A stretch of 58,903 nucleotides of DNA. Source: a virus. Shown here piece by piece: positions 1-58,903 of the stretch. The notes beneath the pieces are model-generated. The model had not been told where the DNA came from and did not search any database. It saw nothing but the letters and a program-made list of their open reading frames with translations. The first letter of the stretch is position 1. Each line of letters starts with the position of its first letter. The DNA lies in the IMG/VR virus record IMGVR_UViG_3300014913_000511, positions 1-58,903 of that record. One strand, given 5' to 3'. The position numbers and the translations under genes were made by a program.

Positions 1-24
1 CAAACTGACAGATTTTCACACTCA

Positions 25-142
25 CAATTCTCAATTCTCAATTCTCAATTCTCAATTCTCAATTCTCAATTCTCAATTCTCAATTCTCAATTCTCAATTC
101 TCAATTCTCAATTCTCAATTCTCAATTCTCAATTCTCAATTC
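25..142. repeat. Heptanucleotide tandem repeat (TCAATTC)16
   Basis: Sixteen perfect head-to-tail copies of TCAATTC run from 31 to 142, preceded by a partial copy at 25-30. The array lies downstream of the minus-strand gene ending at 208. A shorter array of the same unit, with the same flanks on both sides, lies at 58664-58698. It is a variable-number tandem repeat by structure; no function is visible. Confidence 0.95.
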
Positions 143-167
143 TTCAATTTTATCTTATTTTCACTTA

Positions 168-200
168 CCCACCCCCCCTCATTTGAAAAAGGGGGGAGGG
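168..200 (-). terminator. C-rich hairpin downstream of the 208-579 gene
   Basis: A C-run (168-177) can pair with the G-run at 191-200 over about ten base pairs with one A/A mismatch. It sits directly after the stop codon of the minus-strand gene. The copy at 58726-58756 has a perfect stem, which supports a conserved hairpin. The minus-strand product is not followed by a clean U-run, so terminator function is likely but not certain. Confidence 0.5.
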
Positions 201-207
201 TATAAAT

Positions 208-579
208 TCACCGACTAAGAACGACTGCACCCAACGCCTCAAACTTTTGCACTTCAATAGGCGTCAAATTCACAAACCAATCCTCCGATGTTTTGCCCAG
301 AAGCGCTCCGAGAATATTGTAGCGCTTGAAGTGTCCAAAAAAATCACGCCCTTCGCAAACCAAAAGGTTAATCTCAGGGGCGTTGTACTCTTCCTCTGGA
401 AGGCGGTATACAACGTGCCCACCCTCTATCCATGCCTTAATGCCCTCCATCCACCCCCAAAAATCGCCTAAATGCTTGACCCCTTCTTCTTCGTCGTAAA
501 ATTCACTCCCAATGTAATCAAAAAAATATCGCCCGATTACATAATTGTCAGTGACTTGTAGAATTTTCCAGTTGATCAT
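208..579 (-). CDS. Hypothetical protein, paralogue of the 627-1007 product
   Basis: This is a 123-residue acidic, tryptophan- and phenylalanine-rich protein of unknown function. The start is placed at 579 because GGAGAGAAA precedes that ATG; the longer frame to 624 adds only a charged leader with no better ribosome site. The segment EGIKAWIEGGHVVYRLPEEE resembles NEIKAYAEKGHIFYRDQIDE in the next gene upstream, and both proteins end in a similar leucine-rich stretch, so the two look like divergent tandem duplicates. No catalytic motif, signal peptide or membrane span is visible. It is the last gene of the short minus-strand group fed by the promoter at 1422-1474. Confidence 0.6.
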   Translation of the reverse strand: MINWKILQVTDNYVIGRYFFDYIGSEFYDEEEGVKHLGDFWGWMEGIKAWIEGGHVVYRLPEEEYNAPEINLLVCEGRDFFGHFKRYNILGALLGKTSEDWFVNLTPIEVQKFEALGAVVLSR

Positions 580-626
580 TTTCTCTCCTTCTCTCCTTCT
601 CTTTTCTTTTCTTTCCTCTGCCACTA

Positions 627-1007
627 CTAGAACAAAATCTTCCCGCCACGTAACATCAAAAGACTCAACTCGTCCTCCTCCAAAACGCGGGGGTAGGGCG
701 ATTCAGCTCCCCCCTGAAGATCAATAGATAAATCCAGAAGATACGTTTGTGGAACCTCCCACCATTCAGTGTCAGGATCCCCGCCCCAAATTTTCACATC
801 ACAATGATCAAACTTACCGTCCTCGTCAATTTGATCACGATAGAAAATATGACCCTTCTCCGCGTACGCCTTAATTTCATTATAATTATCCAGAAGTTCC
901 TCTAAAATCTCATCATCGTTGCCAGACAAAAAAAGAAAATAGCTAGCAAGAGGACCATTATCGCCTGGTTCGAGCTTCGTCCAAGCATCAAAAGTTACTG
1001 GTTTCAT
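627..1007 (-). CDS. Hypothetical protein, paralogue of the 208-579 product
   Basis: This is a 126-residue acidic protein starting MKPVTFDAW. The ATG at 1007 is chosen because GGGGGGT lies about eight bases upstream; the open frame extends to 1160, but that part reads through a C/G-rich hairpin and looks non-coding. It shares the IKAYAEKGHIFYR-type motif with its downstream neighbour, which supports gene duplication. No known domain, membrane span or metal site was recognised. Its position among small promoter-proximal genes suggests an accessory or host-interaction protein, but that rests on context alone. Confidence 0.6.
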   Translation of the reverse strand: MKPVTFDAWTKLEPGDNGPLASYFLFLSGNDDEILEELLDNYNEIKAYAEKGHIFYRDQIDEDGKFDHCDVKIWGGDPDTEWWEVPQTYLLDLSIDLQGGAESPYPRVLEEDELSLLMLRGGKILF

Positions 1008-1080
1008 TGACTTACCCCCCATTAGCCTCTTTAGCCTCTTTAAAGGTTCCAGTTCTTCTTCCTTTTTTTCTTGCTTGCTC

Positions 1081-1104
1081 CCCCTGCCCCCAAAGGGGCA
1101 GGGG
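1081..1104. terminator. Perfect 10-bp hairpin between 1114-1356 and 627-1007
   Basis: CCCCTGCCCC (1081-1090) and GGGGCAGGGG (1095-1104) form a perfect stem with a CAAA loop. It lies just downstream of the stop codon of the 1114-1356 gene. No U-run follows on either strand, so it may be an mRNA-stabilising or processing hairpin rather than an intrinsic terminator. Confidence 0.45.
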
Positions 1105-1113
1105 GAGGCGCGA

Positions 1114-1356
1114 CTACCCGAGGAAAGTGTCGGGGTACAGGAACTTTCCAACTTGATCACGAGGGGCCTTTACGGCTTCCAAGCCCTCCCTTTTCGTCCT
1201 AAAGGTTCTGGAAGCGCGAGCGGTTCCGTTGCACAGCTCAAAAGTGACTTGCCACTCGCGTGGTCCTATCCGAGTCAAGACGTTTTCAATCGGCCAGTCA
1301 ATGCCTGTGATCACTTCAGTGCCGATAACTACAGAGGCGATTATCGAAGATTTCAT
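1114..1356 (-). CDS. Small hypothetical protein
   Basis: This is an 80-residue protein with a hydrophobic first segment and a basic C-terminal half. Nothing in it matches a family I recognise. The ATG at 1356 follows the leader AAAGGGACAAGAAAA, almost identical to the leader of the plus-strand gene at 1901, and a strong promoter lies about 70 bases upstream, so expression is well supported. It is the first gene of a three-gene minus-strand unit (1356 to 208). The pattern VTFELCNGTARASRTFRTKREG reads like strand-rich secondary structure with no metal or catalytic site. Confidence 0.6.
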   Translation of the reverse strand: MKSSIIASVVIGTEVITGIDWPIENVLTRIGPREWQVTFELCNGTARASRTFRTKREGLEAVKAPRDQVGKFLYPDTFLG

Positions 1357-1421
1357 TTTTCTTGTCCCTTTCTTTGTCTTCGTTTTTCGTCTTAGGCTTT
1401 ATTGCCCTCTTTCTAAAAATA

Positions 1422-1474
1422 ATAATAGCTTCTTCTTTCTGCCCTGTCTACTCTTTTTTTGATCTATTTTATAA
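1422..1474 (-). promoter_or_regulatory. Sigma70-type promoter with conserved 30-bp upstream block (copy 1)
   Basis: On the minus strand, TAGACA (1445-1450) and TATTAT (1422-1427) are separated by exactly 17 bases. The 30 bases at 1445-1474, beginning TTATAAAATAG and ending GTAGACA, are identical to 1790-1819 on the plus strand. It drives the 1114-1356 gene. The long conserved block upstream of the -35 box suggests a shared operator or activator site. Confidence 0.8.
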
Positions 1475-1789
1475 CTTGTTGATTTTATTAGTTATTTTTT
1501 TCGTTAAATCGACCGGTCAACGGAAGTAAGAAACCCGAAAAATCAAGACCAGCTACAACCCATTAAAATCATTCAATAAATCGGGAATCTAGCGTCCGTT
1601 TTTTGCACCCCTTATAAATCTCGGTTTTGCTTCAAGAAAACCGCCTATATAAAGGATATAAAAAAACGTCCTTAGAATTCCCCATTTCCATAATGATTAC
1701 ATTAAGTTATAGCTCAATGATTTTTTTCGCTTTTCTTGAACTTCAAGCTTAATCTTTTAACGAAAAAAATACTCAATAAAAACAACAGC
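1475..1789. other. Gene-free divergent intergenic region
   Basis: No plausible gene is present. The stretch lies between two divergent copies of the shared promoter. A segment at 1583-1615 (GGGAATCT, then CCGTTTTTT) recurs at 21526-21558 at nearly the same distance, about 109 bp, upstream of the promoter at 21365-21417. The duplication that spread the promoter therefore carried upstream DNA with it. Otherwise it is AT-rich with no clear structure. Confidence 0.6.
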
Positions 1790-1842
1790 TTATAAAATAG
1801 ATCAAAAAAAGAGTAGACAAGGGAAAAGTAAAGAGCTATTAT
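1790..1842 (+). promoter_or_regulatory. Sigma70-type promoter with conserved 30-bp upstream block (copy 2)
   Basis: TAGACA (1814-1819) and TATTAT (1837-1842) are separated by 17 bases on the plus strand. The block 1790-1819 is base-for-base identical to copy 1 on the opposite strand. The leader to the ATG at 1901 holds the short hairpin GGGC-AATCAA-GCCC (1858-1871) also found after copies 1 and 3. Confidence 0.8.
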
Positions 1843-1900
1843 TTATTTCAGAAGCGGGGGCAATCAAGCCCAAGACAAAGAAAAAGAAAGGACAAGAAAA

Positions 1901-2143
1901 ATGACAAAAAAAGACGTAGTAATCGGAACGACTTACCGGGCTAAAGTTTCCGGAAGAAGTGTCCCGGTTCGGATTCTGGAAAAGCACGAGGCGAAGGGCT
2001 GGGTTGGCCAGAACTTGATTACAGGGAAGGGAGATTCAAATAAAAACGGCGGCAAGGCTGTCGCCAATGCCTCTGGGAATGTAATAAGGGATTCCATGTG
2101 GTTAACCTCCTTTCGCCTTTCATGGCGAAAGGAGGGAGCATAA
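1901..2143 (+). CDS. Small MTKK-type protein, probably with an aberrant C-terminus
   Basis: This 80-residue product is the only convincing plus-strand gene. Its first 40 or so residues (MTKKDVVIGTTYRAKVSGRS onward) match the 58-residue protein encoded at 20362-20538, including the YRAKVS, GW and NLxTG positions. After LITGK the two diverge, and the last residues are translated from a perfect hairpin (2106-2135), so the C-terminus may be a product of frameshift or rearrangement. The short beta-strand-like pattern resembles small SH3-like folds, but that is only an impression. Promoter copy 2 drives it and a terminator follows the stop. Confidence 0.6.
   Translation: MTKKDVVIGTTYRAKVSGRSVPVRILEKHEAKGWVGQNLITGKGDSNKNGGKAVANASGNVIRDSMWLTSFRLSWRKEGA
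2106..2135. repeat. Perfect 12-bp inverted repeat inside the 3' end of 1901-2143
   Basis: CCTCCTTTCGCC (2106-2117) pairs with GGCGAAAGGAGG (2124-2135) around a six-base loop. It overlaps the last codons of the plus-strand gene. It could act with the next hairpin as a bidirectional end signal between convergent genes. Confidence 0.6.
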
Positions 2144-2146
2144 GTA

Positions 2147-2168
2147 TCGAGGCGCTTGAGCGCCTCGA
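2147..2168 (+). terminator. Intrinsic terminator between convergent genes
   Basis: A perfect 9-bp stem, TCGAGGCGC and GCGCCTCGA around a TTGA tetraloop, is followed on the plus strand by TTTTCTT. It begins four bases after the stop codon of the plus-strand gene and ends just before the amidase stop on the other strand. Confidence 0.75.
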
Positions 2169-2173
2169 TTTTC

Positions 2174-2662
2174 TTAAACCTCAAACCGCTTGCGAAAACC
2201 CAGCACTGCCCGAAATCGATCCATGTCGATATTTGGGCATGTCTTCCTACTATCTATCTCATAATGCCCCCAAACCTTGGGTTCTGCAAGCCTGTGGTAT
2301 AAAAAATTATTCAACTCTTGCAATCTTAGAATCAACTTATACAAGCTGAAGATTTGCATATCCGTAAACGTCTTTTTGCCTATTAAGCAAATACCTACGG
2401 CGGATCGATTGTACTTCTTACAGTGAGCGCCTTCCTGAATGTTTCCATCAAACGAAACCAAGCGCCCCATCTGCACAAGGCCGTCACCTAACCCTTTTTC
2501 GCCTGGCACGGACTCTGCCGTCGGCCTCCCATTAGCTATTACGAAGTGATAACCACACTCTAGCCAGCCACGGGATTTATGCCATTTATCGATAACTTCG
2601 ACACTTCCCCATTCGGAGTCGGAGCAATGGACGATTATCTCTGTAGGCTTGTAAAGTTTCAT
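2174..2662 (-). CDS. N-acetylmuramoyl-L-alanine amidase (endolysin, T7-lysozyme type)
   Basis: This 162-residue enzyme should cut the amide bond between N-acetylmuramic acid and the peptide stem of peptidoglycan for host lysis. It shows the Amidase_2 layout: IIVHCSDS near residue 12, GYHFVI at 37-42 and WGHYEIDSRKTC at 131-142. The likely zinc ligands are His12, His133 and Cys142, with Lys140 in the position of the T7 lysozyme catalytic lysine. The start at 2662 is chosen because its ATGA overlaps the stop of the upstream gene; the frame open to 2704 adds an unrelated leader. There is no signal peptide, so a holin or similar must give it access to the wall. Small membrane proteins lie immediately upstream. 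Confidence 0.9.
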   Translation of the reverse strand: MKLYKPTEIIVHCSDSEWGSVEVIDKWHKSRGWLECGYHFVIANGRPTAESVPGEKGLGDGLVQMGRLVSFDGNIQEGAHCKKYNRSAVGICLIGKKTFTDMQIFSLYKLILRLQELNNFLYHRLAEPKVWGHYEIDSRKTCPNIDMDRFRAVLGFRKRFEV

Positions 2663-2886
2663 GGTGCAATGAAGCCTTTCTGCGGTGGGGGTGCGCATTC
2701 GCAACTTTCAGCATAGGGGTCGATAAATATTGAAGCAGGGAGGGGAATAATAAATTCAAAACAAATAAATAAAATTACCATCCACAAGCAAAATGCCATG
2801 AAAAGTCTAAGTATGACCTTCTTGCCATATGCCTCTGCCTGCTTCTCATACTCGTCTAAAAGACCACCACGCGGTTGATATGCCAT
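2659..2886 (-). CDS. Small single-span membrane protein, possible lysis accessory
   Basis: This 75-residue protein has a charged N-terminus, one membrane span (about residues 25-52) and a short C-terminal tail with a CEC motif followed by prolines. Its stop overlaps the amidase start by ATGA, so the two are translationally coupled. That coupling makes a role in lysis (holin, antiholin or spanin-like) reasonable, but no family signature supports it. The start has GAGGTAAGG about nine bases upstream. It belongs to a run of small one-span proteins whose predicted outer tails carry cysteines. Confidence 0.6.
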   Translation of the reverse strand: MAYQPRGGLLDEYEKQAEAYGKKVILRLFMAFCLWMVILFICFEFIIPLPASIFIDPYAESCECAPPPQKGFIAP

Positions 2887-2896
2887 GATTATTGCC

Positions 2897-3112
2897 TTAC
2901 CTCAATACAACTTTACCATTAGGGGTTGCGGTTACATTCACACTTGCAATCTTCAACACATTCGGAGGTGTGAGTACAGATTCTGGTGCGCACCTTGCCA
3001 ACCCCCCAAGGAACGCCATATAGAAAGTGCCAACCATCATAAATATAATAAGACCAGTAAGAAATGCAATCATCACTTCATCTACAGTCTTATCAAATTC
3101 ACTTCTTCCCAT
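2897..3112 (-). CDS. Small single-span membrane protein
   Basis: This 71-residue protein has one hydrophobic segment (about residues 14-37) after an acidic N-terminus, then a tail rich in small and beta-forming residues with one cysteine. GGGAGGTGG precedes the ATG at 3112. It lies ten bases before the next membrane-protein gene and overlaps the previous one by 14 bases, consistent with one operon ending in the amidase. No family was recognised. A holin-type role is possible from size and context only. Confidence 0.55.
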   Translation of the reverse strand: MGRSEFDKTVDEVMIAFLTGLIIFMMVGTFYMAFLGGLARCAPESVLTPPNVLKIASVNVTATPNGKVVLR

Positions 3113-3281
3113 TGGATTCCACCTCCCGACACTCCATACTCACTTTATCACATTTGACGACAACCGTTACTTTCTGCGGTCTCCTGATGAATACCACCGA
3201 TAGTGTTAACAATACTACGAAAGTCAAAACGCAGCAGATAATCGTATTCGCCATGCGTTGCATGTGGTCTTCTTCGTCCAT
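3099..3281 (-). CDS. Small single-span membrane protein overlapping its neighbour
   Basis: This 60-residue protein has one membrane span (about residues 12-32) and a basic tail with two cysteines separated by seven residues. It starts inside the upstream gene (3148-3546) in another frame, an overlap of about 134 bases. The ribosome site is weak (GGA eight bases upstream), so translation may depend on ribosomes from the overlapping gene. It resembles nested lysis genes in layout, such as overlapping inner and outer spanins, but it has no lipobox. Confidence 0.45.
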   Translation of the reverse strand: MDEEDHMQRMANTIICCVLTFVVLLTLSVVFIRRPQKVTVVVKCDKVSMECREVESNGKK

Positions 3282-3546
3282 GACGTTGTTCCGATACTTT
3301 CATGTTCTTAATATCTTTTTCCGTACTACCCCTTACATCCTCAACACAATCCTGCCCACATGAGTTATAAAATGTATCAGGATACATTTTATCTATACTC
3401 GGCGCATTCAACGCCCCCGATAGCCAACTAAGCCACATCATTTCTACAATCCAAATAACCATCCATATGACAACGAATTGTAAATATGTGGAAACATTGT
3501 CAGCAGATCGATTTACCCGACACCCCTTAGTTTTTAACTTTAGCAT
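3148..3546 (-). CDS. Membrane protein with long arginine-rich tail
   Basis: From the ATG at 3546 (GGAG nine bases upstream) the product is 132 residues: a basic N-terminus, one tryptophan-rich membrane span, a CGQDC motif, then a basic tail ending near GCRQM. The frame stays open upstream to 3618, but that part overlaps the previous gene. The C-terminal half overlaps the 3099-3281 gene in another frame, so either the real protein ends earlier or both are made. The paired cysteines after the span recall the product of 3527-3802. Function unknown. Confidence 0.45.
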   Translation of the reverse strand: MLKLKTKGCRVNRSADNVSTYLQFVVIWMVIWIVEMMWLSWLSGALNAPSIDKMYPDTFYNSCGQDCVEDVRGSTEKDIKNMKVSEQRHGRRRPHATHGEYDYLLRFDFRSIVNTIGGIHQETAESNGCRQM

Positions 3547-3802
3547 TTCCTTTTTCTCCACATAATACATTAGCATCAACGCGGTCTTGCTCGCAATACC
3601 TTTTACATTCATTGACACCCGGTCGCGAATATGGCATGTCTATTTGTTGAGGGTTTGTTACCTTCTCCCACACTACCACACTTGTAAGAAAGAATGAACC
3701 TATCCCTAGCACCACACAATAAATAAGTAAAAAGTTCAAAAACACCTCAAGAATTTTTATTCCAATAAATTCCACTATTTCGCCTATTTTGTCAAAATCC
3801 AT
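3527..3802 (-). CDS. Small membrane protein with cysteine-rich tail
   Basis: This 91-residue protein has one long hydrophobic stretch (about residues 11-44) and a C-terminal tail with three cysteines, two of them as CKRYC. An excellent ribosome site (AAAGGAGGT) lies eight bases before the ATG at 3802. It overlaps the end of the regulator gene upstream by 19 bases. The pattern of one span plus a cysteine-bearing tail is shared with neighbouring proteins, so the group may have arisen by duplication, but sequence similarity between them is weak. Confidence 0.6.
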   Translation of the reverse strand: MDFDKIGEIVEFIGIKILEVFLNFLLIYCVVLGIGSFFLTSVVVWEKVTNPQQIDMPYSRPGVNECKRYCEQDRVDANVLCGEKGNAKVKN

Positions 3803-4341
3803 CTCCCCACCACCTCCTTTATTCCATTTCCACGATCTCGCTCACCCGCAGCAAGCGCTGCTTTACCCAAACGACAATGTTTACAAACGAGATGAACGTG
3901 TTCCAATTCCCCCATATACAGCAAATCGCAACGACTCTCACAAACCATGGTTTCTAACTCTTCCAAAAAATCAGTATCCACGTCTGAAAAGCCATAATCA
4001 AAACAAGGAGCGTGCTTTTTCATATATTTAGGATGCATTTCTACGCCGGCATCCGCGTCAAGCAACTCTTCATCTGTGAGAGATTGTACATCTGGATAAA
4101 CTTTATCCAGGAACTCAATCACGTCAACAGGATCGAAGAGGTTAGGACCGTTTCCCTTCTTACGAATCGCATGTAAAAAATACCCTCCCCTTGACAATCT
4201 ATTCTCACTTCGCCAGTCCCTTATGACCCAATCCCCCACTCCAAGTAAAGCTGCAAGGTCTTTTGTGGAAATTAACTCGCCAGGCGATTGGCTCATACGA
4301 ACCAGCGCACGACGATTCTCGTCAGAGAAAATAAATTTCAC
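3784..4341 (-). CDS. Helix-turn-helix DNA-binding protein with C-terminal CxxC
   Basis: This 185-residue protein has an excisionase/MerR-like helix-turn-helix: STKDLAALLGVGDWVIRDWR at about residues 25-44, followed by an RGGYFLHAI wing-like region and FDPVDVIEFLDKVYP. The C-terminal half has a VCKHC motif and other cysteines and histidines that could bind zinc. It is the first gene downstream of promoter copy 4 and sits ahead of the membrane proteins and amidase, so a role in timing their expression is reasonable. The DNA-binding call comes from motif pattern. The target is unknown, although the shared 30-bp promoter block is an obvious candidate. Confidence 0.65.
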   Translation of the reverse strand: MKFIFSDENRRALVRMSQSPGELISTKDLAALLGVGDWVIRDWRSENRLSRGGYFLHAIRKKGNGPNLFDPVDVIEFLDKVYPDVQSLTDEELLDADAGVEMHPKYMKKHAPCFDYGFSDVDTDFLEELETMVCESRCDLLYMGELEHVHLVCKHCRLGKAALAAGERDRGNGIKEVVGRWILTK

Positions 4342-4400
4342 GTTTACAGCTTCCTTTCAAAAAAAAAAAAGAGGGGGGAAGGTAAAAATCTACTAGATAA

Positions 4401-4452
4401 ATATTACTTATTATTTTCCCCTTGTCTACCCTTTTCTTGAACTATTTCACAA
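4401..4452 (-). promoter_or_regulatory. Sigma70-type promoter with conserved upstream block (copy 4)
   Basis: On the minus strand TAGACA (4423-4428) is followed after 16 bases by TAATAT (4401-4406). The upstream block 4423-4452 matches the other three copies with a few changes, keeping AAATAG, TCAA and GGGTAGACA. It drives the regulator gene 3784-4341. Confidence 0.7.
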
Positions 4453-4633
4453 TATACTAAAATCATTAAAGAAAAATCTTCAAAATCAATACCACGAAAA
4501 GTAGGCAAAATACCAAAAAATCAACGTGAAGTATAACTATGTAAAATTATTAGCGAATTGGAGAATTAAGAAGTCGAGTGAATTCGCCGGCAAATTCACC
4601 GAAAAAAACCATAGAAGATTTGAAAAATAATGG

Positions 4634-4662
4634 TTGACAGACTGAAAGAATCCAGGCATAAT
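4634..4662 (+). promoter_or_regulatory. Plus-strand promoter A
   Basis: TTGACA (4634-4639), 17 bases, then CATAAT (4657-4662). No gene follows on this strand; a strong hairpin lies about 40 bases after the expected start. The promoter could make a short RNA. Confidence 0.5.
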
Positions 4663-4668
4663 ATGGGG

Positions 4669-4740
4669 ACTTTCTAGGGCGCTCTAAACCCTGTTTTTTT
4701 TTGAAAAGCTCTTTGCTCCAACAAAGAGCTTTTCGCGTTT
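4669..4740 (+). ncRNA. Candidate small RNA A
   Basis: This is the interval between the expected start of promoter A and the end of the perfect hairpin at 4703-4734. It has no open frame of useful length. It begins with a G-rich stretch and has a run of ten T before the hairpin. This is inferred from the promoter-hairpin arrangement only; no known RNA family was recognised. Confidence 0.3.
4703..4734 (+). terminator. 13-bp hairpin, candidate terminator of RNA A
   Basis: GAAAAGCTCTTTG (4703-4715) and CAAAGAGCTTTTC (4722-4734) form a perfect stem with a six-base loop. The 3' arm itself ends in CTTTTC, as in many phage terminators. Confidence 0.65.
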
Positions 4741-4825
4741 ACGACTACCACACTACAAGACAGGCCTTAGGGCTGTAAACCCAGCCCCTCCGCACCTCCC
4801 ACTAAGCAATCCTAGAAAATAAAGC

Positions 4826-4854
4826 TTGACAATGGATGGAAGATCAGATATGGT
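4826..4854 (+). promoter_or_regulatory. Plus-strand promoter B
   Basis: TTGACA (4826-4831), 17 bases, then TATGGT (4849-4854), a weaker -10 box. Like promoter A it is followed within about 40 bases by a perfect 13-bp hairpin and no gene. Confidence 0.4.
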
Positions 4855-4860
4855 ATTTTT

Positions 4861-4920
4861 ACATACTGTCCTCCTGTTCCTCGTAAGGCCCCTTGACCCA
4901 GCAAGGGGCCTTACCTTTTC
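4861..4920 (+). ncRNA. Candidate small RNA B
   Basis: This is the interval from the expected start of promoter B to the end of the hairpin at 4883-4914. The arrangement repeats that of candidate RNA A about 190 bases upstream. No open frame or known RNA family was seen. The call rests on promoter and terminator spacing alone. Confidence 0.3.
4883..4914 (+). terminator. 13-bp hairpin, candidate terminator of RNA B
   Basis: GTAAGGCCCCTTG (4883-4895) and CAAGGGGCCTTAC (4902-4914) form a perfect stem with a six-base loop, followed on the plus strand by CTTTTC. Stem and loop lengths equal those of the hairpin at 4703-4734. Confidence 0.7.
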
Positions 4921-4943
4921 AATCTTCTCTATACTAAATGCAG

Positions 4944-4994
4944 CCTTTAATAAGGAGATAAAAATCATCCTTATTAAACACGGCCTTTAATAAG
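4944..4994. repeat. TTTAATAAGG repeat, two direct and one inverted copy
   Basis: TTTAATAAGG at 4946-4955, its exact reverse complement at 4969-4978, and a nine-base direct copy at 4986-4994. The first two can form a 10-bp hairpin. This could be a protein-binding array; no gene lies between 4342 and 5146. Confidence 0.55.
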
Positions 4995-5053
4995 CGGCAG
5001 AATGATCCAGTGATTTTCACGAAACCAATGCGTCACGAATGGAATTATCCAGG

Positions 5054-5139
5054 TCTACTGGATCAAACATAAAACACCGGCCTACCGAGGCGCTCCGCCT
5101 CCTCGATCTCAGCTCGCACACCGGTCGACTCCCAGTAGA
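5054..5139. repeat. Nested inverted repeats upstream of the 5147 stop
   Basis: TCTACTGG (5054-5061) pairs with CCAGTAGA (5132-5139). Inside are two direct copies of ACACCGG (5074-5080 and 5118-5124) and a 6-bp hairpin GAGGCG-CTC-CGCCTC (5087-5101). The element ends eight bases from the stop codon of the ThyX gene, so it would be the 3' untranslated region of that operon. It may be a terminator, a structured RNA or a binding site. Confidence 0.5.
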
Positions 5140-5146
5140 TCAGGGG

Positions 5147-6208
5147 TTAACATGAAAAATCCCCAAAAACACTAGGCGCTTTTTCTCCCAAAATTCTCAA
5201 CGCCCTAAAACATAACTCCCGAATTTCCCATTGTGCTTTAGGGTTACACCTTTTTTTGAATATCCAACGCCACTGCCGGAAGTTCGCACTTATCACAATC
5301 TCCGAGAGGCAGGCGTTGGGAAGGACGAAACGGGCGTCCTCCCTCTTTACACCCAACTCGATTAAATTGCAATAGGCCCTTTGAATATTGGCCATTTCAG
5401 ATTTGTAGATAAATTCGGCCTCGCTCCCCTTTTCCAAACTCTTTGGCATTACGAACTCGAACTTATCCTCACTAACGTAACGTTGCGACTGCTGGCTGAA
5501 GGAGCACAAGCGATGCCGCACCATCTGATGTGTGAAGGCCCGGCTACCCCGAAAGCGAAAGGTAGCCGAGGCGTGTTCCAACACCGACTCGTGCCCGGAT
5601 TTTATCAACATTTGGATAAATTTCTCATGACTCATATCGTCAATCTTGCCTAACGACTGATAGCAGGTGCGCCCCGCTTGCTCGATGAGCCGCTCGGCGT
5701 CGGGGGTAATTGCGAGGAGAGTGACCCGTGCGATTTTCTCCGCCGGCTTAGACGTAGACGTAACAGTTTCAATTACCGTAGATCTTTCTTTATGCGGAGC
5801 GGGCGGAGCGGGCGGAGCGGGCGCGTTAATTTCACCTTCCCTACCCCTACGATTAAAGCAATCGTGACAGAGACCGGTCAGATTAGGCCTGATTGGCTTT
5901 TCACAAACAGAACATTTCCTAGTCCTTTTATCTCGTTTAACAGACTTCTTTTTCACGTTTAGCGACGCCCCATTTTCGCCCATCTCGCTTCCTTTCTTTT
6001 CCACATGTAAATGTTTTGTTCTTAACACCCCGAACTTCATTCCAACCTTCTCCACAGGCAAACCGTCGTCGGGAGCTGTAGGATCTAAGCCACGGCACCC
6101 CGCATCGAGACATATCCGGTTTACGTCACGCAGCTTAAGGCAAGTCGCGGGAATTACTTTTAATTCGCCGTGGGCATGAGGACACAATTGCATATCGTCA
6201 AAAGTCAT
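5147..6208 (-). CDS. thyX: Flavin-dependent thymidylate synthase with N-terminal zinc-ribbon extension
   Basis: Residues about 155-353 form a ThyX domain, which makes dTMP from dUMP using FAD, NADPH and methylene-tetrahydrofolate. The signature RHRLCSFSQQSQRY at 231-244 fits the ThyX motif RHRx7S. The first 125 residues are not part of ThyX: they hold cysteines near 9, 23, 33 and 38, then a four-cysteine zinc-ribbon (C99, C102, C114, C117), joined by a proline-alanine linker at 129-138. The 353-residue total exceeds the usual 220-250. An internal ATG at 5983 with GGAAG upstream could also make a shorter form that keeps the zinc ribbon. The start at 6208 overlaps the upstream stop by TAATG, so the two genes are coupled. 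Confidence 0.9.
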   Translation of the reverse strand: MTFDDMQLCPHAHGELKVIPATCLKLRDVNRICLDAGCRGLDPTAPDDGLPVEKVGMKFGVLRTKHLHVEKKGSEMGENGASLNVKKKSVKRDKRTRKCSVCEKPIRPNLTGLCHDCFNRRGREGEINAPAPPAPPAPHKERSTVIETVTSTSKPAEKIARVTLLAITPDAERLIEQAGRTCYQSLGKIDDMSHEKFIQMLIKSGHESVLEHASATFRFRGSRAFTHQMVRHRLCSFSQQSQRYVSEDKFEFVMPKSLEKGSEAEFIYKSEMANIQRAYCNLIELGVKREDARFVLPNACLSEIVISANFRQWRWIFKKRCNPKAQWEIRELCFRALRILGEKAPSVFGDFSC

Positions 6209-6912
6209 TAGCTACTCACCACACAAGTAAAATTCCAGTTGGGAGAGTTCACTCTCAAGTTCTTCTTGTCCCAAAAAAAGCTTATCAAGTCGGGTGGGAC
6301 TAGCCGGAAGAAATGTTGTTGATCCAAGAGGGCCGAAAGGGCGCGTGCAGCATCATGTGGGATTTTAATGGGGGGTGCATTCTCATATATAGAACCGCAT
6401 TTCACGATTGCAGTATTAAAAAAAGTAGAGAACTTTATCATGCTACCTTGAACAGATAGTGATATAGGAGCATCAATTTCCCTACACTGGCAAAAAAACC
6501 TTTTATGTTTATGGATTCCAGTGTATTTCGTGCCCCCTATTAAAGGTAAATCCCGCTCTTTTGCAAGATACTCGAACACCGCCGCATAATTACTTGTGAG
6601 ATTTGACACGCTCAGATAATGCTTGCCGTTTTGGAAGTTTACGTAATCATTGTCGATAGTTAAGGAGAAATGCTCCGGCTCGGGCTTCTGGCTCATAAAT
6701 AGCCACTCCTTCAAAACGCAGGCAGGCACGATTACCGGATCACCTTTAATATTCGGTACCCTGATCGCCATCCGAAACGTCGCGTCTCTATTAATCGCCG
6801 ATACGCCACCTTTCTCTAATATTATCGGAGTGTTATCTAAGGCGTGTACCCCCTGAACCCAAGGCTCAAGAAAGATCACCGCATTAACGAATATGGATTT
6901 GTCAATCTTCAT
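6208..6912 (-). CDS. Sliding-clamp-like protein (tentative)
   Basis: This 234-residue product has a perfect AAGGAGGT site seven bases before the ATG at 6912, and that ATG overlaps the upstream stop by ATGA. The longer open frame to 6975 is not needed. Sequence pattern recalls bacterial DnaN beta-clamp domains: IFVNAVIFLEPWVQGV, TPIILEKGGVSAINRDATFR, and the strand-helix-strand VIVPACVLKEWL followed by FSLTIDNDYVNFQNGKHYLS. At about 230 residues it would hold two clamp-type domains instead of three. The similarity is by eye and remote. The neighbours are replication and nucleotide genes, which fits. Confidence 0.45.
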   Translation of the reverse strand: MKIDKSIFVNAVIFLEPWVQGVHALDNTPIILEKGGVSAINRDATFRMAIRVPNIKGDPVIVPACVLKEWLFMSQKPEPEHFSLTIDNDYVNFQNGKHYLSVSNLTSNYAAVFEYLAKERDLPLIGGTKYTGIHKHKRFFCQCREIDAPISLSVQGSMIKFSTFFNTAIVKCGSIYENAPPIKIPHDAARALSALLDQQHFFRLVPPDLISFFWDKKNLRVNSPNWNFTCVVSS

Positions 6913-7217
6913 CGTTCTAACCTCCTTATTATGGCCTCGTCTAAAAGTTTCGGGCCGTATCGCCGGACAGCCCAACGGTCCAGCTCGTTCCAGCGCTTTT
7001 CAATTTCTTTCATATTTTCCTTAGACAAATTGCCTTTTTCGTAGGCGTCAAAAGCAGGATTTACTCTTAGTAACAGCAGCGCCGCATAAAAATCTGGGGT
7101 GACGCGCCGCCGCCCGTTAATCAGAACGTCTGGAAGGGGATCACTGTCTCTCCAGAGAGTAGAGAAGACTAAAGACTTAGAGGAGTAGTACTCCTCTGCC
7201 GGGTCAAAAAGTTCCAT
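6909..7217 (-). CDS. Hypothetical protein
   Basis: This is a 102-residue charged protein starting MELFDPAEEYYSS. The ATG at 7217 has GGAG eight bases upstream; a TTG at 7325 in the same frame has no ribosome site. The C-terminal half is helical and basic (KRWNELDRWAVRRYGPKLLD). No known family. It is the first gene downstream of the iteron-rich region and is coupled by ATGA to the clamp-like gene, so a replication-linked role is possible. Confidence 0.6.
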   Translation of the reverse strand: MELFDPAEEYYSSKSLVFSTLWRDSDPLPDVLINGRRRVTPDFYAALLLLRVNPAFDAYEKGNLSKENMKEIEKRWNELDRWAVRRYGPKLLDEAIIRRLER

Positions 7218-7397
7218 TTTGCACTCTCCGTTCAAGTGATTTTTAGGGTCAACTTTTACTATTTCAATATCGCATTTCTGGGGCTGAAAGTCAAGTTTTA
7301 AGTCAGATTGAGTTTTTCGTGTCAAGCGGAAAGGGGCATTTCCGGCGTTTTTCGGTGGGTTTAGGTGGGTTTAGGGTGTGTTTTTGTCACGATTCAG

Positions 7398-7458
7398 ATG
7401 ACAAAAAATGACAAGGTGTTGACATGAACTGACAAGAGTTGACAAGAGTTGACAAAAA
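7398..7458. repeat. TGACA-type short repeat array
   Basis: Six TGACA cores occur in 61 bases; the last three are spaced ten bases apart as CTGACAAGA, GTTGACAAGA and GTTGACAAAA. The ten-base period puts them on one face of the helix. The array adjoins the first iteron family. Confidence 0.6.
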
Positions 7459-7477
7459 CGTCCAATTATTAAAACCG

Positions 7478-7822
7478 AACATAACAAATTGGTTCGCCAA
7501 CACAACACACATGCTAGAAATTAACACGAAACACAACAAGAACATAAGAAATTGGCACGAAACACAACAAGAACATAAGAAATTGGTCACCCAACATAAG
7601 AAATATGCTAGAAATTGGCATTAAACACAAGAAACATGCTAGAATTCTGTAGATAACATAACACAACAACACAACACAACACTCAACATAAGAAATTTGC
7701 ACAACAACACAACACCAACATAAGAAATCTGCACAGAACATAACAAACTGCCAAAAGTTGTTAAGGAAGTTAAAACTCTAGTTTTGTCAATTTGTTATGT
7801 TTGGTGACCGATTTGTTATGTT
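7478..7822. repeat. Iteron family A: AACATAASAAATT, seven direct and two inverted copies
   Basis: Near-identical 13-mers begin at 7478, 7541, 7572, 7593, 7685, 7717 and 7737 on the plus strand, with reverse-complement copies at 7789-7801 and 7810-7822. Two of them lie in a perfect 31-bp tandem duplication (7525-7555 and 7556-7586). A second motif, ATGCTAGAAATT, recurs between them. Such clustered iterons usually bind a replication initiator or partition protein. Confidence 0.85.
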
Positions 7823-8048
7823 TGCGCAGGACATACAACCTACTACCTTTGGCCCATAAAAGGGATAAAAAAGTCAAATTTGCACAAGCCGGAAATGAAA
7901 AAAAACAGCCCGCGACCAAGAAATAATAAAAAGCAAAAAGTTATCAAAAGTTGACACTTTTTCGTGTAAATATGTAAGATCATTAAAGAAACTACAAAAA
8001 GAACTATTTTAAGTTGTAAAAATCAATGGTGCGTAAAGTTTTACACAG

Positions 8049-8648
8049 TGCAGGAAATAGATTTCATTTCCTGCAACCCCTCAATCGTCCAACCTCTTGA
8101 TATTATTAACATATAAAATTAAGCTTTTTAATTCCGGAAACATGCAGGAAATGCAATTTACTATTTCCTGCATGACAAGATCCTTGTAATTGCTTGTTAT
8201 TATTGAACATTTTTTCCAAAAAAAGCCATTTGCAGGAAATGCAGGAAATGTTTCAGGAAATACCCCCCCCTGCTTTATAAGAAAATAAAAAAAGAGAAGA
8301 CATGAATTATTAAAAAAGAGTAAAAGTTATTTTATTCCTAGTAAGTTAGTAGTGAATAAAAAATGAAATTTAGAATAACGAGGGGCATACTTCTATTTAT
8401 TTCCTGCATTTCCTGCATTCCTTCTTCTTCTTCTTATTATTATTATTACTTTATAAAATAATAATAATAATAATAGGGAGTTACGCTTCATTTCCTTTTT
8501 GCTTGCAAACTTTTTTTTTGCAGGAAATGCAATTTTATCATTTCCTGCATTTCCTGCATTCGGGGTGTTTTTAGCCCTATATTTCATAATAATCTCAATA
8601 ATATCAAAGGCTTACAAAAAACTAAAAATCGGCGATTCATTTCCTGCA
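8049..8648. repeat. Iteron family B: TGCAGGAAAT, twelve perfect copies in both orientations
   Basis: Perfect direct copies start at 8049, 8143, 8231, 8240 and 8519; perfect reverse-complement copies start at 8066, 8163, 8399, 8408, 8540, 8549 and 8639. A near copy lies at 8252. Opposed pairs could form hairpins at 8049-8075, 8143-8172 and 8519-8549. Where copies are adjacent they repeat with a nine-base period. Confidence 0.9.
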
Positions 8649-8683
8649 TCTCCTTCTCAGCATTATTAACTTGACACTTTTAC

Positions 8684-8706
8684 TTAACGCCCTTTCGGGA
8701 CGTTAA
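8684..8706. repeat. Bulged hairpin TTAACGCCC / GGGACGTTAA
   Basis: TTAACGCCC (8684-8692) pairs with GGG-A-CGTTAA (8697-8706) around a TTTC loop with one bulged A. It marks the edge of the iteron region toward the primase gene. It could be a structural origin element or a transcription stop. Confidence 0.5.
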
Positions 8707-9009
8707 TCTTCCCTTGCTAGTCCCCTATAGGGTATTATGGGGCATGCTTACAAGATGAATTTACAAGAATCGACGAGAAGCCCTCATTTCGGCACTTTTT
8801 CGGGCGCGCGCGATATAATCCTCAGAAAAATAGAGATAGTCCCGTTACGAGGCATTTTTGGGCGTTCTGGGGCGTTCTGGGGCGAAGGGGGCGAAGGCAA
8901 AATGAAAGGCAAGGGAAAAGGGAAGAGAAGGGAAGAGAAGGGAAGGAAGTCGGCATAACAGGTAATTATTTTTCCCCGACCCCGAAAAGCGCGGAAAATT
9001 GCCGATCCT

Positions 9010-9051
9010 GGGACTACCCCCTTGGGACTACCCCTTTGGGACTACCCCCTA
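9010..9051. repeat. Three tandem 14-bp repeats GGGACTACCCCYTT
   Basis: Units start at 9010, 9024 and 9038, with small changes in the last bases of each. They lie downstream of the primase terminators, in DNA with no gene. No function is apparent. Confidence 0.8.
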
Positions 9052-9065
9052 TAGATCCCCATAGC

Positions 9066-9098
9066 AAAAGGGCTTGAGATTTACTCTCAAGCCCTTTT
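9066..9098. terminator. Bidirectional terminator downstream of the primase operon
   Basis: AAAAGGGCTTGAG (9066-9078) and CTCAAGCCCTTTT (9086-9098) form a perfect 13-bp stem with a seven-base loop and the A/U-rich arms typical of a bidirectional terminator. It lies 47 bases beyond the primase-helicase stop codon. Confidence 0.8.
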
Positions 9099-9112
9099 GA
9101 AAAGTCACAATG

Positions 9113-9139
9113 AATTCTGCGGTGTGCCACCGCAGAATT
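9113..9139. terminator. Second hairpin downstream of the primase gene
   Basis: AATTCTGCGGTG (9113-9124) and CACCGCAGAATT (9128-9139) form a perfect 12-bp stem with a TGC loop, six bases after the primase stop codon on the minus strand. With the hairpin at 9066-9098 it forms a tandem end signal. Confidence 0.65.
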
Positions 9140-9144
9140 ATTCA

Positions 9145-12100
9145 TCAGGAATTCATGAATCTATCGATCTCATCCATGTCAATATTTCTTGCCACGTCTG
9201 TTGTCTCGACTTCTTCCCTCTTGTCGAAAACATGTATTGCTTTTTTCTCTCGACATGTATTTTTCGTATATGTGTAACCAGCTCGTTTCAACGCTTTTCC
9301 TGCATCTTTTAACCGTATCGTCAGGTGCTTTGGGCTACTGTACGGTGAAGCTCTGGATCCGCTTTCTCTAGCGATTTGATTAAAAGCTAGAAGTAAATCA
9401 GAGCTACTCCCTTGCAAAATATTACCTTTTATCTCTAAGCTATATTTCGTTTTGTAGTCGGCGACATAGTGTTCTGTGCCTAAGACTTTCTCTTCGTCAA
9501 GCTTTACTGCAATGTTCCATCGGTTGAACAGAATATCTAGGGTCGACACGAACGGATCAAGTTCGAGTTGATTGCACTCCCCGATTCCCTCTAGTTCTCG
9601 GATGGAATTTATCACGTCCTGGGTGGCTCTTCCCTTGTGCGGTGCGACCCCTGCGTTATTATTTTTCAGGGTGTGAAGATTGAGCGCCAAAAGTGACAGA
9701 TACATGTGCGCCCTGGTGTAATTCGAGTTCTTCAGACTGCCAGTTCTAATTGTAGAAAAAACCCGGTCATGTTCGGCTTTGCCGTTTTCGTTCTTTTTGA
9801 GGTAGGCCAAAGTTTTAGAAATAGCCCGAAAAATCCCCGACAGCATATAATCACGTTTGTCAGCGATTGCCGCAAAAACGTCCGCCTCGAATAGCCCCTC
9901 TTTTTGCTGGTAGGCGCTATCCATCTCGATAGTGAACGATCTCGATTGAATTTCCGTCAGGTCGCCGCGTAAAGGCTCGATCCCGCCGGTGATTAACAGG
10001 CACTTAGGGCTTTGCTTCGTGCGTCCGCTTTCGGCTTGCGCGTCACATTTCACCCTGGACTTGCCCGTGGTCGTCGTCAAAAGAAAGTCGATAAGCTCTT
10101 GTGTGGCGTGCGCAGTCTCGATATTATCTAGTGAGATTAACGGATTATCCGTCATGTCCATAAAGTTTGCCGCGTGGGTTGACACTCTAGTTTCCGGCTG
10201 CCCGTAGATTAGAGTCGTGAGTAAATCGGAGGCAGTAGATTTTCCCGACGCCGCCGATCCCTCAAAACGTAACATGGGACGTGTGATGCTAAAGTCTACT
10301 AGGGGGAAGGTTGCCAGCCAGCCTAGGATTAACTCGCGGTAATTCTCGTCGCATGGAATTTTACCACCGATTAGATTTTTCATGAAGATGAAGGCATCTT
10401 CCGGGGTGGCCTCCGGGTCGAAGGTGATACTGTTCATTCGAGGAGAGGGGGCCAGGAAGATGTTGTCTTTGTTTGCGCCGTTCAGCATTATTTCTACGTT
10501 TGACGATGTAATTTTGGCTATCTCATTATGGGAGTTATTGAGGTTGATCCAGACGATCCGCTTCGTAACGTCAGTATGAATCCAATGCAATTCCTCTCGA
10601 AGTTCCGAGTTATTCGTCGCCAAATTACGAAACATCTCATAGAAAAGTCGCCCACCGGTTGACGCTGGATTGACGCCAGTTTGTTGATTAATGAAGGCTT
10701 TATAAGTTGTGTTGCGCAAGGCATTCTTGGAAAGCATGTCATAAGACTCACCATTGAAAATCATGTTTAGCGTTACGTCTTTAATTCGGCAAAATACCGC
10801 GCCGTGCTTTTGGAACCACCGGAAAGCCTCAGTGGCCGCCGCATCGTAATCGGGCGCACCTTTTTCCTCTGCTGTCATAAGTAGAGTGTCTGACACGATT
10901 TTCTCGCAAGTGCCGGTTTTAGCTTCTGTTGACAGGCGCTTTTTCAAGCTCTGTTTCTTTGAGTTCTCTTTGCCGTTTGCTTTGTTGTTCCGGCGGTATT
11001 CTTTAACCTGCTTTTTCAATACCTCTAAGGAAAGGTAATCCGAACCGATATGATCAACGATTAATTGGAGGGCGGGTAAATCTTGAATAGGGGATAGCCG
11101 GGCAATTTTCATAAGTAGGGGCGTTATTGCCTCCGCCACTGCCGCATGATCAGATTGGTCTACCTTCAGGGCTAAAACTTCAAAATCAATAGGATTGAAC
11201 GCGTTGTCCAGAATATCGTTAAATTCCTCGACTGTGTGTCCCTGCTTGAAATATTCATTAACGTCGATCTTTGACTCGTCTTTAGCGCGTGGAAGTACGG
11301 CAATTTTGACGGTGATTTTCGCTGCTTGCAAGGTTTCGGCGATAGCCAGGGCACCCTTCAGGCCGACTCCTGATTCTTCGGCGTCTTGACATATGTAAAC
11401 TGTGCTGATAGATTTTAAGAGGGGAATTGCCGCTTCAAAATTCTTCGCCGAGAAGTTCGCCGTGACTGCCGAAACGACTGGCACGCCTCGTTCCCATAGT
11501 GCTATGCCGTCGGTGATTCCTTCGGCAATAATCACGTAGTCGGGCTTCGAGTAGAGTACGGATTCGTTCCACAATTTACGATTATCGATACATCGTGCTA
11601 CGTATTGTCGGTCGGTCGGATGGTGGACAAGTAACTTGCGATATTTTCCCTCATATTTAGTGTCAGGAGTTTCGGGTGTTTGCCTCCCAATCATATATGT
11701 TACTGCGCCTTTATCCCAGTAGGGAAAAGTAATTCGGTTATTGAATACGGCAAAAGGGGCGGAGCCTGTCTTGCTTTGGTGGAAAGCGCCACAAGCTAGA
11801 AAGTCGTCAGTCGTATAACTAGGTAACGCTTCAATTAGTTCGTTTTGAATGCCCGGATGTTGAATCCCATTAATATCTTGATAGGCACCGTTGAACGAAT
11901 ATCCGATTTTCTGTTCGGCGATTGTCTCATGATTTATCGCATAATTAGCGTCAATCCAGGCTAGGATGTCGGGATTATTCAAGAGACGTTTGTGATAAAT
12001 CTTAGCTAGTGTGGTTAAAACGTCTATCGCCCTCGCTTCCGACGCATGGTAGTTCTCCCCTTTTTTCATAAGCGAATCGGATTTTCCAAGACTCGATAGG

Positions 12101-12495
12101 GAGGGCAATCCGGCTTTACTAGCTAGGTAATCGCGGGCCTCTCGATGTGAAGCGGGCATTTCGCCCTGCTTGCCCTTGGTAACAATTCCCGATTGCACGA
12201 ATTCTACGAGGTGCAAGACGTTCCCACCCGTCGCGCATCCAAAACAATACCACGCTTGCGCGTTCACATCTATTACAAGGGATTTTTTCGATATTGATTG
12301 ATGGTTTGGACAGTCGCATAGTAGCTTAGAATTACCCGACTCGCTAGTTATCCTCCCTGCCAATAGATCGCGGGCTATTTCTCCAATATCTTGTGCCGTG
12401 ATTTTATCGTAATATTCGTGGACCGGTATCGTTTCGATTTTTCCTTTTTTATCCTGGGTGGTTATGTGCGCATGTTGCGTAAAATTCATGGGCAT
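9145..12495 (-). CDS. Primase-helicase (CHC2 zinc finger, TOPRIM, P-loop ATPase)
   Basis: This 1116-residue protein should prime and unwind DNA at the replication fork. From the N-terminus: a CHC2-type zinc finger (C60/C62, H65, C84, C87); a TOPRIM region from about residue 320 (YVIIAEGITDGIALWERG, then VYICQDAEESG); and a C-terminal P-loop ATPase with Walker A GSAASGKST at 746-754 and Walker B LISLDN at 786-791. That ATPase resembles superfamily-3/D5-type helicases more than DnaB, since no RecA-like DnaB motifs are seen. The ATG at 12495 has GGAG five bases upstream; a TTG at 12522 in the same frame is less likely. Tandem hairpins follow the stop. Confidence 0.88.
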   Translation of the reverse strand: MPMNFTQHAHITTQDKKGKIETIPVHEYYDKITAQDIGEIARDLLAGRITSESGNSKLLCDCPNHQSISKKSLVIDVNAQAWYCFGCATGGNVLHLVEFVQSGIVTKGKQGEMPASHREARDYLASKAGLPSLSSLGKSDSLMKKGENYHASEARAIDVLTTLAKIYHKRLLNNPDILAWIDANYAINHETIAEQKIGYSFNGAYQDINGIQHPGIQNELIEALPSYTTDDFLACGAFHQSKTGSAPFAVFNNRITFPYWDKGAVTYMIGRQTPETPDTKYEGKYRKLLVHHPTDRQYVARCIDNRKLWNESVLYSKPDYVIIAEGITDGIALWERGVPVVSAVTANFSAKNFEAAIPLLKSISTVYICQDAEESGVGLKGALAIAETLQAAKITVKIAVLPRAKDESKIDVNEYFKQGHTVEEFNDILDNAFNPIDFEVLALKVDQSDHAAVAEAITPLLMKIARLSPIQDLPALQLIVDHIGSDYLSLEVLKKQVKEYRRNNKANGKENSKKQSLKKRLSTEAKTGTCEKIVSDTLLMTAEEKGAPDYDAAATEAFRWFQKHGAVFCRIKDVTLNMIFNGESYDMLSKNALRNTTYKAFINQQTGVNPASTGGRLFYEMFRNLATNNSELREELHWIHTDVTKRIVWINLNNSHNEIAKITSSNVEIMLNGANKDNIFLAPSPRMNSITFDPEATPEDAFIFMKNLIGGKIPCDENYRELILGWLATFPLVDFSITRPMLRFEGSAASGKSTASDLLTTLIYGQPETRVSTHAANFMDMTDNPLISLDNIETAHATQELIDFLLTTTTGKSRVKCDAQAESGRTKQSPKCLLITGGIEPLRGDLTEIQSRSFTIEMDSAYQQKEGLFEADVFAAIADKRDYMLSGIFRAISKTLAYLKKNENGKAEHDRVFSTIRTGSLKNSNYTRAHMYLSLLALNLHTLKNNNAGVAPHKGRATQDVINSIRELEGIGECNQLELDPFVSTLDILFNRWNIAVKLDEEKVLGTEHYVADYKTKYSLEIKGNILQGSSSDLLLAFNQIARESGSRASPYSSPKHLTIRLKDAGKALKRAGYTYTKNTCREKKAIHVFDKREEVETTDVARNIDMDEIDRFMNS

Positions 12496-12534
12496 AGCGT
12501 CTCCGGTTAGGGTGGCTTGCAAGTGGAATTCTTG

Positions 12535-12563
12535 ACAGTATCACGGTTTGGGCAGGAAGTCAA
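12535..12563 (-). promoter_or_regulatory. Possible promoter of the primase-helicase gene
   Basis: On the minus strand TTGACT (12558-12563) is followed after 17 bases by TACTGT (12535-12540). The expected start is about 30 bases before the ATG at 12495. The -10 box is weak, and read-through from upstream genes is also possible. Confidence 0.4.
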
Positions 12564-12587
12564 TGTATGTCGGGGAGGGGGGGGCGC

Positions 12588-13814
12588 TTATAGGATGTCA
12601 AGGAAGGATTCGTAATGGAACTGCGAGGAGCTATAATAATCTTTGGCATCGCTGATGTGCAGCACTTCTTTTCCATTCGTAAGTCCTCTTATGTATAGAT
12701 TGCCCTGATTGTCGTTTTCTCTTCCTGAAGGAATGTCGAGACTTTCTATCGCTTGAATGGCCTCTTTCATGTGATTCAAATAAACCGTAATCACGCGACC
12801 CCCATTGCAGACGAAACGTTCGATTGGCAAAAGTTCTTTTGCTATGTTGGGAATTCCTAGACACTCCATGTGCAGCACGACACCCTTGATTTTCATGATC
12901 ATTGTTGGATTCTCTAGGGGTGTCCAGATAACAGCACTCAGCCTATCTAGGGCGTTGCTCAACTGACCCATGTCGTTGCAACGTATTTTGATAGTTTTTA
13001 CGTCCGGGTTGAACTTGATCTTTTCAATTCCATCATTTTCTCTATTGTGAATTGACGTCATGCGAAACGTGCTACTATAACCGTTCCGATTGAAATGCAC
13101 GATTACTTCGCCTGGCTGGAAGGTAATTTTTGTTTCATGGTGTGCTTGACTAAAAAGAACTTGTAAGGCACCAAGAAAACCTCTCGTTACGACAATTGGA
13201 GTTTGCAGCTGCATTTTCATCTGTGGGAGTAAATACATTGACGCGACAGACGTGCGTCCATTTTCTACGGACACAAGTTGTAACGTTCTTTTTCTGTTTG
13301 GCCTGTAGAAATAGAAAGTAGCATCAGAATGTGAGCAATTCAAAATGTAATTAACACTCCGGTTGAGTGCCCAAGAGTCAATCGTGAAATTAGCTTCGGG
13401 CTTAGGGGCTACTTTTATGCTTTCAAACTCTAACGATTTGAGATTGAAAAGCTCTAGTTCTGAATCTTGGTTTAGGGCTTTAATATGCAAAACCGTTCCA
13501 CAAAGAGAAGATTTCAAGCTAATCTTATTTCGATTGCTCGAACCTATCCTTTTGTCCCACCCGGCATTTAACCAGTCTATTAAAACATCACTTCGAGTTG
13601 ACACTTTTTCATGTTCGGCTACCTCGCATTGCACATAACAATTAAAACCATTGCCCGTCTCTGGGTCGTAGGTTTTCAGTAGAACTGTCCCTTCGCCCAC
13701 TAAAGTTTCCATTGTCACAATAGGCTTTAAGTCGTCGCGCTTCGTCCGTTTGTATATAAAGGCACACTCCTCTAGGGCCTGAACGAAAGTCTTTGCTTCT
13801 ATCTTAAATTCCAT
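12588..13814 (-). CDS. DNA polymerase sliding-clamp-like protein (tentative)
   Basis: This 408-residue protein is close in length to bacterial DnaN (about 370-400). The opening MEFKIEAKTFVQALEECAFI resembles the first DnaN helix, and later strand-helix patterns (IDSWALNRSVNYIL, TIKIRCNDMGQLSNALDRLS, RVITVYLNHMKEAIQAIES) recur three times as expected for a three-domain clamp. Conserved single residues are hard to judge by eye, so the call is a fold-level guess. It lies between the RecD2-like helicase and the primase-helicase, a sensible place for a clamp. GGGAG lies nine bases before the ATG at 13814. Confidence 0.5.
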   Translation of the reverse strand: MEFKIEAKTFVQALEECAFIYKRTKRDDLKPIVTMETLVGEGTVLLKTYDPETGNGFNCYVQCEVAEHEKVSTRSDVLIDWLNAGWDKRIGSSNRNKISLKSSLCGTVLHIKALNQDSELELFNLKSLEFESIKVAPKPEANFTIDSWALNRSVNYILNCSHSDATFYFYRPNRKRTLQLVSVENGRTSVASMYLLPQMKMQLQTPIVVTRGFLGALQVLFSQAHHETKITFQPGEVIVHFNRNGYSSTFRMTSIHNRENDGIEKIKFNPDVKTIKIRCNDMGQLSNALDRLSAVIWTPLENPTMIMKIKGVVLHMECLGIPNIAKELLPIERFVCNGGRVITVYLNHMKEAIQAIESLDIPSGRENDNQGNLYIRGLTNGKEVLHISDAKDYYSSSQFHYESFLDIL

Positions 13815-13874
13815 GGTTTTACGCTCCCTTTACTGCATCTGTGATGATAATGTTGCATGGTGATTCAATGTGGT

Positions 13875-16130
13875 TCAAAATGCAAACTCCATTCTGTTGG
13901 AAGTTATAGGCAATTCTGGAAATCGATTCTGCTCTTCCCTTAACCATTCATTAATAAAAGTCTTACGTTTATCAACTTGAACTTTCGAGGCACAGTTTTT
14001 TATGCCCCACTTGTCTCCTACGATAATCACCCTTTCGCTCGCTCGCGTCACTCCCGTATAGAATAAATTCCGATGATGCATATATGCATGGGCTTTATGC
14101 ACGATTACAATAGCGCATGGGAATTCAGAGCCTTGTACTTTATGAAACGTTAGGGCGTAGGCGAGCTCGATATGACGTAGTTGCTCGCCCCCTTTTTTAA
14201 GCTCAAATGCTGTGTCGTCGAACTTGATGATTATGTCGCCATTATCCTTCGTTTCTTCAATAAATCCGATAGTGCCGTTCATTACGTTCATGCCGTAATC
14301 ATTTTTCGTCTGAATTACCTTATCTCCTGGGTAGAAAACAGGACTTCGATTTTCTTCTGTAGGCATAACGTCTCTGTCGAATTTTTTCTTTTGAATGATA
14401 ACTTGCAGTAGCTTGTTCATGGCCTTCGTCCCGAGCAAGCCCTTATGCATCGGCGTCAAAAGTTGCACATCTGTAATGACATTATGCCCTAGTTTTTCCT
14501 CGAGGGAAAAGTTGTATATTCTTTCAATGAATTTTTGCGTGTAGATTTGATCGTCTAGCTTACTATCATCCTTTAAGTACCACGAGGAAAGGTTATTCTC
14601 TTCCGTCTCGGACGTTTTACCTACTTGTCCTTTAAGTAATAGTGCCGAATTTTCCCTTAATTGTCCCGCTTGCCGCATACATTCGCTTAAGACGCAGATC
14701 GGAACCGTGCAATATTTCACTAAGTCGCGGAGGATATTTCCCGCGCCGATAGGTGGTAATTGGTTATGGTCCCCGATGAAAACTACAGATGTGCAAGAAA
14801 AGTTTATCGCCTTAAGCAATGAGTATCCCAAGCTAGAATATAGCATTGAAACCTCGTCGATAATAACTAGGGAAGCCTCGATAGGGTTTTTTGGGCCTCT
14901 TAAAAAGCCCCCCTTCCTTTTATCAACCCCCAATAAACTGTGAATTGTGCTTGCTATCCCCTTCTTCCCGATAGCTTCTTCAATTCGTCTGGCCGCCTTT
15001 CCTGTTGGTGCGGCGTAAACGGGCATAATACCTAATATCTCACAAATATCATCAATTTTTTTTATCATGTAGGTTTTTCCCGTGCCCGCGCCCCCGCTAA
15101 TCAAGGAGAATTTATACGTAAAAGCGTTATTGATTGCTAGTAATTGCCCGTTAGTTAAAGTGCTGGTTTCACTATCAATTTTTTCTTTGTTAGCTTCCCA
15201 TAAGTCAGCATTCTCAGACCTTTTATACTTGTGATTCATTATGGTATTAAATATGAAAGATTCTTGCCTATGAATGCTTGCTTCTGCATAACAAGTCTGA
15301 CCGTTCAAAAACTCAGCAATTAATATTTCTCGTTCCTCCATACTTTTAATCGTCTCTTGTATTTTGTCTTGCGCGTCTAGTGAGTCCAGGAATAGAGCGT
15401 CACTTGCCGCCTCTGAAAGCTCGTCTTTCGGCATCCAGCAATCACCATTTTTTTGTATTTCGCTTAGGCAATAAGTGACCCCAGCCTCTAGTCTTTTCGG
15501 GTGTTCTTTCTCGAAACCGCTTTTTAGTGCGATAGTATCAACTTTCTTAAAGCCTAATCTCTCCACTTGCCCAATGAGTACATAAGGATTTCGCTCTAAA
15601 ATCTGGGCGATACTACATCCGAAATGCTCGACAAGTTTTTTTATTTGTAAATCTGTCAGACCGTAAGACGCCAAGAGCGTTGATACCGAATTATACGCTT
15701 TTGACGATTCCCAAACGGACTTTAAATTCTCCGCCGTTTCACGTGAAACATTGCCAATTTTCATGACTAATTCAGGGTCTGCAATTTTCTCCTCGAAGTC
15801 GTCACCTAACGCGTCGACGATTTTCCTAGCCTTCGCCGGGCCGATCCCCACGAAATCTTTTCGATTAGCTAGGAATTTTACCAAACCTTCGGTATTAATG
15901 GGTAAATCGATCTCGAAGCGCTCGATTTTTACTTGCTCCCCGTACCGTGGATGATTTTGCCATTTCCCATGAATTTTTAGTTGTTGCCCTATTTCCGCAA
16001 GGAAATTCCCACTAAACTTGCAGCTTTCGCCCGTTTCCACGTCTGTCATTAGGCCGACTGAAAAAAATGACGATTCATTACGGAAAAAAACCTTTTTAAT
16101 GATGCAAGTTTTATCAAAACGGTCGTTCAT
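13875..16130 (-). CDS. RecD2-like superfamily 1B DNA helicase
   Basis: This 751-residue 5'-3' helicase has the RecD2 layout. The N-terminal domain (IIKKVFFRNESSFFSVGL) is followed by helix-hairpin-helix repeats (VGIGPAKARKIVDALG). The motor has motif I GGAGTGKT at 346-353, motif Ia-type APTGKAARR, motif II VIIDEVSM at 422-429, motif III GDHNQLPPIG at 453-462 and a C-terminal LTFHKVQGSE motif followed by NLFYTGVTRA. There is no RecBC partner, as is usual for RecD2. A role in phage replication-fork or recombination processing is likely. Its stop is 60 bases from the clamp-like gene and its ATG overlaps the gene upstream. Confidence 0.92.
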   Translation of the reverse strand: MNDRFDKTCIIKKVFFRNESSFFSVGLMTDVETGESCKFSGNFLAEIGQQLKIHGKWQNHPRYGEQVKIERFEIDLPINTEGLVKFLANRKDFVGIGPAKARKIVDALGDDFEEKIADPELVMKIGNVSRETAENLKSVWESSKAYNSVSTLLASYGLTDLQIKKLVEHFGCSIAQILERNPYVLIGQVERLGFKKVDTIALKSGFEKEHPKRLEAGVTYCLSEIQKNGDCWMPKDELSEAASDALFLDSLDAQDKIQETIKSMEEREILIAEFLNGQTCYAEASIHRQESFIFNTIMNHKYKRSENADLWEANKEKIDSETSTLTNGQLLAINNAFTYKFSLISGGAGTGKTYMIKKIDDICEILGIMPVYAAPTGKAARRIEEAIGKKGIASTIHSLLGVDKRKGGFLRGPKNPIEASLVIIDEVSMLYSSLGYSLLKAINFSCTSVVFIGDHNQLPPIGAGNILRDLVKYCTVPICVLSECMRQAGQLRENSALLLKGQVGKTSETEENNLSSWYLKDDSKLDDQIYTQKFIERIYNFSLEEKLGHNVITDVQLLTPMHKGLLGTKAMNKLLQVIIQKKKFDRDVMPTEENRSPVFYPGDKVIQTKNDYGMNVMNGTIGFIEETKDNGDIIIKFDDTAFELKKGGEQLRHIELAYALTFHKVQGSEFPCAIVIVHKAHAYMHHRNLFYTGVTRASERVIIVGDKWGIKNCASKVQVDKRKTFINEWLREEQNRFPELPITSNRMEFAF

Positions 16131-16381
16131 TTCGTGCCTCTTGCTTTTGCTTTTATTCTTGTTTTTGCCAGTTTTATAGCTACTTCAAGAGATGTGGTCA
16201 AGGGAATATTGACTTTTTCGCCTTGACGTTTAAGTAGATTATTGGCTTCAAATTGCGTCATTTTAGACGAATCGTGCACGGTACGTTCGAGGCAATTTTC
16301 ACACAAGCGCTTGATTGTCCTGGTTGCAAAATAACCTTCTAGCATTGCTGTACCACATTTTTTGCATTTATTTTCTTGCAT
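16127..16381 (-). CDS. Small zinc-binding protein
   Basis: This 84-residue basic protein has two CxxC pairs near the N-terminus (CKKCG and CENC, about 22 residues apart), a typical zinc ribbon. The rest is helical and lysine-rich. The ATG at 16381 has AGAAGG very close upstream; the frame stays open to 16435 without a better site. It is coupled by a four-base overlap to the RecD2-like helicase, so an accessory DNA-binding or loading role is possible. No named family was recognised. Confidence 0.6.
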   Translation of the reverse strand: MQENKCKKCGTAMLEGYFATRTIKRLCENCLERTVHDSSKMTQFEANNLLKRQGEKVNIPLTTSLEVAIKLAKTRIKAKARGTK

Positions 16382-16457
16382 TTCCTTCTTTCTTTTTGTT
16401 TGGTAGTATGCGCCCCCTGGGAATGAGGAGCGCATACATTGGTGATTTAATTAGTAA

Positions 16458-16553
16458 CTAACCGTGGCCCTTTATCGCGTGTTCACCAACCCAATCACAA
16501 TCCCGACAACTTACTGCGCTATAGCGCCGCTTAGTGTGATCGAAAAATGACAT
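16458..16553 (-). CDS. 31-residue C2H2-type zinc finger peptide
   Basis: This tiny gene starts with an ATG at 16553 preceded by GGTGAAAGAG and ends at a TAG at 16458-16460. The product has C16-x2-C19, then H25 and H30, enough for one zinc finger, plus a basic N-terminal third. It fills the gap between the HU gene and the small zinc-ribbon gene in the same direction. Its short length makes chance possible, but the ordered CxxC...H...H and the good position argue for a real gene. Confidence 0.4.
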   Translation of the reverse strand: MSFFDHTKRRYSAVSCRDCDWVGEHAIKGHG

Positions 16554-16569
16554 ACTCTTTCACCCCTTG

Positions 16570-16866
16570 TTAATTACACTTATCTTTTCTCTTGTTAACC
16601 TCCGTCTTGAACCTCTTGAAAATTTTCATCTTAAATTTCAGTTTCGCGGGAATTTCTAGCGTCTCGCCCGTGCTTGGATTGCGCCCCGTTCGGGCTTCTT
16701 GTCGTGAAGCGTGCAAGCGTCCGATCCTCAATACGGTCATTTCGCCACATTCAAAAAGCTGATCCTCAACAAGTGCTTGATACTCGTCCAGGATGCTTGA
16801 AATCTGTTTACGTGTTACGCCCTCGACTTTAGTGAGTAGATGCTGAACAACTTCTTCTTTTTTCAT
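16570..16866 (-). CDS. HU/IHF-family DNA-bending protein
   Basis: This 98-residue protein has the HU/IHF fold signature: an N-terminal helical dimer region (MKKEEVVQHLLTKVEGVTRK), a beta region with LRIGRLHASRQEARTGRNPS and the arm motif ARTGRNPSTGETLEIPAKLK. In this family the arms enter the minor groove and bend DNA. Phage copies often help origin function or packaging. A good GGAG-type site precedes the ATG. The C-terminal tail is lysine-rich. It lies in the replication block. Confidence 0.92.
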   Translation of the reverse strand: MKKEEVVQHLLTKVEGVTRKQISSILDEYQALVEDQLFECGEMTVLRIGRLHASRQEARTGRNPSTGETLEIPAKLKFKMKIFKRFKTEVNKRKDKCN

Positions 16867-16889
16867 GTTAGTCTCCTTCTCTTTTATAC

Positions 16890-17300
16890 TCAGCGTTTTC
16901 TTGAGTTAGGAACAGAAGCAGGAAAATTTTCCATAAGAAATTCTTCGAGTAATTGCCCTTCCTGTTGGCTCAAGTTTTTTGCCATAAGAAATGCAACCAA
17001 CTTTTTTGCTTCTACAAGCTCGTCATGAATGCCCTTTAGCTGTTGTTGAATTGTGTGTGTCGACAATTCCCCGTTTTCTTTTCTGAAAAAGCGGAGAAAC
17101 CTAACATACCAACGAGTTTTTCGAGTTTTTTTGGAAGGCTTTTTCAACCCCCATATTCTTTCATAATCATCAATCCAGTCTACGTTATCATCTGAATTCA
17201 CGGTATCAATCTCCTTTTTCACTTTGTCTAATTTTCCTTCGATAGCAATAACACTATTCAATGCATTATCAACAGCAACATTCATTTCGTTTTGATCCAT
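16890..17300 (-). CDS. Hypothetical coiled-coil protein
   Basis: This 136-residue protein has two helical segments (about 1-35 and 75-125) split by a very basic patch (KKPSKKTRKTRWYVRFLRFFRK). There is no signal peptide and no clear membrane span. The charge pattern would suit nucleic-acid or protein binding. It lies between the ERCC4 nuclease and HU genes in the same operon. Function unknown. Confidence 0.6.
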   Translation of the reverse strand: MDQNEMNVAVDNALNSVIAIEGKLDKVKKEIDTVNSDDNVDWIDDYERIWGLKKPSKKTRKTRWYVRFLRFFRKENGELSTHTIQQQLKGIHDELVEAKKLVAFLMAKNLSQQEGQLLEEFLMENFPASVPNSRKR

Positions 17301-17321
17301 ATGGCAACACTCCCCTACTCA

Positions 17322-17792
17322 TTAGTGTTTCGGTGTTGTTTTCTCTAACTCCAACGGCAATACCCCTTGATATTTCCACAGGACAGATACCAACCAAGAC
17401 TCAGTGAAAAGCCGAGCCATTGGCCTGCTGCCGCAAAAGAATACAGGCACATTCCATTTCGTGATTATGGAAATAGTCAACCCGAGCAGTGCATTAGGCG
17501 AAGCCCTCCCGATGATTCTCTTGTCCCACATGTCTTTAATATCCCCCTCAACCACGATACATGCCGCTTTGTACGCAGAGAGCTTCTTCAACTCTTTCGT
17601 AAACCGATCCTTCGAGTGTATGATTGTATTTACGTAGTCGCTATTCGACTTGCGCTCGACTGCGATAGAGTTTTCAAGTCCCTCTATCGAATAATCGCCG
17701 GCGTCAAGACGTTGCACTTTAGTTTGCCACCCAAAAGAATATGGCTTTTGCTCTCTCGTGTCAATAATGATACGTGGTTTGAGGGGGGGCAT
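17322..17792 (-). CDS. ERCC4/XPF-type nuclease
   Basis: This 156-residue protein is a stand-alone ERCC4 nuclease domain: IDTREQ at 10-15, GDYS at 32-35 and VERKS at 45-49 give the metal-binding GDx(n)ERKxxxD core. Such enzymes cut branched or flap DNA. In phages they occur next to SSB-like and recombinase genes, as here (DUF669 protein and Sak4 immediately upstream), and probably resolve replication or recombination intermediates. No helix-hairpin-helix tail is present. Its start lies two bases from the preceding stop, indicating one transcript. Confidence 0.85.
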   Translation of the reverse strand: MPPLKPRIIIDTREQKPYSFGWQTKVQRLDAGDYSIEGLENSIAVERKSNSDYVNTIIHSKDRFTKELKKLSAYKAACIVVEGDIKDMWDKRIIGRASPNALLGLTISIITKWNVPVFFCGSRPMARLFTESWLVSVLWKYQGVLPLELEKTTPKH

Positions 17793-17794
17793 GA

Positions 17795-18295
17795 TTAAAA
17801 GACTACTTCGTCTTTGTCGTCGTCACTGCCAGGCTCTCGGTTCCACTCGCTCCCCGTGTCAAAGTCAACGTCTATCACCTTTTGGATGTACACGTTGGAA
17901 AAATCCCCCTTTGTCTTCTGGTTGACCTCCAAGCAAACCCCAATAAGGTTGGGGAGTCGCTCGTTCATGTCGCGAAGTTTCATGCCACGAACGTCCATCC
18001 CGGTCGCAACCAAGTCCTTTTTGAACCAAACTACGTTATCAGGAGTGATAAGCATGTTACGTTTGAAAATACAAGCGTTTGCATACTTCCCATTCAGGAT
18101 TCGTAGTTGCCAGGACACCATCGGGTTTCCGCTTTTGGAGATAGAAAACTCAGCCTTGTCAACTCTTACTTGATATGTTCCATCTGGAACTTCGCCGAAA
18201 GCATTATTGCCGCCCCCAGCATCGGCGCTAGCAAAAATTTCCTCCAATGCATCCAGGCTCTTGAACGGGTCATTGCTGTCATACTGGTCAATCAT
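17795..18295 (-). CDS. Single-stranded DNA-binding-like protein (DUF669 type)
   Basis: This 166-residue protein has the DUF669 pattern: VPDGTYQVRVDKAEFSIS, MVSWQLRILNGKYA and a DLVATGMD-type middle region. These are OB-fold-like strands typical of phage proteins located beside Sak4 recombinases and ERCC4 nucleases. The C-terminus is acidic (DDDKDEVVF), like the protein-recruiting tails of SSB proteins. It probably coats single-stranded DNA for the recombinase. Confidence 0.75.
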   Translation of the reverse strand: MIDQYDSNDPFKSLDALEEIFASADAGGGNNAFGEVPDGTYQVRVDKAEFSISKSGNPMVSWQLRILNGKYANACIFKRNMLITPDNVVWFKKDLVATGMDVRGMKLRDMNERLPNLIGVCLEVNQKTKGDFSNVYIQKVIDVDFDTGSEWNREPGSDDDKDEVVF

Positions 18296-18309
18296 TCTCT
18301 TTGCCTTTC

Positions 18310-19110
18310 TTAAAACTCAGTTTCGCTGTCGTCTTGTAGTTCAGTTTCGTCTTCACCTTCGGCATTTACATCTGTCGAAGATTTTTCCTTTTCCTTTTCT
18401 TCTTTTATTTCCTCATCTGGTTGTATTTGTCCTTTCTCGAAGGCTGCCTTGAAAGCCTCAAAGTTCAATGGCAACACGGGCGGTAGAACGCTAAATCTGT
18501 CGCCTGCATAATAGTTCGGGTGAGGTTTCGTCCTAATGATCCGCTGGAGGCCATTTGCCGTGTTATGAGTGTCGAAAAAAAGGATCATGTCTACAAGGGC
18601 CATAACCACATCTTGGAATTTTTCAGGCATTGTCGTCACTGTCATATGACGCTTGCCGTCTTTCGTCAACACTTCGCGGTATTGGCTGTGGCTAACGAGG
18701 ATTAAACCGTAGGGCAAAGATGCTAATTTCGTCAATGTGCGATGAAGCTCATTGCGTACTAGCCCGTAAATCTTACCAAAGCCTTTATCGGACTCGTGTG
18801 CAACATTCATTTTTTTGCAAAAATGATTGTTGCACAACTTATAAAGGATGTCGATCGTATCTACCACGATCGTAGTGAAATCATGTTCTCCCTTATTAAT
18901 AATAGCGCAAGCGTCAAGAAATTCATCCCAACTTTTAATAGGGATTTGATAGACTTCAAGGGCGTTCAATCCCGGTTCCGTGGCAAGGAAAAGCGCCTTA
19001 TCGAATTTGGCAGCAAAGGAGCTTTTTCCGATTTTTGCTTGTCCATAAATGAGCATTGTGGAATTATCCAAACGCCGACGTGATAGCGTCTTTGTCTCTG
19101 GCAATTTCAT
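18310..19110 (-). CDS. Sak4-like RecA-fold recombinase ATPase
   Basis: This 266-residue P-loop protein has Walker A GQAKIGKS at 23-30, a Walker B-like FTTIVVDTIDILY, and a LILVSHSQY sensor-like motif, the layout of phage Sak4 (AAA_24) single-strand annealing recombinases. The C-terminal 50 residues are acidic and lysine/glutamate-rich, perhaps for contact with the DUF669 protein, which is its usual partner. Together with the PD-(D/E)XK exonuclease at 23052-24095 it could form a phage recombination system. Confidence 0.82.
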   Translation of the reverse strand: MKLPETKTLSRRRLDNSTMLIYGQAKIGKSSFAAKFDKALFLATEPGLNALEVYQIPIKSWDEFLDACAIINKGEHDFTTIVVDTIDILYKLCNNHFCKKMNVAHESDKGFGKIYGLVRNELHRTLTKLASLPYGLILVSHSQYREVLTKDGKRHMTVTTMPEKFQDVVMALVDMILFFDTHNTANGLQRIIRTKPHPNYYAGDRFSVLPPVLPLNFEAFKAAFEKGQIQPDEEIKEEKEKEKSSTDVNAEGEDETELQDDSETEF

Positions 19111-19553
19111 GTTATTTCTTCTCCGTTGCTTTTTTCTCGCTCTAATCCACCCTTGATCAAAGTAACTGCGGCTTCAGAAACGTTAACGTTCCATTCCTTG
19201 GCCAAAATCTTTATCTTTTTTCTCATATCGCACGGCATCCCTTTAATCAAGAAATTCCTCGGTGTTTGAAGCTTTTTCCTAGCCTGGAAAACTTTAGCAA
19301 TTTCTTTCGCTTTCTCGACAAAGACGCCCCCGTCTTTTATTGACTTTTCGGCGTTGCGAATGCCCTCTTTTTTGTTTTTAGCTTTTAATTGAGAAGCCGT
19401 AAGCATCTCAATCTCCCACGATTCGTCAAGTGCTATCGATCTCAAGACGAATCGAGCTTCCTCTTTATCCTGGTAGGCGGCTATCGCGTGCCACTCGGTT
19501 GTCCTGCGTTCTGGGTTCAGGTCTCTCACTCGGAGATAAAATGTCGGTTTCAT
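19107..19553 (-). CDS. Hypothetical protein with ribbon-helix-helix-like C-terminus
   Basis: This 148-residue basic protein has a C-terminus (RNFLIKGMPCDMRKKIKILA, then WNVNVSEAAVTLIKGGLE) that follows the pattern of Arc/MetJ-type ribbon-helix-helix DNA-binding domains. The N-terminal half has alternating strands and a coiled-coil-like middle. It is coupled by ATGA-type overlaps to the genes on both sides. It may regulate this operon, but the N-terminal domain is not recognised. Confidence 0.55.
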   Translation of the reverse strand: MKPTFYLRVRDLNPERRTTEWHAIAAYQDKEEARFVLRSIALDESWEIEMLTASQLKAKNKKEGIRNAEKSIKDGGVFVEKAKEIAKVFQARKKLQTPRNFLIKGMPCDMRKKIKILAKEWNVNVSEAAVTLIKGGLEREKSNGEEIT

Positions 19554-20041
19554 TAGCTTGCCTCCTTTTCATAAGATGCTACGGGGAGTTGCACTCCTCC
19601 TGCGAATTCAAAGAAAAGTTCAAATCCTTCTGTTCGTGCTCCAGAAAAAACTGCCCCTCCTAAATGCGCCCCTCTGAAATTCACCCCTCTCAAATCAGCA
19701 TTGTTGAATTTTGCTCCCTCTAAGTGCATTCTGCTTAAATCTAATCCTCGGAGATTAGCGTTAACGAAAATTGAAAAATAGGCATGATATGTTAATAATA
19801 AATCAACGGTGCGCAAATCGCATCCGCTAAAATCACAGAAAGATAAATTAGTGCCGTAACAGAAAGATGTTTTATTCATAATAGCATCTTTGAAATTTGA
19901 CTCTCGGAGGTCGCAATCGTTAAATATCCACCTTGATATATCACAAGAGTCTAAATCCATATAGTGTTGCAGGTAGAGAAATTCTATGGGTTGCGGCGGT
20001 TTTTTGGGCTTTAGGCACCTTAAATCGAAATGATGAAACAT
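19553..20041 (-). CDS. Pentapeptide-repeat protein
   Basis: This 162-residue protein carries imperfect A(D/N)LXX pentapeptide repeats from about residue 38 to 140 (CDLRE, SNFKD, ANLRG, ADLRG, VNFRG), which fold into a right-handed quadrilateral beta-helix. Some members mimic DNA and inhibit DNA gyrase; others are scaffolds. The N-terminal 35 residues lack repeats and are aromatic. The repeats are more degenerate than those of the 20623-21291 product. It is one of four such genes in the window. Confidence 0.8.
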   Translation of the reverse strand: MFHHFDLRCLKPKKPPQPIEFLYLQHYMDLDSCDISRWIFNDCDLRESNFKDAIMNKTSFCYGTNLSFCDFSGCDLRTVDLLLTYHAYFSIFVNANLRGLDLSRMHLEGAKFNNADLRGVNFRGAHLGGAVFSGARTEGFELFFEFAGGVQLPVASYEKEAS

Positions 20042-20044
20042 CTT

Positions 20045-20278
20045 TTATTCTCCAATCTTAAAAACCGGCTTGCCGCCTAGGACGTGAACGATGCGGGCCA
20101 GGGTGCGCAGCTTAATGTCGTTTCCCTCTCCCATTCTTCGTGCCAATTCAGTATGATCGATATTTTGCTTTTTCATATAGCGGCAAACCTCTTCGAGTGT
20201 ATCGTCTATAAAACCCGCCTCGGCGAACCTCTCTGCAAACTCCTCGTCCAGGAAATGATGGTCAAATAAAGCCGTCAT
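20045..20278 (-). CDS. XRE/HigA-like helix-turn-helix protein
   Basis: From the ATG at 20278 the product is 77 residues. LEEVCRYMKKQNIDHTELAR followed by NDIKLRTLARIVHVLGGKPV is a Cro/C1-type helix-turn-helix with the ending common in HigA-like antitoxins. No toxin partner is adjacent, so it may be an orphan regulator. A perfect 13-bp inverted repeat lies 45 bases upstream and could be its operator. The longer frame to 20347 reads through that repeat and is unlikely. Confidence 0.7.
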   Translation of the reverse strand: MTALFDHHFLDEEFAERFAEAGFIDDTLEEVCRYMKKQNIDHTELARRMGEGNDIKLRTLARIVHVLGGKPVFKIGE

Positions 20279-20322
20279 AATAATTAAATCCCTTTTCTTA
20301 GGTAGTAAGAAGTTATGGACGT

Positions 20323-20352
20323 GTGATGTGGGGGGTTGACCCCCCACATCAC
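20323..20352. promoter_or_regulatory. Perfect 13-bp inverted repeat, possible operator
   Basis: GTGATGTGGGGGG (20323-20335) pairs with CCCCCCACATCAC (20340-20352) around TTGA. It lies between the small MTKK-type gene and the XRE-type gene. It could be an operator bound by the XRE protein, or an mRNA hairpin separating the two genes. No U-run follows. Confidence 0.5.
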
Positions 20353-20361
20353 TTAAGGCCC

Positions 20362-20538
20362 CTACTGCAAGATCAGCAAAAGCCTTGCGGCAGTTTTGAC
20401 GTGGATTTCACGCCCCGTGCTTAGATTTCGAGCGCGCCAACCCCCATCGCTGCAAGCGCTCAGGATTTTGACCTTCACGCTATTCTCCGAGACCTTAGCG
20501 CGGTAGATATTCCCGATCTTTACGTTTTTCTTAGTCAT
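20362..20538 (-). CDS. Small MTKK-type protein, full-length paralogue of 1901-2143
   Basis: This 58-residue basic protein starts MTKKNVKIGNIYRAKVSENS and shares the YRAKVS, SV, GW and NLxTG positions with the product of 1901-2143. It ends ...KTAARLLLILQ, unlike the plus-strand copy, and looks complete. GGGAAAAGAAA lies upstream of the ATG at 20538. Both copies belong to units driven by the shared promoter. Function unknown. The compact strand-rich pattern might be an SH3-like domain. Confidence 0.6.
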   Translation of the reverse strand: MTKKNVKIGNIYRAKVSENSVKVKILSACSDGGWRARNLSTGREIHVKTAARLLLILQ

Positions 20539-20622
20539 TTTCTTTTCCCTTTTGCTTTCTCTTGTTTTCTCTTGTTTGAAATGTGCCAGTTTTAACCGGA
20601 CTGGCAAACCGGGGGGCTTATT

Positions 20623-21291
20623 TTATACTCGTGTCCTATCGAGGTTAGCCCCTTCGAGGTCCGCCCCGTCCAATTTGGCCCAGCGGAGGTCCGCCCCGTC
20701 GAAATTGGCCTTACGAAGGTTGGCTCCTTCGAGGTTAGCACTTGCTACGCTGGCCCCCGTTAGGGTGGCCCCTCGGAGGTTGGCCCCTTTGAGATTGGCC
20801 TCTTGGAGGTCGGTTACGTCCAGGAACGCCCCTAGGAAGTTTGCCTCTTGGAGGTCGGCCCGGAATAGGTCAGCCCCCCGCAGGTCGCCTCCTTCGATGT
20901 CGGCCCCTTTCAGTTTAGCCCCTCGGAGGTTCGCTCCTCGGATCGTCGCGTAGCTAAGACAGGCCCCTTCTAGTTTTGCCTCACAGAGATTGGCTCCGCC
21001 CAACCTGGCATTTCCGAGGTTGGCACCGGTTAGGTCGGCCTCCCCCAAGTCGCACCCAGTCATATTCGCGAAGCGAAGGTCCGATCCCCGCATGTTAGCA
21101 TTACGGAAAGACAATCCTCGGAGGTTGGCCCCCAGGAAATTGACATTCCGGAGGTCGGTTCCCTCGAAGCACACCCGAAGGAGTTTCGTTTCCGACATGT
21201 CCGTTTCGCTAAGGTCTAGCTCGCTAAGGTCCAGCCCCGAAAGATTAGTACTGCGAAGGTCTTGTCCTTGTAGATATTGCAGAAATTCCAT
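20623..21291 (-). CDS. Long regular pentapeptide-repeat protein
   Basis: This 222-residue protein is almost entirely A(D/N)LXX repeats (for example ADLTGANLGNARLGGANLCE), about 40 in succession, giving a long four-sided beta-helix. The length and regularity recall gyrase-protecting proteins such as Qnr and MfpA, though this is a structural class and not a functional proof. The gene itself is a string of near-identical 15-bp units, so copy number could change by slippage. Promoter copy 3 lies about 75 bases upstream with the shared leader, so it is the first gene of its unit. Confidence 0.9.
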   Translation of the reverse strand: MEFLQYLQGQDLRSTNLSGLDLSELDLSETDMSETKLLRVCFEGTDLRNVNFLGANLRGLSFRNANMRGSDLRFANMTGCDLGEADLTGANLGNARLGGANLCEAKLEGACLSYATIRGANLRGAKLKGADIEGGDLRGADLFRADLQEANFLGAFLDVTDLQEANLKGANLRGATLTGASVASANLEGANLRKANFDGADLRWAKLDGADLEGANLDRTRV

Positions 21292-21364
21292 TTTCTTTGT
21301 CCTTGTCCTTTTGTCTTCGTTTTCGTTTTTCGTCTTGGGCTTTATTGCCCTCTTTCTAAAAATA

Positions 21365-21417
21365 ATAATAACTTCTTCTTTCTGCCTTGTCTACCCTTTT
21401 TTTGAACTATTTTATAA
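21365..21417 (-). promoter_or_regulatory. Sigma70-type promoter with conserved upstream block (copy 3)
   Basis: On the minus strand TAGACA (21388-21393) is followed after 17 bases by TATTAT (21365-21370). The block 21388-21417 differs from copies 1 and 2 at two of 30 positions. The leader carries GGGC-AATAAA-GCCC (21337-21350). A further conserved segment (21526-21558) lies about 109 bp upstream, as for copy 1. Confidence 0.8.
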
Positions 21418-21562
21418 CCCCTTAAATTTATTAGTTATTTTCTTTTTCGAGCGCTCCTTAATTCCATCGAAAAAATATCAAAAAATCATCAAGACATGTA
21501 ACTACTAATAACTATTAAGGAAACTGGGAATCTTGCAGCCGTTTTTTTGTATCCTTTATATA

Positions 21563-21598
21563 GGGGGTTTCAATGGAAGCTTTAACCCCCCATTGAAA
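21563..21598 (-). terminator. Overlapping hairpins downstream of the RNA ligase gene
   Basis: TTTCAATGG (21568-21576) can pair with CCATTGAAA (21590-21598), and GGGGGTT (21563-21569) can pair with AACCCCC (21584-21590). The two stems exclude each other. They lie directly after the ligase stop codon (21600), so this is probably the end of that operon. The alternative folds are a feature worth noting. Confidence 0.55.
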
Positions 21599-21599
21599 A

Positions 21600-22592
21600 T
21601 TAGTGAGCGTCCCCGTAATCCTTTAGCAGATAATCGGGATTAATTGACTTGAAAATCACCCGTCCCACTTCTAAACTCTGACGTTCTACCTTCGGCCTGA
21701 TAACGATGCCTTCCCGGATATGTTTAGCACCAGGCATTAATGTTTTGCCCTCTGATAATAATTTCAAATTCTCTGGTTTATATTTTTCCGATATAATTAC
21801 AGGTGGAATTGGCAGTTTTTCTAATTGTGCATATATGAAAAAATCATCCCAATTAAGGTAAGTCCCCTTTCGCTGGATATCAAAGAAAACAGCAGCAGGG
21901 GTTAATGCTCCATACTCTAGTCCTTTTTGAACTTTCTTTCCGTAAATTTCTCCATAAATAGTATCACCAGGCTTGAGCTTTTCGGCAAGGTTATATTTGT
22001 AAAACGCTTGCCAATAAAGGTTGGAAGACGATTCTTTCAGGTTCCTTCGATGCGACCCTACGAGGAAAGTTCCGTCTATATTTGCGGCCCTGAAATTGGT
22101 ACCGTGGATTTTTTCTAGGCAAACAATCGGCTCATTGACGCGAAGAATATCGGGAAAGTTTTTAATATTTTCTATCCTCACATATGTTAAAAAGTCATGG
22201 TGGTCTGGGCAAGAGTCACTGTTTTTGTTAAATGATTGGGGCGGCTCAAATTTCTTTATCCCTAAAATATCCGCAACATCTGTACCTATTGGAGTGTCAT
22301 GAGATATTTCAACATCCCCTACGCCTATCAATAATCCCATTGATATAATTCCTCGCAATTTAGTGGCTCGGACTCGTCCCTTCGATAAATACTGGGTAAC
22401 ACCTAATTTATTTGATAACTCCTCGGGAAGTACAGCATCTACAGGGATGTAAATCGCCTTTTCATTAGCTGCATATTGCCCCTTTTTCACGCAACATGTC
22501 CATTCTCCGACGGTTGCTATTTCTAAGCGGTCGGTGTTTGGAGCATCAGAGATTGCGTCTATTTTCACGACTTTTACGATTAGAGAACTCAT
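21600..22592 (-). CDS. RNA ligase (DRB0094/Rnl5-like family)
   Basis: This 330-residue nucleotidyl transferase should seal RNA ends using ATP. An N-terminal OB-like region (about 1-110) is followed by the adenylation domain: motif I EKIHGTN at 160-166 with nucleophile Lys161, motif III-like IYGEIYG at 212-218, motif IV REGIVIRP at 293-300 and motif V FKSIN at 314-318. The order of domains and the N-terminal sequence fit the Deinococcus DRB0094-type ligases more than T4 Rnl1 or Rnl2. In phages such ligases can repair host or phage RNAs cut by host defence nucleases. No polynucleotide kinase partner is seen here. Confidence 0.88.
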   Translation of the reverse strand: MSSLIVKVVKIDAISDAPNTDRLEIATVGEWTCCVKKGQYAANEKAIYIPVDAVLPEELSNKLGVTQYLSKGRVRATKLRGIISMGLLIGVGDVEISHDTPIGTDVADILGIKKFEPPQSFNKNSDSCPDHHDFLTYVRIENIKNFPDILRVNEPIVCLEKIHGTNFRAANIDGTFLVGSHRRNLKESSSNLYWQAFYKYNLAEKLKPGDTIYGEIYGKKVQKGLEYGALTPAAVFFDIQRKGTYLNWDDFFIYAQLEKLPIPPVIISEKYKPENLKLLSEGKTLMPGAKHIREGIVIRPKVERQSLEVGRVIFKSINPDYLLKDYGDAH

Positions 22593-22596
22593 TGGA

Positions 22597-23067
22597 TTAC
22601 CAATTTTTCACATCCTTCTCTTCGTCTTGGAGCGCCCCGTCCCACTTAACGCCTATAATACAAGCGTTGTCGTCTTTTGCCCCTCTAAGATCAGCGTTTT
22701 TCAAATTCGCCCGATTCAAATCTGCGTCCCTTAAATCGGCCCAGTGTAAATCCGTGCCTTGAAAATTGACCCCTTCGAGATTAGCTCCTCGCAGGTTAGC
22801 TCCTCGCAGATTAGCTCCGTGAAAATCCGTAAAGGCAAAATTCCCGTAGCTTAAATTAGCCCCTCGAAAATCTAAACCCGCGAGTCTTGCCCCGTTTAAC
22901 CAACTCTCTTCGCTGGAATATTTCCCGTCCCTTACGTCTTGGATTAACTGGTACTGATAACGTAAATCGCCAAACCAAAAGTAAATCTTCTTGCGAAGTT
23001 TGTTTAGTTTATCAAGTTTCTTTAAAAGCCGCACCTTCAATATTTGCTCCCTTAAAATGGCACCCAT
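22597..23067 (-). CDS. Pentapeptide-repeat protein with basic N-terminus
   Basis: This 156-residue protein has a basic, helical first 50 residues (LLKKLDKLNKLRKKIYFW) and then about 15 pentapeptide repeats (ANLSY, ANLRG, ANLEG, ADLRD, ADLNR) from residue 60 to 135. Its start overlaps the exonuclease stop by 16 bases, so it shares that operon. The basic helix could anchor it to nucleic acid or membrane. Function unknown. Confidence 0.8.
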   Translation of the reverse strand: MGAILREQILKVRLLKKLDKLNKLRKKIYFWFGDLRYQYQLIQDVRDGKYSSEESWLNGARLAGLDFRGANLSYGNFAFTDFHGANLRGANLRGANLEGVNFQGTDLHWADLRDADLNRANLKNADLRGAKDDNACIIGVKWDGALQDEEKDVKNW

Positions 23068-24095
23068 TCATCGTTAGCGTTTTCTTTTTCCTCTTCCTTT
23101 CCTTCCTTTCCTTCCTTCGGCTTCAAGCTTAACTCACTGTGTGGCTCCTCCTTCCTGAATAAATTCTCAATCACAATAGAACTTCCTCCCGACTTACATA
23201 TCGGGAAATAATCACAAGGGCGATTGAATTGAAAGCATTGAGAAGTGTTTCGATAAAACTTCCCACGTCTTTGTGCCTCCAAAAAGGCTTGACAAAGCTC
23301 CCAAATTTCTTCGCGGATTACTTGTAGCGAGTGTTTATCTACAAACAGTTCTTCGCGGTGGAATGCTTCCGGCTTATCGTACCACTCGCGCAGTCTATGC
23401 TCAAAATCCTCATCACTCTCAGGCATTTTACGTTTGGCCGTAGTCTTTCCACTTCTTGATTTCGCGATTAACATTTCGCGCCGATCCCGGAACTCTTCCT
23501 CCGTCTCTCCTTTTCCCTGTTTGATTTTAGCCTTAGCCAGGACGTTATAGATAATCCCACTTATCGGTCGCCCTAACTTCTCACCCTCGTAGATGCAATA
23601 TAGTTGCGTTTGAAAATCGACCCATAAGCGTTCAAGGTAGTTAGAGTCTATCGATGAAGCGGTTTTATGCTCCAAAAGATAAAGCTTGCCGTCAATCTCA
23701 ACTACTCCGTCGACTTTCCCGGCGAGGGTAAACGCTTGACTTTTGGCCCCGGTTTCAGGATTAATTATTGGCAGATGGAATTCGTCCTCAGTAGCGATAA
23801 CTGTGAAAATCTCCGACGGATACCGTCGGAGATAGCCTGCCATCATAGCCAGGGCGAGTTGCTTGTGATGCTTTTGATTTTCTTCTGGGTAGCCACTTTC
23901 AATCTCCCGCTCAATAATCGGCCAGGCGTAACCCTCGTCTCTCAGGCTATGCCAAACATCCAAACATTCATGAATGACTCTTCCGAAATTGAGCGTTGGG
24001 TTGACCTGTAGTGGCACAAGATGTTGGTTATATCTGTAGTCGCACGCCTTACGACATTGAAGAAAGCGGTTCCACATGGAGTATGTTGTAATCAT
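23052..24095 (-). CDS. PD-(D/E)XK exonuclease (Cas4/RecB-like)
   Basis: This 347-residue nuclease begins MITTYSMWNRFLQCRKACDY, the usual start of PDDEXK_1 proteins, with the first cysteine of a possible iron-sulfur cluster and CFQFNRPCDYFPICKSG near the C-terminus supplying further cysteines. The catalytic core is GKVDGVVEIDGKLYLLEHKT (D...EHK). The ATG at 24095 has GAGGAA nine bases upstream; the frame open to 24119 is less likely. With the Sak4-like recombinase and DUF669 protein it suggests double-strand-break resection and annealing. The C-terminus is lysine/glutamate-rich. Confidence 0.87.
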   Translation of the reverse strand: MITTYSMWNRFLQCRKACDYRYNQHLVPLQVNPTLNFGRVIHECLDVWHSLRDEGYAWPIIEREIESGYPEENQKHHKQLALAMMAGYLRRYPSEIFTVIATEDEFHLPIINPETGAKSQAFTLAGKVDGVVEIDGKLYLLEHKTASSIDSNYLERLWVDFQTQLYCIYEGEKLGRPISGIIYNVLAKAKIKQGKGETEEEFRDRREMLIAKSRSGKTTAKRKMPESDEDFEHRLREWYDKPEAFHREELFVDKHSLQVIREEIWELCQAFLEAQRRGKFYRNTSQCFQFNRPCDYFPICKSGGSSIVIENLFRKEEPHSELSLKPKEGKEGKEEEKENANDEWVPF

Positions 24096-24111
24096 TCTGG
24101 TATTTCCTCTT

Positions 24112-24435
24112 TCACTCATGGATATAATAAGCCTTCTGTTTCGATTCTCTGATCAGATGAATCTTGATTTCAAGTCTTCCATTCTTCTCATCTCCCACGA
24201 AGAAGTTTACCAAAACACCACTTGCATGATCGTGCAACTCGCCTTCCAGAAGACAAGCCCACTTTGTCTCTTTTTCAGTTTTGAAAAGCTCACGTAAATA
24301 CTTCAATACGCTTTCTTTTGCGGTGACTGTAAAAATTTGGTGTATTTTACCTTTAGTCCCCCGTGAAATGCTCCATACACCTCCCAGGTTACCAATTTCT
24401 TTACCATCACAAAACATTATTGCCTTTGTTTCCAT
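24112..24435 (-). CDS. Hypothetical protein
   Basis: This 107-residue protein with mixed strands and helices is preceded by a very strong AAGGAGGAG ribosome site. It is the first gene after the late-operon terminator and so leads the recombination operon. The sequence alternates hydrophobic strands (SVLKYLRELF, GVLVNFFVGD, RLEIKIHLIR) with no catalytic motif. No family was recognised. Confidence 0.65.
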   Translation of the reverse strand: METKAIMFCDGKEIGNLGGVWSISRGTKGKIHQIFTVTAKESVLKYLRELFKTEKETKWACLLEGELHDHASGVLVNFFVGDEKNGRLEIKIHLIRESKQKAYYIHE

Positions 24436-24469
24436 TATCTGCTCCTCCTTGTGAATAACCCGTGGACTA

Positions 24470-24475
24470 ATTATA
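24470..24475 (-). promoter_or_regulatory. Possible -10 box for the recombination operon
   Basis: TATAAT lies on the minus strand about 35 bases before the ATG at 24435. The -35 position (TGAAGC) is poor, so this is only a candidate. A promoter is expected here because a strong terminator lies just upstream. Confidence 0.3.
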
Positions 24476-24568
24476 CGTACATGTAATCTTCAGCTTCATC
24501 TCAAACTGTCCTTCTAGCGTGAGAGATATTGTTCCCACTTTCAATACTCTATTTTTATCATTTCTTCT

Positions 24569-24589
24569 CCCATGTCCCATGTCCCATGT
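24569..24589. repeat. Three tandem CCCATGT repeats
   Basis: Three perfect 7-bp units lie in the gap between the late terminator and the 24112-24435 gene. Possibly a short binding array; nothing else is visible in this 270-base gap except the terminator and the -10-like box. Confidence 0.7.
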
Positions 24590-24635
24590 TCAAAAAATAA
24601 AGGTATTATGCCAGCTTTTTTAATTGAAGTCAATA

Positions 24636-24675
24636 AAAAAACGCCCAAGACTTAAAAAAGTTCAGGGCGTTTTTT
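24636..24675. terminator. Terminator of the late operon
   Basis: AAAAAACGCCC (24636-24646) pairs with GGGCGTTTTTT (24665-24675), with a further ACTT-AAAA-AAGT hairpin in the loop. The A/T-rich arms make it bidirectional. It lies 29 bases after the last late gene and separates it from the recombination operon. Confidence 0.85.
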
Positions 24676-24704
24676 CGCGCATTTGTGAGGGGTTTTTTAA
24701 TGCA

Positions 24705-24887
24705 TTAGTGATTATCCAAACGCTCCATTTGCTTTGCAAGCCGCTTTTCCGAATCCTCGATTAGCTTAACAAGTTCAGCCTCTTCCAATTCGGCAATCTC
24801 AACCGCCGACTGAAACAGCCCAAACAAAGTAATTCCAGCCCTCACGGCAAGGTCGATTAAAGCCACTGTTGTTGACGAAATAGCCAT
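24705..24887 (-). CDS. Small protein with one possible membrane helix
   Basis: This 60-residue protein starts with a hydrophobic segment (VALIDLAVRAGITLFGLF) and ends with a charged amphipathic helix. It is the last gene before the late terminator and lies one base from the lipoprotein-like gene upstream. Size and shape fit a small holin or pinholin, but the membrane helix is weak and no family matches. Function unknown. Confidence 0.5.
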   Translation of the reverse strand: MAISSTTVALIDLAVRAGITLFGLFQSAVEIAELEEAELVKLIEDSEKRLAKQMERLDNH

Positions 24888-24888
24888 G

Positions 24889-25287
24889 TCATGCCCCCTC
24901 TAAAATTTTAGCGTTTATCAGTTCGGCTTGCAATTCGAGCCATATTCTGTGGTAGTTTTTTTGGGCCTCGATTCCGTCGTTACTCTCTAGGGCCAATTTC
25001 CAAATTATCAAGGCCCGACGCGCTCTCTTAATCTTGGGGTCGATTAATTCACGCCAACGGTTTTGAACTTCCATGGGCATTTTGTCGAACGTGTCGTTGT
25101 AAACCTCTAGTGTATTTGTGAAAATCGTCAAGGCTATCGCGTAGGCTTTTTCGTTGTTGACGTTAGGGGTTAAAACAGAACACTGCGAAAGGGATAGGGC
25201 TAATAGGGCAATCATACTAGCCACGATACAAGTACTTTTTATATCGGTTTGCTCAATTTCAAATCGGACCTGGCTCGTATTGTCCAT
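24889..25287 (-). CDS. Putative lipoprotein
   Basis: This 132-residue protein has a hydrophobic segment ending in a lipobox-like LSLSQC at about residues 31-36, followed by a helical domain. The 18-residue charged region before the hydrophobic stretch is long for a signal peptide. Its first residues (MDNTSQV) repeat those of the next gene upstream (VDNTSQV). AAGGAG lies eight bases before the ATG. A role as outer-membrane spanin subunit is possible given the coiled-coil membrane protein at 26900-27322, but it is longer than most spanins. Confidence 0.55.
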   Translation of the reverse strand: MDNTSQVRFEIEQTDIKSTCIVASMIALLALSLSQCSVLTPNVNNEKAYAIALTIFTNTLEVYNDTFDKMPMEVQNRWRELIDPKIKRARRALIIWKLALESNDGIEAQKNYHRIWLELQAELINAKILEGA

Positions 25288-25368
25288 GATTGAATCTCCT
25301 TTTGTTGTTTTATCCGTAACTACCCATTGGAAGTAGCCCCGCGGCCATTATATTTACTAAAAACGTGG

Positions 25369-25779
25369 TTACTCATTCATCATATCACATTCTTCTGCAT
25401 ACCTCTTCGCCTCTTCTTCGCTCTTATGCCAATTAGTACCTATCGAACAGACGTATTTACATATTCGTAAATTCTGGGCGTCCAATTCTTTAGTAGTTTT
25501 TTCTTTATAGCCACGCTTGCCACGTAATGCTTTCACCCTAGCCTCCTCCCATTCGATAGCACGGCGCATTATGCCCATGGCATGATTTTCGATTGCATTA
25601 GATTTATGCATCATATTTTCAGATAGGATGTTATGGTAAGACAACATTGAATCTACAGCATATTCATCGGCGGAAATTTCTTTCCGCCTGACATTCATGC
25701 GCATTGTATCCCACGCAGCGCTCCATTTTAGGGCGCGCTCGATAACGAGGTTTACTTGACTCGTATTGTCCACATTCAT
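25369..25779 (-). CDS. Hypothetical helical protein
   Basis: This 136-residue, mostly helical protein is rich in charged residues, with four cysteines in the last 35 residues. GGAG lies about nine bases before the ATG at 25779. The N-terminal VDNTSQV stretch is shared with the downstream lipoprotein gene, suggesting that a start region was duplicated. No membrane span or signal peptide. Function unknown. Confidence 0.55.
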   Translation of the reverse strand: MNVDNTSQVNLVIERALKWSAAWDTMRMNVRRKEISADEYAVDSMLSYHNILSENMMHKSNAIENHAMGIMRRAIEWEEARVKALRGKRGYKEKTTKELDAQNLRICKYVCSIGTNWHKSEEEAKRYAEECDMMNE

Positions 25780-25812
25780 GTTTCATATCTCCTTAGAGTA
25801 AAACAAGCAATT

Positions 25813-26718
25813 TCAAAACATAGATTGCTGTTTTTCCTTATTTCCGAGCATCTCCAGCGCTCGTGGGTTTTGCCAGACGATTTCCGTCCGAGATGTGTGT
25901 TTTAGAGCAGCGCCTTTGCCTTGAAGTTTTGACACACGCACACGCCCGGCGGCATGACAAGCGGTTTGAAATTCAGTCCTGACCCAGCCCGCATCGTCCA
26001 TGCGCGAATAAATCGGCGTGTCATAACCTGAAATGACAACTGCCCCGTTAAGGGTTAAGAGTAAGTCGACCAATTTTTCGTGGTGGGTATCGTCCTGTTC
26101 GTGTGCGTAAATATTACAGTGTCCTTTACTTCTCGTCCTGTGAAGATACGGCGGGTCGCAGTAGAAAACTGTTTTTTTACTATCCCAATATTTAAGTACA
26201 GTCAACGCGTCCCGCCCGTCAATTTGCACGTGCTCGATCCTCTCACGCCATCGTGGAAAAAGAGATTGTCGCATTTGCCACGAGTTGACAGTATCGGCGT
26301 GCCCTCTTTTTGAACTAAATGCCCGACTCCAATTCCCTTGCGTTTTTGCTTTCCCTGAAAACCCCTGATTTTGTGCTACGAAAAACGCCCAGGCTTTTTC
26401 AATCGGGCATTCCGTCGAACTTTTCAGAATTTCAATTGCCCTTCCAAACTCCGAGTAAGAATAAAGAGTAGCCTTAATTCTTCTTTCCAGTTCCACCGAT
26501 TGATTTATATCTTGCAACACTCGATATAAATTAATTAACCTATCATCAAGATCATTATAGATCTCAACAGGCGACGGCTCACGATCCAGCAACACGCTTC
26601 CCGCACCTCCGTATGGCTCAACGTATAGTTGATTATAGGGAATTAAGGGGCGCAATTTAGCAAGCATATTCCCCTTTCCGCCATACCATTGAACCGGAGC
26701 GTTTAAGCGATTACTCAT
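25813..26718 (-). CDS. dam: DNA adenine N6-methyltransferase (Dam/D12 class)
   Basis: This 301-residue enzyme transfers methyl groups from S-adenosylmethionine to adenine N6. The N-terminal WYGGKGNMLAKLRPLIP and YVEPYGGAGSVLL (32-44) form the cofactor site, and DPPY at 188-191 is the catalytic motif. The order is alpha class, as in Dam. Phage copies commonly protect DNA from restriction or set expression timing; the recognition sequence is not visible from the protein. It lies among late genes, so methylation may occur before packaging. Its start overlaps the upstream membrane-protein gene. Confidence 0.93.
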   Translation of the reverse strand: MSNRLNAPVQWYGGKGNMLAKLRPLIPYNQLYVEPYGGAGSVLLDREPSPVEIYNDLDDRLINLYRVLQDINQSVELERRIKATLYSYSEFGRAIEILKSSTECPIEKAWAFFVAQNQGFSGKAKTQGNWSRAFSSKRGHADTVNSWQMRQSLFPRWRERIEHVQIDGRDALTVLKYWDSKKTVFYCDPPYLHRTRSKGHCNIYAHEQDDTHHEKLVDLLLTLNGAVVISGYDTPIYSRMDDAGWVRTEFQTACHAAGRVRVSKLQGKGAALKHTSRTEIVWQNPRALEMLGNKEKQQSMF

Positions 26719-26900
26719 TCTTTATTGTCAGTATTTATCCCCTCGTTCTCCGGCGCTCTAATTTTCACAAGACACGCCCCTGCAATCACGTTCAACTCGG
26801 GCACCTCTAGGTATTTCGCGGCACAATAAACGCCCACCGCAAAAAGGATGTAAATCCAGTTGTCAATTTGACTGATTACTTGATTCCATTGCTTATTCAT
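26715..26900 (-). CDS. Small membrane protein
   Basis: This 61-residue protein has one membrane span (about residues 14-32) starting MNKQWNQVISQIDNW. The ATG at 26900 overlaps the upstream stop as TAATG, and its own stop overlaps the dam start. Such tight coupling to a coiled-coil membrane protein suggests a holin or spanin pair. No family signature confirms that. Confidence 0.55.
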   Translation of the reverse strand: MNKQWNQVISQIDNWIYILFAVGVYCAAKYLEVPELNVIAGACLVKIRAPENEGINTDNKE

Positions 26901-27322
26901 TATTTCCAATCCTCCATTTTCTCAAGTGGATTCCCATTATGCAACCGTTTTTCCCATTTGTCGAACTTCTCTTCGAGTCTGCACGACACCAAGTCTGGAA
27001 TTTTCGCGACCTCGACTTCTAACGTCTGTAAGCGTCGAAAAATATCTCCATGAGCTTTTTCGTTACTCACTAAGGACGCCTCTTGAGTTCTCACAATAGC
27101 CTCAAGTGAAGCAATCGTCGATATGATTTGCGTTTCACGGTTTTGCTGTTTTACAATTAGCTCTGAAGCCGCTATCAAGCGCCCTTCGTAATCCTCCAAA
27201 GTCCGCTTTGCCTCCCCTAATATTTTCCCAATTTTGAACAGGACGACAGACGCGGTTATCGTAACGCTGACGAGTAGCGCAATGACATTTGTCAGATTAC
27301 TAATCCAATCGGCACTGCTCAT
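26900..27322 (-). CDS. Membrane-anchored coiled-coil protein, possible inner spanin or holin
   Basis: This 140-residue protein has an N-terminal membrane span (about residues 12-32) followed by a long coiled coil (35-125), the general shape of inner-membrane spanins (Rz) and of some holin-associated proteins. It overlaps the APS kinase gene by 23 bases and is coupled to the small membrane protein downstream. A lipoprotein two genes away could be its outer-membrane partner. The assignment is by architecture only. Confidence 0.5.
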   Translation of the reverse strand: MSSADWISNLTNVIALLVSVTITASVVLFKIGKILGEAKRTLEDYEGRLIAASELIVKQQNRETQIISTIASLEAIVRTQEASLVSNEKAHGDIFRRLQTLEVEVAKIPDLVSCRLEEKFDKWEKRLHNGNPLEKMEDWK

Positions 27323-27851
27323 ACGTTCTCTCCTTAACTAGCGAGTAAAGTTTTTTTACATTCATTTCTACAGAATTAAATTCCGTAGCTAGAATTAGGT
27401 CTGGGTATTGAGGCACGTCGTAAGGGGCTGAAATGCCAGTAAAATTCAACGTCTGGCCCGTTAGAGCGGATTTGTACAGCCCTTTGGGATCACGCGCTAC
27501 ACACGTCTCTAGCGAACAAGCGACGTGTACGATAATCAAGCCTGGAGTTTTTTTCTTGATGTGACTTCGTAGTTTTTCGCAAGGGGAAATTGTGGCGACA
27601 ATTACCGGGATATTGTTCCTTGCTATTTTCTTCGATAACTTCCAGATACGGTAGGCGTTTTCCAGCCTATCGCCCTCCGAAAACCCCAACCCCTTACATA
27701 TGTGTTCGCGCATTCTGTCGCCGTCAAGAAAAGCGCAAATATATTTATCCTCATGCAGTTTGTCGACAACGCCTTGTGCAATAGTCGTTTTTCCCGAACC
27801 CGGAAGGCCTGTCATCCAGACGATAGGCGCAACGTGTTTTGTTTTACGCAT
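27300..27851 (-). CDS. cysC: Adenylylsulfate kinase (APS kinase)
   Basis: This 183-residue enzyme phosphorylates adenylylsulfate to PAPS, the universal sulfate donor. The match to CysC is strong along the whole length: P-loop GLPGSGKTT at 15-23, FLDGDRMREHICKGLGFSEG at 41-60, VATISP at 85-90, DPKGLYKSALTGQTLNFTGI at 121-140. The start at 27851 lies in an 8-base overlap with the previous gene; the frame continues to a GTG at 27887. No ATP sulfurylase gene is in the window, so APS must come from the host. A PAPS-type sulfotransferase is encoded at 40091-40786. Confidence 0.95.
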   Translation of the reverse strand: MRKTKHVAPIVWMTGLPGSGKTTIAQGVVDKLHEDKYICAFLDGDRMREHICKGLGFSEGDRLENAYRIWKLSKKIARNNIPVIVATISPCEKLRSHIKKKTPGLIIVHVACSLETCVARDPKGLYKSALTGQTLNFTGISAPYDVPQYPDLILATEFNSVEMNVKKLYSLVKERTYEQCRLD

Positions 27852-28533
27852 CGGCAGTAACACGCTCGTAGTCGTTATTGTCCTCACACATTACAGTCGC
27901 AACCATTCCATCGGCAATTGTTACCCCCGTTTGCCCGCTCACTTTAATCGTCAGGGCTTGCCCGGTTCCATTTTTCACTATGTAAATGCGCCCTCTTTGC
28001 TGTGGGGCGTTCAAATCAACGGCCCCTGAAGCGTTCGTCGCAGATAGAATATAACACGTTTGCTCCGTAGCCGAAAGGGTCCATGCGGTCGTACCTGCAC
28101 CGTAATCGTGGGTCGCTCGTCTGTAAACACGATCTGCGATAAATGGCGCACAATCGAAAGCGTTAGTACCGTCGAAGAAGATTAGATAAATTGCCGCAAA
28201 ATCAAGCGTTACACCATCGTCGCTTGCGCTTGCGCTACCTCGAATCGTGGGGGCATACGATCCAGTTGTGGAATTCTTTATAAACCAAAAACCCGGCTTT
28301 CCGTCGGGAATTGTCACGTCTATTGCAGCAGTCAAGGCCCCAGTCAACTCGATATAAGCCACGTCGCCGGTCTCTGCAATAGTCAACGCGACGTCTACCG
28401 CCCCTGCTACACTTTTCGTGAGCGTCTCGGTTAGTTTGTCTGCAAGTAAATTTATTCCTGAATTAATCGTTAAATATTTGCTATTCTGTGAACCCTCAAC
28501 GTTATCTCCGCCAAGATTGTCTATGCCGCTCAT
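27844..28533 (-). CDS. Putative tail-associated structural protein
   Basis: This 229-residue threonine-, alanine- and glycine-rich protein is made of beta-rich segments, including two similar modules (ITIPDGKPGFWFIKNSTTGS region and the DLNAPQQRGRIYIVKNGTGQ region). Such modules are common in phage fibres and tail-tip appendages. It follows the tail hub gene with an ATGA overlap, so it is most likely a virion protein at the tail tip. No enzymatic motif is seen. Confidence 0.6.
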   Translation of the reverse strand: MSGIDNLGGDNVEGSQNSKYLTINSGINLLADKLTETLTKSVAGAVDVALTIAETGDVAYIELTGALTAAIDVTIPDGKPGFWFIKNSTTGSYAPTIRGSASASDDGVTLDFAAIYLIFFDGTNAFDCAPFIADRVYRRATHDYGAGTTAWTLSATEQTCYILSATNASGAVDLNAPQQRGRIYIVKNGTGQALTIKVSGQTGVTIADGMVATVMCEDNNDYERVTADA

Positions 28534-31500
28534 ATCGTGCTTTCTCCTTTTATTCCTCGTCCCACTTCACCGCTTAGTTGATAGATACGCACTGCGACCG
28601 CAGATTGCAAGCTTCCGAAATCAGTATTTTGTTGCGCAGCGGTATACGTGACCGTCGGTGACGTTTCACTTAAAAAAGTTCGCTTGACAGTCGTGCCGTC
28701 CATTATCTCAATGTCGTACGATTCCGGATAGTCATTAAGCGGCACCTCCGACACTAAATCTTTCAACTCGCCGTTAAACCTCGTGCGTCTCGTCCAGGTG
28801 ATAGTTAGATTGCCAGAGACGTCACGTGATCCTTTGATTAAAACAGGCGACCAGGGCAAAAGCCCTCTTGCTGTGTTTGTGAAATATTCAGAATTCCCGA
28901 CCTTAAGCGTGCCCCCGTCGCTTGATAAAAATCGATAAACGTAAGTCTTGCCAATATCGTCTTCGCTATCGTCAATACGAATCATATTGAGATACGAGAA
29001 AAGAAAACATCTATCTTCTGCCGTGTGTCCGCCCGTCTCGTGCTCAGTTCCTAACACCCCCCGGCGAAGTTCAGATAGGGTCCAAGTGCCGTCCGAGTTC
29101 TCCGTTTTAGTCGTAAACTGAATGATCTCATTGCCGATTACAAGGCGGTTTCCACCGTTACAAACTTGAATGCGCGTTTGGTTTGCGAAGTAAAAATCGT
29201 CACGAAAGAGGCGAATCGTGACAGTATTTTCCATGTCCCAGTCGTTATGATTTTCGCAATCTGCAAGCTCCGTGATAGCAACGCCGCAAGTCATTTCCCT
29301 AGGGATATATCCAATATCTTGCCACCCGTAATTAGTTGATTTTTGCAGGAAAACCCCAGCGAAAGTATTTGTAGGGGAATATGCACAAGCGTAGAATCCC
29401 GGCCCATCGTCCGCCGCGCCATTCAATAGGGGCAAGTTAAACAAAGTTCCCACCGAAGGAGAAAAAGCAGGAATAATATCATTATCTTCTGGCTCATCTA
29501 CGTTAATGTCCGGCGGAACATACAACTCATTATCTTCCTTGACAGCCTCGAACTTCACAAGGCCCGGCGTTCCGTAATCTCGCTTTGTTATTCTGACTAA
29601 GTAGTCAATATCGTCATCAGTAACGGTGATAACATCCGTTGGTTCAAGATCAATCTGACGAACAGAAGTGACAAATTTATAAACGTCTCGCGCCGTCCAC
29701 GTCGCCCACAACATAGTTTCGGCGAGTTTTCGAGCGTTTTGATCTGATAAAACCAACGGTAACGTGAGCGTATGTGCAACCCTTGAAGTCGTCTGAAGTC
29801 GTTGTGCTCTCTGCGTTCTAGGCTCGTATTTCTTGCTTGGCGAAAGGTAAGTAATCGCCACTTCACGGGGCAAATCGTCTTCTTCTTTGCTTGACTTTTC
29901 AAGAATCGTGGTTACTTTCTTCCCCGATTCGTGTGCCCCTAGATCGTCACTTGTTAGAGTACGGGCCGAACTACTCCCGCGCTCGACAAATTTAATTTTG
30001 CCTTCTGACTCCACCGCGTCAAATTTGTATGCTTGTGCAAGCATTTCTATCGCTCCGCGCACGGTCACTTGGTTGCTAATCGTGTAACCTCTCGCGGCTT
30101 CCGATAGGCCGTCAACGTCTATTTCCGGGTCGTTATCGAATTTCCAGACGGACATATCGTCGATGGAGAAATAATCAGAAGAGGGGATTACCGTAGACCC
30201 GGGATCGACATAATCCCACCCCACATAGGCAAGATTCGCGGGCCACGTGTCTTTATAATTATTAGGCGGTGAAGTTACGTATCTGTCGTAGGCTAGGAGA
30301 TGCGTAATACTTTCGACGTGCGTGCCGTCGGCTTTTGCTAAAAAAAACAACACTCGAACATAATCGTTTCCGCCGCTTTCAAATCTCGTCGGGTCTGCAG
30401 TGATCGTGAGAACTAAATCTTCGCCCTCAATATCGCTCCGATCTATCGTCCAGCTTTCATACGCTCGGGTGACAACATTATTTCCAACTGTGCAACTTCT
30501 AATTGCACCGTCGGTCGCGACTTCCCACCAGGCGATAGATTGCGAGTCGCTTAAATCGGCGACTTCCGCTAAGCACAAGCGCAATCCAACTCCATCGTCA
30601 GGAGCCGACGCATCATGTTTTATGTTGAATTTGAATTCGGCTTTCCACCCTTGACGATACGTTACAGTTGATGTTGCCGCGCCTGGCTCTGCCCCACCGT
30701 GTGTCGTATAATCAAGATGTATACTCCAATATCTACCATCCGTAGACGATGTATTATAATAAACAACAGCCGCTTCATTTTCAAATCGATTTTCAAGCTT
30801 AACTGAAGTGCCACCACCGAGTAAATCGGCAGGCTTCCCGGAAATAAAATCCTCTGGCATTCTGCCGTCGCGGATAAATTTTCGCGGGTCTACGGCGTAC
30901 CAGTAGTCGTTGTGGTCCTGCTCAACTTGTCGGAGTCCCGCTCGTGCGCATAGGTCGGAGATGACGTTCGGTAAAGATATTTCGCCAGATGTGAACTTGC
31001 CTTGCGTGATAAATGCCAATCCATCATCACCGTCAATGTCGCCTAGGGCTAAAACGTTTCCGTTCCAATTATGATACATAAGTGCTACAGGCTCAATATT
31101 CGATTCAGAGTCTAGGTCAGTGACAACAATCCCATTTACGATAAACGGATTGACTCGAAGCATATTATTGCTTCCGTCGTGCGTATAGAAAAAATACTCA
31201 CCTTCTGGTGTGACCGAATAACCTTGAGCGAAACCCGATCCCGCGTTATCGCCTACCCCTTGTGCAACTCCTTCTGTCGTTTTACATTCATTTTGAAACG
31301 TCAAGGTGTCCGCTGAAATGTCGTATTTGTATCGCAGCATTTTACTAGCAGACGCGACGACGATTGACACCTCTTCCGTCGTCCCCCAATCCACATAACT
31401 CACGAGGATTTCCTTAACCCCCGTTATGTCTGCGGAAATGTCATATTCGTCAACAAATCCACTGTTATTGAAATACAATAACTTCGTTGTGGCAGGGGAT

Positions 31501-32771
31501 GTTTTGGTCGCTACAACCCATATGCTAATACCATCAGGACTAGCGCCTACAGCGTTGTATGCAATCGTGCTATTCATCACTTCAAACGAATAAGAACTAT
31601 CTACGCCTGTAAGTGAGGTTAAATCAAATGGATATATGTCTGCAAGAGCGTCTTGAAAAAACATGGATAATGTTTGGTCAATAGGGTCAAGAACGATAAA
31701 CATAGCAGCCGCATAACCAACAGTCATGTTAAGGAAATTTATTGGGTTTACTACCCCTATTCTTTTTACAGAAGAAAAAGTAGTATTATTCGCCCATTCT
31801 ATCGTATCATTATTTCCATCTATGACAGCTATTCGTACTGTATCGCTAGTATATTGCAATGCGACTAAAATGTCATTCAAATTCCACCCTTGGTAACGAA
31901 GTATATAATCAAGGTCAGGAGATAAGTTGTAATTATCTTCTCCTATTTGAAAAGAGGATTTTCCCCACTCAATAGTAGAAAGGGTGTGATCAATTTTGTA
32001 TAAAATATTATCTGAATTTTGGTAGAAAATATGTGAAGGTAAATGTTGTTCCTTGCCGATAAATGGGGGCATGGCCATCATGCCATCGTTGCCCGTAAGC
32101 TCTATATCCACGTCAATATTTGTATAGCCAGCCCCCACAGTCACAGCGCTTGCAAACTCGGCTGTAATATTCGGGATTCTTTGCCCATATTTATCAATAG
32201 GAAAATCTTCAAAGACAATATATGCAAGTCCCCGATAAGCAGGAACTTCTCCGACGCCTTCGTAACCCTCAATTACGTCTGAAGGTTCCTGATCTTCTGT
32301 CCCTAGAAAAACCTCCATATTTACTGGTTCAAGAGCGACAACAGGTGAATGACCGGTCATATCATAAAACAATTCACCGTCTGCCCACAATCGTAAAAGT
32401 TCTGCCATCGGCCCTTGCCCAAAGGCAATCGCAAAAGAGGCCGTGTATGTGTGTGACGTAGTTGTAGAGCCACCTTTTCCCCAAGTAGTCCCTGAAGTTT
32501 CGGTAGAAGTGTCAACTTTATATCCTGGATACCATATGATATTTCCCGCCAACCGATTGGCTCCATAAAGCAGAGGTATTACACGTCCGTAAACGCTACT
32601 TTGAACGGAAACGCCCTCAATCTCTGGCATTTCATTTTGCACTGTCTCGGGAGCGAAAAGTACCATCCTATCGACGATAGAGCCAATCATGGATCCAATA
32701 GCAAACCCGATTCCCGCTGATGCTTTGCCCGCTATTGCCGCCCCTGCGAAACCTAATACCAAACTAGCCAT
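28530..32771 (-). CDS. Tail tip / host-specificity hub protein (GTA gp15-like)
   Basis: This 1413-residue protein has a glycine-rich hydrophobic N-terminus (VLGFAGAAIAGKASAGIGFA) as in gene transfer agent and lambda-J-like hub proteins. Repeated beta domains follow, and the C-terminal third is fibronectin-like (for example SGNLTITWTRRTRF). It follows the NlpC/P60 peptidase in the canonical order. It should form the central tail tip and contact the host surface. The middle contains many aspartate-rich WD-like strands suggestive of a propeller, but that is only an impression. Confidence 0.85.
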   Translation of the reverse strand: MASLVLGFAGAAIAGKASAGIGFAIGSMIGSIVDRMVLFAPETVQNEMPEIEGVSVQSSVYGRVIPLLYGANRLAGNIIWYPGYKVDTSTETSGTTWGKGGSTTTSHTYTASFAIAFGQGPMAELLRLWADGELFYDMTGHSPVVALEPVNMEVFLGTEDQEPSDVIEGYEGVGEVPAYRGLAYIVFEDFPIDKYGQRIPNITAEFASAVTVGAGYTNIDVDIELTGNDGMMAMPPFIGKEQHLPSHIFYQNSDNILYKIDHTLSTIEWGKSSFQIGEDNYNLSPDLDYILRYQGWNLNDILVALQYTSDTVRIAVIDGNNDTIEWANNTTFSSVKRIGVVNPINFLNMTVGYAAAMFIVLDPIDQTLSMFFQDALADIYPFDLTSLTGVDSSYSFEVMNSTIAYNAVGASPDGISIWVVATKTSPATTKLLYFNNSGFVDEYDISADITGVKEILVSYVDWGTTEEVSIVVASASKMLRYKYDISADTLTFQNECKTTEGVAQGVGDNAGSGFAQGYSVTPEGEYFFYTHDGSNNMLRVNPFIVNGIVVTDLDSESNIEPVALMYHNWNGNVLALGDIDGDDGLAFITQGKFTSGEISLPNVISDLCARAGLRQVEQDHNDYWYAVDPRKFIRDGRMPEDFISGKPADLLGGGTSVKLENRFENEAAVVYYNTSSTDGRYWSIHLDYTTHGGAEPGAATSTVTYRQGWKAEFKFNIKHDASAPDDGVGLRLCLAEVADLSDSQSIAWWEVATDGAIRSCTVGNNVVTRAYESWTIDRSDIEGEDLVLTITADPTRFESGGNDYVRVLFFLAKADGTHVESITHLLAYDRYVTSPPNNYKDTWPANLAYVGWDYVDPGSTVIPSSDYFSIDDMSVWKFDNDPEIDVDGLSEAARGYTISNQVTVRGAIEMLAQAYKFDAVESEGKIKFVERGSSSARTLTSDDLGAHESGKKVTTILEKSSKEEDDLPREVAITYLSPSKKYEPRTQRAQRLQTTSRVAHTLTLPLVLSDQNARKLAETMLWATWTARDVYKFVTSVRQIDLEPTDVITVTDDDIDYLVRITKRDYGTPGLVKFEAVKEDNELYVPPDINVDEPEDNDIIPAFSPSVGTLFNLPLLNGAADDGPGFYACAYSPTNTFAGVFLQKSTNYGWQDIGYIPREMTCGVAITELADCENHNDWDMENTVTIRLFRDDFYFANQTRIQVCNGGNRLVIGNEIIQFTTKTENSDGTWTLSELRRGVLGTEHETGGHTAEDRCFLFSYLNMIRIDDSEDDIGKTYVYRFLSSDGGTLKVGNSEYFTNTARGLLPWSPVLIKGSRDVSGNLTITWTRRTRFNGELKDLVSEVPLNDYPESYDIEIMDGTTVKRTFLSETSPTVTYTAAQQNTDFGSLQSAVAVRIYQLSGEVGRGIKGESTI

Positions 32772-33186
32772 GCTTTAAGCCCTTAAAAGTCCAGGTTTGA
32801 TATATGCGCCTTCGCCATTTGTCGTTCAATCTACTCACTATCGTACCATGTTGCATGTCGCAATGGACAAACTTATTAAACCTCGTCATGATTCCAAAAT
32901 GACGAGGAGCGCCGCCCATTTTGAACAATAATATTTGCCCTGGTCGTATCTCCACCACCGGATTAAGACGTGCAATTTCTTGGAATCTAGGAGTATATTT
33001 TACCAAAACTTCCGATTGTACGTAGTATTTTATATCCCAATTTTCGGGAATTAAGCCGACCTTCCGACCGGTCAAAACAACTAACCCCCCGCAGTCAATT
33101 CCATGCTTCGAGCGTCCCTGGTGACGATAAGGTGTGCCAACAAGATCAAATGCGGCATTGCAGATATTGAGAGTGTTGTCGTTCAT
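32764..33186 (-). CDS. NlpC/P60-type cysteine peptidase, tail-tip associated
   Basis: This 140-residue peptidase probably cuts peptide cross-links in the wall during DNA entry. The catalytic cysteine is Cys32 in IDCGG, with His96 in PRHFGI and a possible third residue at His108. It corresponds to GTA gp14 by position between the DUF2163 protein and the hub. No signal peptide. It overlaps the hub gene by eight bases. Confidence 0.88.
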   Translation of the reverse strand: MNDNTLNICNAAFDLVGTPYRHQGRSKHGIDCGGLVVLTGRKVGLIPENWDIKYYVQSEVLVKYTPRFQEIARLNPVVEIRPGQILLFKMGGAPRHFGIMTRFNKFVHCDMQHGTIVSRLNDKWRRRIYQTWTFKGLKHG

Positions 33187-33188
33187 GT

Positions 33189-34058
33189 TTAAGTAATCGC
33201 GTCACTAATTCCAGGATATTCCAAAATCTTATCCTGCCCCGGTACGTGCGGAAAGCCTCGAAAATTGTCGACGTTGGAAAAAATATCTCGACAAACTGAA
33301 AAAGTCCTGTCGCAACCAGCCGTGATTGTGAATGTATCACCGACATCAATATCATAGGGCATTTTGTCGACTAAATCAACGGTATCGGTAGAACTGGTGA
33401 AGTCTTTTACCTCGCTCGCAATGTTATTATTGGCTCCGCTCGTCCACGTAAGCAGGCCGTATTGATAATAATGATTCACCGCTGTCAAACTCGTATCAAT
33501 AAAGGTCCGACGACTTGAGACGCTCGTGACCGTTCCAGTATCGGTAAAACTTCCCGCGACATCTACCCCACACCGCGCATCGCCTAACTCATAGCACCCA
33601 CACGTCGGGGCGTAAACCTCCAAAACAGGAGTTTGCAGCCTCGATGTAATGGATTTCACCGTCGTAAAAAACTGCTCATCTCTAATCTCTACTAGCCCTA
33701 GACGCCACCCCTTCAATAGGTAAATTTTACCATCGCTAAACGACTCGTAGTTAACTAGGAAAATGTCAAGCCGCGCTCGGTCGTACTTTCCTGCTCGAAG
33801 TTCCGCTTCTGTAATCACCTCTGAATCAAGAAACGTCACGAGATCAACGTCGTCAACGGATAAGCCGGACTTTAGCTCCGTGGCCGTCTGCGAATAGCCT
33901 TTATTGGACTCGTATAATTGACCACCGAAAGTCAAATCTTCGTCGTGTGTCGTAAAACCAAACGTTTTGCCGTCTTCACGTGTCAGAAGCCAGCACTGCG
34001 CAAGTGTAGTTGTCTCTTGCTCTAAATGTGCAAGCATGTTCGTGGAAAGTGTCAGCAT
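33189..34058 (-). CDS. Tail protein, DUF2163 family (GTA gp13-like)
   Basis: This 289-residue protein has features of the DUF2163 tail family: an N-terminal WLLTREDGKTFGFTTHDEDL and a C-terminal cysteine-containing domain (TCGCYELGDARCGVD, then CDRTFSVCRDIFSNVDNFRG and HVPGQDKI). In gene transfer agents this protein binds iron-sulfur cofactors near the tail tip, which may explain the cysteines. It lies three bases from the DUF2460 gene upstream. Confidence 0.88.
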   Translation of the reverse strand: MLTLSTNMLAHLEQETTTLAQCWLLTREDGKTFGFTTHDEDLTFGGQLYESNKGYSQTATELKSGLSVDDVDLVTFLDSEVITEAELRAGKYDRARLDIFLVNYESFSDGKIYLLKGWRLGLVEIRDEQFFTTVKSITSRLQTPVLEVYAPTCGCYELGDARCGVDVAGSFTDTGTVTSVSSRRTFIDTSLTAVNHYYQYGLLTWTSGANNNIASEVKDFTSSTDTVDLVDKMPYDIDVGDTFTITAGCDRTFSVCRDIFSNVDNFRGFPHVPGQDKILEYPGISDAIT

Positions 34059-34060
34059 AA

Positions 34061-34675
34061 TTACACCCTGATTTCGATTATAGGAACCTCGAAACTACCG
34101 GCGAGATAATGCGACAAGTCGGTTTTCAATACGTCAGTATCGAACCTTACAGGAACGTCGAATTCAAATGTAGCATTTATTACCGCCCCAGCCCCTGGGA
34201 TGGCCCCCGCTTGAAAAGTAATAATGCCCGTCGTGGTGGAGAAATCATACTCTGTTGAATACACTTGTGGCACATCGTCCACATAAACAGACAAGGAACC
34301 GCTCACAGGCTTTGTAATTGTCCTTGAATAAGACCACAAAGAGTAATTATAAATCTTGACAATCTGATATTCCGTCTGCGCTCCCGTGCCCGTGCCTATT
34401 TCAACATATGTGCCCTCGTAATCCATCCAGTCCTTGAAACGAAAGCCGATCAACTTCCCCTGCATTACTTGAAAGAATTCTTTTAGCGATTGTAGTTGCG
34501 TCTTCGTCTTAATGCCCGTCGCAACGTCCCATTTATGACGAGGATTCGCCCACGCAGCGTTACGCTTTTCGGCTCCAGATACAAGCTCGACTATCTCCGT
34601 GCGCCATTCCGGGCCACCCACGAGGCCCGATTCTGCCGCTATATCTGTAGGGAATTGAACTTCACGAAAACTCAT
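34061..34675 (-). CDS. Distal tail protein, DUF2460 family (GTA gp12-like)
   Basis: This 204-residue protein has the DUF2460 signature: FREVQFPTDIAAESGLVGGP near the start, a HKWDVATGIKT region, a middle LIGFRFKDWMDYEG, and the C-terminal VRFDTDVLKTDLSHY. It should form the ring between tail tube and tip. Its start overlaps the tape-measure stop by four bases. The order matches gene transfer agents. Confidence 0.9.
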   Translation of the reverse strand: MSFREVQFPTDIAAESGLVGGPEWRTEIVELVSGAEKRNAAWANPRHKWDVATGIKTKTQLQSLKEFFQVMQGKLIGFRFKDWMDYEGTYVEIGTGTGAQTEYQIVKIYNYSLWSYSRTITKPVSGSLSVYVDDVPQVYSTEYDFSTTTGIITFQAGAIPGAGAVINATFEFDVPVRFDTDVLKTDLSHYLAGSFEVPIIEIRV

Positions 34676-37107
34676 AAGTTACTCGCTCCTCGCTGAATAG
34701 TCCGAAGTTGCGATGCTGATTTTTGCCCCCTACTAGGCGTGAATTTCACCGTTGTTTCCGGGTCTCGCGTCTGGATAATAATCGATGGCATGTCCGAATT
34801 CGACGATTGTCCACGAGGAATTACTTGTTCGCCACGTTGGAGGATAGCAGGGAATTCATCGGCTTTTAGGCCGTTATGGAGTCGTGTAACACCTGTGAAA
34901 GGCACTCCTACGCTTCCTGCTCCTGCTCCTGCTCCTGCCGCCGCAGCCCCGATTCCAGTGCCCATAGCGTCTGTAAGCATCTTACTAATATCTTTAAATA
35001 AAGGCTCGATTACAACTTTCTGAATGACCATCTGCGTAATCATTTTAGAGAAAGCAAGCCCAATATCCTTAAACGTGGTTTCGGAATTGTAAAGCATATC
35101 AGTCAAACTTTGGCTGAAACTCGCGCCCCATCCGACAAAAGCATCTGCCATAGTAGTAGTCAAATCTTTAGTTTTTTCTTTTTGGTCTTCTAGCCACTTG
35201 GCGTACTCCTTGTTGGTGGATTTTAGCACTGCTTTGTAATAACGCTCCCATTCGGCAATCGCTTCTTTGTCGTCGCCTAATTTCTCACGAATAGCCTCTG
35301 CTTCACGTTCAAGGAAAAACAGTTTCGTCTCGAATTGGTTGTGTGTGGCGGCATAAGATTTTCCAGACCAGTCAGATAGAATGGATTCTTTTTCTTTTTG
35401 CATACGGGCATATTCTGCATTTTCCTGCTTAAATAGATCAAAAATTCCTTGCAGTTGTTGAGCCTTTAAAGCTTCTTCCTTTTTTCTTCTGATTTCTTCT
35501 GCTTTAGCTTGCCCTTCTTTTGCCCTTTTTATTCTAGCGGCTGTATCCTTTAATTCTCTTTCAGTCGGCCCCACTGCCGCAAGGTTAATCGGTCCTGGCC
35601 TGTCTAGAGCCATCGGATAATCAGGCGTTGGAACTTCTGCTTTAGTTATTTTTGGAATTTGAAATTGTTTCCATTTACCATCAACTTTTATTGATTGCGT
35701 GATAAATTCAACATCCCCACTATTGTCTTTAGGAGTAGCCGTAGCACCTCCCCCCGCAGAAGGGATTGTAGCTTGATCGATAGCGTCGGTAATATTATTT
35801 ACAGCGGCAAGCACGGTTGTGGCTGCCAACATAACAGCCCGGAACTTCTTCCCTCCAAGAAGTACGCCGATAATTCCAACTTCTTGAATTGTTGTAGGAA
35901 GGGCGCTCCACCCCTTAATCACGCCAGTAATTACACTTGCAATTTCTTTCCCTATCGTAGCAACGTCAGTGGCAATTTCTCCGGTATCACCAATAAAATC
36001 AAGGATCGTTTTTTCATTTTTCTTTATGAAATCCACGAAATCTTGAATTCCACCGCGTAAGTCTTCACGAAAAACTTTAGAAGCTTTAATTCCAATCCCA
36101 TCAATCGCAGATTTAAGGAGCTTAAAATCGCCCTCAACCGTGTCTAGTTTAGTATTAGCTAAAGCCTCAGTTTCTCCCCTAACGCCCTCAAGCTTACCCT
36201 TCAATTTCTCATAAGCGTCAATCTGATTCATCAGGATTAAGATCGACTTTGCTGCATACATGCCGTAAGTCTTTTGAACTTCGTTGACGCCCCACCCTGC
36301 TTTTTTCGCAGCCTTCAACGTCCCAATCAGATCATTATTCGCCGTCCCAAGGATTTTCGCAGCCTTGCTATTCCTGATCAAAGAGGCTTTTAAGTCAGAG
36401 CCAGCGATACTTGCTTTAATTCCACTATTGGCAAGCACACCCAACATGGCAGACAACTCTTTAATATCAACGCCCATTTGTGCCGCCACTGGAGCCGCAA
36501 ATTTCAACGACTCGCCGAGCATTTCCACGTTAGTATTCGCACGAGTTGTGACGCCAATTAGCGTATCCGTGAAATCATCCAGCTCTTCAACGCCTAGACC
36601 CATGGCGGTCAAAGAGTCGGTCACAATATCTGAGGCCCGCCCCAAGTCCATCCCAGCAGCGCTTGCGAATTTCAACACCCGTGGCAAAGCGGCGATGGAT
36701 TTTTGGGCGGACCAACCCGCCATGCCCATGTATTTCAGGGCTTCGGCGCTTTGCTTAGCCGACCAAGCAGTAGTTATTCCTGCATGTTCTGCCGCTTTTT
36801 CTAGTGCCGCAAAATCACTCGCGCTCGCCCGCATGACGCCTTTGACGGTCGCCATTTCAGATTCAAATGCCATTCCCACATGCACGATTGACGATGCGAC
36901 TCTTGACAATGCCGATAAAGTCGCAACACTTCCAAAGGCAATGAGGGCCTTCGAGGCAAGATTCGCCGAATGCTCTGTGCCCTTTAACGATTTATTTATC
37001 GCATTAGTAGACCGCTTGGCTGCACGCTCGCCCTTAATAAGGCCAAGCGTGTCCATCTTAATATGCCCGAGAAGTGTACCTACGTCTAAGTCATTCTTAC
37101 CCGCCAT
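34672..37107 (-). CDS. Tape-measure protein
   Basis: This 811-residue protein sets tail length and enters the host envelope on injection. Residues about 60-330 form the TIGR01760-type core (SSIVHVGMAFESEMATVKGV, AAEHAGITTAWSAKQSAEAL, ELSAMLGVLANSGIKASIAG). Hydrophobic segments lie between 380 and 430, and a coiled coil between 520 and 630. The C-terminus has an alanine/glycine-rich stretch and LHNGLKADEFPAILQRGEQV, the usual end of these proteins. The length is short for a siphovirus, consistent with a tail of moderate length. Confidence 0.9.
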   Translation of the reverse strand: MAGKNDLDVGTLLGHIKMDTLGLIKGERAAKRSTNAINKSLKGTEHSANLASKALIAFGSVATLSALSRVASSIVHVGMAFESEMATVKGVMRASASDFAALEKAAEHAGITTAWSAKQSAEALKYMGMAGWSAQKSIAALPRVLKFASAAGMDLGRASDIVTDSLTAMGLGVEELDDFTDTLIGVTTRANTNVEMLGESLKFAAPVAAQMGVDIKELSAMLGVLANSGIKASIAGSDLKASLIRNSKAAKILGTANNDLIGTLKAAKKAGWGVNEVQKTYGMYAAKSILILMNQIDAYEKLKGKLEGVRGETEALANTKLDTVEGDFKLLKSAIDGIGIKASKVFREDLRGGIQDFVDFIKKNEKTILDFIGDTGEIATDVATIGKEIASVITGVIKGWSALPTTIQEVGIIGVLLGGKKFRAVMLAATTVLAAVNNITDAIDQATIPSAGGGATATPKDNSGDVEFITQSIKVDGKWKQFQIPKITKAEVPTPDYPMALDRPGPINLAAVGPTERELKDTAARIKRAKEGQAKAEEIRRKKEEALKAQQLQGIFDLFKQENAEYARMQKEKESILSDWSGKSYAATHNQFETKLFFLEREAEAIREKLGDDKEAIAEWERYYKAVLKSTNKEYAKWLEDQKEKTKDLTTTMADAFVGWGASFSQSLTDMLYNSETTFKDIGLAFSKMITQMVIQKVVIEPLFKDISKMLTDAMGTGIGAAAAGAGAGAGSVGVPFTGVTRLHNGLKADEFPAILQRGEQVIPRGQSSNSDMPSIIIQTRDPETTVKFTPSRGQKSASQLRTIQRGASNL

Positions 37108-37122
37108 TTGTCAAAACTTCCG

Positions 37123-37467
37123 TCATGTAGCGTTTTCTTTAGGCCCGATCATCCCCCCGAAAACTTCTTTAATTTGCGCCGCCACGGCTTCGGGGGAATT
37201 TCTCGGTACCGTATCAACCTGGGACAAGGTGAAATCGTAAGGCGTGAACTTTTTCTTTCCATCGCCTCCCAACGCCACCATAATTTGCCCCAAAATCCCC
37301 AATCGTAACTCCTCCGCATGGGGGCCAAACGGCTCTATTCTCGCGTACACTTGCCACTCGGTTAACTGTCGACTCGTTAACACTTCAGCCAAATAATCAG
37401 GGTGCGGATAGCCAAGTGCTAACGCTAGGCGGAAGAGGAATCTTCGGTCTCCGCTTCCGCTTCGGAG
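37123..37467 (-). CDS. Tail assembly chaperone T extension, expressed by -1 frameshift
   Basis: This is the C-terminal part of a G-T fusion of about 230 residues. After the -1 shift at 37467-37473 the frame reads FLFRLALALGYPHPDYLAEV and then LTSRQLTEWQVYARIEPFGP, the conserved DUF4035 minor-tail-T pattern. Conservation begins before the first ATG of this frame (37392), which shows that it is an extension and not a separate gene. The chaperone coats the tape measure during tail assembly. Confidence 0.85.
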   Translation of the reverse strand, partial: LRSGSGDRRFLFRLALALGYPHPDYLAEVLTSRQLTEWQVYARIEPFGPHAEELRLGILGQIMVALGGDGKKKFTPYDFTLSQVDTVPRNSPEAVAAQIKEVFGGMIGPKENAT

Positions 37468-37814
37468 TTTTTTTCTATTTCGTCCGCGTCACCCACATTG
37501 ATCTTATTCAAAGACAATATCTCGTTGTGGATGAAGATAACTACATTCCCAGACTGGGCATTCAAATCTTCTATATCCTTCCTGCCGAAAAGACGCTTCC
37601 CGTTCTCGTCAACAATGGACATTGCCAGGCAAGTCACCCGTACTTTACCAGATTTTAGCGCTCCATTAGAAGCAGTGAAGAGTTCTTCCATCTCCTCGCG
37701 TTGGGCTGCCGTTAACTCCTGAATCCGAATATCGCCTCCCCATTCAGGGATAGACAAATCCTTGTATTTCAGAGTTCGCGGCACTAGAATGTCTTTTTTC
37801 GTCAAGAGCGGCAT
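37425..37814 (-). CDS. Tail assembly chaperone G-like protein
   Basis: This 129-residue protein lies upstream of the tape measure in the position of lambda G. It starts MPLLTKKDILVPRTLKYKDL and has a compact helical core followed by an acidic tail (EIEKNSEAEAETEDSSSA). Most ribosomes stop at 37425; a fraction should shift back one base at codons 114-116 to make the G-T fusion. The sharp change to low-complexity acid residues right at the slip site is typical. Confidence 0.85.
   Translation of the reverse strand: MPLLTKKDILVPRTLKYKDLSIPEWGGDIRIQELTAAQREEMEELFTASNGALKSGKVRVTCLAMSIVDENGKRLFGRKDIEDLNAQSGNVVIFIHNEILSLNKINVGDADEIEKNSEAEAETEDSSSA
37467..37473 (-). promoter_or_regulatory. Programmed -1 frameshift site A-AAA-AAC
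   Basis: The minus strand reads GAA AAA AAC in the G frame (codons 114-116), which is the canonical X-XXY-YYZ heptamer. Shifting back one base joins G to the conserved T sequence with no stop in between. Position and motif match the known mechanism of lambda-like tail chaperones. Confidence 0.88.
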
Positions 37815-37837
37815 AAAGCCTCCTGTCTAAGTTGTTG

Positions 37838-38290
37838 TTATGTCGTTGGGTCCGTCATCGTTACTGTCCCAGAAATCTTGAGCGTTATAGTGGCAGTTAC
37901 TTTGTCATCCATGGGCACCGACACTCCCAAATTTACAACCAAAGCCCAAAACGTAAAAAGAGTCCCGTCGCCTCCGCCTGCAGGAGAATTCGGCAATTCG
38001 ATTCTGTACTGATGAGTTGAAGCAGACTCAAAATCCAAGTTCATAGTTTTATATCCCGCATTTGTGAAATTCATCACAAGCGAAACTTCGCCACCGTCAC
38101 GAAAGCCACCAATGAATTCGCGATACCCATCAGTGGAATCCAGACTTGTAACGTCAATCTGGTCCTTACTTTTCGTAGGGCCTTCGATAGAATTGACTTC
38201 AGCCAGTACAATGTACACGGCTGGATCCGACGACAGATCGTTTTCTCGCGCAAAGTGCGATCCTACTCCCGAAAAAGCATTGCTTGCCAT
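37838..38290 (-). CDS. Major tail (tube) protein
   Basis: This 150-residue protein is a lambda-V/TIGR02126-like tail tube subunit: KDQIDVTSLDSTDGYREFIG followed by a strand with VSLVMNF is the typical core, and the C-terminal VTATITLKISGTVTMTD is a strand pair. It lies directly upstream of the chaperone genes, as expected. A decayed paralogue lies just upstream. Confidence 0.88.
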   Translation of the reverse strand: MASNAFSGVGSHFARENDLSSDPAVYIVLAEVNSIEGPTKSKDQIDVTSLDSTDGYREFIGGFRDGGEVSLVMNFTNAGYKTMNLDFESASTHQYRIELPNSPAGGGDGTLFTFWALVVNLGVSVPMDDKVTATITLKISGTVTMTDPTT

Positions 38291-38324
38291 GACTTAAATC
38301 CTTTCGTGTGTTCCTTGGTTCTTT

Positions 38325-38521
38325 CTATTCATGATTTTTTACGCTTAGAGTTATCTCAGGGCGCTTGGTAATTGCAATTTTTACATTAACCGTTACCCTG
38401 GCATTCGCTTCAGGAATGTTCATGTAAAGGTCACTAACTTTCCCGTAACAAACTCATGATAACCATCAGGCGAATTTAACGTTGTCACGTCTATCGCTTC
38501 ACTTTTGAATTCTTTTTCCAT
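38325..38521 (-). pseudogene. Decayed paralogue of the major tail protein
   Basis: Two tiny coupled frames, 38420-38521 (33 residues) and 38325-38423 (32 residues, start overlapping the stop as ATGA), together resemble the two ends of the tail tube protein. The first has SEAIDVTTLNSPDGYHEF, matching KDQIDVTSLDSTDGYREF. The second has ARVTVNVKIAITKRPEITLS, matching the C-terminal strands. About 55 residues of the middle are missing. It is best read as a tandem duplicate with an internal deletion, though the two peptides might still be translated. Confidence 0.7.
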
Positions 38522-38548
38522 TACCCCTACTCCTTAGTTTGTTTTCCC

Positions 38549-38947
38549 TTACGCCGTCCGGTCCATTCTGAAATTTATTGTAAACAAAGGGCGGTCCAAC
38601 TCATCATAATTAAGAAATACAACATCCTGCATTGGATAAATCTGCAAGTACCTGGTACCATTTATAATCGTATCGTGTTGCTCCTCGAAAAAGTCTTTTA
38701 TACTTTCGCCCACTGTATAAGCGTCTTTATAGCCCCCCTGCTTGCCTCGAATTTTAACTTGCACCGTAGGACGATCCAAAACAACGCCAATTAGATAAGG
38801 CGCAAGGCCGCCCGTATCGAATAATGCTACACATTTGTCAGGAGTTGATGGCATTTTTGATAGAAACAAATCAGTTCCGAACGTCAAATCCACAATCGAC
38901 GGGGCGGCTACGATCATGTCTTTTAGGTCTTCTATCGGAGGGTTCAT
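38549..38947 (-). CDS. Tail terminator / tail completion protein (minor capsid family)
   Basis: This 132-residue protein lies between the HK97 gp10-like protein and the tail tube gene. The sequence (PSIVDLTFGTDLFLSKMPST, RPTVQVKIRGKQGGYKDAY and the closing INFRM) follows phage tail-terminator/minor capsid proteins that cap the tube. No enzymatic motif. Its start overlaps the upstream stop by four bases. Confidence 0.7.
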   Translation of the reverse strand: MNPPIEDLKDMIVAAPSIVDLTFGTDLFLSKMPSTPDKCVALFDTGGLAPYLIGVVLDRPTVQVKIRGKQGGYKDAYTVGESIKDFFEEQHDTIINGTRYLQIYPMQDVVFLNYDELDRPLFTINFRMDRTA

Positions 38948-39360
38948 TTTCCACCTGCACGCTTAGCGCGTAAGGCCGTCGCCCTCATTAATGCCTTTTT
39001 CACTTCCTTCTGAACAGTTTCCATTACACGTTGTTCATGTGCAAGCATTGGCTCTTCTAAAAACTTCGCCTTAGCTTTTGGCTTCCTGAACACCTTCCCC
39101 ACGCTTTCATGTACCGGTATCGCATAATTCGCATTATTGCCAAACGTGATTGTAATAGGGTCGCCCATAGCACTAGCACCCTCTTCAATATCAGGGCCGA
39201 ACCAGCTTTCAACTAGATTCCCGGTTTTTACAGGTGTGATAATCATCCCGTCGCGCCGAATGTCTTTTCCAGCCTTAATTCCACCACGCTTCGCAGCCAA
39301 AAAGATCGTTTTTAGCGCTCGGTTAATATTAATATCCATATATTTCTTGCCGGTTGTCAT
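38944..39360 (-). CDS. HK97 gp10-like head-tail protein
   Basis: This 138-residue basic protein has the gp10 pattern: GKDIRRDGMIITPVKTGNLV followed by a glycine/asparagine loop (FGNNANYAIPVHE) and a basic C-terminal helix. It belongs to the connector region between head and tail. The ATG at 39360 follows the upstream stop directly; an ATG seven codons later is also possible. Confidence 0.8.
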   Translation of the reverse strand: MTTGKKYMDININRALKTIFLAAKRGGIKAGKDIRRDGMIITPVKTGNLVESWFGPDIEEGASAMGDPITITFGNNANYAIPVHESVGKVFRKPKAKAKFLEEPMLAHEQRVMETVQKEVKKALMRATALRAKRAGGK

Positions 39361-39714
39361 CTATAGCCAGACCTTCCGACTACTCCAACGCGCACGTAAC
39401 GACGGTGTTTTAGTGAATCTACGGATCACAAAAGCGTTATTTTCAACAGTCGGGTCGTCTTCTCCCGCACTAGACAAATCGTCAAGGTCGCCAAGAAAAA
39501 GATATCCGCCTACGTCCACGTCTCGATCGACACGAACTTGCGCTCGACTAATTTGCTCTACGCCTTGCGGGTCAAGAAATCTATCTGTTCGATCTTCCCA
39601 CCGAACTTCGATTTCAACTCCACTTGCGAACGTATACCCCCCCCACCCATTCTGAACAGGCGACCCCCAGTAGACCGCTGTTTGGTGGAGGTTTCGAGCG
39701 TTCAGATCGGGCAT
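39361..39714 (-). CDS. Head-tail joining / minor capsid protein
   Basis: This 117-residue protein (TAVYWGSPVQNGWGGYTFA followed by VEIEVRWEDRTDRFLDPQG) fits the small beta-barrel head-closure proteins found between connector and gp10-like genes. Its stop abuts the gp10-like start. Assigned by position and general pattern. Confidence 0.65.
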   Translation of the reverse strand: MPDLNARNLHQTAVYWGSPVQNGWGGYTFASGVEIEVRWEDRTDRFLDPQGVEQISRAQVRVDRDVDVGGYLFLGDLDDLSSAGEDDPTVENNAFVIRRFTKTPSLRARWSSRKVWL

Positions 39715-39719
39715 TGTTT

Positions 39720-40091
39720 TTACCCAACGTCCGATATGTCAATACATTGGAACACGGTTTTGCGCTTGCCTATTTGTTGAAGTTTGCCCGTTAAATCCAG
39801 GGTCAACGCCATTTGTCCGTAAGGAGTGAACTCTAAACCCTTGCCCAAATCACCCCAAGCATACGTCGCGCTTGCTTTATCGGCCTGTTCAGCCCTAGCC
39901 ACCGGGTCACGAATAGCAACGTAATGAGCGGCAAGCCACCGCTCAACTTCTTTCAATTCTACGTCTGTCATTACATCGTCATCAGCATAAACTTTCGACA
40001 CAACGAGATTCGCCGCTGTGATAAATGCAGTCAAATCTGTCAAAGTTGTATCAATTATCTCTTTGACTTCGGTGGTGGTCGTGCGGGCCAT
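39720..40091 (-). CDS. Head-tail connector protein (DUF4054/gp6-like)
   Basis: This 123-residue helical protein begins with a helix bundle (DTTLTDLTAFITAANLVV) and has ELKEVERWLAAHYVAIRDPV, followed by a G-rich loop and a strand (GKGLEFTPYGQMALTLD). This is the arrangement of gp6-like connector subunits that sit under the portal. It lies at the junction between the glycan-related island and the tail genes. Confidence 0.78.
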   Translation of the reverse strand: MARTTTTEVKEIIDTTLTDLTAFITAANLVVSKVYADDDVMTDVELKEVERWLAAHYVAIRDPVARAEQADKASATYAWGDLGKGLEFTPYGQMALTLDLTGKLQQIGKRKTVFQCIDISDVG

Positions 40092-40786
40092 TACTTAATT
40101 TTCCGTTTCCACAATCCCGGATCAACGAATGATAACACGCCTGTCTCTTGCCAGTCAAGTCCGAAGTCACAAATGAGCGCTTTGATTTTACTCATATCGC
40201 CGTTAATTATCTCTTGAGGCCATATTTCGCGTATATTCAAACATGCGTCGTGCATTTCATCGAACAGCCGTTCATGTTTGGCCACCCACTTACACCAACC
40301 ATGAGCCGAAGAGTAGCCCCGCATAAATCCAGTTTTCAAGCATGAACGCACAATATCATCTGCATTTCGTCTGACGATTATCCACCGGGCCAGGGGGAAG
40401 GCTTTTGCCCAAATAGGCCACATAAGACAAAACTTTGCTGCCTTAGCAAACCATACTTGCGACGAATTGTACCCTTCAGACTTGATTATTTCCAACACTC
40501 GGTTACGTACAATTGGGCCTTCTTTTTCTGAAATCAAATTGATCGCTTCCGTCTTAGGAAGCGGTAGTTGCCCCAACGGATCGCAATTCCATTCGCGCAA
40601 GTAAGGCTTGATTATTTCGTTTATAATCGCTTTATTCTCGAACATCCCTTTTGGATTATAGCGAGTCTCTCCGCGCATGTCGCCGCCCCAAGCGCCACAT
40701 TTATGTACAATTCCAGACACTAGGGATGTTCCGGACCTCGCGGCCCCTGTGATAAAAATCGGCGATTCACGAAAGGAAAAAGTCAT
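40091..40786 (-). CDS. PAPS-dependent sulfotransferase
   Basis: This 231-residue protein has the two hallmark sites of sulfotransferases: the 5'-phosphosulfate loop FITGAARSGTSLV at 11-23 and the 3'-phosphate site RRNADDIVRSC at 139-149. It should move sulfate from PAPS to a hydroxyl or amine on a sugar or protein. The acceptor is unknown. It overlaps the connector gene by one base and the glycosyltransferase gene by four, so it is part of the virion operon. With the phage APS kinase it makes a two-step sulfation route. Confidence 0.88.
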   Translation of the reverse strand: MTFSFRESPIFITGAARSGTSLVSGIVHKCGAWGGDMRGETRYNPKGMFENKAIINEIIKPYLREWNCDPLGQLPLPKTEAINLISEKEGPIVRNRVLEIIKSEGYNSSQVWFAKAAKFCLMWPIWAKAFPLARWIIVRRNADDIVRSCLKTGFMRGYSSAHGWCKWVAKHERLFDEMHDACLNIREIWPQEIINGDMSKIKALICDFGLDWQETGVLSFVDPGLWKRKIK

Positions 40787-41535
40787 TTAACCCCCCAAAA
40801 TTGTGTAACGACAGGATGTTTAGACTGATGAGGTCGCGGCTTCCCATGAAAAGAAACTATCCGCGCATCTTCTGGTAAATCGCGATCACGCACGTGACGC
40901 TTGAAACTAAATATCTGTCCAGGAAACATGTCTTGCCACTTGTCCACATATTCCATGCCCGATGTAACCTCTCGAATCCAGTAACGCTCGCGACCTTTTG
41001 CTAACTCTTCGGCCCAGTCTAAATTGTCGACAAACCGCTTGAAAAATCGAGTTTCATTTTTCGGGCCAGCCTTAAAGCCCATAATATCCCCATCGATCAA
41101 GTGTTCACATCCAGGCTTGAACTTTGCGCGCCCGCAAAAGTCACCAGAATATGAAAGTAAATCGTCAAGCGATCCCGTAATTACAATGTCCACATCAAGA
41201 CAAAGAACTTGCCGACCAAAAAGGCCGCTTGCCTCGCTGAACATCGCCAAACGAGGCAAAACGCCATGAAACGAAGGGGGATTAAACCCCCGAATTTCTA
41301 TATTTTTATCCAGTTTTAATGTTTCGTTTGTAAAGCAGATAAAATCAAACGGCGTTTTAGTGAAGCGCTTGCAACCATGAAACAAGTTGTTGACATATTT
41401 CCCCGCTAAACCATTGCTCACTGTGCCCACGCTTTCGGCATGTTGTGCAAGATAATTTACCTTGCCGCCGTCGTTGTAATTCTTAGGCCGCCACCGGTCG
41501 CCTTGCCAATAAAAACAGATGATTGTAGGCTTCAT
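40783..41535 (-). CDS. Glycosyltransferase-like protein (GT-A type)
   Basis: This 250-residue protein has the start MKPTIICFYWQGDRW, a central LCLDVDIVITGSLDDL with a DxD-type metal site at 114-116 (DVD) and the C-terminal SFHGKPRPHQ. This is the general layout of GT-A enzymes that use nucleotide sugars, close to GT8-like proteins found in phages. It resembles its downstream-in-sequence neighbour at 41532-42269, suggesting duplication. Donor and acceptor unknown. Confidence 0.72.
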   Translation of the reverse strand: MKPTIICFYWQGDRWRPKNYNDGGKVNYLAQHAESVGTVSNGLAGKYVNNLFHGCKRFTKTPFDFICFTNETLKLDKNIEIRGFNPPSFHGVLPRLAMFSEASGLFGRQVLCLDVDIVITGSLDDLLSYSGDFCGRAKFKPGCEHLIDGDIMGFKAGPKNETRFFKRFVDNLDWAEELAKGRERYWIREVTSGMEYVDKWQDMFPGQIFSFKRHVRDRDLPEDARIVSFHGKPRPHQSKHPVVTQFWGVK

Positions 41536-42269
41536 AAATTCATCTCCTTATCTATCCAAGGCACGCCAGTCTCGCGGAAATCGTTCTTTTCAGAATGACC
41601 AGTAATCACGATTAAATCTTTCGGTTTCTTAGGTGTCTTTTTAGCTGCATCCAATTTCATCATCCATTTATCTCTGAACATGTCCAAGTTAGGGTACCAA
41701 TCCCCGTAAACGTCCTGCTCGCTCCGATATTTTGCAATGATTTTGTCGCTATTTGTAACGAACTGCTTGTAAATCTCTTGTGTAACGACAGACCGAGGAT
41801 TCCATTTCATGACGCTCGCTTGATACCGTCGAAACAGCCCCTTTTCTGTCTCCTCTTTCTCCCTATCTTGTGGGCGTCCGGGGCTTTTAGTGTCAAACAA
41901 CATGAGATTCGAGTAATATCCGCCACATTCAACTAAAGGCTGAATGCTATTTACAAGGGTAATGTCAAGATCGAAATACAGCGATCCAGTTACCTCTAAA
42001 TTAGGGTTAAAACACTCTATTTTAGCCCACCAACCAGGCCATTTATCAGGGTATTTCAAGGGAATAACCGTCCCTGGTAAAGATTTGCTCATACTATTTG
42101 TCAAGCAATGGAACTTAAATTTATACGGGCAATGATTTTCCACTAGCGCATGTAGACGATGCACGTCTGCTTCTGTGTAATTCCTTCCGCGAAAATCGCC
42201 AAGCCACAACAAGCAGTAAATATTCAGGTGTGGATAATCAGTCAAATTTATCCTTTCAAATGCCACCAA
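41532..42269 (-). CDS. Glycosyltransferase-like protein (GT-A type), paralogue
   Basis: This 245-residue protein has the same fold pattern as the 40783-41535 product: an N-terminal LNIYCLLWLGDF, a tryptophan-rich PDKWPGWWAKIE, then GSLYFDLDITLVNSIQPL with a DxD-type site at 100-102 (DLD). The C-terminus has VITGHSEKNDF, comparable to the histidine-containing end of its neighbour. Likely a second transferase for the same glycan. Confidence 0.72.
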   Translation of the reverse strand: MVAFERINLTDYPHLNIYCLLWLGDFRGRNYTEADVHRLHALVENHCPYKFKFHCLTNSMSKSLPGTVIPLKYPDKWPGWWAKIECFNPNLEVTGSLYFDLDITLVNSIQPLVECGGYYSNLMLFDTKSPGRPQDREKEETEKGLFRRYQASVMKWNPRSVVTQEIYKQFVTNSDKIIAKYRSEQDVYGDWYPNLDMFRDKWMMKLDAAKKTPKKPKDLIVITGHSEKNDFRETGVPWIDKEMNL

Positions 42270-42748
42270 ATATGGTCATAAAACTTGGAGTCTTTATAGT
42301 CTTTGCCGAAAAATTCCTTAACAGCTTTGTCAACCCCAGGATGATAATTGTTGAAGTCGTGACCGCTTACAATTCCGCCCTTTCTCACCTTTGGAAACCA
42401 AGCGGCAATGTCTGCTTTCACGTTTTCGTAATCATGATAGGCATCAATGAAGACAAAATCCAAGGATTCATCCTTTATCATCTTCGCAGCCTCGACGCTT
42501 GGTACTTCCAACACCTCGACGCGCAACAGATAAGGCTTAATTGCTTCAATCCATTGATCGCGACTAGCTAGGCTATCTGACTGTTCCCCACTGAAGTCGC
42601 CCGGGTAATAGGCAACTTCGAGCAAGCGCAAGTCAGGATTTTCGCGTAAAAGGAACTTGGCCGTCGCCCCTTTTCCTGTCCCGACTTCCGCGCCATATTG
42701 ATAATTGTATTGCTTGATAACAAACGATAGCCACGTATAACGCTTCAT
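42248..42748 (-). CDS. S-adenosylmethionine-dependent methyltransferase
   Basis: This 166-residue class I enzyme has motif I GAEVGTGKGATAKFL at 19-33 and the post-motif LDFVFIDAYHDYENVKADI typical of Methyltransf_24-type proteins, often sugar O-methyltransferases. It is short, consistent with a minimal Rossmann core. It overlaps the genes on both sides and belongs to the glycan island. Substrate unknown; methylation of a sugar is inferred from context. Confidence 0.85.
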   Translation of the reverse strand: MKRYTWLSFVIKQYNYQYGAEVGTGKGATAKFLLRENPDLRLLEVAYYPGDFSGEQSDSLASRDQWIEAIKPYLLRVEVLEVPSVEAAKMIKDESLDFVFIDAYHDYENVKADIAAWFPKVRKGGIVSGHDFNNYHPGVDKAVKEFFGKDYKDSKFYDHIWWHLKG

Positions 42749-43512
42749 TCCTCTCCCTCAAGAAAATCCTCAAGCGGCATGATTGGAAATTGTGTAATTG
42801 CAGATCCAGGAGTACAATTAATAATTTTCAATCCTAATTTTTCTGCATCAGCCTTAATCAAAGGGAAGGCTTTTAGGAAACGTGCGTAGGGGTCTTTCTG
42901 TGGAGCTGGATGATCGTCGTGCCAATTAGCTTTATCGTCAACGCGCCGCATATCCATACCTAGAAGCACGATTGTTGTTGCGCCTAAATGATAAGCCAGG
43001 TTAATAGCACTTCCTGCGCTACTTTTATTCCAAGAGACGTAACGAGGTCGCGTTTCAATTCCAATCGGTTTTCCACGATGAACGCAAAGCACTCTATCTA
43101 TGTTAATTAATTTCTTATCAGCAACCGTAGTGACAAGCAAACCCCTGAAATCCTTCAAGCTTTCCCTGTGCCACCAGAACCATTGCTCGTCGCCAAACCA
43201 GCAAACATCAACCCACAGTCGGGGAGTGTAAAACACTGTCCGCTTGCGTCCACCATGATCAATCGTTTTTTTGCCATGGGTGGGGTCACCGTAAGCATTA
43301 TTCACGGCTATGATTTTACGCTCTTTTATTAACGAAAAATCAACATTATTGAGCGAAGGGCCGCCACCAAGGATGAAAACCGTCTCGTCTTTCCATATTC
43401 GAGGTATCGTCCATCCCGTAGGGTCTTTAGGTTTACCTGTGCCCTTGCCTGAACGTCTTTTGGCAAGAGCCTTTACCTCTGGCGTCAACGGTTCAAACTT
43501 CAGAGGAATCAT
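42745..43512 (-). CDS. DUF115/Maf- or GT42-like protein, candidate keto-sugar transferase
   Basis: This 255-residue protein has VFILGGGPSLNNVDFSLI near residue 46 and a second signature SAGSAINLAYHLGATTIVLL at 165-184 ending in GMDM. It closes with KLGLKIINCTPGSAITQFP. This pattern is shared by Maf-type DUF115 proteins and GT42 sialyltransferases, both of which handle CMP-activated nonulosonic acids. Since the phage also encodes CMP-Kdo synthesis, transfer of Kdo is an attractive guess. The start at 43512 is an ATG inside the end of the upstream gene; a TTG lies five codons earlier. Confidence 0.6.
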   Translation of the reverse strand: MIPLKFEPLTPEVKALAKRRSGKGTGKPKDPTGWTIPRIWKDETVFILGGGPSLNNVDFSLIKERKIIAVNNAYGDPTHGKKTIDHGGRKRTVFYTPRLWVDVCWFGDEQWFWWHRESLKDFRGLLVTTVADKKLINIDRVLCVHRGKPIGIETRPRYVSWNKSSAGSAINLAYHLGATTIVLLGMDMRRVDDKANWHDDHPAPQKDPYARFLKAFPLIKADAEKLGLKIINCTPGSAITQFPIMPLEDFLEGEE

Positions 43513-43837
43513 CAGGAATTCCAGCAATAATTAAAGCTTCCTCTTTGCTCAACAGTACATCATTGACTTGAACTCCCGTTGCATCAAGCACGGCAAACAT
43601 GCCTCGGCCCTTATGCTTGATTGTGAATCGTGGCACATCTGGAAACGCCGGGGGCGTTTTAGGTACCGCCCCCGGCTCGTCGAATTCTTCAAGCGATTCC
43701 AGTTTATGGCGAATGTGCCGAACTTCATAAGGTGTGGCCGTGAAAGTATCCCCGGCCTTCACTTTTCCACGTGCATCACGAAAGACATGCTCCCCTGCAA
43801 TTTGCTTCATCCGCCACTTAACCGGCTTGTCGCTCAT
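43493..43837 (-). CDS. Head-associated protein downstream of the major capsid gene
   Basis: This 114-residue protein has a charged first half (FRDARGKVKAGDTFTATPYE) and a compact C-terminal domain RFTIKHKGRGMFAVLDATGV ending near the EEALIIAGIPD segment. It lies 16 bases after the major capsid gene. Such small proteins at this site are often head fibres, decoration or head-completion proteins, but no family was recognised. Confidence 0.55.
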   Translation of the reverse strand: MSDKPVKWRMKQIAGEHVFRDARGKVKAGDTFTATPYEVRHIRHKLESLEEFDEPGAVPKTPPAFPDVPRFTIKHKGRGMFAVLDATGVQVNDVLLSKEEALIIAGIPDDSSEV

Positions 43838-43853
43838 CGTTCAGGCTCCCTCG

Positions 43854-44864
43854 CTACGCGCTATACACAGCGATTCCGCAATCGCCCTCGTAAGTACTTC
43901 GAGGCTGCGGGACCATAATCGTCAAAACCTTGAGGTATTTCGACATGCCGTCCGGGCTGTCCCACTCGACGGTAGTAATCGGCTGGCCGACCACAATTCG
44001 CATAACGTCCGAAGTCAACTGGCAAAGAATAACTTTCCCGGCGGTCATCATGTCGACGGTACGAATGAACGAAATGCCCTCAAGCGCCATGATTCTGTCG
44101 CGGATAGTCCGGGGGTAATTACTCGCGTAATCTTGGTCCAAAACTTCCGTATAAGCCGTCGGGATAAACAAGCCGTAAGGCCCGTGCATCTTGTCGTTCA
44201 CGAGAGCTTGTTTCATAGCGACAATATCGGCGATAATTGTCGCGCCCGAAGCCGCCGAAGCCGTCCAATCTTCCGTCAAAGAGCCAGTATTCGCAGAGGG
44301 GTAGTCCTCCAAGCCGTAAATGATACCGCCCTTAAAGGCAAGGTTATCTCCGCCTGTGAAGACGATCTCCTCGACTTTCTGCATGACTTTCGCGGTGGCA
44401 AGTTCGGCACCCGAAGTATCCAGCGGCATCCCGTTTCGCCGAGAAGCGCCCAAATCTCGAATATCAAACTTCATGTTCGTATGAACAATCGGCAACGGGA
44501 GATAGGTAATGTCGTAATCGGGGCGGTCTCGCGTCGCCTGCACTCCGGCGTTCATCGAAATCTCAGCCGCCGCAATGTCGCTCTGCGTCTCGTAGGCAAG
44601 AGACATGACGGACATACCGTTAGGAATGTTGTACGTCAATCCCCTCGAAAGGAACTCCCGCGTTCCGTTAATCCGTTCTTGTGCGGCCTTGACTACAGTC
44701 CTATCAATCTCTTTCCAGTCGTCGTACCGCAAAAGGCCATTCGTACGAAGCGCCGCCGGATTAAAATTGTTAGCTAGGAGCCTTTCGGCCACGCTTCCAA
44801 TTCCTTTGATTCCGTTCGGCACTGAATAGATCGTGTCAACCCCTACGTTTCCTACAATCTCCAT
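43854..44864 (-). CDS. Major capsid protein (HK97 fold, encapsulin-like family)
   Basis: This 336-residue protein lies after protease/scaffold and decoration genes, where the shell protein is expected. The segments RYDDWKEIDRTVVKAAQERI, IVHTNMKFDIRDLGASRRNG and EEIVFTGGDNLAFKGGIIYG follow the pattern of encapsulin-like capsid proteins (E-loop, spine and A-domain). No N-terminal delta-domain is obvious, which agrees with a separate scaffold in the protease gene. It has its own GGAG-type ribosome site. Confidence 0.85.
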   Translation of the reverse strand: MEIVGNVGVDTIYSVPNGIKGIGSVAERLLANNFNPAALRTNGLLRYDDWKEIDRTVVKAAQERINGTREFLSRGLTYNIPNGMSVMSLAYETQSDIAAAEISMNAGVQATRDRPDYDITYLPLPIVHTNMKFDIRDLGASRRNGMPLDTSGAELATAKVMQKVEEIVFTGGDNLAFKGGIIYGLEDYPSANTGSLTEDWTASAASGATIIADIVAMKQALVNDKMHGPYGLFIPTAYTEVLDQDYASNYPRTIRDRIMALEGISFIRTVDMMTAGKVILCQLTSDVMRIVVGQPITTVEWDSPDGMSKYLKVLTIMVPQPRSTYEGDCGIAVYSA

Positions 44865-44877
44865 GATCTTAACTCCT

Positions 44878-45357
44878 TTACACGATCAGCACATGAATGC
44901 GAATCGCATCAATAGTGCTGGTGCTGGTGTTTTTAGCCTCAAGAGCTTGCGCCACGATAGCATGGGCCTTAACGTCCTCAACGCTTGTGGATTCAGCAAC
45001 ATGTTTCCGAAGAAAACCGTCGCCCGCGCTTTCAAGGTAATCACCCACCGCTACCGACTGGTCGTTTGTCAAAATGGCGTACACCTCGTCACCCGGTCCA
45101 CATAGCCAATAATTGACTTGCGATCCGCTGGCAATATCGTCGTCAATGTCGTCGCCACCAAGCGAATTTTCCTTCACGAACATCGCAGTAGCAGGGCCGC
45201 CTGCCGTCGCATGCTTCTTGACGCCTGTGGAAGTAATTTCCAAAAGCATTCCAGGAGTTAGAGCGGTATCAGCCTTCGCTTCACTGGGAAGCGGGTCAAC
45301 CTCTCGCCCGCTTTTCAGCAGAACGATGTTTCGGTTTTTCGTCGTACTCACAGCCAT
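44878..45357 (-). CDS. Capsid decoration-like protein
   Basis: This 159-residue acidic protein rich in small residues (TPGMLLEITSTGVKKHATAG, VAVGDYLESAGDGFLRKHVA) resembles DUF2190-type or decoration proteins that bind the outer shell. It lies directly upstream of the major capsid gene, the usual place. No enzymatic motif. Confidence 0.7.
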   Translation of the reverse strand: MAVSTTKNRNIVLLKSGREVDPLPSEAKADTALTPGMLLEITSTGVKKHATAGGPATAMFVKENSLGGDDIDDDIASGSQVNYWLCGPGDEVYAILTNDQSVAVGDYLESAGDGFLRKHVAESTSVEDVKAHAIVAQALEAKNTSTSTIDAIRIHVLIV

Positions 45358-45384
45358 GATAATATCCTTTCTCGTTACCTTTAG

Positions 45385-46839
45385 TTACTTGGTAATTTCC
45401 CACTGAATCAGAGGCACATCTGGAACACCCATGCCGTCCGGCGACCGCTCGTTGGCCTTGAATTCGCGCTTTCCAGCTGTGGAATGCCCTGCCTGTCCCT
45501 GATAATGGGGAGAAGCAAGACGGGCCAGTTTCTCAAGCTCGGGAATGTCTTTATCGGAAAGTTCCTCGTTCGTAAACGGATTGGCCTTATTCGCCATGAC
45601 TTTTCCGACGAGGTCGGCCTTCTTCGTGTCGCGCAAAACCAGGCCTTCTTTGAGCATTTTTGACACGTCCGGGGGCACTTCGCCAAGCCATTCATGAAGC
45701 GTTTTGATCTGCGGTTCTTCCGTGGGGGGTTCGACAGCAACGGGCACCACAGGAGCAATAGGAACCGTAGGTGCAACCGAGGGCGGCTCTTCTGTAATCA
45801 CCGTCGCGGCATTCGTCTGGATTTTCTCGGACAGCAAGTCGAAGCCCGCTTTCAATCGTGCAAAAGAATCGCAATCAATCGACTCAAGCCACCCCCTATC
45901 ATCCTCGGAGAACGGCGAAACTTCATTCGCCAGAAATACATCAACCTTCGCTTTTCGTTCAATAGAATCAACCATCTTCTCAGCCCCTTCTTCGCCGTCT
46001 TCTTGCGACGTTTGTTTATTTGCTTTCACTTGGATAAAATTCCTCTGCTCTACAACTTCGACTGGCTCGCCTGAAAGCGTAGGAATACCATTCTTTCCAA
46101 GTGTGTATTTCTGCTTGTAAAAAACATATCCACGATCAGGAGTAGACACTTCGTAGATAAAATACTTCCTCGTGGCATATGTCAAATAGAGATAAACCGA
46201 CCCGTTAAAAGGAGCAAGAGGTTGGATCAACGCCCTCAATCGGGTATTCAAGTCGTCATCGCTCAACAAATTAGTTTTCACGCTTGTATTTCTTACACCA
46301 CAACCATCCTTCCAGGAGCAAGCCCCCTTGACATCCCAAAGGAACGCCAAATGATCAGGCCGAAGGTTACGCGCAAGAGATCGATACTTCTTGCCCGCCC
46401 ATTCACCTTCGGCCTCCTGCTCTTCCATAAATAATCCAGTGCTTACCTCGAAGTGCTCAAAATTCTCTAAGGCCAAGACTGCACCGTCGCTAAACGCTTT
46501 CAGGGCCTCGACGCTTATTTTCGCTTTGGCCTTCAATTTGTTATCGGTGAAAGCAGCATCGAAAATCTCCCCGATAATGAATGACTTTGCGGCGTCAGAC
46601 GACACCGCCGAAACGTTATTACCTTCAGAGTCCAAGGGATGCTGAAAAGTAACTGGAACACCATTCCACGCATCGGCATTCTTCGCTATCTCTTTTTCAC
46701 TGTACATAATTGGTCCACCAGACCCGTTATGTACACCTTCAACAAGCATAACAACAGGCACAATCATAAATCCGTCGTTGACAGCTCTCTGATTGTCTGC
46801 GTTTCTGTTTATTTCCAGTTTGGAATTCAGGAAAATCAT
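45385..46839 (-). CDS. Prohead protease/scaffold fusion (DUF2213 type)
   Basis: This 484-residue protein has an N-terminal DUF2213-like domain (GVPVTFQHPLDSEGNNVSAV, RNLRPDHLAFLWDVKGACSW) associated with capsid maturation proteases, and a C-terminal half rich in proline, alanine and charged residues that looks like an internal scaffold. A stretch with PSVAPTVPIAPVVPVAVEPP links them. It precedes decoration and capsid genes, as in many phages. Catalytic residues could not be fixed by eye. Confidence 0.82.
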   Translation of the reverse strand: MIFLNSKLEINRNADNQRAVNDGFMIVPVVMLVEGVHNGSGGPIMYSEKEIAKNADAWNGVPVTFQHPLDSEGNNVSAVSSDAAKSFIIGEIFDAAFTDNKLKAKAKISVEALKAFSDGAVLALENFEHFEVSTGLFMEEQEAEGEWAGKKYRSLARNLRPDHLAFLWDVKGACSWKDGCGVRNTSVKTNLLSDDDLNTRLRALIQPLAPFNGSVYLYLTYATRKYFIYEVSTPDRGYVFYKQKYTLGKNGIPTLSGEPVEVVEQRNFIQVKANKQTSQEDGEEGAEKMVDSIERKAKVDVFLANEVSPFSEDDRGWLESIDCDSFARLKAGFDLLSEKIQTNAATVITEEPPSVAPTVPIAPVVPVAVEPPTEEPQIKTLHEWLGEVPPDVSKMLKEGLVLRDTKKADLVGKVMANKANPFTNEELSDKDIPELEKLARLASPHYQGQAGHSTAGKREFKANERSPDGMGVPDVPLIQWEITK

Positions 46840-47732
46840 TATGCTGCCCTTCTCCTCTTCTCTTTCGGAGCGTCAACCGGCAACGCCGCACATTTACAAT
46901 TAGGGTGACGAGGAATCATGCCTTCAATTTCCTTCAAAGGAAAAACTTTCCCCTCAAGCGATTGACAAATAGGGCAAACTCTGAACCCCCCCGTTAGCCA
47001 TTCCGCCTGCACCTTCACCCCGTCAACACCCCACTGCTCGAATTCTGCAATATTAGCCACGTGGTGCGCTCTGACTATTTCCGTGCGCGCCACTGTCCGC
47101 CACCGCGTAATCCCGATTTTACCCACTCGATTATTTAATGCTTTAGCTATTATTTCAGGATTATCACCACGCATTAATCCGTCTGCCAACACTCGTGAAA
47201 TTTGCTGATCCATGGCCCGCGTGACACCCTTTAGCTCACTGAAAGTCCGAGTAAAAAGGACACCTAGCCTATCGGCATGCATTGGTTGCGCAAGAAGCGC
47301 GGGTACTTCCGGGGGCGTTAACACCGGCACATCATAGCCCGCCTTGCGAAGCTCTTGCCGTCCTGTCAATACCCCACGATCGTAAGCCCGCCGAATATAT
47401 ACGTCTGTCCATGCATCCTCTATTCCACGTAACGAATCGAACCTATGGACAATCTCAAGCACCCCCTTTTCCTCTTGAGCGTTCAGCCACTCCATAAAGC
47501 CTGTGACTTTATCCGCCGAACGACGAAAGGAAAAAGCGTCTTTCGGGGCAGGCTCTAACGCAAAAGTGTAAAGAGGGTTTTTCCTCAAGCCGAAGCAATC
47601 GTTTTCAACAATCGACTTGCGAATAGCCCCTTTCAAGTCACGGCCTCGCTTGTTAATGTCACTGACGAATTGCCGCCGGAGAGTCAACGTCCTCGAAGGG
47701 TCAAAATCCCGGCTGGAATTCAGTGTTAGCAT
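46839..47732 (-). CDS. Minor head / head morphogenesis protein (Mu F-like, SPP1 gp7 family)
   Basis: This 297-residue protein has the conserved C-terminal pattern: RWRTVARTEIVRAHHVANIA, then FRVCPICQSLEGKVFPLKEI and IPRHPNCKCAALPVD, with cysteines that may bind zinc. It is found next to portal and protease genes. It is separated from the portal here by the fibre and Kdo genes, an unusual insertion. It overlaps kdsB by seven bases. Confidence 0.88.
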   Translation of the reverse strand: MLTLNSSRDFDPSRTLTLRRQFVSDINKRGRDLKGAIRKSIVENDCFGLRKNPLYTFALEPAPKDAFSFRRSADKVTGFMEWLNAQEEKGVLEIVHRFDSLRGIEDAWTDVYIRRAYDRGVLTGRQELRKAGYDVPVLTPPEVPALLAQPMHADRLGVLFTRTFSELKGVTRAMDQQISRVLADGLMRGDNPEIIAKALNNRVGKIGITRWRTVARTEIVRAHHVANIAEFEQWGVDGVKVQAEWLTGGFRVCPICQSLEGKVFPLKEIEGMIPRHPNCKCAALPVDAPKEKRRRAA

Positions 47733-48481
47733 ACACCGCCGTTTTTCTTCACGTCTGATTCACAATCAATCGTCGTTGGAGCTGTCGTCCGAAGAGCTTT
47801 TATGACTCCTGGGAACCTAAGTTGCTCCAACTTTTGCCCTTTTTCTGCTTCCGTCTGTTCTAGCTTAACATACCGATGAAGAAAGTCAACACGATAAGCA
47901 TAAATTCCCACATGCAAAAATGGCATTTCTACGTCGTCCATTATGCGAGAAAAAGCGGAAACTTTCTTCGTCTGCAAGTCAACTAAAACTTTCACTCTAT
48001 TAGGATCGCGTAACTCGTTCTTTCTAATCGGAGCGTAAGCCGTCCACACGACGTCGCGTCCTCGCTCTTTTTCCATGGCAACTTTCAGCTTATCTAACAC
48101 CGAAGCGTCGAAGATCAACATGTCGCCTTGCACGTTTATCACTACATCGTTATTTGCAAGACGAAGCTCTTGAGCAGCAAAAAAGCAACGCTCAGTACCG
48201 TTCGCGCACCCGGAAGTAGGAGTCATGATTAGGGGGTCATATGACAAATTCCGAGAATGCAAAAGTGAACGCCAGTCACTTTTGGGCATTCCACGATGCT
48301 CTTGTTTTTGCAACGCCGCAACAATTATGTCATCCGAAACCGCCATGAATGTTGGGATTTCAGACGAATAAGCCTTCTCAAAGCAGTAACGCGCAAGGGT
48401 TTTATTGTTAAAAGCAATCAAGGGCTTATGCCGAACGCGGGAACTCTTAAGATGATTCGTTACAATTACAGTTGTACTCAT
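47726..48481 (-). CDS. kdsB: CMP-Kdo synthetase (3-deoxy-manno-octulosonate cytidylyltransferase)
   Basis: This 251-residue enzyme joins Kdo to CMP from CTP, the activation step before lipid A glycosylation. It is close to the family's usual length (about 248). Diagnostic pieces are RHKPLIAFNNKTL, NGTERC at 94-99, INVQGD at 115-120, PFLHVGIYAYR at 187-197 and KLEQLRFPG at 217-225, with Asp239 in TIDCESD as the likely second metal ligand. The nucleotide-binding start is altered (VTNHLKSSRVRHKPL instead of IPAR...R...KPL), and the usual acid after QGD is Met. It is coupled to kdsA by an ATGA overlap. Confidence 0.9.
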   Translation of the reverse strand: MSTTVIVTNHLKSSRVRHKPLIAFNNKTLARYCFEKAYSSEIPTFMAVSDDIIVAALQKQEHRGMPKSDWRSLLHSRNLSYDPLIMTPTSGCANGTERCFFAAQELRLANNDVVINVQGDMLIFDASVLDKLKVAMEKERGRDVVWTAYAPIRKNELRDPNRVKVLVDLQTKKVSAFSRIMDDVEMPFLHVGIYAYRVDFLHRYVKLEQTEAEKGQKLEQLRFPGVIKALRTTAPTTIDCESDVKKNGGVC

Positions 48482-49242
48482 GAATTCACCGCCTTAAAAA
48501 CCTTCACGACTTCCCACAAGAAATCATGAAAAGTTGAAAGTTGAAGAGACGTTTTTCCGTCACATACAGCACTCGCCGGGTCCGGATGAACTTCAACATA
48601 TATACCGCTAGCACCAGCTGCAACACCCGCTTGTGCTAGCGGTAAAATATTGGCACGATCCCCTGCCGAATGGCTCGCGTCTACCAAAACAGGCACCCCA
48701 TATTTTCGCATTTCATGAATCTTGCGCATGTCAATTACAATATCATTATACCCAAACGTAGTACCGCGCTCAGTCAACCAGACGTTAGGGGGATCAGGGT
48801 TAAAAGGCGTCCAACCGCATTTGACCAGGGCACCAGGGATAATATCAACGCTTGCAAACTGCCCCTTTTTCCAGTTTGTCACAAAAGGAGAAGCCGCTGC
48901 CGCCTTACAAATGTCCGTTTGTCTGCACAATAAAGAGGGAATTTGCAACACGTCAAGACAGTCCAGCGCTATTTCTTCAAGCGCTTTAACCTCATTCACC
49001 GAATGCACATCTGTCAACGTCTTACAACCCACGCGACGCTTCAGACATCGAAAAGTATTTGAGCCTTTCGTCAAACCAGGGCCACGAGGCGAAGTTGAAC
49101 TTGACCTATTTGCCTTGTCATAAGACCCCTTGAAATAATAATCACATTCGAGGTCGTCACAAGCCGATTTACAAGCCCGCGCAATCTCAATGTTTATATT
49201 GTCGTCGTCTTCAAGGGCGCAAGGCCCCGCAACTACAAGCAC
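48478..49242 (-). CDS. kdsA: Kdo-8-phosphate synthase
   Basis: This 254-residue enzyme condenses phosphoenolpyruvate with arabinose-5-phosphate to Kdo-8-phosphate. The match covers the whole barrel: AGPCALE at 5-11, FKGSYDKANRS at 37-47, TDVHS, LLCRQTD at 104-110, TERGTTFGYND at 157-167, VDASHS at 187-192, VEVHPDP at 216-222 and CDG at 227-229. Cys8 in the GPC motif marks the metal-dependent class. The start is a GTG at 49242 with GGAGGAG upstream. It is about 30 residues shorter than E. coli KdsA because the N-terminal strand is missing. KdsC and KdsD are not encoded, so host enzymes must supply those steps. Confidence 0.94.
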   Translation of the reverse strand: MLVVAGPCALEDDDNINIEIARACKSACDDLECDYYFKGSYDKANRSSSTSPRGPGLTKGSNTFRCLKRRVGCKTLTDVHSVNEVKALEEIALDCLDVLQIPSLLCRQTDICKAAAASPFVTNWKKGQFASVDIIPGALVKCGWTPFNPDPPNVWLTERGTTFGYNDIVIDMRKIHEMRKYGVPVLVDASHSAGDRANILPLAQAGVAAGASGIYVEVHPDPASAVCDGKTSLQLSTFHDFLWEVVKVFKAVNS

Positions 49243-49586
49243 CGCTCTCCTCCTACGTTATGACGCACAATATCGTCAGGATCGTAATTCACAAACATTA
49301 CTTCAGTCAAGACCGCCGGTTCTTCTTTAGTGAAAAACATATGATTTTGACATGGTATTATGGTAAAAAATTGACCTTCTTTTAGTTCAATTTCTCGCCG
49401 CTGTCCTAGCTCCTCAACTTCAATAAAGACGACTCCAGACACACAATAAAACAAGTTGTACTTATTTTTATGAAAATGCCAAGAACATCTTTTCTGCGGT
49501 TCTAGGTTGAGAATGTCAACAGCACAAGTATCGTTACCGAAGATGTTATTTTTTACCCCCCAAATCTTACTTGATCGATTGACCAA
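49233..49586 (-). CDS. Cupin-fold sugar-pathway protein
   Basis: This 117-residue single cupin has WHFHKNKYNLFYCVSG (metal-binding HxH...E/Y pattern) and the second motif EGQFFTIIPCQNHMFF. Small cupins like this isomerise or epimerise sugars or act as sugar-sensing proteins beside nucleotide-sugar genes. It starts with a TTG and overlaps kdsA by ten bases, so it is probably part of the same pathway, perhaps supplying or modifying the pentose or keto sugar. The exact reaction is unknown. Confidence 0.7.
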   Translation of the reverse strand: MVNRSSKIWGVKNNIFGNDTCAVDILNLEPQKRCSWHFHKNKYNLFYCVSGVVFIEVEELGQRREIELKEGQFFTIIPCQNHMFFTKEEPAVLTEVMFVNYDPDDIVRHNVGGERCL

Positions 49587-49598
49587 AACAACCCCCCG

Positions 49599-51413
49599 TT
49601 AAGACACGCTTATAGTTGGATCGACCCAGACTTTTTTACCAGCCTCGTAACCTCGAAGTTCTAGTCTGAACTCAACCAATCCCACCCTAGATGGAGTGAC
49701 AGAAACTTCTAGGTACTGTGACCAATCGCCTTGCGTCGTCCTTGTCGATACCCCCCCCACACTATCCACATCTGTAGTCGCACCCGTAATAGCACTAGAA
49801 GGATAGCGGGCCGTCAAGACTAACTCTTCGGCTGGAAGTGTCACGAAGTCAGTCTGAATGTAAACTCGATAAGTCTTCGCCGTCGTTACGTCCTGATAGA
49901 TGAAAACTTCGTCAAAGCCGAAAATCTCTAGCACCGCGTCATCGTCACAATTCGATTGTGGCACAACCTCAATCACATTTGAACATCCGCCAGGCCGCTG
50001 GGATGGATTATCACCCGTACCATCAGCCGCTTCCTTGATTACATCACCAAAGGCGTCAAACGTGTATTGCGCCCCAGCAACTTGATTATGGTTTTCCGAT
50101 CGTATGTATCCAGGATAGCCATGCGTGTTACGCCCGCTGAATACAGGCGAAGTAGGCATAAGCGAGTTGTTTATCTTGCCTGTCGTAGGGAATTTGAAAT
50201 CGTAATTATTGGCTTTCAATATTCCGGTAGGAGTATACCCAATATTGCCTTCTACAGTGACACAAGCAACTCCCCCTATTGCTGAAAAGTTCAAATAAGC
50301 ACTTCCTGTAATTTCCATTTTAGCAGATATACTACCGGACAAATAACAACAACTAACCATATCCCGCAGCTTTAGATACGTGCAAGCGTCCGAAATATAA
50401 CAACACCCAATAGCGTCTTGAATTGTAGCGTCATATACCCGTGTGCCGAAAACTTCGTAACAAGCTAAGCAATCGGAAGTCGCTGCATTGATATGTTCGG
50501 CTTGTTCAAATGCTCTTGAGCAATTAGCGAAAATACCACACACTTTAGTGTTGTTAGACCTATTGAATTGTCTAAGCGCTCCGAAAAACACGCCTCCAAT
50601 ACGCCCGTCGTCCAGGCTGATTCTATCAACGCCTATAAATCTAGCCCGCAAACAGAAGTTAGCGTAGTCTGTGTTACTGTCAATTTCTGGTCGATTACTT
50701 CCGTAGCTACCCAGTACTTCCGGGTGTCCGAGCTTCCCAATAATCACGTTTCTCGTCAAATGGGCTATCAAGCCCCCTGACTTAAAGGCACTGGACACAG
50801 TATCCGCACATGTAATCGAGGTACCGGAAATAGCGGCAATGGAAGTCAGAATCCAGTCGTTCTTATACCCATTAAAACCCGTGCACACGTCGCCCGTGTG
50901 AATCATTATCTGGTCGCCTACGTTCCATGCTCTGGAGTCACTTGTGGTTATACTCGTCGTGCCGTCTCCGTCAGCGGCAAGACTTGTATAAGGCTCGTCG
51001 CCGTAATAATCAGGGTCGTCTTGAAGGTCAACCTTACCCCCAGAGGCACACTGGATACCTCTGGTTGCGTTAGCCGTAGTATTCCAGTAGATCTCAAGCT
51101 TGTGCGACTTATCAAAAGGAGTAGCGCCTGAGCCGCCGGCACCTAACCGTCCTGCGCTCTCAATGTCCAGATTACTATGCCCAAATGTCAACTTACGGTC
51201 TGCGCTGTCGTTGAATTTAAGCACCCCCCCCGATGTGAGAGTCATCGTTCCAAGCTCGTTCGTCTCTGAGACGTTGTAGTCCACCTCGTGCCCGATATTC
51301 GTCACGTCACCCGCCAGGCCAGGCCAGTCGGTGCCCTTGACACCAGGAGACGTATTGCCCCACGTCGCTCCGTCGTTCCAATCGCCGTCTTGCGCGCTTG
51401 TGAAAGTTGCCAT
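49599..51413 (-). CDS. G8-like fibre protein, tandem copy 2
   Basis: This 604-residue beta-rich protein begins MATFTSAQDGDWNDGATWGN and has a G8-type N-terminal domain (W...GDVTNIGHEVDYNVSE), then repeated strand segments typical of right-handed beta-helices. It ends in a domain nearly identical to that of its upstream neighbour (VIEVVPQSNCDDDAVLEIFG onward). N-terminal and C-terminal parts are shared with 51414-53192 while the central part differs. Located in the head region, it may be a head fibre or tailspike; it could carry or bind a glycan. Confidence 0.7.
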   Translation of the reverse strand: MATFTSAQDGDWNDGATWGNTSPGVKGTDWPGLAGDVTNIGHEVDYNVSETNELGTMTLTSGGVLKFNDSADRKLTFGHSNLDIESAGRLGAGGSGATPFDKSHKLEIYWNTTANATRGIQCASGGKVDLQDDPDYYGDEPYTSLAADGDGTTSITTSDSRAWNVGDQIMIHTGDVCTGFNGYKNDWILTSIAAISGTSITCADTVSSAFKSGGLIAHLTRNVIIGKLGHPEVLGSYGSNRPEIDSNTDYANFCLRARFIGVDRISLDDGRIGGVFFGALRQFNRSNNTKVCGIFANCSRAFEQAEHINAATSDCLACYEVFGTRVYDATIQDAIGCCYISDACTYLKLRDMVSCCYLSGSISAKMEITGSAYLNFSAIGGVACVTVEGNIGYTPTGILKANNYDFKFPTTGKINNSLMPTSPVFSGRNTHGYPGYIRSENHNQVAGAQYTFDAFGDVIKEAADGTGDNPSQRPGGCSNVIEVVPQSNCDDDAVLEIFGFDEVFIYQDVTTAKTYRVYIQTDFVTLPAEELVLTARYPSSAITGATTDVDSVGGVSTRTTQGDWSQYLEVSVTPSRVGLVEFRLELRGYEAGKKVWVDPTISVS

Positions 51414-53192
51414 TTACGTAATCTCCAGAACAGGATCGACCCAGACTTTTTTACCAGCCTCGTAACCTCGAAGCTCTAATCTAAACTCAACCAACCCCAC
51501 CCTAGATGGAGTGACAGAAACTTCTAAATATTGCGACCAATCGGCTTGATTTACTCTAGTAGCTATCGAACCGATACTATCCACATCTGCAGTAGCCCCC
51601 GTAGTAGCACTAGAAGGATAGCGTGCCGTCAAGACCAATTCGGCAGAAGGCAAGGTCACGAAGTCAGTCTGAATGTAAACTCGATAAGTCTTCGCCGTCG
51701 TTACGTCCTGATAGATGAAAACTTCGTCAAAGCCGAAAATCTCTAGCACTGCGTCATCGTCACAATTCGATTGCGGCACAACCTCAATCACGTTTGAACA
51801 TCCGCCGGGCCGTTGCGTAGGGTTGTCACCCGTACCGTCCGAAGCAACTTTTATCACGTCGCCAAAGGCTCTATACTCACGTTGGGCCTCCGCAACTTGA
51901 TTGAAATCCTCGCAACGTAAAACGCCATGAATGCCCGATATATTCCTGTAAATAGAAGGCGTGCCGAACCTGCTACTAAACAAGGTCACATTGAATTCCC
52001 ACGCAGCGTCGTATGTGTTTGCCTTAGCAATCGCGCCATCGTAACCCAGACCCCCAAGGAGTTTCCCACCAAAGACGTAAAGCCAGACGACAGTATTGTA
52101 AAAAGCGTCCCCTGTAATTGTCAAGTTACTAATGCTCGTCGTGCCCATCATATTGCACGATTCAAGGTTGCGAATCGTTATATTTGATGCGCCTTCTGTG
52201 CTCAAATCAGCGCACCCCACAACGTCTCGAACCTCCACGGAATGGCAACCTCTAGCCACTTCAGCACAAGCGAGAACATCGCAAATGGAGCCGTCGATTA
52301 CCGAGCCGTCGGACATGGCGTATTCACAATTAGCGATAATGCCAATTATCTCTGCGCCCGCAGGAGTGGTTAGTTTCAAAGGGTCGTTTGCACCAAAAAC
52401 AACACCCCCAAAAGTACCAAACTGAATATCACAAACCTCAACGCCTATCAGGCGGCCTTGCAAGTCAAAAGTAGTCGTGTCGGTGTTTTCTATCCTAGGC
52501 CTATTACTTCCATAGCTACCCAGTACTTCCGGGTGTCCAAGTTTTCCAATAATCACGTTTCTCGTTAAATGAGCTATCAGACCGCCCGACTTAAAATCGG
52601 TGGACACAGCGTCTACACACGTAATCGATGTACCGGAAATAGCAGCAATAGAAGTGAGAATCCAGTCATCCTCATGGCACGAATCGCCCGAACATGTATT
52701 GCCGATGTGAATGAGAAGTTGGTCGCCTACATTCCAGTCACTCGATCTATCGTCACTTGTGATTATACCCGTTGTGCCATCGCCATCTGCGGCAAGACTT
52801 GTATAAGGCTCGTCGCCGTAATAATCAGGGTCGTCTTGAAGGTCAACAATGCCGTTATCCTCGCACACCAAACCCTTGGCATTGTCCGCAGTCGTGTTCC
52901 AATATATTTCTAGCGTGTAGGCCGCATCGAATTTGCCATCACCGAACTGCCCCCCAGCTTCAACCGTCACTTCCGAATGACCAAAGATTATTTTACGATT
53001 CGCACTATCGTCAAAAGAAAGCGTACCGCCAGAGGTAATTGTCAAATCACCTAGTTGAGCCGTACTGGAAATATTGTAAGCAACAGCATGACCAACATTA
53101 GCAACATCACCCGCAAGACTAGGCCAACCGCCGCCACCCCACGTCGCCGCAGCGTTCCAATTGCCGTCTTGCGTGCTCGTGTAAGTCGCCAC
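51414..53192 (-). CDS. G8-like fibre protein, tandem copy 1
   Basis: This 592-residue protein begins MATYTSTQDGNWNAAATWGG and has the same three-part plan as 49599-51413: shared N-terminal domain (VDLQDDPDYYGDEPYTSLAA is identical), divergent middle with cysteine-containing beta-helix turns, and shared C-terminal domain ending GYEAGKKVWVDP. The two genes abut without a gap. Length and repeats fit a trimeric fibre or spike. An enzymatic site on glycans is possible but not visible. Confidence 0.7.
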   Translation of the reverse strand: MATYTSTQDGNWNAAATWGGGGWPSLAGDVANVGHAVAYNISSTAQLGDLTITSGGTLSFDDSANRKIIFGHSEVTVEAGGQFGDGKFDAAYTLEIYWNTTADNAKGLVCEDNGIVDLQDDPDYYGDEPYTSLAADGDGTTGIITSDDRSSDWNVGDQLLIHIGNTCSGDSCHEDDWILTSIAAISGTSITCVDAVSTDFKSGGLIAHLTRNVIIGKLGHPEVLGSYGSNRPRIENTDTTTFDLQGRLIGVEVCDIQFGTFGGVVFGANDPLKLTTPAGAEIIGIIANCEYAMSDGSVIDGSICDVLACAEVARGCHSVEVRDVVGCADLSTEGASNITIRNLESCNMMGTTSISNLTITGDAFYNTVVWLYVFGGKLLGGLGYDGAIAKANTYDAAWEFNVTLFSSRFGTPSIYRNISGIHGVLRCEDFNQVAEAQREYRAFGDVIKVASDGTGDNPTQRPGGCSNVIEVVPQSNCDDDAVLEIFGFDEVFIYQDVTTAKTYRVYIQTDFVTLPSAELVLTARYPSSATTGATADVDSIGSIATRVNQADWSQYLEVSVTPSRVGLVEFRLELRGYEAGKKVWVDPVLEIT

Positions 53193-53408
53193 TTACTCTT
53201 GTGTTTCTCTCAAGAAGACTTTTTCACGCGCATTAACCTTAACCAAAAGGGCACCTGCAGCATCTTGCTCATCTTTTGCACTCGGTTTTTTCTCGAACGT
53301 GATAGACTCTTGATAATCGCGCCCCGACGCGCTCACCAAGTCAACCCGAATCTCATATCCCCAAGGGCGCTGTTTATGCCCCCAAATACTACTAATTGAG
53401 CCAATCAT
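53193..53408 (-). CDS. Small structural protein
   Basis: This 71-residue protein has an ATG at 53408 preceded by AAGGAGG, and that ATG overlaps the upstream stop as TAATG. The longer frame to 53477 is therefore rejected. The sequence is strand-rich (RPWGYEIRVDLVSASGRDYQ). It sits between the portal-side genes and the fibre genes. It may be a head or neck component. No family recognised. Confidence 0.6.
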   Translation of the reverse strand: MIGSISSIWGHKQRPWGYEIRVDLVSASGRDYQESITFEKKPSAKDEQDAAGALLVKVNAREKVFLRETQE

Positions 53409-53602
53409 TATTCGTCCTCCTTGTGCGCAATCGACACGCCACCACGTCGCCAAATGGGAGTTGCAATGGCACCCCAACTTGTGGAAAGTTGAAAGCCGCC
53501 GCGCCGCCAGAGGGGAGTAGTATCGTGATCGTCTCCACTCCCCCCATTAATAGCAACCGCCGAAACTTCTTCTGCCGCAATAGGAAAAGCCGGAGGCGTC
53601 AT
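53408..53602 (-). CDS. Small protein with repeated WRRGG motif
   Basis: This 64-residue protein contains two similar segments, TPLWRRGGFQLS and TPIWRRGGVSIA, separated by 14 residues, so it is built from an internal duplication. It is coupled to the genes on both sides. Other frames are open across the region but lack ribosome sites. Function unknown; probably virion-associated from position. Confidence 0.5.
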   Translation of the reverse strand: MTPPAFPIAAEEVSAVAINGGSGDDHDTTPLWRRGGFQLSTSWGAIATPIWRRGGVSIAHKEDE

Positions 53603-53603
53603 T

Positions 53604-53948
53604 TTATTCGTACCTCATAAACAGAGCCAGGCTTGTACTACCGCCGACAGACGACACGTTCAACCGAGCGAATCGTGCAAGCGCATCGTTTTCTCCCACC
53701 GCCGCGTCAGAAGTTCTGCTTCCATCTGTGACGTCCCACCAGGTCGTGCCGTCGTCGGAAAATTGCCATTTCACCGTCGCCCCGTCCCAGGTGCCGTTCG
53801 CTGTGTAATATTTTTTAGAGTACCCGAAAATAGGCACTCCCGAATCGTTAGGATAGTTGGCCGAAGTCGTAGCCGTGCCGCTCCACTCTTTAGCAGTACC
53901 GCCCGACCTTCCGTTGGATTTTGTATATTCGTCAACTTGCGCGGGCAT
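53604..53948 (-). CDS. Putative structural protein downstream of the portal
   Basis: This 114-residue threonine-, serine- and glycine-rich protein is strand-rich (GTWDGATVKWQFSDDGTTWW), a pattern seen in small beta-sandwich virion proteins that coat capsids or tails. It overlaps the portal stop by one base and lies in the head operon. No catalytic motif. Confidence 0.6.
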   Translation of the reverse strand: MPAQVDEYTKSNGRSGGTAKEWSGTATTSANYPNDSGVPIFGYSKKYYTANGTWDGATVKWQFSDDGTTWWDVTDGSRTSDAAVGENDALARFARLNVSSVGGSTSLALFMRYE

Positions 53949-55363
53949 TATTTCACCTCCGGCTGTAAGTCTGATTCATCTTCATCTTCATCTTCAACTT
54001 CTTCTTCGATATATGTTTCAAGAAGTTGTTCAACTTCTCGTATTTTGTCATCGTCATATCCAAGGAAATCTCGGAGGAAAATTGACGGCGGTACAACAAA
54101 ATCAGCCCCCGGCGCGCTCGAATAAGCGACCAACGCTTCCGCCCGAACTTTCGCTGCCGCCGCCTTATCCGCGTCACTCGGCGCGTAGAGTGAAGGCCAA
54201 TCAATAACATATTCTTCCACACTTGGCAACACGCCTACATCTATCAACCTATCAATGAAAGGGCGCAAGATCATTGGTTCTACGTAATGTGACCGGCGCT
54301 CGTCCATAAGCGAATTCCACGCCATTTCGTCCTGCGACGAAGCCAACTCCCCGCGTTCACTACCAGTTAATATACGTTTGGGAATTCCCGTTGCAGCAGA
54401 TATGAGTTGCATTTGAACATCTACGTGTTGGGAAGGATCGGCCACCGTCGGCATGAGTTGCTCGACATTTACGCCTTGAAAGCGCAAGTGACGCTGCAAA
54501 CCTTGAACATATTTTTCCATTTGTTCGTTTACGTCGGCCAGGTCTTCGGAGTCAATATCCGTGTCGGAGTCAAGCGAAAAAACAAGGCCCGGCAACGCCC
54601 CGCGCCAGAACATTTCAGCAGATCCACCACTTACCGTCTCAATGTCTTGAATGCAATTAAAACACGCTCGTAAACGTGGAACACCGAAAGTGTCATCTTC
54701 CAAACACCCTTCGGCCATATGCAAAACACGGGTGTGATGAACAAGGGCCGTCATGCCACTGTGATTGCCCTTAAATCCACCCATTGTAATCCGATAAACA
54801 AGGGGTTTGCCGTAGCGCTCTGATTGTAAATCTTCATCCCAAAGGTAAATATCAATCGCATCTTGAGCATAGGGCATAAGGTAAAGCAGGTTTGCCGCTG
54901 CCCTTACTTCAGTGTCTAGATCTTGTCCGTCGTCAAATCCAAGGAGTAAAACCCCAAATTGACCAATGCCTGAAAGTAAATCACTTCGTGAAAGATAATG
55001 AAAAATACGTTTTTCTTTTTGCAGTGAATTCCAGGCGACTTCAAACGGGGTTAGAGCAGAATCTCTTGTGCGATTTTCAACTACCTCATGCACAGATGGG
55101 AAAAGACGCCAGGACGCGCCAACGGGGGCAGATACTACGCGCTTTCCTATCGGGTGACGAGAAAAACGTGCGTAATAATCAGCATAACGAATATCCTTCA
55201 AATATCCGAGGGCTACGTATAAATCTCTTCGGGCCGAACCGGTCGTCGGGCTGTAATACGACTTGCCCAATCGCCCCATAATATCCGACCTAGTGGAAAA
55301 AGTCTCCATATTTAGGCGTATTATGTCGTCGGGGGTTACTCTGTCCTTGACTTTTCCATCCAT
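53948..55363 (-). CDS. Portal protein (DUF1073-like)
   Basis: This 471-residue protein follows terminase and fits DUF1073/Mu gp29-like portals: ADYYARFSRHPIGKRVVSAP, ILTGSERGELASSQDEMAWN (crown-adjacent helix) and a long acidic C-terminus (EEEVEDEDEDE). It should form the dodecameric DNA channel. The ATG at 55363 lies only a few bases from the predicted transcription start of a consensus promoter and has no ribosome-binding site, so translation may be leaderless. A later start (55309) lacks a ribosome site too. Confidence 0.85.
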   Translation of the reverse strand: MDGKVKDRVTPDDIIRLNMETFSTRSDIMGRLGKSYYSPTTGSARRDLYVALGYLKDIRYADYYARFSRHPIGKRVVSAPVGASWRLFPSVHEVVENRTRDSALTPFEVAWNSLQKEKRIFHYLSRSDLLSGIGQFGVLLLGFDDGQDLDTEVRAAANLLYLMPYAQDAIDIYLWDEDLQSERYGKPLVYRITMGGFKGNHSGMTALVHHTRVLHMAEGCLEDDTFGVPRLRACFNCIQDIETVSGGSAEMFWRGALPGLVFSLDSDTDIDSEDLADVNEQMEKYVQGLQRHLRFQGVNVEQLMPTVADPSQHVDVQMQLISAATGIPKRILTGSERGELASSQDEMAWNSLMDERRSHYVEPMILRPFIDRLIDVGVLPSVEEYVIDWPSLYAPSDADKAAAAKVRAEALVAYSSAPGADFVVPPSIFLRDFLGYDDDKIREVEQLLETYIEEEVEDEDEDESDLQPEVK

Positions 55364-55372
55364 AACTAGGAT

Positions 55373-55401
55373 ATTATATCTATGAAAAAGACATTTGTCA
55401 A
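55373..55401 (-). promoter_or_regulatory. Consensus sigma70 promoter upstream of the portal gene
   Basis: On the minus strand TTGACA (55396-55401) and TATAAT (55373-55378) are perfect boxes with exactly 17 bases between them. The expected start is about 55366, three bases before the ATG at 55363. It occupies the 75-base gap between terminase and portal. This is the best sigma70 match in the window. Confidence 0.85.
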
Positions 55402-55438
55402 GCGCTTATTTACATATCATCCCATTGAAAAGTCCACA

Positions 55439-56914
55439 CTAAAACGTGCCCACTCGTTTCCTCTTCTTCTTCGCCGCGTAGTTAAACGCACCTGCCGAAG
55501 CGTCCACCCGATCCATAAATTTACCCATTGGAAAAGACGCGTGCTCGTCGATAAACTCGCGGTTCCATTCTCCCCGAAGTAAGGAAACGTTACCACCCTC
55601 AACCTGAATCGCGTACGGCTCCGCTCTCACTTCTTTCGATCCTGTTACACGATCGGCAAATACTCGAAAACCTGCAAGCCTCCTAATAGTAGCCTCAGCC
55701 GACTCCTTGCCCCCTGATCCAGGCTCTTGCTCGACATAAACAAAAGTGTTTTTGCCATCAATCTCCGCCGTCTGATGAATCATACTTTCACGCTTCGTTG
55801 TGCTCCACTGACCAGCAACGCAATCCACAATAACAAATGTACCGTCTGCTAAAGCGTCAATCCTAACCCCCGCCGTATTGCACCCGCCACCATCTGTGCC
55901 CGCTTTATCCCAATAGCGAATGGAGTTTACCACCGTGTGCAACTTAGGTGACAAAGCGTTTATTATTTGGAAATTCTCAACCTTGAACATTCCACCCCCT
56001 CTAGGGGCAGGACGTTGTTGAAGCTGCCCGGCAACGCCATATTCGCCCAACTGCTTGCCTAATTGTAAAACCTCTGCATCGCCTATCCGATCGGGCCAAA
56101 ACAACTCGCCTTCTTCCGTCCGAGGATCTTTGAATCCAATGCAAGTTTCACATTTACGATCAGGCTCAAAGCTCATCGGGATCATCAAGTGTTCGTAGCC
56201 ACCACGATCTAAAATGTCGCCCGATAAATCACGCTCATGAATCCTTTGCATGACCCCGACAAACGCTCCCCGCTTAGGATCGTTCAACCGAGTTGACATT
56301 TGTTCATTCCACCACGCCAAAACCCGCGCCCTCTGAACAGCACTTTCGCCATCTATGACGTTGTGCGGGTCGTCAAATATCACGAAGTCGCCGCCCTCGC
56401 CCGTGCCTAAGCCCCCCACAGACGTAGCCACACGAAAGCCCGAAGCTGAATTCTCAAACCTCATTTTTTGGTTTTGATCAGACGTTAGAACGAAGTTGCT
56501 ACCCCACAAAGCCTTATACCAGGGCGACTCTATCACCCGGCGACACTTCAAGCTGTCCCTTGTCGATAACGCCTGTGAATACGACGCGAAAATAAACCTA
56601 GCAGACGGCCACCATGTCCAAACCCACGCGGGAAAAAACACGGCCACAAGAAGGCTTTTCATCGAGCGCGGCGGAATGTTTATCAACAACCGCCGAAGGG
56701 GGATGGATATGCTTGACTCGGGGGTAGGTGACGCGCTTCTTGCGACCGCTTCTAAGTGCTTACAAATGGCAACAATATGCCAATTTGACGACATAGGAGT
56801 AGCGGGTTCTACAATATGCCACCCGCTTCTAACGAATTGAAAAAGGCTCGCAGCACAATTTCCGCGCTCAAGGCGTTGGGCTAACTTACGGGCGACACTA
56901 ATCGGTAGGTCCAT
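55439..56914 (-). CDS. terL: Terminase large subunit
   Basis: This 491-residue packaging motor has a Walker A-like NIPPRSMKSLLV at 79-90 (the GK is replaced by MK, as in many TerL variants), Walker B FVIFDDPH at 177-184 and a C-terminal nuclease domain with RYWDKAGTDGGGCNTAGV and later acidic residues. It cuts concatemers and drives DNA into the prohead. It overlaps the small subunit by 17 bases. Confidence 0.92.
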   Translation of the reverse strand: MDLPISVARKLAQRLERGNCAASLFQFVRSGWHIVEPATPMSSNWHIVAICKHLEAVARSASPTPESSISIPLRRLLINIPPRSMKSLLVAVFFPAWVWTWWPSARFIFASYSQALSTRDSLKCRRVIESPWYKALWGSNFVLTSDQNQKMRFENSASGFRVATSVGGLGTGEGGDFVIFDDPHNVIDGESAVQRARVLAWWNEQMSTRLNDPKRGAFVGVMQRIHERDLSGDILDRGGYEHLMIPMSFEPDRKCETCIGFKDPRTEEGELFWPDRIGDAEVLQLGKQLGEYGVAGQLQQRPAPRGGGMFKVENFQIINALSPKLHTVVNSIRYWDKAGTDGGGCNTAGVRIDALADGTFVIVDCVAGQWSTTKRESMIHQTAEIDGKNTFVYVEQEPGSGGKESAEATIRRLAGFRVFADRVTGSKEVRAEPYAIQVEGGNVSLLRGEWNREFIDEHASFPMGKFMDRVDASAGAFNYAAKKKRKRVGTF

Positions 56915-57383
56915 TTATGCCCTTTTTTAGCAGCCTTTCCAGTTCTATTTTTTCTTCATTTGTCAAATTATCTTCGTTGAAATCATTAACCTCTTGATGC
57001 GCTACCGGGCCGCCACCCGGCCCACTTATCTCATGACGCTGTTTACCGCTCCAATGCTCAGGGAATTTCCGTTCAAGCAACCATTGAGCCGCCTTAACGT
57101 CCCCCTCGTCCATTGCGTCTGTAACGACACCTAACGCACGAATTGCAGATTCCGCAAGCGCCTTGCCTACATTTATCGAAAACGACAAGTAGGGCGCTTC
57201 CTCTTCGTGGGGCGATTCAAAGGGGTTTGCGTCTAAATAATCACGTTCAGCTTGCCCTCGCTGCAACCAATTCCGCATTGTGGCAGGATGAATACCGACT
57301 GCCGCACACGCTATGTCTGTGTAATGGCCGTTGCGGATTATCTCGATAAGTTCGGCTTCTAAATGTATCTTACTCTTTCCCAT
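56898..57383 (-). CDS. terS: Terminase small subunit
   Basis: This 161-residue protein has an N-terminal helix-turn-helix (DIACAAVGIHPATMRNWLQR) for recognising the packaging site, a helical oligomer core and a C-terminus that is acidic and lysine-rich. It lies directly upstream of the large subunit, with a short overlap. The ATG at 57383 has a purine-rich upstream region. Confidence 0.85.
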   Translation of the reverse strand: MGKSKIHLEAELIEIIRNGHYTDIACAAVGIHPATMRNWLQRGQAERDYLDANPFESPHEEEAPYLSFSINVGKALAESAIRALGVVTDAMDEGDVKAAQWLLERKFPEHWSGKQRHEISGPGGGPVAHQEVNDFNEDNLTNEEKIELERLLKKGINGPTD

Positions 57384-57455
57384 ATCTGCAATTTACAGCA
57401 TAAGGGATGTAATGTCAAGGGGTTGTCAATTCATCTGAACTCATGTCTTCCCTCC

Positions 57456-57689
57456 TCACACCAGTCTTACCAACCACAAACGAGAAATGTCATCATCGCC
57501 AATAAAAACACCACTTCCCAGCCCGCAATTAATCACCTTGAAAATTCGATCAAGCACCCCTTCCCTGAATCTCGGCGCATGATTCCACACTTTTAACCGC
57601 TCAGCGTCCCACGTCACGCCATCATGCGACACTATTAAAACCGGGTTTTGACCTGTTATGTAAAGAATCGCGTTGAGCTTTTTACACAT
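57456..57689 (-). CDS. Small hypothetical protein
   Basis: This 77-residue protein is preceded by AAGGAG eight bases before the ATG at 57689. It has a strand-rich start (LNAILYITGQNPVLIVSHDG) and a tail with aspartates (GDDDISRLW). It lies between dNMP kinase and small terminase. No family recognised. Confidence 0.6.
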   Translation of the reverse strand: MCKKLNAILYITGQNPVLIVSHDGVTWDAERLKVWNHAPRFREGVLDRIFKVINCGLGSGVFIGDDDISRLWLVRLV

Positions 57690-57719
57690 GACAAAACTCC
57701 TTTTCTGTCTATGGGCAAG

Positions 57720-58574
57720 CTAAAAGCTATTCGCCCAGTCCAAAACGGCGTTTTCACATTCGACACAAAGCCCTTTTACTCCTTCGTTCACATCCGCACA
57801 CCACGCAGAAGTCAGCACGATGTCGAATTTATTGTCGGCAAGATGATTCAAGGCTTGCTCAGAGTTATCACTGTGTCGGCTATCCTTCTTGAACCCCTCC
57901 CTAACGATCCGAATTTTACACACCGTCCGATCTCCTATCCATTCAGGATCGGAAAGGACTTTCAATTCGTTTGGGAATCTAACATCAGTCACAGCAATGA
58001 CTTTTTCATCCTTCCCCCGAATTTTCGACACAGCAACAATTGACCATATGCTAGGGTCGTAACGTCTCCCCCCTTTTCCAATACACTTCAAAACGTCACG
58101 AGGAGTTTTTCCATCTAAATATGACACCGAAATATCTTTTTGAACGCCATACCCTTCTAGCCTAATTCCCTCCTCGTAAATCTCCTCGAAAATCCACCGC
58201 AGCGGATCAGCCAAAGCCACCCGCTCCGCGCCCCACTTCTCAATAAGATGCTTGCCAACTGTGTCCTTACCAGACCCGGCCAAACCCGTTATTAAAAAAA
58301 TAGGGGGGAGTTTTCCTGGCAACTTATCCCACGCCATGCGTTTCACCTCTTGCGTTAAAGCGGAATCTGGTAATTCAGCCCAACCAATAGGCTTGTGGTG
58401 AAAACCGTACCCCCCTTCCTCCCAATATCCACGCTCGTCGTCTTTATGAGAATTCCATTCGACTACAGCTAAAAGTGACTCTGAAGTTTTATACTCCTTT
58501 TCGTAAATCACAAGATACTGTCGCTGGTCTTTCGGCGGCTCGCCTGGAGTGAAATCGAACGTGTAATCAACCAT
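57720..58574 (-). CDS. Deoxynucleoside monophosphate kinase with DUF551-like N-terminal domain
   Basis: Residues about 90-284 form a P-loop kinase: ITGLAGSGKDTVGKHLIEKW (Walker A), LADPLRWIF, GRRYDPSIWS and VTDVRFPNEL, the pattern of phage dNMP kinases such as T4 gp1. These turn dNMPs into dNDPs for DNA synthesis. The first 75 residues (PPKDQRQYLVIYEKEY, then W...WAELPD) look like a DUF551 domain, usually a separate small phage protein. AGGAG lies seven bases before the ATG at 58574. It complements the ThyX enzyme. Confidence 0.85.
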   Translation of the reverse strand: MVDYTFDFTPGEPPKDQRQYLVIYEKEYKTSESLLAVVEWNSHKDDERGYWEEGGYGFHHKPIGWAELPDSALTQEVKRMAWDKLPGKLPPIFLITGLAGSGKDTVGKHLIEKWGAERVALADPLRWIFEEIYEEGIRLEGYGVQKDISVSYLDGKTPRDVLKCIGKGGRRYDPSIWSIVAVSKIRGKDEKVIAVTDVRFPNELKVLSDPEWIGDRTVCKIRIVREGFKKDSRHSDNSEQALNHLADNKFDIVLTSAWCADVNEGVKGLCVECENAVLDWANSF

Positions 58575-58663
58575 TTTCCTACTCCTTAGTTCCTAGGGTT
58601 TGCGCGGTGATAGCTAAGATCGATAGGCTCGTAATAAAGGCCGGCTGTAAAACTGATAGATTC

Positions 58664-58698
58664 TCAATTCTCAATTCTCAATTCTCAATTCTCAATTC
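58664..58698. repeat. Heptanucleotide tandem repeat (TCAATTC)5
   Basis: Five perfect TCAATTC units, with partial units at the edges. It is flanked on the left by AAACTGATAGATT and on the right by TTTTATCTTATTTTCACTTA, both also found around the longer array at 25-142. The copy number differs (5 against 16). Confidence 0.95.
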
Positions 58699-58725
58699 TC
58701 AATTTTATCTTATTTTCACTTACAC

Positions 58726-58756
58726 CCCCACCCCCATTTGAAAAATGGGGGTGGGG
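58726..58756 (-). terminator. C/G-rich hairpin downstream of the partial pentapeptide gene
   Basis: CCCCACCCCCATTT pairs with AAATGGGGGTGGGG over 14 bp around a GAA loop. It is the counterpart of the hairpin at 168-200 and is followed, as there, by TATAAATTCACCG. It lies 50 bases after the stop codon of the right-edge gene. Confidence 0.65.
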
Positions 58757-58806
58757 TATAAATTCACCGCGCCTCGAAATAGGCGAAATGGTCCCCTGGA
58801 AAAGGG

Positions 58807-58903
58807 TTAAAATCTAGTCCTTAGTAGTCGGGCCTCAAACAGGTCGGCCCCGGTGAGGTCGGCACTATCGAGGTTGGCCCCGGTGAGGTTGGCCCCCCCG
58901 AGG
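58807..58903 (-). CDS. Pentapeptide-repeat protein, partial (5' end outside the window)
   Basis: The last 31 codons of a minus-strand gene reach the right edge. The translated end is a run of regular repeats (ANLTG, ANLDS, ADLTG, ADLFE) followed by ARLLRTRF and a TAA stop at 58807-58809. The repeats match the style of the 20623-21291 product. It is the fourth pentapeptide-repeat gene in the window. The 5' part and start lie beyond the window. Confidence 0.85.
   Translation of the reverse strand, partial: LGGANLTGANLDSADLTGADLFEARLLRTRF

Follow-up and report, generated by a model that had tools for sequence, protein, structure and literature searches.

Why should a phage carry genes for making and activating Kdo in the midst of its head operon, and does a transferase-like gene beside its major capsid protein (MCP) gene draw on their product? 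The window that raises this question is a 58,903-nucleotide stretch of viral DNA (positions 1 to 58,903 of IMG/VR record IMGVR_UViG_3300014913_000511), the relevant features of which are collected in Table 1. Window gene calls and profile searches place a Kdo cassette (cupin, kdsA, kdsB) within an operon of terL, portal, MuF, protease, decoration and MCP genes, and profile searches find Neck1 among the head-gene flanks as well. A preliminary description of this DNA had reported a coupled kdsA-kdsB-cupin cassette and a DUF115/GT42-like gene; all four reading frames were confirmed, with a GTG start for kdsA and ATG for the transferase, the ORF of which would be lengthened to 43527 by an in-frame TTG. 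Given successive overlaps of 10 nt (cupin/kdsA), 4 nt (kdsA/kdsB) and 7 nt (kdsB/MuF), the cassette does look translationally coupled. It lies about 4 kb from the transferase gene. This layout is not a product of chance, since the same arrangement was found again in scores of contigs.

Table 1 Features of the Kdo cassette, head operon and glycan island (positions in the window)
Feature	Coordinates	Strand	Basis
Cupin, sugar-isomerase-like, small; first gene of the Kdo cassette	49233..49586	-	Pfam Cupin_2 3.9e-8
kdsA, 3-deoxy-8-phosphooctulonate synthase, Cys-type, probably metal-dependent	48478..49242	-	NF003543, 1FWN alignment, tree
kdsB, divergent CMP-Kdo synthetase	47726..48481	-	CTP_transf_3 4.4e-18; only KdsB models and PDB chains match
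MuF-like head morphogenesis protein, next gene downstream of kdsB	46839..47732	-	Phage_Mu_F 5.5e-14, PHROG 758
Head decoration protein, possible glycan acceptor	44878..45357	-	PHROG 766 (head decoration) 8.4e-9
MCP, possible acceptor	43854..44864	-	PHROG 771 and 264; homologues define the lineage
Small two-part protein in the MCP/transferase interval, candidate acceptor or assembly factor	43493..43837	-	Such an ORF in 60/66 loci
DUF115/GT42/WaaZ-like glycosyltransferase, near-core lineage gene	42745..43512	-	PHROG 4603 8.9e-34; hhalign; AF2; BFVD
SAM-dependent methyltransferase, glycan island	42248..42748	-	Methyltransf_24 4.6e-15
Glycosyltransferase, glycan island	41532..42269	-	PHROG 1962 2.5e-16
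Glycosyltransferase, glycan island	40783..41535	-	PHROG 1962 1.3e-16
Sulfotransferase-like protein, second island anchor, adjoins the head-completion gene	40091..40786	-	Sulfotransfer_3 5.3e-8
Head-completion/connector-like protein, closes the island	39720..40091	-	PHROG 37884 1.2e-6 (function unknown), conserved position

The family assignments of KdsA and KdsB, previously made from visible motifs, are upheld by models, PDB matches, active-site residues and the KdsA tree. Window KdsA scores 243.1 bits against NCBIfam model NF003543, just over the cut-off of 242, and only 103 bits against the best DAHP-synthase model, although it is below the stricter TIGR01362 cut-off (230 vs 314). It keeps the KANRSS motif and, in an alignment to Aquifex KdsA (1FWN), the Cys, His, Glu and Asp active-site positions; compared with 1FWN, the loop past the catalytic His lacks about 11 residues. 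Phylogenetically, it belongs with KDO8P synthases apart from DAHP synthases (100/100), and clusters with a clade from marine-phage cassettes (97/97), though on a long branch. The Cupin_2 match of the first cassette gene is over its cut-off, those to FdtA and D-lyxose isomerase are weaker, and in other viral contigs cupin genes accompany kdsA (within 5 kb in 35/50 vs 5/30 loci).

For window KdsB, KdsB models are the sole NCBIfam matches (best 1.2e-32) and 13/13 PDB matches are KdsB, yet it falls under the curated KdsB model score (113 vs 193 bits). Across this protein and 10 related phage KdsBs, S13, R15, K19, R98, Q118 and D120 are invariant and D243 nearly so. The SxR...K loop, G[TS][DE]R, N[VL]QGD, LEQ[LM]R and the C-terminal Asp are likewise invariant or nearly so in the phage alignment, whereas the Glu found after QGD in cellular KdsBs has given way to another residue. 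Window KdsB occupies a long branch in the KdsB tree, from which no placement was obtained. The loss of catalytic residues in KdsA or KdsB, which the preliminary description had named as grounds for abandoning its proposal, is thus not seen.

The DUF115/GT42-like call for the MCP-adjacent protein stands in profile comparison. PHROG 4603, a phage 'alpha-2,3-sialyltransferase' profile, matches the window protein at E=8.9e-34 and also matches 51/51 of its relatives, and TIGR04437, the model under which WaaZ is described as the Kdo III transferase, matches weakly (E=0.0076). PF06002 (CST-I, GT42) gave no match at E<=1, so that the kinship is visible only when profiles are compared. As PF06002 searches of 289 and 369 genomes yielded no GT42 usable for a profile, CstII (checked against 1RO7) and Escherichia coli WaaZ entered hhalign as single sequences; they reached 40.1 and 36.9, against at most 18.5 for 109 decoys. 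The remote WaaZ alignment is near full-length (186 columns) and would lead one to expect CMP-Kdo as donor, whereas that to CstII, also remote, spans only 127 columns in the N-terminal two thirds, with GxGPSL and SG...G.D-type motifs aligned; here CMP-sugar chemistry would be expected. Structure prediction, proposed earlier alongside profile searches, gave an AF2 model (pLDDT 87.6, pTM 0.86) that had no significant fold match in a Foldseek search of the PDB; the sialyltransferases 5bo8 and 6apj were among the better probabilities, but with TM-scores of only about 0.35. GGGPS, N71, D108, D187 and H198 are kept in at least 46/51 relatives, and A166 of the window protein is Gly in 50/51. By these comparisons the protein is a remote member of a DUF115/MptE-GT42-WaaZ/sialyltransferase superfamily, which is rich in users of CMP-keto-sugars.

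It seems very improbable that the protein is no glycosyltransferase but a kinase like MptE, or an assembly factor that has borrowed the fold and has no catalytic role. MptE is a pterin diphosphokinase, and MptE-like (DUF115, PF01973) is the only Pfam match of the window protein (1.6e-6; 28.5 bits, under the gathering cut-off of 34.6), weak but uniform in that 51/51 relatives match at E<=0.01; moreover, the BFVD structural matches are viral proteins, several of the best of which are named MptE-like. However, the conserved His/Asp/Asn set, the similarity to CstII and WaaZ, and the near-constant presence of glycosyltransferases, methyltransferases and sugar epimerases as neighbours all argue for a glycosyltransferase. 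Maf proteins, also considered for comparison, are larger and modify flagellin.

How general is the arrangement? With a phage lineage defined by an MCP search blind to the transferase, the transferase is present in 73/74 assessable loci (49/50 MCP clusters at 80%), and in 72 loci it lies on the same strand within 1 kb downstream of MCP. Its position beside MCP is a near-core trait of the lineage, bearing out the head-operon placement first noted in the window. Among the MAGs that contain relatives are those of Zixibacteria, Spirochaetota, Bacteroidota and Alphaproteobacteria, besides other groups. In viral contigs, a single-sequence query with the transferase retrieved nothing and an alignment query at least 546 matches. 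The homologues in phage D3 (orf7) and Tetraselmis virus S20 are likewise beside MCP, whereas that of Caulobacter phage CcrColossus is by tail genes. The transferase is the first gene of a variable island that also holds glycosyltransferases, methyltransferases, epimerases and a sulfotransferase-like gene, the last preceding the connector in 22/29 MCP clusters at 80%. Among 279 island ORFs, 271 have no predicted membrane segment and none has two or more.

WaaZ acts on the LPS core, and a transferase fed by KdsA and KdsB might alter the host LPS core in the cytosol in the same way, changing the receptor and blocking superinfection or preventing progeny from re-adsorbing to debris. The 186-column WaaZ alignment and the TIGR04437 match are consistent with this, and published surveys class viral kdsA/kdsB under LPS biosynthesis (PMC10653327). 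Nevertheless, the transferase gene sits in a virion operon, fixed beside MCP throughout the lineage and in other heads; the island ORFs include neither a flippase nor a polymerase nor any Gtr-like membrane protein, in contrast to Gtr-type seroconversion cassettes with their flippase and polytopic glycosyltransferase; and late structural expression would be poorly timed for receptor remodelling. We consider modification of LPS rather unlikely.

With regard to the donor, KdsB is the only nucleotide-sugar-activating family found in the lineage among those tested, and lies in the head operon: it is beside terL in 8/50 whole lineage records, most members having none. NTP_transferase was found in 0 of the same 50 records and NeuB in 0 of an overlapping set of 50, so that a nonulosonate (NeuB) origin of the donor was looked for and not found. 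CMP-Kdo is consequently the favoured donor. Alternatively, KdsA and KdsB might form an auxiliary metabolic cassette that keeps the host producing Kdo-lipids or supplies other transferases, the MCP-adjacent enzyme taking another donor. Indeed, many marine phages have cupin-kdsA-kdsB cassettes without a transferase of the MCP-adjacent type (e.g. loci L007-L020, nearly all without it and with no lineage head genes found around them; Synechococcus phage S-SCSM2R also has kdsA/kdsB in common with the window), window KdsA falls in their clade, and the window's own cassette and transferase are some distance apart. Outside the lineage, just 2/50 KdsB-bearing viral records have the transferase, so that the pairing proposed in the preliminary description does not extend to all phages as a tight link; the KdsAB cassette is not obligately tied to this enzyme and serves other enzymes elsewhere. 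The auxiliary role is nonetheless unlikely here, given the status of KdsB within the lineage and the chemistry prevalent in the transferase superfamily.

The reading we prefer, with a probability of roughly 0.45, is cytosolic phage glycosylation in which the donor for the transferase is CMP-Kdo or a similar CMP-keto-sugar, KdsA and KdsB provide a boost, and a virion protein is the acceptor. KdsA would form Kdo-8-phosphate from PEP and arabinose-5-phosphate, the host phosphatase KdsC (not found in the phage sequence) would release Kdo, and KdsB would convert it to short-lived CMP-Kdo; working in the cytosol, the GT42/WaaZ-like enzyme would then transfer either Kdo or some closely related CMP-keto-sugar, and the two island glycosyltransferases, methyltransferase and sulfotransferase may extend or cap the glycan. 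Because the transferase gene adjoins MCP and no polytopic membrane enzymes of glycan chemistry accompany it, a virion protein is favoured as acceptor; the likeliest are MCP, the decoration protein and the small protein encoded next to MCP (AF2 pLDDT 82, pTM 0.42; a functional match for this model was sought and none obtained). Most phages of the lineage would take CMP-Kdo from the host, a minority adding KdsB and the window phage KdsA too, perhaps because CMP-Kdo supply is limiting late in infection. More tentative is the broader proposal that a widespread lineage builds Kdo-containing, possibly sulfated and methylated glycans on its own capsids via the head-operon island.

To our knowledge, glycosylated capsid proteins have been demonstrated in no more than a few phages. 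Capsid glycans have a precedent in Che8 (Freeman et al. 2023, cited in PMC11256854), and, if our preferred reading is right, the virion glycosylation of Che8 and related mycobacteriophages would be alike in that phage glycosyltransferases decorate capsid proteins; the passages of PMC11256854 that concern these systems do not mention Kdo genes or a GT42/WaaZ-like enzyme for them. The window lineage differs in its MCP-locked enzyme, sulfotransferase-like gene and variable cargo, and its glycan is predicted from genes. CMP-Kdo is the known donor for the Kdo of LPS, capsules and plant walls, and in the literature searched, mainly open-access papers, we found no description of a phage CMP-Kdo route to virions.

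The occurrence of Kdo genes together with a sialyltransferase-like enzyme beside MCP, the latter lineage-wide, suggests that these phages put such sugars on their own particles. If so, the donor roles of CMP-Kdo would extend to the glycosylation of virion proteins, and viral kdsA/kdsB, now filed as LPS auxiliary genes, would gain a structural role in some phages. Moreover, with a near-universal MCP-side gene in a broad lineage and a homologue in D3, a phage that can be cultured, capsid glycosylation would become a general and testable trait.

Within this IMG/VR virus contig of 58,903 bases, the gene identities and the layout of the locus are solid (see table). Overlaps of 1 to 22 nt link neighbouring genes, both inside the cupin-kdsA-kdsB cassette and inside the island (the variable run of glycan genes from MCP to the head-completion/connector gene), and consequently each appears to be co-translated. 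The tandem proteins between portal and cassette (approximately 600 aa each, sharing 56% identity across the C-terminal two thirds) yielded no family match, and are possibly head fibres or spikes.

Gene order and coordinates of features in the window
Feature	Position	Strand
terS, terL, portal, small gene		-
Long related protein	51414-53192	-
Long related protein	49599-51413	-
Cupin	49233-49586	-
kdsA	48478-49242	-
kdsB	47726-48481	-
MuF, protease-like, decoration		-
MCP	43854-44864	-
Small two-part protein	43493-43837	-
DUF115/GT42-like transferase	42745-43512	-
Methyltransferase, two glycosyltransferases, sulfotransferase-like gene, head-completion genes, Neck1		-
ThyX thymidylate synthase (other half)	5147-6208	
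RNA ligase (other half)	21600-22592	
D12-class adenine DNA methyltransferase (other half)	25813-26718	

The KdsA and KdsB family calls of the preliminary description are borne out. KdsA exceeds the cut-off of the curated KDO8P synthase model NF003543, scoring 140 bits above all DAHP synthase models, and retains the KANRSS motif; alignment with the Aquifex enzyme shows that the Cys, His, Glu and Asp positions are kept as well. A tree separates it from DAHP synthases with full support, albeit on a long branch, and the loop that follows its catalytic His is short. The KdsB is divergent, in that curated KdsB models reach 1e-32 yet stay below cut-off, but its PDB matches are all KdsB and its nucleotide and metal residues are retained. 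KdsB models match each of the 11 KdsBs that were scanned. Neither KdsC nor KdsD was seen among the scanned proteins, and we assume that the host supplies both. Cupin-kdsA-kdsB cassettes are common among other viral contigs, in agreement with marine surveys listing kdsA and kdsB (PMC10653327), and a cupin accompanies kdsA in 35/50 cases versus 5/30 for kdsB alone, a contrast inflated by related contigs.

Membership of the transferase in the superfamily originally proposed is solid but remote. It matches PHROG 4603 (8.9e-34), and an alignment of 51 relatives scores 40.1 against CstII and 36.9 against E. coli WaaZ in hhalign, whereas none of the 109 sequences used as unrelated or shuffled controls exceeds 18.5; all 51 relatives weakly match Pfam MptE-like. 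AlphaFold models the protein with confidence (pLDDT 87.6, pTM 0.86), and the BFVD matches of the model include viral MptE-like/DUF115 proteins (1e-8 to 1e-4) and, further down, a herpesvirus sialyltransferase and a phage GT29, while the PDB search returned no significant match. Conserved positions include GGGPS, N71, D108, D187 and H198; residue 166 is A in the window and G in 50/51 relatives.

Most relatives found with the transferase alignment sit directly after MCP. As such retrieval risks circularity, contigs were also sought by MCP only, and among the best 80 of 487 by MCP match the transferase is present in 73 of the 74 loci with enough downstream sequence, lies within 1 kb of MCP in 72 (median 435 bases), and is carried by 49/50 clusters when MCPs are clustered at 80%. 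The sole exception, locus L279, retains the sulfotransferase-like gene, which precedes the connector in 22/29 clusters. Islands span 0.4 to 8.7 kb and carry methyltransferases, GT2 and GT11 glycosyltransferases, epimerases, hexapeptide transferases, radical SAM proteins and cupins; by simple hydropathy, 271 of 279 island ORFs lack a membrane segment and none has two. MCP followed by a PHROG 4603 gene also occurs in phage D3 and Tetraselmis virus S20. In D3, similarity including a GPSL motif runs upstream of the annotated start of orf7 (L023, 5861-6409), which is therefore probably annotated too short. A MuF-protease-decoration-MCP-transferase-connector run in a Zixibacteria chromosome assembly (L190, CP070742.1) is probably a provirus of the lineage.

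The identity of the donor, proposed to be CMP-Kdo, is a reasoned guess. Eight of 50 whole lineage records encode a PF02348 protein, and the PF02348/KdsB genes read lie directly after terL or in the terL-portal interval, whereas PF00483 was found in 0/50 of the same records and NeuB in 0/50 of an overlapping set, both searches giving matches in control genomes. Because KdsB carriers collapse to about five MCP clusters, this contrast is suggestive, not overwhelming. At L106, L107 and L288-L293, KdsB follows terL, yet the neighbouring terL proteins seem to be of different types. One further record encodes a KdsA-like protein. A KdsA-like protein at L109, in the record of lineage member L095, has an altered motif (KMNRTR) and lies in a non-structural region. 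DAHP_synth_1 members, several of KDO8P type, are present in every one of the bacterial genomes with related gene runs, and hosts of this type can therefore make Kdo. A tight KdsB-transferase link is contradicted outside the lineage, where 2/50 KdsB records have the transferase.

The acceptor is likewise a reasoned guess. Gene position, soluble cargo and presumed late expression point to virion proteins, candidates being the decoration protein, MCP and the small protein between MCP and transferase. Modification of host LPS stays the main rival. Mycobacteriophages provide a precedent for capsid glycosylation by phage enzymes (PMC11256854, PMC12619734). The small protein occurs in 60/66 loci, with a recurrent C-terminal motif (tGKpiNdkpLtkeeA). 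The new and most useful fact is that the transferase is a near-core head-operon gene across a broad phage lineage, and since a homologue occurs in a culturable phage, the idea is testable.
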